Positions 1 to 34,757 of a stretch of DNA of 34,757 nucleotides are shown here, piece by piece. How positions within the stretch are numbered: the stretch's first letter is position 1; each line of letters starts with the position of its first letter. The stretch comes from Microcaldota archaeon (lineage in GTDB: Archaea; Iainarchaeota; Iainarchaeia; Iainarchaeales; 1-14-0-10-31-34). A model generated the notes under the pieces. It was not told where the DNA came from. It saw only the letters and a program-made list of their open reading frames with translations, and ran no database searches. The stretch covers positions 1 to 34,757 of the forward strand of contig JAHJUD010000050.1 in assembly GCA_018829335.1 (NCBI GenBank), in the 5' to 3' direction. The position numbers and the translations under genes are program-made.

Positions 1-1
1 C

Positions 2-202
2 CAAACAGGAAGCCTTGAAGGGGCAATGAAAGTAATGAGAAAGAGAACTTTCAGAAAAGATTTAGAAAGAAGAGGGCTTAATGTTGATGAACTAATAACA
101 AAAGGAAAAAGAATGATTAAAGAAAGACAAAGAATGCAAAGAACTAGAAAAATGCTTTTGCCTAAAACAAGAAAAATGCTGCCAATGTCAAGAAGGTTTT
201 AA
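2..202 (+). CDS. 3' end of a basic hypothetical protein (partial, truncated by window edge)
   Basis: Open frame from base 2 to TAA at 200-202: ..QTGSLEGAMKVMRKRTFRKDLERRGLNVDELITKGKRMIKERQRMQRTRKMLLPKTRKMLPMSRRF*. Confidence 0.6.
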   Translation, partial: QTGSLEGAMKVMRKRTFRKDLERRGLNVDELITKGKRMIKERQRMQRTRKMLLPKTRKMLPMSRRF

Positions 203-206
203 TTAA

Positions 207-806
207 TCAGTTTTGTCTTTGATTGCTTCTTCTGCTTGGCCTTACTTTATGGGTTGACTTTTTTTTGTATTTCATGCCTCTTGATTTTTTTCCAGCTGAA
301 GTCAGTCCTCTTTCAGATCTTCCTTTATGCTGTTTTTCTGTAAGCCATTTCAGGTCTTTATCTGATTTTATTTCAGGGGCATTAACATCAACTAGAATTA
401 CTTCAAAGTATTTGTGTTTTCCGTCTTCTCCAATCCAATAAGAATTCAATACCTCGCAGTTAGGGTGTTTTTTTGAGGCTCTTGTTTCTGCTATTGCCTG
501 AATGCTTTTACGCCTTGTTAATTTGGCTATGCCCATTCTTTTTGGCCTTCTTGCCCTGTTAGGCCTTGTCTTTGTTCCAGAACCTTTTCTTGCTCTAACC
601 CTTACAACAAAAATTCCTTTTTTTGCTTTATAACCTAAAGTTCTTGCTCTAGGCAGATTAGTTGGTTTTTCAAGTCTTACAACTGATTCTTTTTCTTTTC
701 TGAATCCAATTAACCTTTCCTTATTTAATTTATTATAGTCGTAAAGGCCTTTTTCGCCTGAAAATTCTTTTTGGAAGGTTTCTTTTACTGCTTTAGAGTA
801 AGACAT
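207..806 (-). CDS. rpl15e: 50S ribosomal protein L15e
   Basis: PTNLPRARTLGYKAKKGIFVVRVRARKGSGTKTRPNRARRPKRMG and CEVLNSYWIGEDGKHKYFEVILVD are L15e signatures; GTGAT SD-like motif upstream of ATG. Confidence 0.95.
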   Translation of the reverse strand: MSYSKAVKETFQKEFSGEKGLYDYNKLNKERLIGFRKEKESVVRLEKPTNLPRARTLGYKAKKGIFVVRVRARKGSGTKTRPNRARRPKRMGIAKLTRRKSIQAIAETRASKKHPNCEVLNSYWIGEDGKHKYFEVILVDVNAPEIKSDKDLKWLTEKQHKGRSERGLTSAGKKSRGMKYKKKSTHKVRPSRRSNQRQN

Positions 807-941
807 CTTAAATCACTTTTTCTAAAAAAATTTCAATAAAAGCAGGTTAAATGCTTAATAATAATTTTTCAACGCAAGAGATTTTAAAGGTTATAGTTTT
901 GCTGTTAAGCATAAAAACCCAAGCTATAGAAAGATTATTAA

Positions 942-1853
942 ATGACTAAATGCGATAAATGCTCAAAACAAAGCAAATTTTTTCTTGCTTACGGGCCAAT
1001 AAATTTATGCGAAAACCATTTTAATTCTTTTTTTCAAAAAAGATTCAAGAAAACCCTAAGAAAATACCAAATGCTTAAAAAAAACGAAGTCATAGTTGCA
1101 GGAATTTCAGGCGGAAAAGATTCAATGGTTTTGCTTCACTTGCTTGAAAAATTTTATTCCAGAGAACAAAAAATAAAAGCCTTGCTGATTGATGAAGGAA
1201 TTCCAAATTATAGAGACAAAGCATTAAAGGTTGCGGCAAAAACACTGGAAGAAAAAGGCATTGAATTTAAGGTCATTTCATTTAAGGAAAGGCTTGGAAA
1301 AGAAATGACTGAAGTAATGAAAAAAACCGGCAGAAAAAAAAAACTGGGTTCAACTTGTTCTTTTTGCGGCCCTTTTAGAAGAAAATTATTAAATGACGGA
1401 GCAATGGAAATGCATGCAACAAAACTTGCAACAGGGCATAATTTAGATGATGAAATTCAAAGCATTACAATGAATTTTTTTGATAATGACTTGAAAAGAA
1501 TGTCAATGCTTGGGGCAATAAGTTTAGGGGGAAAAAAACTTGTTTCGCGAATTAAGCCTTTATATTTGTCTCCAGAAAAAGAAATTATTGCTTATGCAAA
1601 CTTAAATGAAATAAATCATTTTTCAGAGCAATGCTGTCCTTTTTCCTGGCAGGCAAAAAGAAATGAGTTCAGGTCAATGCTGAACCAGATGGAATTAAAG
1701 TTTCCCGGAACACATTATTCAATTCTTTCATTTTTTGAAAACTTAAAGCCATTTATTCCAAAACAAGAAAAAGGAATGGCTTGTGAAGTCTGCGGTTCAT
1801 TCAGTTCAAAAAAGATTTGTTCTCCTTGTATTAAATTATCTGCTATTGTATGA
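942..1853 (+). CDS. tRNA 2-thiolation PP-loop ATPase, Ncs6/CTU1/TtuA-like
   Basis: N-terminal CxxC zinc knuckle, SGGKDSMVLLHLL PP-loop, CSFCGPFRRKLLN, LATGHNLDDEIQS, C-terminal CEVCG..CSPC. Confidence 0.9.
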   Translation: MTKCDKCSKQSKFFLAYGPINLCENHFNSFFQKRFKKTLRKYQMLKKNEVIVAGISGGKDSMVLLHLLEKFYSREQKIKALLIDEGIPNYRDKALKVAAKTLEEKGIEFKVISFKERLGKEMTEVMKKTGRKKKLGSTCSFCGPFRRKLLNDGAMEMHATKLATGHNLDDEIQSITMNFFDNDLKRMSMLGAISLGGKKLVSRIKPLYLSPEKEIIAYANLNEINHFSEQCCPFSWQAKRNEFRSMLNQMELKFPGTHYSILSFFENLKPFIPKQEKGMACEVCGSFSSKKICSPCIKLSAIV

Positions 1854-1963
1854 CACTGAAAAGTATTTAATTGTTTTTCGTTCAGAAATTGTAGTGTAAT
1901 ACTAATTTACAATAGCAGTGCTATCAAAGATAGCACATCGTGCTCAAACGGCGAAACGTTTGT

Positions 1964-2035
1964 GGACCTGTGGTCTAGTGGTATGACATCTGCTTGACGT
2001 GCAGAAGACTGGCGGTTCGATTCCGCCCAGGTCCA
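1964..2035 (+). tRNA. tRNA-Val (anticodon GAC)
   Basis: Acceptor GGACCTG/CAGGTCC, anticodon stem-loop TCTGC-TTGACGT-GCAGA (anticodon GAC), T-arm GGCGGTTCGATTCCGCC, discriminator A; no encoded CCA. Confidence 0.95.
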
Positions 2036-2158
2036 TAACTGCCCTTTCTTTCTTTTAGAAAAAGAAAGAAAGTGTAAGTTGCAACTTAATCCCGAAAGGA
2101 TTAAGTGCACACAAAAACTGAAAGTTTTTGTAGTGCCCAAAGAAAGAAAAAATAAGAA

Positions 2159-3931
2159 TTACCTTATGCCTCTTACAGCTGAAGCACCTGCTTTTTGTCC
2201 TTTCTTAAAAGAAAGTTTTTTTGGCTGAATTTTTTTTGCTTTAAAAGAAACAGTTTTTTTGGCTGGCTCAACTTTTTTTTCTTTTAATTCAGTTACTTCC
2301 TGCTTCAAAGACTTTGCTTTGCTTAATGCATCTATTTTAATGCTCATTTCTTTTGCAAAAGCTTTTTCAAATTCATCTAGTTCATTTATTTTTAAATCAA
2401 TTTCTTCTATTTTTTTGTCTATTTCTTTTTCTTTTTCTTCAACCATTACTTCCAATTCAGTTTTTGTTTCCTTCATTTCATCCAAGTTTTTCTTTATTGT
2501 TTCAATGAAATGTTCTTTAAAAGAATCAAGTTCCTTCATTTTCTGGCTGAATTCCCTTAAGTTTGTCTCTCTTATTACTTTTTTCTGGAAAGAATCAAGT
2601 TCGTTTTTTCTTTGCATGAATAATTCATTTAATTGTTCCTCTGAATTTTCAGATGATTCAGCTAACTGTTCTGCAATAAATTTTTTGAGTTCTTCTTTTG
2701 TGTTTTCCAGTTCCTGAACTGATTCATCAATTTCTTTCTGCAAACTTTCCTTGAATGATTCCATTTTCCTGTTCATTGCCTCTGCAAGCTTTTTTGCACT
2801 TGAATCAGCCTCAATTTTTTTCTTGATTTCATCTATTTCAGCTATTTTTTCTTTTATTACTTCATCTATTTCCTGTTCTTTGTTTCTTATTATAGCTGAA
2901 ATCTTTAATTCAAATTCAGCTGAAAGCTTTTTTATGTTTTCTTCTGTTTTTTTTGGGCTTAATTCTTTTGTGAGTTCTTCAAACAAAACCAGTTTTTTTG
3001 AAATCCTGTCTGAAACTTCCTGTGTTTTTATTTCAGCTACTTCCAAAACCTTTTTTTCTGCGTTTTCAACTAAGCCTTCAGTTATTTTTGATTCAAGCTC
3101 TAAAGCCTTGTTTACCCTTTCATCTAATTCATCTAATTGCTTTGATGAATCAGCCATGAATTCTTTTGATTCATTGCGAAATTCATCCATTTCGTTTTTT
3201 AATGCTTTAACCAAATCAGTTTTTGATTTATCTATTTCTTTAATTTTTGCCTGAATTTCTTCAAGAATTTGCTCGTTTTCTTCTTCTTTTTTTTCGGTTT
3301 CTTTGCTTTTTTCTGAAACAGCAATCTTTAATTCCTTTAATGCTGCAATTTTTGCTTCAACATCTTCAGTTAAAGTTTTTGCTTTCTCATTCAGAGAAGA
3401 ATTCATTTTTTCCACTAAAAGTTCTCTTTGGGATTCCAGAAGCGTTTCCATTTTCTTTGATTCTTTTTCAAGGCTTTCTTGAACTTTTTCGTCAATTACT
3501 TCTTTTATTCCATCTCTTATTTTTTCTATTTCATCAAGCCTTTCATTAACTACAGTTAAAATTCCTTTGCCCCAGACTTCTTTTTCTTCTGCATGCAGGA
3601 CTTTAGATTTAACTAAAGGTTTTTCTTTTTCCTGAATTTTTTTTGATTTTTGGCTTAATTTTCCTTTTTTTTCTTCAGTTTTTGTTTCTGGTTCTATTTC
3701 TTCTTTTTCTTTTGCTTTCCTTCTTTCGTCAATTCTTTTCTGAAAAAAAGATTTTTCTTCTTTTGGTTCAGGCTGTTCAGGCTGAATTTCTTTTTTTGCT
3801 TCCTTTAAAAGAATTTTTGCCTCTTCTTTTTCTATTCCGACTTCTTCAAGGTTAGAGATTATTTCATCTTCTGAAACCTCTAAAGAAAGAAGTTTTTTAA
3901 TGCTTGAAATAAGTGTTTCTTTGTCTGCCAT
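2159..3931 (-). CDS. Long Lys/Glu-rich coiled-coil protein of unknown function (~590 aa)
   Basis: Start taken at the internal MADKETLISS (ORF track starts at 3961); near-continuous heptad-like K/E/L pattern; short basic C-terminus. Confidence 0.75.
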   Translation of the reverse strand: MADKETLISSIKKLLSLEVSEDEIISNLEEVGIEKEEAKILLKEAKKEIQPEQPEPKEEKSFFQKRIDERRKAKEKEEIEPETKTEEKKGKLSQKSKKIQEKEKPLVKSKVLHAEEKEVWGKGILTVVNERLDEIEKIRDGIKEVIDEKVQESLEKESKKMETLLESQRELLVEKMNSSLNEKAKTLTEDVEAKIAALKELKIAVSEKSKETEKKEEENEQILEEIQAKIKEIDKSKTDLVKALKNEMDEFRNESKEFMADSSKQLDELDERVNKALELESKITEGLVENAEKKVLEVAEIKTQEVSDRISKKLVLFEELTKELSPKKTEENIKKLSAEFELKISAIIRNKEQEIDEVIKEKIAEIDEIKKKIEADSSAKKLAEAMNRKMESFKESLQKEIDESVQELENTKEELKKFIAEQLAESSENSEEQLNELFMQRKNELDSFQKKVIRETNLREFSQKMKELDSFKEHFIETIKKNLDEMKETKTELEVMVEEKEKEIDKKIEEIDLKINELDEFEKAFAKEMSIKIDALSKAKSLKQEVTELKEKKVEPAKKTVSFKAKKIQPKKLSFKKGQKAGASAVRGIR

Positions 3932-4120
3932 GCAAATCAGCTTTCCTAAACAATAACACAATTAGAAAATAAAAAGCTATTGGAAAAAAACAGTTCCGCC
4001 GGTTTAATATGGCGAGCAACATAAATTTTTGGTTAAACCCTTTACAATCCAGCCTTGCGCTGGACATTTTGTTACACCTTTTAAGAAAAGGGGTTGGTTA
4101 AACCCTTTGGAAAGGGTTTA

Positions 4121-4192
4121 TGGACTCTGTGGGATTCGAACCCACGACTTCCCGATTGCCAACCGAGCGATCTACCACTGATCTAAGAGCCC
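4121..4192 (-). tRNA. tRNA-Ala (anticodon GGC)
   Basis: Reverse complement GGGCTCT..AGAGTCC acceptor with G3:U70, D-stem GATC/GATC, anticodon loop TTGGCAA, T-arm GTGGGTTCGAATCCCAC; no encoded CCA. Confidence 0.95.
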
Positions 4193-4249
4193 ATAAATAA
4201 TTAAATTAAATAAAAAGATTAAATAGATTTGTTTTAAAGAAATAGAAAA

Positions 4250-4468
4250 TTAAGGGCTGATTAGGATGACTGTGTCTCCGCGAATCATTAGTTTGCCATA
4301 CTTTTTTTTGGTTTCGCCGTTTTGGAGTTCTTCTGCGTTTTCTAATACAATATTCATGTGGACATCAAAAGCTTTTAAGGTTCCCCTGAAACTTAAGTCT
4401 CCTTTTGTTACCACTAAAACTTCTTTTCCTACTGCTTCATTCAATAAATCAAATGGTCTGCTGCTCAT
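4250..4468 (-). CDS. Archaeal Sm-like (LSm) protein
   Basis: MSSRPFDLLNEAVGKEVLVVTKGDLSFRGTLKAFDVHMNIVLENAEE..GKLMIRGDTVILISP, Sm1/Sm2 motifs; GTGAT SD-like motif before ATG at 4468. Confidence 0.92.
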   Translation of the reverse strand: MSSRPFDLLNEAVGKEVLVVTKGDLSFRGTLKAFDVHMNIVLENAEELQNGETKKKYGKLMIRGDTVILISP

Positions 4469-4472
4469 AAAA

Positions 4473-6776
4473 TCACTCTTGTAATTCAATGCTGTCCTCG
4501 CTTATTTCAGGCAACTCTTCATCAAACTCTGCTGGTTTTTCTTTTGTTTTTTTGATTTCTTTTTCCAGAGAAGATTGTTTTGGTTTCCTTTTAAAGATAG
4601 AAAACAACTTGTTTAAAAATCTTGTTATAGGTCCTTTCTTTTTGAATTTAATTGTGGTTGGAACTCCGGTTAATTTTTCTGCAATAACATTTATTGCTTC
4701 AACTCCTTTAGAGTTTGGCTTAAATAAAATTGTAGGCATTATTTTTTCTCTCATAAAAGATTTTCTTATGTCATCATCATATGGAACAGAACCATAAATC
4801 GGCAGTTCAAGCATTTTCATTATGTCGTCAGGCATTACTTCTCCTTTCTCGTTTCTGACAAAATTAACTATTATTCCGATTGGTTTTGCACCTAATCTTT
4901 CAGCGACAATTTTTGTTTTTAGTACATCTGCAATTGAAGGAGAAACAGGCATTGTAATTAATAAAACATTATCTGAAGCGCTTAAAGCAGACATTACATT
5001 TGTTTCAATTCCTGCAGGCGCATCCAATAAAATATAATCAAAGTCGTCTTTAACTGAAGCAATGACTCCAGATAATCTTGCTGAATCAACTCTCCTGTAA
5101 GATTCAAAACTTAAGCCTGAAGGAACAAAAGAAATTCCGCCTGGACCATCATAGATTGCATCCTGTAAAGAGCTTTCGCCTAATAATACATCATGTAAAG
5201 TAATTGGAGAAGAATGCATTCCTAACAATAAACTTAAATTTGCCATTGCAATGTCTGCGTCAACTAATAATACTTTTTTTCCTCTTTGAGCTAAAGCAAT
5301 GCCTAAGTTTGCTGTAATAGTAGTGTTTGAAACAATTATTCCTGTTGCATGAGTAAAATGGCCTCCTTGGTCTGATACCTGAAAATCATAAACAAAAGGA
5401 TTGTCATATTCAACTTCATTGACTCTTTCAACTCTTCTGAATAAAATATTTGAATTAATTAAATCTTTAAGCCACTCTAATTTTTCATTTTTAACGCTTA
5501 ATGCCTCAAAAGATTTAATGTATTTTTCAGTTTTTTCTTTGGATAAAGCATAATATTGCCATTCATATTCATAAATCATTTGTTTTGAACAATTCAATGT
5601 TTTTGCAATTTTTGGAGCAGAAATATTTGCTTCTTCTCTTATCTGTTTTAATATTTTTCCTACAGGATATAAATCAATATTCGTGTTCACTGTTTTTTGG
5701 TTGTTAATTTGTTTTAATATTTTTGCCTGTTTTTGTGAATCATTGAATCCAATAAATTCAGCAAACCTTCCTGCATTTCTTCCTGTTAAATGCAGTCTCC
5801 AGTATTCCCCTTTTTCTTTCATTTTGCCATTTTTTGCAATCTTAAAAGTCTGTTTTATCTGAGAAAGTATTCCAAACCGTGTCCTTAAAAGGGAGGCAAC
5901 TTCAAAAACAAGTTTTTTGCTTTTTGAATCAAATTCTATTTGTCTTCTGGAAATGTGAGCTGAACCATCACAATCAAATAATGCTCTTATAAAAGCCGCA
6001 ACAGATTTATTTGATGAATTACACAATTCTTTTGGAACTTCCTTGCCTTCAGCTGTTGAAATTTTTACTCCATACTTTTCATATAGTTCTTTCACTGTGC
6101 CTGTCCTATAAAAAGAAATTCTATGCAGATTTCTTGAAACGTTTTCTTTATAAGAACCAAAAACTTTTTCAAAGCTTTTCCTTATTTTTGGAAGCAAGGA
6201 ATTAGGAGCACAAAAAACATGAAGCTTGAATCCTTCCATATATCCGTCTCCTATAAGATATCCTAATAATTCAGCAGTTTCAACCGGAACTTTTTCTTCA
6301 AGGAATTTAACAGAATTAGTTGAATTCAATAAAACAAGATAATCTTTTTTTTCTTTTATTTCATCTGCCCTGACTTTTAAAAATACTCCATTCCGCATAA
6401 TAATGAATTTGTGTTCAGGAGTTACTGAAACACTTCCAGAAGCACAACTGATATCAATTAATTTTTTTGGGGCAGGTTTTCTCATTAAAGCTAATGGAAT
6501 GTTTATTTCAGAACTTATTTTTTGGGTTTTATCATTGAATTGAACAGTATCAAGAATTAAATCACTTGAAGGAATTAATACTTCAAAAACTTCTTCTTTT
6601 CCTTCAACTGTTTTACAGATCAATTGTTTAACTTCTGCTTTTCTTTTTTCAATCAGTTCATCTATGTAAGAGCCTATCTGGATTACAGAACCATTAGCCA
6701 AGCTGACAAATTCACCATAAGCCAAGCTTTTTCCAACGCCTCCTTTTCCTGAAGCCAAAGCATAAACTGTTCCCAT
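4473..6776 (-). CDS. minD: MinD/ParA-family ATPase interrupted by an intein
   Basis: ASGKGGVGK | intein | TTITANLGIALAQRGKKVLLVDADIAMANLSLLLG; deviant Walker A, DxD, MinD-like C-terminal segments. Confidence 0.93.
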   Translation of the reverse strand: MGTVYALASGKGGVGKSLAYGEFVSLANGSVIQIGSYIDELIEKRKAEVKQLICKTVEGKEEVFEVLIPSSDLILDTVQFNDKTQKISSEINIPLALMRKPAPKKLIDISCASGSVSVTPEHKFIIMRNGVFLKVRADEIKEKKDYLVLLNSTNSVKFLEEKVPVETAELLGYLIGDGYMEGFKLHVFCAPNSLLPKIRKSFEKVFGSYKENVSRNLHRISFYRTGTVKELYEKYGVKISTAEGKEVPKELCNSSNKSVAAFIRALFDCDGSAHISRRQIEFDSKSKKLVFEVASLLRTRFGILSQIKQTFKIAKNGKMKEKGEYWRLHLTGRNAGRFAEFIGFNDSQKQAKILKQINNQKTVNTNIDLYPVGKILKQIREEANISAPKIAKTLNCSKQMIYEYEWQYYALSKEKTEKYIKSFEALSVKNEKLEWLKDLINSNILFRRVERVNEVEYDNPFVYDFQVSDQGGHFTHATGIIVSNTTITANLGIALAQRGKKVLLVDADIAMANLSLLLGMHSSPITLHDVLLGESSLQDAIYDGPGGISFVPSGLSFESYRRVDSARLSGVIASVKDDFDYILLDAPAGIETNVMSALSASDNVLLITMPVSPSIADVLKTKIVAERLGAKPIGIIVNFVRNEKGEVMPDDIMKMLELPIYGSVPYDDDIRKSFMREKIMPTILFKPNSKGVEAINVIAEKLTGVPTTIKFKKKGPITRFLNKLFSIFKRKPKQSSLEKEIKKTKEKPAEFDEELPEISEDSIELQE
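5325..6728 (-). mobile_element. MinD intein (468 aa) with LAGLIDADG endonuclease
   Basis: Begins S after GKGGVGK, ends ..THATGIIVSN|T; block-B-like TPEH; LAGLIDADG-type motifs AELLGYLIGDGY and AAFIRALFDCDGS; HTH-like segment GKILKQIREEANISAPKIAKTLNCSKQMIYEYE. Confidence 0.92.
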
Positions 6777-6826
6777 AAAACATCACACTAAATTAATTCA
6801 TTATAAGTAAAAGAAATTACTTGTTA

Positions 6827-7276
6827 TTAAAAGCTTTTTCCTTTTGAGAGCTTGTCTTCAACCTCTTTTGCCAGTGCATGAAATTCAATTGTTGAAAGGC
6901 TTGCAGGCGCCCTAACAATAAAAACCTTGTTTTTATAAGGCATAAGCATATACCAGTCATCTGATTTAATTAAAACTGTCTCTGATTTTGGAATTTCTGA
7001 TTTAATGTAATTAAACATTGCTGTTCCGATTATTGCTTCTTTTAAGCCGTTGCCGTTTGCTGTTGAAGCAACCACTGAACCGCTTTTTGTTGCAATACAA
7101 ATCAAATCCACTAAATGCTTTTTCTTTAACACTTTAAGCAGTTTCTTTAAGTCTGTTGTATTAGTATTAAAATTGTATTTTGAAAGGATTTCAGAGATTG
7201 CATTTAACTGTGTTCTTGGAATTTCAGTGTTGTCTAACCCCAGCATTTTATTGGCAAAAATTGTTATTGGATTCAT
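6827..7276 (-). CDS. Possible roadblock/LC7-like small protein
   Basis: C-terminal half (LICIATKSGSVVASTANG..LKEAIIGTAMFNYIKSEIPKSETVLIKSDDWYMLMPYKNKVFIVRAPA) has a roadblock-like pattern; weak assignment. Confidence 0.5.
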   Translation of the reverse strand: MNPITIFANKMLGLDNTEIPRTQLNAISEILSKYNFNTNTTDLKKLLKVLKKKHLVDLICIATKSGSVVASTANGNGLKEAIIGTAMFNYIKSEIPKSETVLIKSDDWYMLMPYKNKVFIVRAPASLSTIEFHALAKEVEDKLSKGKSF

Positions 7277-7333
7277 TGAAAACCTCTTTTGTTTAAAGAA
7301 GTAATTGCTGGATAATGTTTTTATTGCTTTTTA

Positions 7334-7825
7334 TCAGCCCATGTCGCCTAAACCCAGCTTTTTCATCAGTTCTGGTCTATGAGAAGAAGTTTTCATCACC
7401 ATTGAAAGCACTTTTCTTGCATAAGCAGGATTAAATCCTTTATGAGTTAACTTGTTTACATCGCTTGAAGAAACATCAACTGAAATCCTTATTTTAGGGT
7501 TAACTGCAATAGTTAATTCAGCGTCAGTTGAACGAAAAGAAACCACATCAAACACTCCTAATTCAGCTGAACCTGCATTAAATACTTGGGCAATAGCTGA
7601 ATTGCCATTTACTATTACACCGTATTTAAGGTACTCGTAAACTGAAGCAATAATTTTTCCTTCCCTGAAAATTAAAGTTGCTTCTTCTAATCCGTCAAAT
7701 CCTTCAATTGTTAAATTTGTATAACCACTAAACTGTTTTTTGATTAATTCAATTACCGAATTACTAAAACTTTTTTCGCTTAAGCTTAAAGCTTGTTCAA
7801 CCAGTCTTCCTTCAATCAACTGCAT
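7334..7825 (-). CDS. Hypothetical protein, possibly DUF2226-like
   Basis: MQLIEGRLVEQALSLSEKSFSNSVIELIKKQFSGYTNLTIEGFDGLEEATLIFREGKIIASVYEYLKYGVIVNGNSAIAQV; start at internal ATG with GTGAT SD. Confidence 0.5.
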   Translation of the reverse strand: MQLIEGRLVEQALSLSEKSFSNSVIELIKKQFSGYTNLTIEGFDGLEEATLIFREGKIIASVYEYLKYGVIVNGNSAIAQVFNAGSAELGVFDVVSFRSTDAELTIAVNPKIRISVDVSSSDVNKLTHKGFNPAYARKVLSMVMKTSSHRPELMKKLGLGDMG

Positions 7826-7829
7826 TAAA

Positions 7830-8282
7830 TCACTTTCTTTTTCCCAAAACAATTACATGGTCTGCAGTATTTTTTAATGCTGCAGCAGAAGCTTCTTCAG
7901 CTAAAACAACTATTGTGTCTTTACCGTATCTTTTTGCTTTAACCAATACAGGCAAAAAATCTGAATCTCTTGTAACAAAAGCAATTATGTGAATTGAATT
8001 ATTGAATATTGTTTCTGTTGCATCAACTGCCATAAAAACATCCACATCTCCTACAGTAATAATTGATTCAAAGCCTTGGTTGACTACTGCTTCAACTAAT
8101 TTGTCTGAAGCATACTGATTCAAAAAAACTTTTCCTATTTTGATGTTGCCAAATTTCAGCAAAGATTTTTTTATTTCATCTAAATCCACGTTTAATTCTT
8201 TCCTTAAAATATTCGGGCCGTCAACAAAAACAGCAATGTTTTTTGTTGACTCTTTTTTCTTAAATAAATCACCTAAAGACAT
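7830..8282 (-). CDS. NYN/PIN-like nuclease domain protein (LabA/TIGR00288-like)
   Basis: IAVFVDGPNILRKELNVDLDEIK, AVDATETIFNNSIHIIAFVTRDSDFLPVLVKAKRYGKDTIVV acidic NYN motifs. Confidence 0.88.
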   Translation of the reverse strand: MSLGDLFKKKESTKNIAVFVDGPNILRKELNVDLDEIKKSLLKFGNIKIGKVFLNQYASDKLVEAVVNQGFESIITVGDVDVFMAVDATETIFNNSIHIIAFVTRDSDFLPVLVKAKRYGKDTIVVLAEEASAAALKNTADHVIVLGKRK

Positions 8283-8372
8283 TAAACCACTCTCTTTTTG
8301 CTTTAATTAAAATGACAGGATAAAATTAATAAGATATCCATCTTATTATTTAAAACAAAAGAGGTGTGTTTT

Positions 8373-8768
8373 TTGGAAAAAAAATTTGTTAAAGTAAGCC
8401 AGCTAAAAGAAAACGGTTATGTGTTAATTGACGATATAGTTTGCAGGATAACTTCAATTGACAAATCAAAGCCAGGAAAACATGGTTCAACAAAGGCAAG
8501 GATTGTTGCAACAGGAATATTCCAGAACACAAAAAAAGGTTTGCTTCAGCCAACTTCAGCTGATGCAGAAGTGCCGATAATAGAAAAAGGGGCAGCACAA
8601 GTTGTGGCAGTAATGGGAAATGTATTGCAGTTAATGGATACTACAACTTATGAAACATTTAATGCAGATGCTCCTTCAGACTTAAAGGATTTAAAATCCG
8701 GAGACGAAATAGAAGTCATGAGATACGGAGAAAACGCAAAAGTGTTAAGGAAAAAGCCGACAGAATGA
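8373..8768 (+). CDS. Translation initiation factor 5A (aIF5A)
   Basis: SKPGKHGSTKARI hypusine loop; probable TTG start at 8373 with GAGGTG SD (ORF track starts at GTG 8364). Confidence 0.93.
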   Translation: MEKKFVKVSQLKENGYVLIDDIVCRITSIDKSKPGKHGSTKARIVATGIFQNTKKGLLQPTSADAEVPIIEKGAAQVVAVMGNVLQLMDTTTYETFNADAPSDLKDLKSGDEIEVMRYGENAKVLRKKPTE

Positions 8769-8819
8769 TTTAGTTTTCTTTTTTTTCTTTTATTTAAATG
8801 TAAATTACCCAAAAGAAAA

Positions 8820-9173
8820 TTATCTTTTTTTAACACTAAATCTTTTGTCGTATTTTTCATGAGATTCTATTACCAGAACAAAACAAAAAATGTCTATTTC
8901 TTCTCTTCTAATAGTATACAGCATTCTCCAAAAATTTGAAAGCCGCATTTTAAATAAATTGTCTGCATCAAGATCCCGGGGAATTTTGCCTTTTTTGACA
9001 ACTTCCCCAGCTAAAGGATTTTCTTTAAGTAGTTCTGTTTTTTGTTCAATAGAACGCAGTAATGATTGATTAGATGAACTTGTTAGCCCTTGCTGAATCT
9101 CTTTTTTAACTGCTTCTTTTAGTTTATTATATTCCTGCAGTGCCTGACCAATCAGCCTGACTCTTGCATTCAT
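8820..9173 (-). CDS. RelE/ParE-superfamily toxin-like protein
   Basis: ENPLAGEVVKKGKIPRDL..DNLFKMRLSNFWRMLYTIRREEIDIFCFVLVIESHEKYDKRF pattern; overlaps upstream ORF by ATGA. Confidence 0.75.
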   Translation of the reverse strand: MNARVRLIGQALQEYNKLKEAVKKEIQQGLTSSSNQSLLRSIEQKTELLKENPLAGEVVKKGKIPRDLDADNLFKMRLSNFWRMLYTIRREEIDIFCFVLVIESHEKYDKRFSVKKR

Positions 9174-9463
9174 AATTCAACGCTTTCCTTTAACAGTTTT
9201 TTCATTTTTGCCGGAGGCGTATAAGCCCATACAACCCCTTTAGTTCCTATAACAATTTTTCCGCTTAACTGTAAGTAATCCAAAACCTGCATTAGAGTTG
9301 AATGCATTATTTTTTTTGGCAAACGCCTTTTAAGTTCTGCAACACTAATGCATTCCTTTGCCTTCTGCAAAGTATCTTCAACCAAAAAAACAGTGTTAAG
9401 AGTAGGGGAATGATTAACTGAATACCTTTTCTGAAGCTGGATAGTATTAGTCACACAAACCAC
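9170..9463 (-). CDS. Putative winged-helix antitoxin/regulator paired with RelE-like toxin
   Basis: VEDTLQKAKECISVAELKRRLPKKIMHSTLMQVLDYLQLSGKIVIGTKGVVWAY winged-helix pattern; directly upstream and overlapping toxin ORF. Confidence 0.65.
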   Translation of the reverse strand: MVCVTNTIQLQKRYSVNHSPTLNTVFLVEDTLQKAKECISVAELKRRLPKKIMHSTLMQVLDYLQLSGKIVIGTKGVVWAYTPPAKMKKLLKESVEL

Positions 9464-9503
9464 ATCTAATATATAATTATATCAATTAAATATATAAGTA
9501 TAT

Positions 9504-11051
9504 TTATTTTTCTTCTTTTTCCTCAATTTTTTTGAATAAGATTTCTGCTTTGCCTGTTTGTGTTCCTTCTTTGATTAAATTCCATTTCAAGGCATCATCA
9601 AACTTTTGTTCTTCAAGTCCTAACTGTTTCTGTATTTTTTCTGCTGTTTCAGGCATAAAAGGCAGTAAAAGAATGCTTGTAATCCTTAATGATTCAGCCA
9701 AAGTATAAAGCACGTTTCCAAGCTTTTCTTTTTGGTTTTCTTTTGCTAACTCCCATGGTTTCATGTCGTTGATGTATTTGTTTGATGCATTAATTATTTC
9801 CCAGACTGAATACAATGCTTTATGGAATTCCATTAAGTCAATTTGTTTTCCTGCTTCTACTGCTTTTTTTAGTGTAAGGTCTCTTAATTCTTTTTCTTCT
9901 TTTGAAATATTCACTGCTTTGGGAATTTTTCCGTCAAAGTATTTTTCAATCATTACAACAGTCCTGTTAAGCAGGTTTCCTAAACCATCTGCTAACTCTG
10001 AATTAATTCTTTGCACTAAAGCTTTTTCAGAGTAATCGCCGTCAGAACCAAAAGAAATTTCCCTTAAAATAAAATAACGGAATGCATCAACAGAATATTT
10101 TTCTGAAACTTCAATCGGGTCAATTACATTTCCTTTTGATTTACTCATTTTTTCTCCTTCAACTGTAAGCCAGCCGTGGCCAAAAACTTTTTTTGGCAGT
10201 TCTAATCCAGCAGACAAAAGCATTGCAGGCCAGATTACTGCATGAAACCTTACAATTTCTTTTCCCATTAAATGAACGTCAGCAGGCCAAATGCTCTTGA
10301 ATTTTTTTGAGTCAGATCCATAACCTATTGCAGTAATATAATTAAGCAAGGCATCAAACCAGACGTAAATTACATGGTTTTTGTTTAATGGAACAGGAAT
10401 ACCCCATTTAATTGAAGTACGGGAAATTGAAAGATCCTGCAAGCCCTGCCTGATAAAATTTACTATCTCGTTTTTTCTTGTTTCAGGCAGAATAAAGTCA
10501 TTGCTTTCAATATAGCCTAATAATGCCTGTTGGTATTTGCTTAACCTGAAAAAATAAGAGTTTTCTCTCATTAATTGCGTTTCTTTTCCGCAAGTCGGAC
10601 AATTTTTTCCTTTTAATTGCGATTCAAGGTAATAGCTTTCGCATGGAACACAGTAATGGCCTTCGTATTCACCTAAATAAATGTCTCCGTTATCATAAAT
10701 TTTCTTGAAGAATTTTATTACTGCTTTTTCATGCATTAAATCTGTTGTCCTGATAAAATAATCATGGGAAATATTAAGTTTTTTCCAGCAGTCAGTAAAA
10801 AAAGGAAGCAACTCATCTAAAAATTCTTTTGGCTGTTTTCCTTTTTCTGCTGCAGCCTTTGCAATTTTTTCTCCGTGCTCGTCTGTTCCAGTCAAAAAAA
10901 AGACTTTTTCTCCTTTTAGCCTGTGGAATCTCGCTAAAACATCTGCTGCAATTGTAGTGTAAGCAGAGCCAATATGAGGCTTGTCATTAACATAATACAA
11001 TGGAGTTGTCACATAAAATGTGTTCTTTATTTTTACCACCTGAAATTGCAA
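9504..11051 (-). CDS. metG: Methionyl-tRNA synthetase (no appended C-terminal tRNA-binding domain)
   Basis: TFYVTTPLYYVNDKPHIGSAYTTIAADVLARFHRLKGEKVFFLTGTDEHGEKI; CVPC..CPTC; KMSKSKGNVIDP. Confidence 0.95.
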   Translation of the reverse strand: MQFQVVKIKNTFYVTTPLYYVNDKPHIGSAYTTIAADVLARFHRLKGEKVFFLTGTDEHGEKIAKAAAEKGKQPKEFLDELLPFFTDCWKKLNISHDYFIRTTDLMHEKAVIKFFKKIYDNGDIYLGEYEGHYCVPCESYYLESQLKGKNCPTCGKETQLMRENSYFFRLSKYQQALLGYIESNDFILPETRKNEIVNFIRQGLQDLSISRTSIKWGIPVPLNKNHVIYVWFDALLNYITAIGYGSDSKKFKSIWPADVHLMGKEIVRFHAVIWPAMLLSAGLELPKKVFGHGWLTVEGEKMSKSKGNVIDPIEVSEKYSVDAFRYFILREISFGSDGDYSEKALVQRINSELADGLGNLLNRTVVMIEKYFDGKIPKAVNISKEEKELRDLTLKKAVEAGKQIDLMEFHKALYSVWEIINASNKYINDMKPWELAKENQKEKLGNVLYTLAESLRITSILLLPFMPETAEKIQKQLGLEEQKFDDALKWNLIKEGTQTGKAEILFKKIEEKEEK

Positions 11052-11256
11052 TCCAAAAAAAAAATGTTAAAAGAGAGAAAAAAGTATATAATTTAGAAAG
11101 TTAAAGCATTAAAAAGAGGAATGTTGTAAGGGCCTAGCGTATTTATCATGAATATTTAGTGTAAAAAAACAGTGCAAAATCAGTTACAAAGATGCCGCTT
11201 AAAAAACCTAAAAGTAAAACAATATAATAGAAACCAATCAAAAAAACAAAAACGTC

Positions 11257-11281
11257 AATTTACCGGGATTCCCGGTAAATT
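11257..11281. promoter_or_regulatory. 25-bp perfect palindrome, candidate operator for the 11322-12619 operon
   Basis: AATTTACCGGGA-T-TCCCGGTAAATT, followed a few nt later by a TATA-like ATATATTTAAAA. Confidence 0.7.
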
Positions 11282-11321
11282 TGATATATTTAAAAACTAT
11301 TTTATTTATAGTAAATATCAT

Positions 11322-12305
11322 ATGAAAGTATATGTTCCAAATAGCGCTTTTTTAGGGAATATGCAAGGATTCATCAAAAAACTTGAGTTAGAAGATGACT
11401 CTAAATTAGAAGTCAGTTTTAATAAACAATGGATGTCTCTACATCCAATGGCTTTGGCAATGGTGGCCTCTTTAGGATTAAAGATGAACCACGAAGGCAA
11501 ACCAATTCATTGCGAAGAAATTGAAGCAAAATCAAAACCATATTTTGCAAGAATGGGGTTATTAAGTTATTTGAGTAGTGCTCAAGAAATACAAATTAGA
11601 AAGCATGAAGAATCTGGCAGGTTTATACCATTAAGAACTATAAAAAACAATGATGATTTGAAAAAGTTATTAGAAGACATAAATCCAATTTTTCATGGAA
11701 AAGAAGAGCAAGTAGAAACAGTAAATTATGTATTAAGTGAGTTAATAAGAAATGTATTTGAACATTCTCTTTCAAATATAGGCGCTGTTGTTTGTGTTCA
11801 AAATTTTAAAGCAAGTAAAAAGAATGAAAAACCTAATAGAATATCTATAGGCGTAGCCGATACAGGGATAGGAATAAAGAAATCGTTGTCTGAGTCTTAT
11901 CCAACTAATAACGATTTAGAAGCCATAAAATTAGCTTTAACGCCAGGGGTTACTGGCAGAACAAGAATACCTGGAGGAACAGAACAAAATGCTGGCGCTG
12001 GCTTATTTTTTATTAAGTCAATCGCAAAGGTAAATGGAAATTTTTTTGATGTTTATAGTGGCAGTGGATTTTATAAGTTGTTGACTTCAGATAAAAAGAG
12101 ATCCAGTTTAAATGCAGACCCAAACTTTGATAAGCATTCGGAACTTGAAAATCTTCCTCATTGGCAAGGAACAGTGTTGGGAATAGATATAGTTTTAGAA
12201 CAAACTGAACCATTTATTAATTTACTAAAAAACATAAGAGAGTTTTATTTTAAGATAAAAAAAATAAAGAAAAAAAGCTTTTACAAAAGAGCGAGGTTTA
12301 TATAA
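11322..12305 (+). CDS. GHKL (HATPase_c) domain protein
   Basis: ELIRNVFEHS N-box, GVADTGIGI G1-box, TEQNAGAGLFFIKSIAKVNG G2-like box; start at MKVYVPNSAF (ORF track start 11172 lies upstream of the promoter-like TATA). Confidence 0.85.
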   Translation: MKVYVPNSAFLGNMQGFIKKLELEDDSKLEVSFNKQWMSLHPMALAMVASLGLKMNHEGKPIHCEEIEAKSKPYFARMGLLSYLSSAQEIQIRKHEESGRFIPLRTIKNNDDLKKLLEDINPIFHGKEEQVETVNYVLSELIRNVFEHSLSNIGAVVCVQNFKASKKNEKPNRISIGVADTGIGIKKSLSESYPTNNDLEAIKLALTPGVTGRTRIPGGTEQNAGAGLFFIKSIAKVNGNFFDVYSGSGFYKLLTSDKKRSSLNADPNFDKHSELENLPHWQGTVLGIDIVLEQTEPFINLLKNIREFYFKIKKIKKKSFYKRARFI

Positions 12306-12619
12306 TGGAAATTAAAATGTTTGATGAATTCGGTGTTTTCGGCGAAGATAAAGATAAGGCTAAAAATATAAGAGAAAATAAAATTTTACCAGCTTTAAAC
12401 AAAGGAGAAGACATAATTCTAAATTTTGAAGGGGTTAAGTCGGTAACTCAATCTTTCATGCATGCCTTGATTAGTAAGGTCATTAGAGAAAAGGGAACAG
12501 AAGTTTTAGAGAAAATATATTTTAAAGAATGTAATGATGTCGTAAAAGAAATCGTAAGAATTGTAACCGAATATATGCAAGACCCAATTGGATTAGATGA
12601 AAAAAATGGAATACACTAA
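12305..12619 (+). CDS. STAS-like domain protein (DUF4325-type)
   Basis: GEDIILNFEGVKSVTQSFMHALISKVIREKG pattern; TAATG overlap with upstream GHKL gene. Confidence 0.75.
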   Translation: MEIKMFDEFGVFGEDKDKAKNIRENKILPALNKGEDIILNFEGVKSVTQSFMHALISKVIREKGTEVLEKIYFKECNDVVKEIVRIVTEYMQDPIGLDEKNGIH

Positions 12620-12691
12620 AATATACTTCATTTTGTTATTTTATATAATTACCTGATATTTTTTCAATCAAACCATATTTCTGAAAACAGA

Positions 12692-13387
12692 TTAAAGGTT
12701 TCTGATTTCCACTTTAACAAAAAAAGACTCTAATATTTCTTTTAATTCAAAAAGTTTTTCTGGAGGAAAAGGATCTTTGTTTTTGAATTCAGGGTCAACC
12801 ATTGGTAAATCATTGCGGAATTGCTGTAAAACATAAAGTTTACTGCCTTTCAGCCATTCTCCAATTTTTAATGCATCTTCTTTGGAGAAAAAGTCTGGCA
12901 AAACAGTTGTCCTGAACTCGTAATCCAAACCTGAATTTTTAATTAATTCAATGCTTTGCTTTATTTTTTCCAAGTCAACTTTTACTCCGCATAAATCAGA
13001 ATACTTTTCTTGGGAAGTTTTAATGTCCATTGCAATATAATCCACTAATTTTTCTTTAATCAGTTTTTTGAGCATTTCTGGATTGCTTCCGTTTGAGTCA
13101 AGTTTTACAAGAAATCCTTTTTCTTTTATTTTTTTGCAGAATTCAGGCAAATCTTTTTGCAGTGTTGGTTCTCCGCCTGTAATGCATACTCCGTTAAGCC
13201 ATTTTTTTCTTGATTCAAGAAAAGAAAAAATTTCTTTTTCTTCAATTGAATTCTCTGAATCAAAAGAAATTAAGCTTGGATTCTGGCAGAAACCGCATTT
13301 AAAATTGCAGCCAGCAGTAAATAAAGTGCAGGCAATCTTTCCTGGAAAGTCAATTAAAGTGGTTTTCTGCAGTCCTTTTAAAATCAT
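12692..13387 (-). CDS. nrdG: Anaerobic ribonucleotide reductase activating protein, radical SAM (NrdG-like)
   Basis: LQKTTLIDFPGKIACTLFTAGCNFKCGFCQNPSLI CxxxCxxC; GGEPTLQ. Confidence 0.92.
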   Translation of the reverse strand: MILKGLQKTTLIDFPGKIACTLFTAGCNFKCGFCQNPSLISFDSENSIEEKEIFSFLESRKKWLNGVCITGGEPTLQKDLPEFCKKIKEKGFLVKLDSNGSNPEMLKKLIKEKLVDYIAMDIKTSQEKYSDLCGVKVDLEKIKQSIELIKNSGLDYEFRTTVLPDFFSKEDALKIGEWLKGSKLYVLQQFRNDLPMVDPEFKNKDPFPPEKLFELKEILESFFVKVEIRNL

Positions 13388-13428
13388 AAAATCCCCTTAA
13401 AAAAATAAAAATAGAAAAAGAAAAAGAA

Positions 13429-13602
13429 TCAGCAGACTGCCTTAACTTCTTCTTTTTTGAATTCTCTTTTCATTGTTTTTTCTTCATTGTATTCCAGCCT
13501 GTCCTTGAATTCTTCTGTTTTTCCTGCATTCCAGTTTTGAACCGGCCTGAAATAGCCTACAATTCTGGAATAAGTTTCACAATTTGAATCACATTTAGTC
13601 AT
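13429..13602 (-). CDS. Detached glycyl-radical domain of anaerobic ribonucleoside-triphosphate reductase (57 aa; not in supplied ORF track)
   Basis: MTKCDSNCETYSRIVGYFRPVQNWNAGKTEEFKDRLEYNEEKTMKREFKKEEVKAVC*; RIVGY radical-site motif; ATGA overlap with nrdD stop; GAGGAGGT SD 9 nt upstream. Confidence 0.88.
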   Translation of the reverse strand: MTKCDSNCETYSRIVGYFRPVQNWNAGKTEEFKDRLEYNEEKTMKREFKKEEVKAVC

Positions 13603-16600
13603 TTTAAAATTACCTCCTCTTTTTTTTCTTCTTTTTCTTGCAGCACGGGTTTATCCCGTGCACTGTTACTCGCGGACGGAACCGTTGCCTTATTTACACT
13701 TTCTTCTTTTTGGAGCACAGGCTTGTCCTGTGCATTGTTACTGTCGGACGAAACCGGCAAAGGGCAGTTGAAATGTTCTCCTGCAATATAACCATGCACT
13801 GGACAGACACTAAAAGTCGGCGTAATAGAATAATATGGAAGCTTGGTGTTTTCTGCAATTTTTTTTACTAACTGCTTGCATGATTCCCCGTCACTCATTT
13901 TTTCCCCTAAAAAAGTATGAAAAATAGTTCCTCCAGTGTATAAAGGCTGAACTTCATTTTGGTGGATTATTGCTTCAATCGCGTCTTCAGTGAAATTTAC
14001 TGGCAATTGAGTTGAATTTGTAAGATATGGAGTGTCTTTTCCGGCAGTGTAAATTTCAGGATGAAATTTTTTGTCTAACATTGCCAAGCGAAAAGAAGCT
14101 GATTCAGCTGGAGTTGCTTCTAAATTGTATAAGTTTTGGGTTTCTTTCTGGAATTCAAAGCATTTTTCTCTCATAAAAGACAGTGTTTCAACTGCAAACT
14201 GTTTTCCTTGTTCTGAAGAAATATCTTTTCCTAAAAAATTCACACAGGCTTCATTCATTCCAACCAAGCCAATTGTAGAAAAATGGTTGTTGAAGGTTCC
14301 TAAATAAACTTTAGTAAAAGGCATTAAACCATTTTTCAGGTTTTTGTTGATTATTTTTCTTTTTATTTCCAGAGAAGTTTTTGCAAGATTCATATAATAA
14401 GTTAATTTTTCAAAGAATTCTTTTTTTGTTTCTGACTCAAAAGCAAGCCTGTTAACATTAATTGTTATTACTCCAATAGAACCTGTTGCGTCTCCCGGCC
14501 CCCACATTCCTCCAGGCCTGTTAATTAACTGGGAAGTATCCATGTTCAATCTACAACAGTTATGGGTTATTGTTCCAAGCGAATGAACAAACCTGTAGTT
14601 TTCTTCTAATTCAATGTCAAAAAAGCTTGTTTCTTCAGGCAAAACAATTTTTTCAATTTTTGTTATTTCAATCGGATAAATGCTGCTTTCATTTAGTTTT
14701 TTTGTTAGTTCTGTGTGTGCATTATAATACTGTAAAGTCATTAACCCTACTTTCCTGTTATGGTCTAATCCAAGAACTTTATATGTATTGACTCCCCATG
14801 AAGGCACTCTTTCAAATAAGGCAGGGCTTCCAATGCGGTTATCTGACATTTTTTCTTTTCCGCCCTGAATACTGATTACCTGAGAATTTTCTCTTTCCCT
14901 GAAAGTTACTGGTTTTCCTATCATATGATAAAGCATTACAAGCTCTCTTGCTAACATAGAATCATTTATGTGTATTTCTCCACGTTTTTTGTAGCCGTCT
15001 CCAAGGAAAAAGCCATCCAAAAAAGCTTCCATTACTTTTTTTGGAGAATTCCATATTTGAGGCATTATTTTCCCGTATTTTTTAAGACCGTTTTCTGCTA
15101 ATTCCCTTGACAGGAATGCATTATAAAAATACGCGTAAAATGCATTATATCTTGGGTCTTTTTTGGTTTTTGCTTTTACTCCAAGTTTTTTTTCTGCAAG
15201 AAGTATTATTTCTTTTGCATAAGCATTATTTTGGCTTGGAAATGTAAACTGCATTCCTTTCTCTAAACCAAAAGTAGAAATGTTTTTCCTGTTTTCATAC
15301 AAAAAGTTTCCGTCTGCAACAAAAAACCCTAAAAGTTTTGCCATTTCTTCGTCAAGTTCGTGTTCCCCGATTCTTTGCGTTTCAGATGAAAGGCATTTTT
15401 CAGCTGATTTAACACTAAGCAAGAATTCAGATTCAGAAAGAAATAAAGCAGGCTTTTCTGTTATTCCATCAGGAGTTAAAATTGAAACAGGGTGGTTTGG
15501 AGTTACTTTAATTTGCTTGCCGTCTCTTGTTTTAATTAACATCATTTCTTTTCCGAGATTTTTTACGATGTTTTTTATTGGCTTCCATTCAAGTTCAAAA
15601 GTTTTTTCATTCAAAGACAATGCCTTAATTGGCGTATTCAATTTACTCCAGCCCTGATAATCAAATTTCACTGAATGTTTTACTGCAAGTTCACCTATAC
15701 TGGTTTTTTCAATGATTCCATCTTTTTTTATTAGTATTTCTTCTTCTGGATGCAGGCACATTGCCCTAATGCTTTTTGGATCCAAATCAGAGCCAACATA
15801 ATTCTGAAAATACGGAGTGCCGTATTTTGCTGTTACTTCAAACAATAATTTTGAATTCTCTGAATCCCAGTTAAAGTCTTTAGTCAAATTATAGGTTGGA
15901 ATAGGAAAAGTAAAAATTCTTCCGTTAGCGTCTCCTTCCTGCATTACCTCAAGAAAAGCCTTGTTAATCATATCCATTTCTTTTTGCAATTCCCTGTAAG
16001 TGTAATCCATTTCTTTTCCGCCGACAACTGCTTTATCGTTTTGCATGTCTTCTGGAACAGTCCAGTCAAAAGTAAGGTTAGAAAAAGGATATTGTGAATT
16101 GCCGCTCAAGAATACTTTTCCATTTCTTCTTACAACAACAGTATTATTTGTTGTGGTAGGGCACCAGACAATCCCGTCATAATCAACTTCATTAATTGAA
16201 GTTATCTGGGTAAAATCGTGCTTTATTACTCTTACAACATAGATTCCGTTCTTGTTTTTCAAGAGGGTACTTCCCCATCCGCTTTTCACTATCATTTCTT
16301 GGAGGAAATCAGCATCCTCCTTTTTTTTAGTGTAAATTTTATTTTCTGGCACATGGCCGTCTGCTTTAATATAAGTGTCAATGAATTCTCTTGCATGTTC
16401 TGTGGAAATGTTTCTTAAACTTTCTGGGATGACTTTCACATAATTTGGGAAAAATGTTTCATGAATTCTTCTTGATTCAGGCCTGTTCAGCCTAAACCTG
16501 ACGCAATTCATTTTTCCTGTAAAGCCTGACTGTCTTGGCATTTCATCAAAGGGAATTTCAAGTTCATCTAAAGTGTCTCTTATTTCATCACAGTTTTCAG

Positions 16601-17852
16601 GATTCATTTCCTGTGACTGGTAAATTGCAATTCTTTCATTTCTGCAAAGGCTTCCTTCTGAAACAATCCATGCAAGAGACTTAACTAAATTCTTATCAAT
16701 TTCTTCTCCTTTAAATTTTCCTCCTAAAGGAATCAAAGGAATTTTAGTTTTTAGTTTTTGTGCTTCTTCTAAAACATATTTTGATGCAGATTTTCCTTCC
16801 TCAAAATTATGGATTCTCCGCAAAACTTTATGGTTTGGAGTAACTAACTGGTCAGTTATCCTGTTCTTTAAGTTATGCATTTTTCCTTTGAAATGGTCTT
16901 TAGTCATTTTCAGTACAGGTTTGTATTCTATTTCTTCTTTTTCCATGTTAAAAGTTGCTATAACTTCTCCTTCATCCAAATCTTTTCCTAATTTCCACCC
17001 AGCATCTGTCAGGATTTCAGTGTCCTCGCTAAAACAGCCCCATCTGCTTGGAATATTCAAAGAATAAACTAATTCCTGAAGGCATTGTTTGGTTTGCCTG
17101 TAAGTTAAATTATCTGCTCTTACAAAAGGAGACAAAAGAGTATCAACAGAACTAAAAGCTTGTGCTCCGGCAAACTCCATCTGCAGGCATCCAATAAAAT
17201 TAACCATTTGATGAACTACAACATCCAAGTGTTTTGCAGGCTTTGCATCAACTTTATTTGCTACGCCTCCAAAGCCTCTAGTAAGCAAATCTTTCAGCGA
17301 CCAACCGGCACAATATCCAATAAACCCATGGCTTAAATCATGGATGTGAATATAGCCTTGCCTGTATGCTGTGCTTACATCTTTAGGGTAAATTTTTGTT
17401 AAAGCATAACTTGCAATAACTTTTCCTGCAGTGTGAAGTAAAAGCCCTGAAAAAGAGTATGCTTCATTAGAGTTTTCTTTAACACGCCAGTCATCCTGAT
17501 GCAAATATTCATTGATTGTTTCTTCCACGTCAACAAAAGTGTCTTTCATTTCTCGGATTCTTGACTGCTGTTCCCTGTACAAAATGTAGGCTTTGGCTGT
17601 CTTTGCATGACCTTCTTCTACAAGAACTTTTTCTACTATGTCCTGAATTTGTTCAACTGAAGGCACATCAGTTTCAGAATCAAACTTTATTCTTGAAACA
17701 AAAACAACTTTTTCAGCTAATTTTTTTGCAACTTCAATGTCTGAACCGCCAACGCTTTGGGCAGCCTTAAAAACAGCCTGAACAATTTTTTCTTTATCAA
17801 AAGGTACAACAGAACCATTTCTTTTCTTTATTGATTTAAAATATTCTCCCAT
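13599..17852 (-). CDS. nrdD: Anaerobic ribonucleoside-triphosphate reductase catalytic chain (NrdD), two inteins, lacking the C-terminal glycyl-radical domain
   Basis: N-terminal ATP-cone (KRNGSVVPFDKEKIVQAVFKA), HDLSHGFIGYCAGWSL, IPSRWG|intein|SQYPFSNLTFDW, IRAM|intein|CCRLNMD, TPTFSVCPVHGYIAGEHFNCP; start at ATG 17852 with GTGAT SD. Confidence 0.95.
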   Translation of the reverse strand: MGEYFKSIKKRNGSVVPFDKEKIVQAVFKAAQSVGGSDIEVAKKLAEKVVFVSRIKFDSETDVPSVEQIQDIVEKVLVEEGHAKTAKAYILYREQQSRIREMKDTFVDVEETINEYLHQDDWRVKENSNEAYSFSGLLLHTAGKVIASYALTKIYPKDVSTAYRQGYIHIHDLSHGFIGYCAGWSLKDLLTRGFGGVANKVDAKPAKHLDVVVHQMVNFIGCLQMEFAGAQAFSSVDTLLSPFVRADNLTYRQTKQCLQELVYSLNIPSRWGCFSEDTEILTDAGWKLGKDLDEGEVIATFNMEKEEIEYKPVLKMTKDHFKGKMHNLKNRITDQLVTPNHKVLRRIHNFEEGKSASKYVLEEAQKLKTKIPLIPLGGKFKGEEIDKNLVKSLAWIVSEGSLCRNERIAIYQSQEMNPENCDEIRDTLDELEIPFDEMPRQSGFTGKMNCVRFRLNRPESRRIHETFFPNYVKVIPESLRNISTEHAREFIDTYIKADGHVPENKIYTKKKEDADFLQEMIVKSGWGSTLLKNKNGIYVVRVIKHDFTQITSINEVDYDGIVWCPTTTNNTVVVRRNGKVFLSGNSQYPFSNLTFDWTVPEDMQNDKAVVGGKEMDYTYRELQKEMDMINKAFLEVMQEGDANGRIFTFPIPTYNLTKDFNWDSENSKLLFEVTAKYGTPYFQNYVGSDLDPKSIRAMCLHPEEEILIKKDGIIEKTSIGELAVKHSVKFDYQGWSKLNTPIKALSLNEKTFELEWKPIKNIVKNLGKEMMLIKTRDGKQIKVTPNHPVSILTPDGITEKPALFLSESEFLLSVKSAEKCLSSETQRIGEHELDEEMAKLLGFFVADGNFLYENRKNISTFGLEKGMQFTFPSQNNAYAKEIILLAEKKLGVKAKTKKDPRYNAFYAYFYNAFLSRELAENGLKKYGKIMPQIWNSPKKVMEAFLDGFFLGDGYKKRGEIHINDSMLARELVMLYHMIGKPVTFRERENSQVISIQGGKEKMSDNRIGSPALFERVPSWGVNTYKVLGLDHNRKVGLMTLQYYNAHTELTKKLNESSIYPIEITKIEKIVLPEETSFFDIELEENYRFVHSLGTITHNCCRLNMDTSQLINRPGGMWGPGDATGSIGVITINVNRLAFESETKKEFFEKLTYYMNLAKTSLEIKRKIINKNLKNGLMPFTKVYLGTFNNHFSTIGLVGMNEACVNFLGKDISSEQGKQFAVETLSFMREKCFEFQKETQNLYNLEATPAESASFRLAMLDKKFHPEIYTAGKDTPYLTNSTQLPVNFTEDAIEAIIHQNEVQPLYTGGTIFHTFLGEKMSDGESCKQLVKKIAENTKLPYYSITPTFSVCPVHGYIAGEHFNCPLPVSSDSNNAQDKPVLQKEESVNKATVPSASNSARDKPVLQEKEEKKEEVILK
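13638..13756. repeat. Two copies of a 47-nt palindromic repeat (13638-13684 and 13710-13756), in frame within nrdD 3' end
   Basis: Copies match at 38/47 positions by eye; stems GCACGGG-TTTAT-CCCGTGC and GCACAGG-CTTGT-CCTGTGC; start-to-start spacing 72 nt. Confidence 0.85.
14559..15758 (-). mobile_element. NrdD intein 2 (400 aa) with LAGLIDADG endonuclease
   Basis: IRAM|CLHPEEEILI .. GTITHN|CCRLN; VTPNHPVSI; AKLLGFFVADGNF and FLDGFFLGDGYKK. Confidence 0.94.
16098..17036 (-). mobile_element. NrdD intein 1 (313 aa), compact with divergent LAGLIDADG motifs
   Basis: SRWG|CFSEDTEILTDAG .. VVVRRNGKVFLSGN|SQYPFSN; VTPNHKVL; SLAWIVSEGSL and FIDTYIKADGH. Confidence 0.9.
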
Positions 17853-17896
17853 TATATCACTTTCTTTCTTCCACAATGAAAAAGGTCGATTTAGTA

Positions 17897-17902
17897 TTTA
17901 AA
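17897..17902 (-). promoter_or_regulatory. Likely nrdD box A (TTTAAATA context)
   Basis: Minus strand AAAGATTTAAATACTAAATCG ~45 nt upstream of ATG 17852. Confidence 0.6.
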
Positions 17903-18108
17903 TCTTTTCCAAAGCAGGCTGCCGGTTATTTTTCCAAACTTTTTTACTTAAATTGTTTGTTTTCTTAACTGGTTTTTTTTAAGTTCTTCACTTTACTTAG
18001 TTTTTTTAACCATTTTTTTAAGATTTCTTCCACATAACTGGGTTTTTGTTCTCTTATAAACAAAAATAGAGAAAAGTTATTAAAAAACAGAATACATAAA
18101 CTAATAGT

Positions 18109-18675
18109 ATGAAGAAGAAAGGCATTGCAAAAAGAAGAAAAGCTAAGGCAAAGTCAATGAAAAGACGGAAACAACGAAACCACGCGCACCAATTAGCCTT
18201 TCTCAAAAGAATCCAGGAAAACCTTATTAATGAGGGACTTAGGGAAGCAGCAAATAGGCTTGAAAAAAAAGAAGAACTCGCAAGAACAAGGATTTATGAT
18301 TTTAATGCATTTGCATCAACAGAATTAGGAACCCTAACATTACTGGAGATAGAACTAAAACTTAAAAGAAAACTTTTGCTTTTGCGGAAAAAAAGCAAAA
18401 TAATAACAAAACAAATTAGCGAACTTGGAGAAAAACCTTCTAAAACAGGCAATAATCCTGCACTTGAAGAATCCTTGCAATCTTTTAAGTGGAACAAACA
18501 CAGTGCCGGGTTAAGAATTAAAGAAATAAGCAATAGTATTGAATCATTAAAGGTTAACATGTATTTGCAATTAATAAAAAATGATTTTGAAGGAGCAAAA
18601 AGAATTTATGTTGGAATAAAAAAAATGAGAAAAAGAGTAAGGGAATTTGAAAAGGAACTTTTAAAATTAACTTGA
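18109..18675 (+). CDS. Basic coiled-coil hypothetical protein
   Basis: MKKKGIAKRRKAKAKSMKRRKQRNHAHQ.. helical, K/R-rich; TATA-like CTTATAAAC upstream. Confidence 0.65.
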   Translation: MKKKGIAKRRKAKAKSMKRRKQRNHAHQLAFLKRIQENLINEGLREAANRLEKKEELARTRIYDFNAFASTELGTLTLLEIELKLKRKLLLLRKKSKIITKQISELGEKPSKTGNNPALEESLQSFKWNKHSAGLRIKEISNSIESLKVNMYLQLIKNDFEGAKRIYVGIKKMRKRVREFEKELLKLT

Positions 18676-18790
18676 AGAAAAAAAGCAAAGTTCAGTTTCC
18701 TAACCAAATAGGATTATTAAAATCCGCAGCGTAATAGATATAACAAAAAAATTTATCCAATACCATAACCCAATACCTATTTTTACCGGC

Positions 18791-18807
18791 AGTTTACTCT
18801 GTAAACT
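18791..18807. promoter_or_regulatory. Inverted repeat AGTTTAC-TCT-GTAAACT just upstream of mcm TATA-like box
   Basis: 7-3-7 perfect inverted repeat immediately before CATTTAAAGC (TTTAAA at 18810-18815). Confidence 0.5.
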
Positions 18808-18846
18808 CATTTAAAGCAAAAAAAAGACAATGTTTAAGGTATAGGT

Positions 18847-21800
18847 ATGGAATCCGAAAAAACAACAACTATTTTAGAAGCAGAAGAAAATCCTTTTGTT
18901 TCAAAATTTGAACAATTTTTTTCCCAACAATACAAGAAAAAAATTGAAAGACTAGCTTCCCAGTATCCGGAAAAAAAATCTTTGGAAATAGATTTTAAAG
19001 AACTAGAAGAATTTGATTTTGAGTTAGCTGATTCTTTATTAGAAAATCCAGATTATGTAATTGAAGCAGCAGAAATTGCAGCTAAAAGCATTGATGTTCC
19101 TATTCTTGAAAGTGAAAGCTTTAATCCTTTTATTCGAATTTATAATTTACCAAAAGAAAGCCAGCCATTGTTAAGAGATATTAGTTCCCTGCATTTAGGT
19201 AAATTGATTTCAGTTGAAGGTGTAATAAGACAAATAACTGATGTGCTCCCAAGATTAAAATATGCTAAATGGGAATGCAAAAGTTGCGGCAATACATACA
19301 AGTTACATCAATCTGGCACACTTCCTACCCCGCCAAAAATCTGTGAATGCAAACACAGAGATTTTAGATTAATTTTAAATGAAAGTGAATTCATTGACAG
19401 CCAGAAAATTGAAATACAAGAACCATTAGAAAGATTAAGGGGTTCAGAACAGGCAGTAAATTTAGAAATTAATGCAACAAATGATTTAGTGAATAAAGTT
19501 GCAGCAGGAGACAAGACTAGAATTACTGGAATTTTAAGGTTAAGGCCGCCAAAAGACAAAAAACTAGTTTTTACCAGGTATTTAGAAACAATTCATTTAG
19601 AAGAAACAGCAAGAGAATTTGAAGAAGTTGAAATAAGCAAAGAAGAAGAACAACAAATCAAAGAACTTGCAAAAAATCCAAAAATTTATGAAATGCTCAC
19701 TCAAAGTATTTCTCCTGCAATTTATGGACACGAAAATGTAAAAGAAGCAATAGTAATGCAGTTGTTTGGCGGAGTAAAAAAATTACTGCCTGGAAAAGCG
19801 ACTGTAAGAGGAAATGTTCATGTATTACTTGTAGGAGACCCAGGAGTGGCAAAATCACAAATTTTAATGGCAGTAAACAGAATTGCACCAAAATCAATTT
19901 ATGTTGCAGGAAAAACTTCCAGCGGAGTGGGGCTTTGTGTGGCTCCTGATTCAATGATTTTGAATGATAATGGATTTAAAGAAATTGGAAATTTTGTTGA
20001 AGAAAAGTTTGATGAAAAAAAAGCAGTTGCTGAAGCAGAAGGAGTAAATTACAATAAAGTGTCAATGGAAACATTTGCATTAAATAATTCACTTAAAACA
20101 GAGAAAAAAAATCTTTCAAAAATATGGAGAATAAATGCCCCTAAACAAATGACAAGAGTTGAACTTCAAAGCGGAAAGTTTATTGAATTAACACCAAACA
20201 CAAAAATGCTTAGAATAAAAAATGGAAAAATTGAATGGATTAAATCAATGGAAATAAAAGAAGGGGATTTTGTTGCAAGCGCAAGAGAACTGCCTGAAGG
20301 ATTGAATAAGCCATTATACTCAATTGAAGTTTTAAGTAAAGATAAAAATACCAGAATAAAAAATAATGTTTCAGAAACAGTAAGAACAATAACAAATAAA
20401 CTTGCAGAAAAACACGGAAGCATACAGAATGTTGCAAAAGAATACAAATTAAGAAGAGATAATCTTTATTTCTGGCGTTCAAAAAAACTTTATACTGGAA
20501 TGCCTTTAAACTTGTTTTTTAAAATGGGGTTGGATGCAGGATTTGAAAAAGAATTTCTTTCAAAACAAGCAAAAATTGTTTTTAATAGATTTGGAAAAAA
20601 CATAAGGATTCCTGAAAAATTAAATAATAAAAATTTAGCTTATCTCGCAGGATTGGTTTTTGGGGATGGAAGCATTTACTTAACAAAAAACAATCAGGCA
20701 GGAATAAGATTTTATAATTCAGATGAAAAACTTTTGAAAGAATTTGATAAAATAATATTTGAATTATTTGGATTAAAAACTGAAAAATTAACTGAAAAAG
20801 ATAAAGTTCCAGGAAGAAGAATTAATTCAATTGTTATTTGGAACCTGCTAAAAGAATTTGGTTTAAGCAACAAAAAACTTGAAAGCAAATTATCTCATTT
20901 CTGCACAGAACAAAGCAATGAATTGCTGGCAGAAGTTTTACAAGGATTGTATGACACTGATGGTTATGTTTCAAAAGGAAGTTCGCCTCATGTTGGACTA
21001 ACAACCATAAGCAAAAAACTAGCTCAAACTGTTCAATTATCTTTGCTGAAATATGGAATTCAGGCTAAATTAAGGGAAAGAAAACTAAAAGGAAGAATTT
21101 GCATAGGAAAAAATATTACTGTGAGAAGCAATAATAACCAGTTTTATGTGGAGTTAAGAGGAAAAAATAACCTTGAATTATTCATGGAAAGCATAGGTTT
21201 TAAAATTTCAAGAAAAAATAACTCACTAAAAGAAATCATTAAAAAAATATCAAAAAGTAACCCAAATATTGATATTGTTCCAGAAATAGGTTCTTTGCTG
21301 AAAGAAATTAAAGCAAGCAAAGAGTTTAACCCAACACAAAAAAAATTAACAGAAATAATAAAAAACAAAGAAAATCCTCTTCTTAAATCACTTGCAGAAG
21401 CCAATATTGTCTGGGAAAAAGTTCAATCAAAAGAATACTTTAAGCCAGAATACAATTTTGTTTATGATTTTACAGTGGAAAACTCTCATAATTTCATTGC
21501 AAACGGAGTTATTGTCCATAACACGGCTTCTGCAGTCAAAGACGATTTTGGAGAAGGAGGCTGGACACTAAAAGCCGGAGCATTAGTTTTGGCAAGCGGG
21601 GGACTATCCTGCTTGCATCCAGAATCACAAATTATTGCTGACAATAAAGTAAAAAAAATTGCAGAACTCTTTAAAGAAAAAGACTCATTTAATGCACAAA
21701 ACAAGCAAACAAAGGAAACTATTAAAGTATCCGAAGTTTCGCTTGGAGTCCCCTGCTGGAATGAAACAGAAAAAAAAATGGAAAATAGATTAGCAACAAA

Positions 21801-24153
21801 AGTAAGAAGAAAGAAGTACTCTGGAAAAATATTGGAAGTTAAACTTTCTTCCGGAAACAAACTAAAGCTTACCCCAGACCATTTGCTTTTAGACGGAAGT
21901 GACCTGAAATGGAAAAAAGCAGAAGAGTTTTCTAAAGAAGATTTTGTTCTGTCTCCTTTAAAACTCCCTTCAGTTAAAGAGCAAAAACTTATAATTGATT
22001 ACATACCAGAAAACTGGATTGTTTCTCTTTCAAAGAAAGAGAAAGAAGAAGTAAAACAAAAAGTAAAGGAAAAATTTTCCACTTTAGCGGAGTTCAACCA
22101 AAAGTTCGGTTTAGATAGAAATTTCCTTTCCGGACAAAGACAAGTATCCATGAAAAAATTTAGGGAAATAACTGAATTTCTCGGATTCTTTGATTACTGG
22201 AAAACAAGGGAACTTAATTTTTCAAGAAAATTCAAAACAGGGAAATTAGCGGTTTCAGAAATAACTCCTAAGATGAGCTATTTATTCGGTTTTATTTACG
22301 GGGATGGCCACGTAAGAATCTCCAAAAGAAGAAGCTCTTTTCAAATTGTCCAGTCAACTAACCATCCAAAACAAATTGAAAGAATCAGGAAATGCTGGAA
22401 AAGTGTTTTTAACGAAAACACGCACGAATACAAAAGAAGGACTTCTTCAATAATAAAAGGAAAAAAAGTTTCAGGAGAAAGCATAACTTTCACTAAATCA
22501 CATAACACTTTTGTGTTCTTATACAATTATTTTACTGAAAATAAGCTTTCAAGGCTTTTTTCACTTTCAGATGAAAACCTTTCAGCATTTATTGCAGGAT
22601 CACTTGACTCAGACGGCTGTGTTTCAATAAAAAATTACACAAAAAAAGGAAAAAAATATCAGCAGGCACATATTGAATTTCTATTAAATGATGATTTCCA
22701 GGAAAGCCTTAATTTCGCTTTGGCTTTAAGAAGATTTGACTGCTATGGAAAAGTGTCAAGAAAACGAGAAAAAGTACTTAATATAACAGTAAGCGGAAGA
22801 AATGATGTTGCAACATTGCTTAATGCAGTAAAAAAATACTCCTGTAAAGTAAAGAAAATCCCTTTAAGGAAAAACCTTGTTTCAGGGGAAAGTGACAAAA
22901 TACCAAAAAAACTTGTTTCCGAAATCTGCATGAAAATTGCAAAAAATAATACAAGCCAGCTGGTAAAACAAGGGTTATGGAGCACTGTCCATTATTTTAT
23001 TAAAAACAAAATTCAACCTTCAAGAGAACAACTAAAAAAAATAATTGAAGCACAAAACATCGTAATTAATGAAAGTATACTGACTGAAGCAGAAAAATTA
23101 ATTACAAGAGACTATTTTTTGGATAAAATAATTTTAATTAAAGAAAAAGAATTTGATGGTTTTGTCTATGATTTATTTGTTCCAGAAAACCACAATTTTG
23201 TCTCAAACGGAACAATAGTGCATAATTGCATAGATGAATTTGATAAAATGGAAAGAGAAGACAGGAGTGCAATGCATGAAGCAATGGAACAGCAAATGGT
23301 TTCAGTGGCAAAAGCAGGAATTGTAACAAGATTTAAAACTGAAACTTCAATTCTGGCTGCAGCCAATCCAAAGTTTGCAAGATTTGACCCATATGAACCT
23401 TTTATCAAACAAATTGACTTGCCTGCAACTTTAATTTCCAGATTTGATTTATTTTTTATGATAAGAGATGTATTAGATAGAGTAAAAGACGAAGAAATCA
23501 CTTCAAGCATTTTAAAGACACATAAAGCAGGAGAAATGATATCACAAGAAAAAAAAACAGGAAAAAAAGCAGGCAAAGAAATGGAAGAATTAAAAGCCCT
23601 GATCACTCCAATAATTGACACTGAATTACTGAAAAAATATCTTTCTTATGCAAGACAAAAAGTTTCTCCGGTTTTAAGCGATGAAGCAATGAAAGCTTTA
23701 AGCGAATTTTATTTAAGTTTAAGGGAAATGGGAAAAAAAGAAGGAAGCTATGCTGCAACTCACAGACAATTAGAAGGATTAGTTAGATTAAGCGAGGCAA
23801 GTGCAAGAGTAAGGTTAAGCAATATAGTGGAAAAAACTGATGCAGAAAAAGCAATTAAGCTGCTTAAAAACTCTTTACAGGATGTAGTAACTGACCCAGA
23901 AACAGGCAAAATAGATATGGATATAATTAACATCGGGCAAACTCATTCAAAATTAACTGCAATAAGAAATGTACTAAGTATAATCAGACAAAAATCACAA
24001 GAACAAGATTTGGTTCCAATAATTGAAGTAATAGAAGAAGCAAAAGCAATTGGATTAGAAAAAGACAAAGTAAACGAAATCATTTCTGATTTAAAAAGAA
24101 AAGGAGAAATCTACGAAAAAAAACATGGTTTTGTTTCTCCGGTAGACAAATAA
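18847..24153 (+). CDS. mcm: Replicative minichromosome maintenance helicase (MCM), two inteins
   Basis: LLVGDPGVAKSQILMAVNRIAPKSIYVAGKTSSGVGL|intein|TASAVKDDFGEGGWTLKAGALVLASGGLS|intein|CIDEFDKMEREDRSAMHEAMEQQ..; zinc motif CKSCG..CECKH; extein ~700 aa. Confidence 0.97.
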   Translation: MESEKTTTILEAEENPFVSKFEQFFSQQYKKKIERLASQYPEKKSLEIDFKELEEFDFELADSLLENPDYVIEAAEIAAKSIDVPILESESFNPFIRIYNLPKESQPLLRDISSLHLGKLISVEGVIRQITDVLPRLKYAKWECKSCGNTYKLHQSGTLPTPPKICECKHRDFRLILNESEFIDSQKIEIQEPLERLRGSEQAVNLEINATNDLVNKVAAGDKTRITGILRLRPPKDKKLVFTRYLETIHLEETAREFEEVEISKEEEQQIKELAKNPKIYEMLTQSISPAIYGHENVKEAIVMQLFGGVKKLLPGKATVRGNVHVLLVGDPGVAKSQILMAVNRIAPKSIYVAGKTSSGVGLCVAPDSMILNDNGFKEIGNFVEEKFDEKKAVAEAEGVNYNKVSMETFALNNSLKTEKKNLSKIWRINAPKQMTRVELQSGKFIELTPNTKMLRIKNGKIEWIKSMEIKEGDFVASARELPEGLNKPLYSIEVLSKDKNTRIKNNVSETVRTITNKLAEKHGSIQNVAKEYKLRRDNLYFWRSKKLYTGMPLNLFFKMGLDAGFEKEFLSKQAKIVFNRFGKNIRIPEKLNNKNLAYLAGLVFGDGSIYLTKNNQAGIRFYNSDEKLLKEFDKIIFELFGLKTEKLTEKDKVPGRRINSIVIWNLLKEFGLSNKKLESKLSHFCTEQSNELLAEVLQGLYDTDGYVSKGSSPHVGLTTISKKLAQTVQLSLLKYGIQAKLRERKLKGRICIGKNITVRSNNNQFYVELRGKNNLELFMESIGFKISRKNNSLKEIIKKISKSNPNIDIVPEIGSLLKEIKASKEFNPTQKKLTEIIKNKENPLLKSLAEANIVWEKVQSKEYFKPEYNFVYDFTVENSHNFIANGVIVHNTASAVKDDFGEGGWTLKAGALVLASGGLSCLHPESQIIADNKVKKIAELFKEKDSFNAQNKQTKETIKVSEVSLGVPCWNETEKKMENRLATKVRRKKYSGKILEVKLSSGNKLKLTPDHLLLDGSDLKWKKAEEFSKEDFVLSPLKLPSVKEQKLIIDYIPENWIVSLSKKEKEEVKQKVKEKFSTLAEFNQKFGLDRNFLSGQRQVSMKKFREITEFLGFFDYWKTRELNFSRKFKTGKLAVSEITPKMSYLFGFIYGDGHVRISKRRSSFQIVQSTNHPKQIERIRKCWKSVFNENTHEYKRRTSSIIKGKKVSGESITFTKSHNTFVFLYNYFTENKLSRLFSLSDENLSAFIAGSLDSDGCVSIKNYTKKGKKYQQAHIEFLLNDDFQESLNFALALRRFDCYGKVSRKREKVLNITVSGRNDVATLLNAVKKYSCKVKKIPLRKNLVSGESDKIPKKLVSEICMKIAKNNTSQLVKQGLWSTVHYFIKNKIQPSREQLKKIIEAQNIVINESILTEAEKLITRDYFLDKIILIKEKEFDGFVYDLFVPENHNFVSNGTIVHNCIDEFDKMEREDRSAMHEAMEQQMVSVAKAGIVTRFKTETSILAAANPKFARFDPYEPFIKQIDLPATLISRFDLFFMIRDVLDRVKDEEITSSILKTHKAGEMISQEKKTGKKAGKEMEELKALITPIIDTELLKKYLSYARQKVSPVLSDEAMKALSEFYLSLREMGKKEGSYAATHRQLEGLVRLSEASARVRLSNIVEKTDAEKAIKLLKNSLQDVVTDPETGKIDMDIINIGQTHSKLTAIRNVLSIIRQKSQEQDLVPIIEVIEEAKAIGLEKDKVNEIISDLKRKGEIYEKKHGFVSPVDK
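19936..21522 (+). mobile_element. MCM intein 1 (529 aa), LAGLIDADG
   Basis: GVGL|CVAPDSMILNDNG .. FIANGVIVHN|TASAVKD; LAYLAGLVFGDGSI and VLQGLYDTDGYV. Confidence 0.95.
21610..23226 (+). mobile_element. MCM intein 2 (539 aa), LAGLIDADG
   Basis: GGLS|CLHPESQIIADN .. FVSNGTIVHN|CIDEFDK; MSYLFGFIYGDGHV and FIAGSLDSDGCV. Confidence 0.95.
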
Positions 24154-24195
24154 AAATTGTCGGATTTAAATTCTTTTTCTTTTTCTATTAAATAA

Positions 24196-25035
24196 ATGAA
24201 CAAAAAACTTGTATTGCAGTTGATAGCGATTTTTCTTGTAACACAGATCCTTGGACTTTATGTTGGAATAAATATTATTTCAAGCGGTTTAGAAAGAGAA
24301 GGAATAATTAACGCTAACCCTGACGATCCAATTAATTCAATCGGATTGTTTATTTATATTCTGGTTTTTACTGGAATTTTATTAATCATACTTAAATTTT
24401 ATAAAGGAGAATGGCTGTTCAGAATACTTGAAGCAATTCTTGTTTTTATGACCTCGCTTCTTGTTTTTGCTTTTGTTTTGCCTCAGGAAATGGAAATTCT
24501 TGCATTAGTTTTTCCTGTAATTCTTGTGGCAACAAAACTTTTTTTTAGGAAAAATGTTTTGTTAAGAAATATTGCTTCAGTTTTGGCAGCAGCAGGAGCA
24601 GGGCCTTTAATTGGATACAATTTTGGAATAATTCCAGTAGCATTGTTTTTGGTTATTTTAGCAGGTTATGATATTATTGCAGTTTTTTACACTAAACACA
24701 TGGTTGTTTTAGCTAAAGGAATCACAAAAAAAAATCTGGCTTTTACTTTTACTTTGCCTACAAAAGAACACGATTTTGAGTTAGGAACAGGAGACATGGT
24801 TATTCCATTGGTTTTTGCTGTAAGCGTTTTGGTTGAAACAATAAAGCATTTTTCTTTTCCTTTTGCTTTGGTTTCCCCTGCAATAATTTTATGGGGCTCG
24901 TTAACAGGGTTATTGCTTACAATCCAGTACAGTTCAAGCCATGTCGGAAAAGCACTGCCTGCACTTCCATTGCAGACAATAATAATGTTTTTGATGTTAG
25001 GGTTATGCTATGCTTTAGGCGCTTTTATTTTCTAA
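24196..25035 (+). CDS. Presenilin/signal-peptide-peptidase-like intramembrane aspartyl protease (A22 type)
   Basis: Polytopic; AGYDIIAVFYTKHM, ELGTGDMVIP and PALPL motifs (YD, GxGD, PAL). Confidence 0.88.
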   Translation: MNKKLVLQLIAIFLVTQILGLYVGINIISSGLEREGIINANPDDPINSIGLFIYILVFTGILLIILKFYKGEWLFRILEAILVFMTSLLVFAFVLPQEMEILALVFPVILVATKLFFRKNVLLRNIASVLAAAGAGPLIGYNFGIIPVALFLVILAGYDIIAVFYTKHMVVLAKGITKKNLAFTFTLPTKEHDFELGTGDMVIPLVFAVSVLVETIKHFSFPFALVSPAIILWGSLTGLLLTIQYSSSHVGKALPALPLQTIIMFLMLGLCYALGAFIF

Positions 25036-25523
25036 ATCAATCCAAAAAAGAATTCAATTACTGTTTTTCCTGCAAAAGCAAGAATTGAATAACGAATAAA
25101 TCTTCCAACAAAAACTGCAGGAAGAAATTTTTTCAAATCATAATCCAGCATTCCTGCAATAACTGAAATTAAATCAAAAAACAAGGGAACAAAAGACATT
25201 AAAGCAATAAAAGCAAAACCATGGTTTGAGACCTTTTTGCTTAAATCCTCAACTTTGTCAAGCTGGTCATGAAATCTTTTTTCAACCACATGCCTTCCGC
25301 CTTTTCCTATAAAATAGCCTGTGGTTTCACCTAATGCTGCACCAACTGCAGCAAACAATGCAATCAGAAAAGGATTAAATATTCCAGTAGAAGAAACTAA
25401 AATTATTACTGCATCAATTGGAACAACAAGAAATAAAGTTGCGTTTGCAATAAGCGAAGCAACAAGAATTCCGATTAATCCATAAGAATTAACAAGAGAA
25501 TACAGTAATCCGCTAACATCCAT
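25032..25523 (-). CDS. DedA/VTT (SNARE-associated) family membrane protein
   Basis: AAVGAALGETTGYFIGKGGRHVVEKRFHDQLDKVEDLSKKVSNHGFAFIALMSFVPLFFDLISVIAGMLDYDLKKFLPAVFVGRFIRY. Confidence 0.85.
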   Translation of the reverse strand: MDVSGLLYSLVNSYGLIGILVASLIANATLFLVVPIDAVIILVSSTGIFNPFLIALFAAVGAALGETTGYFIGKGGRHVVEKRFHDQLDKVEDLSKKVSNHGFAFIALMSFVPLFFDLISVIAGMLDYDLKKFLPAVFVGRFIRYSILAFAGKTVIEFFFGLI

Positions 25524-25571
25524 TTAAACGCCTACAAAGGTATTATTATACTTTTTTCATTTAAATAATAA

Positions 25572-25985
25572 ATGGTTGAAATGAAATACGAAAAAATGCT
25601 TGACAGGCTTTATTTAAGCCTGCCAGAACAGACTAAAACAAAAGAAAGATTTGAAATGCCTAAAGTGGAAAGCCATATTCAAGGCCAGAAAACAATAATC
25701 AAAAACGCTTCAGCAATACTAAAGGCAATTCACCGCGAAGAAAAACATTTAGTTAAATTCATTACAAAAGATTTAGGTGTTCCAACAGCTTTTTCTGAAG
25801 GAAGAATTGTAATAACAGGAAAACTCGGAGAAAAACAAATTACAAACACCATAGAAAACTACATTAAAAACTATGTTTTATGCAGGGAATGCAGTAAGCC
25901 TGACACAAAGTTTATTGAAATGCAGGGAATAAAAATGATGAAATGCGAAGCATGCGGTGCTTTGACTTCAATTAAACCATTATAA
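25572..25985 (+). CDS. Translation initiation factor aIF2 subunit beta
   Basis: MPKVESHIQGQKTIIKNASAILKAIHREEKHLVKFITKDLG..; C-terminal CRECSKPDT..MKCEACGA zinc ribbon. Confidence 0.95.
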   Translation: MVEMKYEKMLDRLYLSLPEQTKTKERFEMPKVESHIQGQKTIIKNASAILKAIHREEKHLVKFITKDLGVPTAFSEGRIVITGKLGEKQITNTIENYIKNYVLCRECSKPDTKFIEMQGIKMMKCEACGALTSIKPL

Positions 25986-26008
25986 GGGGATAAACTATTT
26001 TTCATAAA

Positions 26009-26299
26009 ATGCATTTAATTCAAAACCAGAAAATTCTCGCAGTATGCGATAAAGAATTAATTGGAAAAATTCTGGACAAAGAAACAGAATTCAAGGCAAG
26101 AAAAGAATTTTATGGAGAAAAAGAAATCAAAAAAGAAAAATTAAGAAAGCTTTTCAGGGAAACTGATTCAGTGAATTTGCTTGGAGAAAAAAGCGTTTCA
26201 GTTGCATTAAAAGAAAAAATAGCCGGAAAAGAAAACATCATAAGAATAAATAATGTTCCACACATACAAGTTTATTTCATTAAAGGAGAAAACACATGA
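26009..26299 (+). CDS. DUF424-family protein
   Basis: DKELIGKILDKETEFKARKEFYGEKEI..SVNLLGEKSVSVALKEKI; lies between aIF2-beta and aIF1A. Confidence 0.75.
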   Translation: MHLIQNQKILAVCDKELIGKILDKETEFKARKEFYGEKEIKKEKLRKLFRETDSVNLLGEKSVSVALKEKIAGKENIIRINNVPHIQVYFIKGENT

Positions 26300-26631
26300 A
26301 TCCGCGACAAAATCAGATGACAGAAGAAGAAGCAATAAGCAGAATAAGAATGCCTAAAAGAAAAGACCTTGAAATGTTTGCTATTGCAACACAAATGCTT
26401 GGAGCAGACAAAATCAAAGCAATGTGCGAAGACGGAAAAGAAAGAGTCTGCAGGATTCCAGGAAAATTAAGGAAAAGAGTCTGGATAAGAGAAGGAGACT
26501 TAATTATAGTGAAATTATGGGATTTTCAGCCAATCAAAGGAGACATTGTCTGGAGATACATTAAAGTCCAGACAAATTATTTGAAAAGAAAAGGCTTGCT
26601 TGATAAACTGCCAATAGAAGACGGATTCTGA
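26296..26631 (+). CDS. Translation initiation factor aIF1A
   Basis: EMFAIATQMLGADKIKAMCEDGKERVCRIPGKLRKRVWIREGDLIIVKLWDFQPIKGDIVWRY. Confidence 0.96.
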   Translation: MNPRQNQMTEEEAISRIRMPKRKDLEMFAIATQMLGADKIKAMCEDGKERVCRIPGKLRKRVWIREGDLIIVKLWDFQPIKGDIVWRYIKVQTNYLKRKGLLDKLPIEDGF

Positions 26632-27432
26632 ATGCAAAAAAGAAAAACAGAGCCAGAAAAAGAATTTCAGGAAGAAAGAGAAAAAAGAATCAAAAGGTTT
26701 CCTGAAAAAAAAACTTCAAAAACTTTTGACGATGTATTTGACCAGGAAACATTAAACACAATCCGCAGAATTGCAACTGCAGGCCTGATAGACAAATTAG
26801 AGTATGTTGTTTCAACAGGAAAAGAAGCATATGTTTTCCGTGCAATGGATAAAGCAGGAAATTTTCGTGCAGTAAAAATATTCAAGACAATTACATCCAA
26901 ATTCCATAACATGAACCAATACCTTGAAGGAGACAAACGCTTTAAGAATGTACCAAAAGAAAAAAAAGAAATAGTAAAAGAATGGACAAAAAAAGAATTC
27001 AAAAACCTTGAAAAACTTTCAAAAGCAAACACTAATGTGCCTTTTCCTGTAGGCTTTAAAGAAAATGTTTTGGTAATGGAATTCATTAATGAAAACGGCG
27101 AAGCATGCAAAACACTCAAAGAAAAAGGAGTAAAAGATTTGCAGGACGCTTATGAACAAATAACTGAATTCATTGCAAGAGCTTTTTATATTTCTGGATT
27201 AATTCACGCAGACTTAAGCGAATACAACATTTTAGTAAAAGAAGAAAAAGGCAAAGAAAAATTGTTTGTAATTGATGTAGGCCAGGCAGTATTAAAAAGC
27301 CATCCAAAAGCAGAAGAATTCCTTAAAAGAGACCTGAAAAACATTGCATTATATTTTTCAAAAAAAGGGCTTGAAAAAACAGAAGAAGAAGTAAGAAAAG
27401 ATGTAAGAAAACTAAAAGAAAAAATGGCTTAA
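26632..27432 (+). CDS. rio1: Rio1-type serine protein kinase
   Basis: VVSTGKEAYVFRAMDKAGNFRAVKIFKT.., LIHADLSEYNILV, LFVIDVGQAV. Confidence 0.95.
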   Translation: MQKRKTEPEKEFQEEREKRIKRFPEKKTSKTFDDVFDQETLNTIRRIATAGLIDKLEYVVSTGKEAYVFRAMDKAGNFRAVKIFKTITSKFHNMNQYLEGDKRFKNVPKEKKEIVKEWTKKEFKNLEKLSKANTNVPFPVGFKENVLVMEFINENGEACKTLKEKGVKDLQDAYEQITEFIARAFYISGLIHADLSEYNILVKEEKGKEKLFVIDVGQAVLKSHPKAEEFLKRDLKNIALYFSKKGLEKTEEEVRKDVRKLKEKMA

Positions 27433-27487
27433 TCAACTGCAACCTGCCTCACATATAAATAAATAGGATTCTTTAACCAAAATTTTC

Positions 27488-28009
27488 ATGATTTTTGAAA
27501 TTGACGTAAGTGGTTCAGATATATTTGACAAAGACACAGTAATAATGGTTGCAGAACGAAACAACGAACACCGAATGCTCGGCTTCAAAATGACTCAAAA
27601 TATAAAACAAACAATCCTGACAAGATACGGGCAAAGATTATATAGATACTCTAAATCACCAAACGGAAAAGCTAAAATGAAAGTAAGGTTTTACTGCGCA
27701 GTAATCTATTTAATATTCAGAGAACTCCAAAAAAAATATAACCTAAAAAAAATAAGATTAGAAATCTGCAGAGACTTATCTGGAAACGAAAACTAAATAA
27801 AAGAAATGCTTGAACAATTACTCGGAACAAAACAATTCAAAAAAGGATTAAAATTAGAAATAGAAGACATATTTTTCACAAAACTAAATAAACAAGAAAG
27901 TCTAGCTGACCGCTATGCTTACTTATTATCAAAAGACAGTGTCAATAAATTTACTAACATTTCATACAAAATTGATTTAGAAGATATTGAAGTTTTTCTA
28001 AAATATTAA
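27488..28009 (+). pseudogene. Gene interrupted by one in-frame TAA (ORFs 27488-27796 and 27806-28009 share a frame); hypothetical protein
   Basis: ..EICRDLSGNEN-TAA-IKEMLEQLLGTKQ..; both ORFs are in the same frame, separated only by TAA ATA AAA GAA. Confidence 0.6.
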
Positions 28010-28023
28010 AAGAAAATAGAAAC

Positions 28024-28108
28024 GTGGCAAGGAACTTCCATCAAAGGAAATCGCAGCCTAGTCCGCCCTTCAGGACTGATTACCTGCCGAACTCGCTAGC
28101 AGTGCCAC
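28024..28108. ncRNA. Candidate structured RNA of unknown family
   Basis: GC-rich island in AT-rich intergenic DNA; terminal stem GTGGCA/TGCCAC; internal TTCC-ATCAAA-GGAA, GCAG/CTGC and AGTCC-GCCCTTCA-GGACT helices; no convincing ORF. Confidence 0.5.
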
Positions 28109-28206
28109 AGAATACTTGTGTATAAACTTCTATTTAAATTTTACCGTTTTTAAAGCTTGTGTTTTTCTAAAAAAACAAAGAAAAAATAAAGTAATAAATG
28201 AAAAAA

Positions 28207-28829
28207 TCAAGGTCTTCTAATTCCCATTTTTTTTCTTTCTTTAAGGACTTTTTTAGCTTTTCTTGATTTAGAATAAATCCCCCAAGCACCTTTCAAAGGA
28301 TTTAATTTAGATAAGCGAAAATAGTGGCGTCTATCTTTAATTCCTGCTATTTTAAACGAAGTAGTCGAGATAGCCTTACTGTTAAAATCCCTAATTGAAA
28401 TTACTTTGTTAGTAATCCTCTTGAGCTTAGATTTTTCTGAAACAGGAGAAACCCAACCCTCTAAAAATTTAGTTCCAGAAGTTGAGGGGTCTAAAGTAAA
28501 TTTTTTCCTTCAAATGCTCCTTTTTCTGTACACAAACCACGAATCAAAAAGTGCAGTGCAATTGATTTGCCTTTTTTATAGCGACGTTCACAAACCAATT
28601 TTACGCTAAAACCTTTTGATTCAAGCAAGGCACCTAATACTGTTGCTTTATCTAAACAACCATAAGCTAAATTAAATTTTCCTGAAGAAATAATCTGCTC
28701 AGGCGTTCTTTGACCCAAACTCCATAACATTCTAAGGCTATGTTCATTCTTTAAATGTGAATCCACCCAATCGCACATCTCTTTTATTAGGTGTGTTCCT
28801 GCATAATGGAAAGAAGGAGTTTCAGCCAT
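28207..28829 (-). pseudogene. Transglutaminase-like cysteine-protease-fold protein split by a -1 frame change at an A6 run (or expressed by frameshifting)
   Basis: Upstream frame MAETPSFHYAG..NLAYGCLDKATVLGALLESKGF..IALHFLIRG..GAFEGKNLL*; downstream -1 frame KKFTLDPSTSGTKFLEGWVSPVSEKSKLKRITNK..KERKKMGIRRP*. Confidence 0.65.
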
Positions 28830-28931
28830 GAAAAAATAGAACAGTAATCGAAAATATAAAGTTTTCCGAACAATAATATTGATGGAAATGTTAACAAATT
28901 TAGCTCTATTTCATTAAATCTTAAGGTTTTA

Positions 28932-29453
28932 TTGATGCAAGAATATTTAAAGATTCCAAAGGACAGAATTGCTGTTTTAATCGGAAAAAACGGTGAAACC
29001 AGAAAAGAGCTTCAAAAACTGACTAAAACAAAAATTGAAATTGACTCAAAGACAGGAGAAGTTGATGTTCAAGGAGAAGAGCCAATAGATTTTTATATTT
29101 CACTAAACATAATTAAAGCTATTGCAAGAGGGTTTTCTCCTGAACACGCTTTTCTGTTAAAAGACGAAAATTTTTTTCTTGAAATAATTGAATTAAAAGA
29201 AATACTAGGAAAAAACGAAAAGCTCATACAGCAAAAAAAAGGAAGAGTAATAGGAAAAAAAGGAAAAACAAGAAAAGAAATAGAAGAAAAAACTGACACT
29301 TTTATTTCAGTTTACGGTAACACAGTAAGCATTATAGGAAAACAAGAAGACATTCAAAAAGCAAAAAAAGTAATTGAAATGCTATTAGAAGGAGCATCTC
29401 ATTCAACAGCAGAATCATTTTTGTTTGAAAGAGAAAAAGAATTTGAATTATAA
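28932..29453 (+). CDS. KH-domain RNA-binding protein (Dim2/Pno1-like)
   Basis: Two KH motifs: IPKDRIAVLIGKNGETRKELQKLT and GRVIGKKGKTRKEIEEKTDTFISVYG. Confidence 0.9.
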   Translation: MMQEYLKIPKDRIAVLIGKNGETRKELQKLTKTKIEIDSKTGEVDVQGEEPIDFYISLNIIKAIARGFSPEHAFLLKDENFFLEIIELKEILGKNEKLIQQKKGRVIGKKGKTRKEIEEKTDTFISVYGNTVSIIGKQEDIQKAKKVIEMLLEGASHSTAESFLFEREKEFEL

Positions 29454-29464
29454 AAAGTGATAAA

Positions 29465-32400
29465 ATGGCAGAAACTGAAGCCAAAACAAAAGAAGAAACT
29501 AAAATTCAAGCAGTAAAGCCGACAAAAGAAATTTCAGCTGAAACTCTGGCAAAAGAATTCAAAGAACATTCAGTTGCAGAATTCTTCAAAAAAAACAAGC
29601 AAATGCTTGGATTAAGCGGAAAAATCAGAACACTTACAACAATAATTCACGAATATGTTACGAATAGCGTGACAACTGATACACCAACAGTCATAAGAGA
29701 AAATGGAGAAGTAAAAATTGAAAGAATAGGAAAAATTGTTGATAATTTAATGGAAGAAAACGGTTTTGGGTATTCAGCAAAACAGGATGTAGAATCGTTA
29801 AGGGATTTCAATAAATTTGAAGTTTTGTGTTTCGATAAAAAAACAAACAAATTAAACTTTAAACCAGTGAAATCAATTCACAGACACAAAATGGGTTTAG
29901 GCGAAAAAATCTTCAAAATAAAAACTGTTGGAAACAGAACAGTTGAAGCAACAAAACATCATGGATTATTCAGTTTAAGAGAAGGAAAAGTAATTGAAGT
30001 AAAAGCAGAAGAACTATCTGTCGGAGACTATTTAACAGTGCCAAGGAAAAGCTGGATTGAAGAAACAAAAAAAGAAATAAATTTTTTGGAAGAAACTTTG
30101 AAGCTGAATGATGAAGAGTTAGGAGAATTCAGCGTTTTTGGGATAAAAAGCATTTTATACAAAAATGAGGAACTTAAAAACAAAATAAAATCTCAGTTAA
30201 CAGAAAAACAAAGAAATTACGATTTCTACAGAAATTATATGAAATGTGACAGACTTCCTGTTAGACTATTAAAAATATTGAACGATGAAGAAATAAAACT
30301 TTTTTATGAATACAGGATTGGAGCAAGGCATTGCAAATACAAAATGCCAGCAAAAATGCCTATAACAAAAGAACTAATGCGTTTTTTGGGTTTATATATT
30401 GCTGAAGGAAGCACACGAAAAACCATGACAAGCTCTGTTTTATCTTTTGGAGCACATGAAAAAGAACTAATTGAATATTGTGCGTTCTTAACAGAAAAAA
30501 TTTTTGGTTTAAAACCAATTCAAAGGAAAGCCCACAGAACAGCACTAAATGTTGAAATACCATCAAAAACTGTCGCTTTTATTTTAACGAAAATTTTTAA
30601 ATGTGGTTTTGAAGCAAGAAAAAAAAGAATTCCCAACATTGTTTTTAGTGTTTCAGAAGAATTTGCAAAAGAATTCTTGTTTGCATATTTAGCAGGAGAT
30701 GGCTATCCCTCAACAAAGATTTTTAGGAAACTCTTAAATGGAGATTTTAATTTAAAAGAGAAAATTGTCTTAGCCACAGCCAGCGAAGAACTTTCTATTG
30801 GAATCCAATATCTTTTATCAGGTTCAGGCTATTCATACAGTTCCAGCGAAAAAGAAGCTGAAGAAAGAATTATAGCAGGAAAAAAAGCAAGCTTTGGAAA
30901 AAACTACAGAATAGAATTTTACACTAACCAAAAAAATTCACCGCTGAATTTTCTCCCGCTAGAAATTGGAGGAATAGAAGCAGTAATTGAACCAAAACTT
31001 AAATGGGCAATAAACAACAGAGGGCAACAAACAGTCAGCTACGAAAAAATAGTTTCATTAAAAGTAAATGAAGCAAGCATTTCAGAAGAAACAGTAAATT
31101 TTATTGGAGGGGATTTAGGCTTACTTCAAATAAGCGAAATAGAAGAAAGAACCCCGAAAGAAAACGAATATGTTTACGATTATTCTGTTGAAGAAGACGA
31201 AAACTTTGTTGGAGGTTATGGGGCAATATGCCTGCATAATTCTCTGGATGCATGTGAGTCAGCAAATATTCTGCCGGAAATAGAAATCAAAATACAGGAA
31301 TTAGGAACAGAATACTATGAAATTACAATTAAAGACAACGGCCCTGGATTAACAAAAGACACAGTTGGAAAAGCTTTAGGGCAACTGCTTGCAGGAACAA
31401 AATTTCATAGAATGGTTCAGTCAAGAGGGCAGCAGGGAATTGGAGCAGCAGGAGCAACAATGTATGCCCAGACAACAACCGGAAAACCAGTTAAAGTTAT
31501 TTCTGGAACAGGAAAAGGAAAAGCTTTTTCTTTAGAGTTAACAATTGACCCGAAAAAAAATGCACCAAAAATAGAAAACCTCAAAGAAATAGACAAGCCA
31601 TTTAAAGGCCTGGCAATTCAGGCAAAAGTAAAAGATGTTTTATTCAGGATTTCAGAACAAGGCCCATTAGAATATGTCAGGCGAACTGCAATAGCTAATC
31701 CTCATTTACAAATAAGCTTTATTGACCCAACAGGACAAAAAACACTCTTTAAAAGAAGCTCAAACAAAATTCCTGATGCGCCAAAAGAAATAAAACCGCA
31801 TCCTAAAGGAATTACAGTAGATGAATTAGTTACAATGGCAAAATATTCTGATGCAAGAAAAGTCAGTTCTTTTCTTAAGAATTCTTTTGACAGAATGGGA
31901 GACAAAGCAATAGAAGAAATAACAAAACAGGTTTCATTTGACATAAATTCTGACCCAAAAAAAATGGAATGGAATGCCGCAGAAGAAATCATTAAAGCAA
32001 TCAAAACAATAAATTTTATTGCGCCTACAACAGAAGGATTAAGCCCTATAGGAGAAGAACAAATTGAAACTTCATTGAAAAGCATTGTTCAGCCTGAATT
32101 CCTTAAAGTAATTACAAGAAAAGCACAAGTTTACAGCGGAGGATTTCCGTTTCAGATTGAAGTAGCAGTAGCTTTCGGCGGAAACGCAGGAAGAAGTTCA
32201 GGCAATGGAAACGGAGAAGAAGAAAACCTTAAAAGAATGGAAGTAATGCGTTTTGCAAACAAAGCCCCTTTATTGTTTGACGGAGGAGGCTGTGCAATAA
32301 CAAAAGCCGTACAGACAATTGACTGGAAAAGATATGGAATACAAAACATTGATGAAGCTCCTTTAACTGTTTTTATTAACATGATTTCAGTTCATATTCC

Positions 32401-32800
32401 TTACACTTCAGCAGGAAAACAAGCAATATCAGATGAAACAGAAGTATTAGAAGAAATGCGTTTAGCTTTAATGGATTCAGGAAGAAGGATTGCAAGGCAC
32501 ATTGTAGGCAAAAAAAAGCTGAAAGAAAAAGAAATGAAGAAAAAAATTTACTTAAAATATGCAGTTGAAGTTGCAATAGCTTTAAGTGAATTAACAGGAA
32601 AGAAAAAAGAAGACATTGAAAAAAAACTGCATAATATTGTATTGAAAAGGCTTAAATTAGAAGAACAAGAAGAAAAAAAAGATTTAAGCGATGAAGAAAT
32701 AGAAAAAGAAATGGAAAAAGAAGCAAAAAAACTGGAAAAAAAAGAAAAAAAACAAAAAGAAAAAATAAAAGGAATAAAAAAAGTGAAAGAAGAAAAATAA
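29465..32800 (+). CDS. top6B: DNA topoisomerase VI subunit B with one intein
   Basis: TTIIHEYVTN|intein|SLDACESANILPEIEIKIQE; IKDNGPGLT; QLLAGTKFHRMVQSRGQQGIGAAGATMYAQ. Confidence 0.97.
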   Translation: MAETEAKTKEETKIQAVKPTKEISAETLAKEFKEHSVAEFFKKNKQMLGLSGKIRTLTTIIHEYVTNSVTTDTPTVIRENGEVKIERIGKIVDNLMEENGFGYSAKQDVESLRDFNKFEVLCFDKKTNKLNFKPVKSIHRHKMGLGEKIFKIKTVGNRTVEATKHHGLFSLREGKVIEVKAEELSVGDYLTVPRKSWIEETKKEINFLEETLKLNDEELGEFSVFGIKSILYKNEELKNKIKSQLTEKQRNYDFYRNYMKCDRLPVRLLKILNDEEIKLFYEYRIGARHCKYKMPAKMPITKELMRFLGLYIAEGSTRKTMTSSVLSFGAHEKELIEYCAFLTEKIFGLKPIQRKAHRTALNVEIPSKTVAFILTKIFKCGFEARKKRIPNIVFSVSEEFAKEFLFAYLAGDGYPSTKIFRKLLNGDFNLKEKIVLATASEELSIGIQYLLSGSGYSYSSSEKEAEERIIAGKKASFGKNYRIEFYTNQKNSPLNFLPLEIGGIEAVIEPKLKWAINNRGQQTVSYEKIVSLKVNEASISEETVNFIGGDLGLLQISEIEERTPKENEYVYDYSVEEDENFVGGYGAICLHNSLDACESANILPEIEIKIQELGTEYYEITIKDNGPGLTKDTVGKALGQLLAGTKFHRMVQSRGQQGIGAAGATMYAQTTTGKPVKVISGTGKGKAFSLELTIDPKKNAPKIENLKEIDKPFKGLAIQAKVKDVLFRISEQGPLEYVRRTAIANPHLQISFIDPTGQKTLFKRSSNKIPDAPKEIKPHPKGITVDELVTMAKYSDARKVSSFLKNSFDRMGDKAIEEITKQVSFDINSDPKKMEWNAAEEIIKAIKTINFIAPTTEGLSPIGEEQIETSLKSIVQPEFLKVITRKAQVYSGGFPFQIEVAVAFGGNAGRSSGNGNGEEENLKRMEVMRFANKAPLLFDGGGCAITKAVQTIDWKRYGIQNIDEAPLTVFINMISVHIPYTSAGKQAISDETEVLEEMRLALMDSGRRIARHIVGKKKLKEKEMKKKIYLKYAVEVAIALSELTGKKKEDIEKKLHNIVLKRLKLEEQEEKKDLSDEEIEKEMEKEAKKLEKKEKKQKEKIKGIKKVKEEK
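29666..31240 (+). mobile_element. TopoVI-B intein (525 aa), LAGLIDADG
   Basis: EYVTN|SVTTDTPTVIRENG .. NFVGGYGAICLHN|SLDAC; MRFLGLYIAEGST and FLFAYLAGDGYP. Confidence 0.95.
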
Positions 32801-32929
32801 AGAAAAAAAGGAAAAAGTTAAGCTGAAAAAAGTCAAGAAATAAAAAAAGAATTAAAAAAAATTAAATTTAAACAAATAAAAAAGAAAAAAATTCAAAAAA
32901 AAAGAAATGAAAAAATTAGGTGAATTTTT

Positions 32930-34024
32930 ATGTCAAAAAAAGACAAAGAAGTAATTCAAAAACTGAAAGAAGCAGGAATAGACCTCACAAAACAGATAGA
33001 CAAAGGAAATGACCCAAGCTATGAACTTCCTGTAAGGACATTAAATAATGTTTTTTTTGACCAGAAAAGCAAGACAATCAAATTAGGCGACAGGAAAAGC
33101 GCAAGGCAGTTTTTGAATATTGCGCATACAAGAAAATTCATGCAGACAATGCTTGTTGCAGCAGAAATAAAAAAAGTGATTGCAGAAGAAGCAACTGTTT
33201 CAATAAGAGACTTGTATTATGCATTAAAGCATACAATTGAAGGAACCGAAGAAAACACTTTTGAAAATCAGGGAGAAAGCGATCCAATAATTGAAGACCT
33301 TGAATCTTCACTGAATTTATTAAGAGAAGAACTTCATTTAGCTGCTTCAAGCAAAGGCGTCATTTCAGGAAGCCTGAAAATAAAAGACGGAAAAGATACA
33401 ATTGATTTAAGCAGAATGGGTTCAGGCGGCTGGGGAGTTCCATCCAATGTAGAGCCAGACAAAATAGAAATAAAAGATTTAAGCGCGGAATATGTTTTGT
33501 TTATAGAAAAAGATGCAGTATGGAAAAGATTCAATGAAGACCAGTACTGGAAAAAACACAAATGCATTATTATTACTGGAAGAGGCCAGCCTTCAAGAGC
33601 AGAAAGAAGGTTTGTTCAAAGGCTGAACAAGGAACATAAGCTTCCTGTTTTTGCTTTAATGGATGCAGACCCTTGGGGGATGTATATTTATTCAGTCATA
33701 AAACAAGGTTCAATTTCTTTGAGTTACTCTGAAGAAAAATTAGCTACTCCAGACACAAAATATATTGGGTTAACTGTAAGCGATGTTGAAACATTTAAGA
33801 TTCCAAAAGAAGTCACAATTAAATTAAACAAGCTTGACGTTAAAAGAATTAATGAAATGAAAAGCTATGACTGGTTTAAGAAAAAAGAATGGCAACAAGA
33901 ATTTGACTTAATGAAAGAAAAAGAAATCAAATTGGAATTAGAAGCTTTAAGCAAGAAAGGAATTCGTTTCATCACAGAAGAATATTTGCCTCAAAAAATC
34001 AAATCAAAGGATTTTTTGCCTTAA
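32930..34024 (+). CDS. top6A: DNA topoisomerase VI subunit A (Spo11-like)
   Basis: SIRDLYYALKHTIE (catalytic Tyr region), VLFIEKDAVWKRF, IIITGRGQPSRAERRFV, LMDADPWGMYIYSVIKQGS. Confidence 0.97.
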   Translation: MSKKDKEVIQKLKEAGIDLTKQIDKGNDPSYELPVRTLNNVFFDQKSKTIKLGDRKSARQFLNIAHTRKFMQTMLVAAEIKKVIAEEATVSIRDLYYALKHTIEGTEENTFENQGESDPIIEDLESSLNLLREELHLAASSKGVISGSLKIKDGKDTIDLSRMGSGGWGVPSNVEPDKIEIKDLSAEYVLFIEKDAVWKRFNEDQYWKKHKCIIITGRGQPSRAERRFVQRLNKEHKLPVFALMDADPWGMYIYSVIKQGSISLSYSEEKLATPDTKYIGLTVSDVETFKIPKEVTIKLNKLDVKRINEMKSYDWFKKKEWQQEFDLMKEKEIKLELEALSKKGIRFITEEYLPQKIKSKDFLP

Positions 34025-34027
34025 TTT

Positions 34028-34663
34028 TTATATTAAAGTAGTTAGCTTGGCTGTCCATTCATCAACTATTTTTCCCTGCTTATCAAATACAACAGTAACT
34101 GTTTTTTTGGAGCCGGGATCAAATACTTCAACTTTAGTTAAGGCCTCTGACCTGTTCAAACCAATTTCTGGTTTACGATAAATTCTTTCTGCTACACATT
34201 GAAATTTACTTTGTGCTAATTCTTCTGCTAAAGGACTCCCTGATTTTATATCTCTTCCGGCAACCTCTCTTACTTTTTCAAACAAAGAAGGCTTTAAATA
34301 AGAACTGAATTCAACCGGAAGAAAATATTTCAGTCTGTTAACAATAACAGGAAAATGCATGCCTGCAATTCCCTGAAAAAAAACTGTTTTAATGAGTTTT
34401 GCATTTTTTTTGGTCGCAAGCCTTTTTTGCCATAAAACTGCGTTGCCATTATCGTTAAATAAAGTAGTTGAATTTTGGGTTTCTCTTGCAAAGCCTTTTT
34501 TTATTCCGTCAATTGTATCAATTTCCACAGCCCTCATTTTTTTAAGGCTTGCTTTCCTTAAAATAGGAATTCCTGCACGGTAAACAAAATCGCCTGTTCT
34601 TGCTCTAAGAACACTTGCGGCTTTCCTGACAGGCTTTGGAATTCTTGGCTTTTTCATTTTCAA
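34028..34663 (-). CDS. Hypothetical protein
   Basis: 211-aa ORF with basic N-terminus; no family recognised. Confidence 0.6.
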   Translation of the reverse strand: MKMKKPRIPKPVRKAASVLRARTGDFVYRAGIPILRKASLKKMRAVEIDTIDGIKKGFARETQNSTTLFNDNGNAVLWQKRLATKKNAKLIKTVFFQGIAGMHFPVIVNRLKYFLPVEFSSYLKPSLFEKVREVAGRDIKSGSPLAEELAQSKFQCVAERIYRKPEIGLNRSEALTKVEVFDPGSKKTVTVVFDKQGKIVDEWTAKLTTLI

Positions 34664-34757
34664 TCCCCAAAAAGATTAAAGCATAAGTGATTATTAAATC
34701 CATCGCAAAAGAAAAAAGTGCTTTAAATACTATTTTTTCGGGCAAAATTTAAAAAAG

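What the first reader, a model, noticed from the sequence alone, without database searches (positions are those of the whole stretch)
11322..12619. GHKL ATPase + STAS-like (DUF4325-type) pair: a partner-switch-like module in an archaeon
Seen: HATPase N-, G1- and G2-like boxes in the first gene; STAS-like pattern with VTQSFMHALI in the second; TAATG translational overlap; own promoter. Knowledge: GHKL anti-sigma kinases with STAS antagonists form bacterial partner switches (SpoIIAB/SpoIIAA type), but archaea lack sigma factors. Inference: the pair would need another target, for instance a stress or defence effector. It looks accessory among housekeeping genes.
Basis: partly seen in the sequence, partly recalled or inferred. 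Interest (0 to 1): 0.68.

Follow-up and report, generated by a model that had tools for sequence, protein, structure and literature searches.

The report
Archaeal kinase–STAS switch pair
A two-gene signalling cassette in a small archaeon belongs to the protein families that bacteria use to sense DNA damage and switch on immune or toxin genes, but here it has neither toxin nor DNA-binding domain, and a conserved palindrome in front of it looks like its own control site.

Summary
Window 11322-12305 encodes a STAS-like plus GHKL kinase. 12305-12619 encodes a DUF4325 (STAS) protein, joined to it by a TAATG overlap. The same overlapping pair recurs in four other archaeal genomes (47-58% identity to the window proteins) under purifying selection. 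It is accessory: DUF4325 is in 8 of 87 genomes of the phylum, and a congener has only 94 bp between the same two flanking genes.

The nearest described relatives are VapK+VapS and CapK+CapS (EMBO J 2026). There, an ssDNA-activated kinase phosphorylates a STAS partner and so releases a VapC toxin or a repressor. The window kinase aligns with VapK over its full length (hhalign E 2.5e-12), and VapS is itself a DUF4325 protein. Unlike those systems, the archaeal pair has no adjacent toxin, no wHTH and almost no VapS-like tail.

New here is a 21-bp palindrome just upstream of the TATA box, kept in front of all five close pairs and otherwise nearly absent from the phylum. The two truncated STAS copies found both begin flush with it.

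My reading: an autoregulated, stress-sensing partner switch acting on an unlinked target. Kinase activity, signal, target and palindrome binder are not shown. New variant of a known kind.

The parts
11257..11281 (.). Palindrome AATTTACCGGGATTCCCGGTAAATT (core TTTACCGGGATTCCCGGTAAA 11259-11279), putative operator
   Evidence: Perfect dyad with 12-bp arms around one base. Conserved at centre -49 to -53 before the start codon of all five close pairs. Only copy in its genome at up to 3 mismatches. Core found in 4 of 87 genomes of the phylum, always beside this STAS gene, reversed-pattern control 0. Function as operator is inferred.
11285..11296 (+). TATA-like element (TATATTTAAAAA), probable archaeal promoter of the operon
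   Evidence: TTTATAAA/TTTAAAAA kept at about the same distance after the palindrome in window, L002 and L003, with weaker versions in L004 and L005. Promoter function is inferred.
11322..12305 (+). Kinase: N-terminal STAS-like domain (about 1-83) + GHKL ATPase/kinase (about 100-291) + basic C-terminal helix
   Evidence: HATPase Pfam matches; VapK profile hhalign prob 97.7, E 2.5e-12 over 257 columns; SpoIIAB is the best PDB sequence hit, E 0.029; AF2/Foldseek GHKL, low confidence; catalytic E140 and N144 invariant.
12305..12619 (+). STAS substrate/antagonist protein of family DUF4325, motif T48-Q-S50-F
   Evidence: PF14213 E 4.3e-13; AF2 pLDDT 88.7, Foldseek hits mostly STAS folds, individually weak; VapS is also PF14213; invariant S50 and S/T48 in the eight archaeal homologues.
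11131..12690 (.). Extent of the accessory insertion relative to congener G003 (boundaries approximate)
   Evidence: MetRS and the radical-SAM gene are 94 bp apart in G003 and 1641 bp apart in the window; nucleotide similarity stops at about 11115 and resumes at about 12692-12705.

Best explanation
The locus is an accessory, patchily distributed partner-switch cassette of the CapKS/VapKSC type in its smallest form: a GHKL serine/threonine kinase with a sensing STAS domain, and a single-domain STAS (DUF4325) substrate. By homology, the kinase is held idle until single-stranded DNA or a similar stress ligand binds between its STAS and GHKL domains. It then phosphorylates the STAS protein at the start of helix 2 (T48 or S50), which makes the STAS protein let go of, or take up, a partner protein encoded elsewhere. 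The operon controls its own dose through the palindrome beside its TATA box. Shown here: the two genes, their families, conserved catalytic and substrate motifs, purifying selection, accessory status, the conserved palindrome, and the absence of a linked toxin or HTH. Inferred: kinase activity, ssDNA as signal, phosphosite, unlinked target, and autoregulation.
For: Full-length profile match to VapK of two vapKSC operons recovered here. VapS is DUF4325, as are the VapS proteins of L086 and L087, each followed by a PIN gene. Profile of the archaeal STAS proteins finds Escherichia VapS in the PDB, E 0.038; kinase profile finds SpoIIAB, E 0.029. E140/N144/H148 invariant. Same gene order and overlap as the VapK/VapS pair of L086. 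dN far below near-saturated dS. Mechanism of the bacterial relatives from PMC13373217. Palindrome conserved in place in five of five pairs, with paired changes in L005, and almost confined to this locus. Empty site in G003.
Against: No biochemical data. The residue that aligns without gaps with the VapS phosphosite S48 is Q49 (or R), while T48 and S50 flank it. The ssDNA-binding aromatic (CapK W68/VapK F54) could only be compared indirectly, through the VapK proteins of L086 and L087 (W37 aligns with F46). No wHTH, and no adjacent PIN toxin in eight of eight archaeal loci examined. Neither protein has a recognisable DNA-binding domain that would bind the palindrome. The kinase model has low confidence (mean pLDDT 63.6).
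Confidence: 0.6

Rival explanations
1. It is a toxin-antitoxin system of the VapKSC kind whose VapC-like (PIN/NYN/HEPN) toxin is encoded elsewhere in the genome; the STAS protein is the antitoxin.
For: Both shared components are of the VapK and VapS families. L003 has a PIN-like ORF (PF13638 E 9e-4) about 1.4 kb downstream, and the window has a NYN nuclease gene 3 kb away on the other strand.
Against: No PIN gene directly downstream in any archaeal pair. The close STAS proteins end at 94-104 aa, lacking most of the C-terminal segment (residues 94-116) that VapS needs to inhibit VapC. The NYN and PIN genes are not shared neighbours between loci.
Confidence: 0.2
2. The pair is an anti-transcription-factor switch: the STAS or kinase protein sequesters an unlinked archaeal transcription factor that binds the palindrome, as anti-sigma modules do with sigma. 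(This is a special case of the best explanation, with a named kind of target.)
For: A palindrome abutting the TATA/BRE is conserved while synonymous sites are near saturation. It is single-copy in the genome, so the regulator would act on this operon only. The bacterial archetypes control transcription.
Against: No linked transcription factor. A regulator with only one site in the genome is most simply encoded by the operon itself, yet no HTH is seen.
Confidence: 0.3
3. The GHKL protein is not a kinase but a DNA- or chromatin-acting ATPase (MORC/HSP90 style), and the STAS protein is a scaffold.
For: Foldseek also ranks GRP94 and MORC2 among the hits.
Against: Constant pairing with a STAS protein, VapK and SpoIIAB as best relatives, and the N-box of anti-sigma kinases.
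Confidence: 0.07
4. The palindrome is a recombination or deletion site rather than an operator, and the cassette is a small mobile unit.
For: Both truncated STAS copies (G041, G042) begin 0-6 bp after the palindrome with kinase and STAS N-half gone; loci sit in different contexts.
Against: The insertion in the window begins about 130 bp upstream of the palindrome and no terminal or target repeats are seen by eye. The position next to TATA is constant in intact loci.
Confidence: 0.12

Closest known systems
VapK+VapS of VapKSC (PMC13373217)
   Same: STAS+GHKL kinase without HTH, DUF4325 STAS protein, same gene order with overlapping genes; full-length profile match of the kinases.
   Different: No VapC gene next to the pair; STAS protein lacks most of the VapS C-terminal tail; residue at the S48 column is Q or R with T48 and S50 beside it; archaeal host; palindrome beside TATA.
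CapK+CapS (PMC13373217)
   Same: Kinase with STAS and GHKL domains plus STAS partner; palindromic control sites near the operon.
   Different: Kinase lacks the N-terminal HTH, the STAS protein lacks the wHTH, no immune operon downstream, palindrome is TTTACCGGGATTCCCGGTAAA rather than TTAA half-sites.
SpoIIAB/SpoIIAA and RsbW/RsbV anti-sigma partner switches
   Same: GHKL serine kinase with STAS substrate; SpoIIAB is the top PDB sequence hit of the kinase profile.
   Different: No sigma factor in archaea; the kinase has an extra N-terminal STAS domain; second gene is DUF4325 rather than classical STAS.
DISARM helicase model DrmA PDLC02567 (PADLOC)
   Same: N-terminal positions about 5-280 and 310-399 match the kinase and the DUF4325 protein in the same order.
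   Different: The model continues for about 1350 further positions, of which nothing is in the window. The fusion itself was not inspected.

Membership tests
VapKSC | VapK: N-terminal STAS + GHKL kinase, no HTH | tested here: met
   hhalign prob 97.7, E 2.5e-12, columns 2-290 against two VapK; AF2 secondary structure of residues 1-83.
VapKSC | VapS: DUF4325/STAS protein | tested here: met
   PF14213 above cut-off for the window protein, for Escherichia VapS and for the VapS of L086 and L087.
VapKSC | VapS C-terminal tail that blocks VapC | tested here: not met
   Close STAS proteins end at 94-104 aa; VapS needs residues 94-116.
VapKSC | Adjacent VapC (PIN) gene | tested here: not met
   Absent directly downstream of eight archaeal loci; only a weak, more distant PIN ORF in L003.
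VapKSC / CapKS | Phosphorylatable Ser/Thr at the start of helix 2 of the substrate STAS | tested here: inconclusive
   S50 invariant and S/T at 48 in eight archaeal proteins, helix predicted from 49, but the ungapped S48 column is Q or R.
VapKSC / CapKS | ssDNA-stacking aromatic in the kinase STAS domain (CapK W68, VapK F54) | tested here: inconclusive
   W37 is invariant in the five close kinases and aligns with F46 of the L086 VapK; the published sequences themselves were not available.
CapKS | CapS winged HTH | tested here: not met
   STAS protein is one domain of 94-104 aa; no HTH in Pfam or in the model.
CapKS | CapK N-terminal HTH | tested here: not met
   STAS-like domain begins at residue 1-2.
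CapKS | Immune operon next to the pair | tested here: not met
   Neighbours are MetRS, radical-SAM activase, NrdD in the window and unrelated genes in other loci.
SpoIIAB/SpoIIAA anti-sigma switch | Kinase binds a sigma factor | not testable with these tools
   General knowledge: archaeal RNA polymerase uses TBP/TFB, so no sigma target is expected.
GHKL kinase | N-box Glu and Asn, G1 and G2 boxes | tested here: met
   E140, N144, H148, D180, G182 and others invariant among the archaeal kinases, with the N-box kept in 16 relatives.

The most novel reading that the evidence does not exclude
In these archaea a minimal kinase+STAS pair is a complete, self-contained stress sensor whose own products (not an HTH protein) occupy the palindrome beside the TATA box. 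This would be DNA recognition by a STAS/GHKL complex, coupled to ssDNA sensing in a domain of life without sigma factors.
Probability: 0.12. Interest if true: 0.8.

Novelty: new variant of a known kind. Interest (0 to 1): 0.52.

Why it matters
The paper that described CapKS and VapKSC treats bacteria; the one passage I could see that names archaea is a reference title. The present loci show that the kinase+STAS sensor also circulates among small archaea, stripped of both known outputs. That makes a direct question testable: what does a partner switch control where there is no sigma factor, no toxin and no DNA-binding domain beside it? The conserved palindrome gives a concrete handle, since whatever binds it is a component of the circuit.

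Tried and rejected
Viral contigs: no close relatives of either protein. Exact 19-bp palindromes found in six viral contigs lie in unrelated sequence with no kinase or STAS gene. NCBIfam gives nothing useful. Single-sequence PDB searches give only chance hits. Plasmid search with the STAS protein: no match. Linked toxin or HTH gene: looked for downstream of eight loci and not found. Palindrome as a multi-copy repeat or regulon site: rejected, single copy in the genome. Palindrome as the end of the inserted segment: rejected, the insertion starts about 130 bp further upstream. Bacterial pairs (Alicyclobacillus plasmid, Marinitoga phage) do not carry the palindrome.

Full report
**Check of the observation.** The kinase ORF runs from ATG 11322 to TAA 12305 and the second gene from ATG 12305 to 12619, overlapping as TAATG. 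The first protein has sub-threshold HATPase matches (E 4e-4). The second matches DUF4325 well above its curated cut-off, E 4.3e-13. The surrounding genes are archaeal housekeeping genes: L15e, MetRS, radical-SAM activase, NrdD, MCM, presenilin-like peptidase, Topo VI A and B.

**Recurrence.** The same two genes, overlapping or abutting within 2 bp, are found in L002, L003, L004 (G040) and L005 (G021), with the kinase 321-322 aa and the STAS protein 94-96 aa. Identity to the window proteins is 47-50% for the kinase and 53-58% for the STAS protein. A second subtype with a kinase of about 269 aa occurs in G068 and G073, and in G048, where the kinase and the STAS gene lie on different contigs. DUF4325 is present in 8 of 87 genomes of the phylum. 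Synonymous sites are near saturation while dN is 0.21-0.45 for the kinase and 0.28-0.38 for the STAS protein. The genes are therefore under selection, not decaying.

**Accessory insertion.** In congener G003 MetRS and the radical-SAM gene are 94 bp apart. In the window they are 1641 bp apart, the extra segment being the pair with its promoter. In congener G004 the same gap holds a different 193-aa gene. Loss in two congeners is possible, but insertion is simpler. The other pairs lie in unrelated contexts.

**What the proteins are.** The kinase has a STAS-like N-terminal domain followed by a GHKL domain and a basic C-terminal helix. E140, N144 and H148 of the N-box are invariant in 16 relatives from archaea, plasmids and phages. 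A model of the STAS protein has pLDDT 88.7, and Foldseek returns mostly STAS folds, each with a weak E-value. The kinase model is poor (63.6); its best matches are GHKL proteins, including the UsfX-RsfB anti-sigma complex. The kinase profile finds SpoIIAB (E 0.029) and the STAS profile finds Escherichia VapS (E 0.038) in the PDB. These are weak one by one, but point the same way.

**The closest described systems.** A 2026 paper (PMC13373217) shows that CapK (HTH-STAS-GHKL) is activated by ssDNA and phosphorylates CapS (STAS-wHTH), which then leaves DNA. It also describes VapKSC, where VapK (STAS-GHKL) is proposed to phosphorylate VapS and so free the VapC toxin. I found that VapS is a DUF4325 protein. 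I recovered two vapKSC operons, L086 and L087, each with a PIN gene. The archaeal kinases align with their VapK over 257 columns, prob 97.7, E 2.5e-12. The STAS proteins align more weakly over 52 columns, E 2.3e-4, prob 44. The pair is therefore of the VapK/VapS family. It is not a VapKSC system as defined: no archaeal pair has a PIN gene directly downstream, and the close STAS proteins lack most of the tail VapS needs against VapC. Nor is it CapKS: both HTH domains and the immune operon are missing.

**Phosphosite and sensor residue.** S50 is invariant and position 48 is S or T in eight archaeal proteins. The ungapped alignment puts VapS S48 at the residue between them, Q49 in the close group. 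VapS numbering here was inferred from the length of the PDB chain. Which residue is phosphorylated is open. W37 of the kinase, invariant in the close group, aligns with F46 of the L086 VapK. It is a fair candidate for the ssDNA-stacking aromatic (CapK W68, VapK F54), but the published sequences could not be compared directly.

**The palindrome.** TTTACCGGGATTCCCGGTAAA (11259-11279) lies just upstream of a TATA-like box. It is the only copy in its genome at up to three mismatches. All five close pairs have a version of it, centred 49-53 bp before the start codon. In L005 the outer arms changed on both sides and still pair. Across 87 genomes the 17-bp core (up to one mismatch) occurs in four, always beside this STAS gene, with none for the reversed control. 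This is what an operator under selection looks like. Its position next to TATA/BRE fits either repression or activation. No DNA-binding domain is seen in either protein, so the binder is unknown.

**An unexplained detail.** In G041 and G042 only the C-terminal part of the STAS gene remains, from codon 52 and codon 40, and in both cases it starts 0-6 bp after the palindrome. A profile search that did not use the palindrome found the same two truncated copies. Two deletions, or one deletion later extended, end at the same edge. Microhomology of a few bases is possible. Whether the palindrome drives the deletions is open.

**Defence link.** No known defence genes surround the archaeal pairs. The link is by homology only: VapKSC protects against a phage, CapKS controls immune operons, and the PADLOC DrmA model PDLC02567 matches the kinases at its positions 5-280 and the DUF4325 proteins at 310-399, which implies that the module is fused to DISARM helicases in some genomes. 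I did not inspect such a fusion. A fused kinase-DUF4325 protein was seen in a Nostoc plasmid, and a stand-alone pair in a Marinitoga phage.

**Verdict.** This is a real, conserved, accessory partner-switch pair, a new variant of the CapKS/VapKSC kind in archaea, with its output unknown and a conserved palindrome as the best experimental handle.

Noticed in passing
L017 7680-7868 (G042) and L016 4729-4885 minus strand (G041): Truncated STAS genes (codons 40-95 and 52-95) joined directly to the palindrome, with kinase and STAS N-half missing; both deletions share the palindrome edge as their left end.
   Followed up: partly
window 4473-6776, 13599-17876, 18847-24153, 29465-32800: Five intein splicing domains with LAGLIDADG-type endonuclease matches in one 35-kb window: ParA/Mrp-like ATPase, NrdD, MCM (two) and Topo VI B.
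   Followed up: no
L084 2173-2754 (G004): In a congener the same MetRS/radical-SAM gap holds a different 193-aa gene, so this gap may be a place where accessory genes come and go.
   Followed up: no
L003 5388-7354: Downstream of the pair in L003: a 160-aa ORF with an RNMIAH motif (HEPN-like by eye, no Pfam hit) and a weak PIN-domain ORF of 266 aa.
   Followed up: partly
L047-L052 (IMG/VR contigs): The exact 19-bp palindrome TTACCGGGAWTCCCGGTAA occurs in six viral contigs (two with the same surrounding sequence), once apparently right after a tRNA-like sequence, with no kinase or STAS gene nearby.
   Followed up: partly
L025 79-1748 (Alicyclobacillus plasmid pAACI02): A bacterial kinase+DUF4325 pair preceded by a small sigma-like HTH gene, a possible direct partner.
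   Followed up: no
window 7830-8282: NYN-domain (PIN-like) nuclease gene 3 kb from the pair on the opposite strand; not a shared neighbour elsewhere.
   Followed up: no
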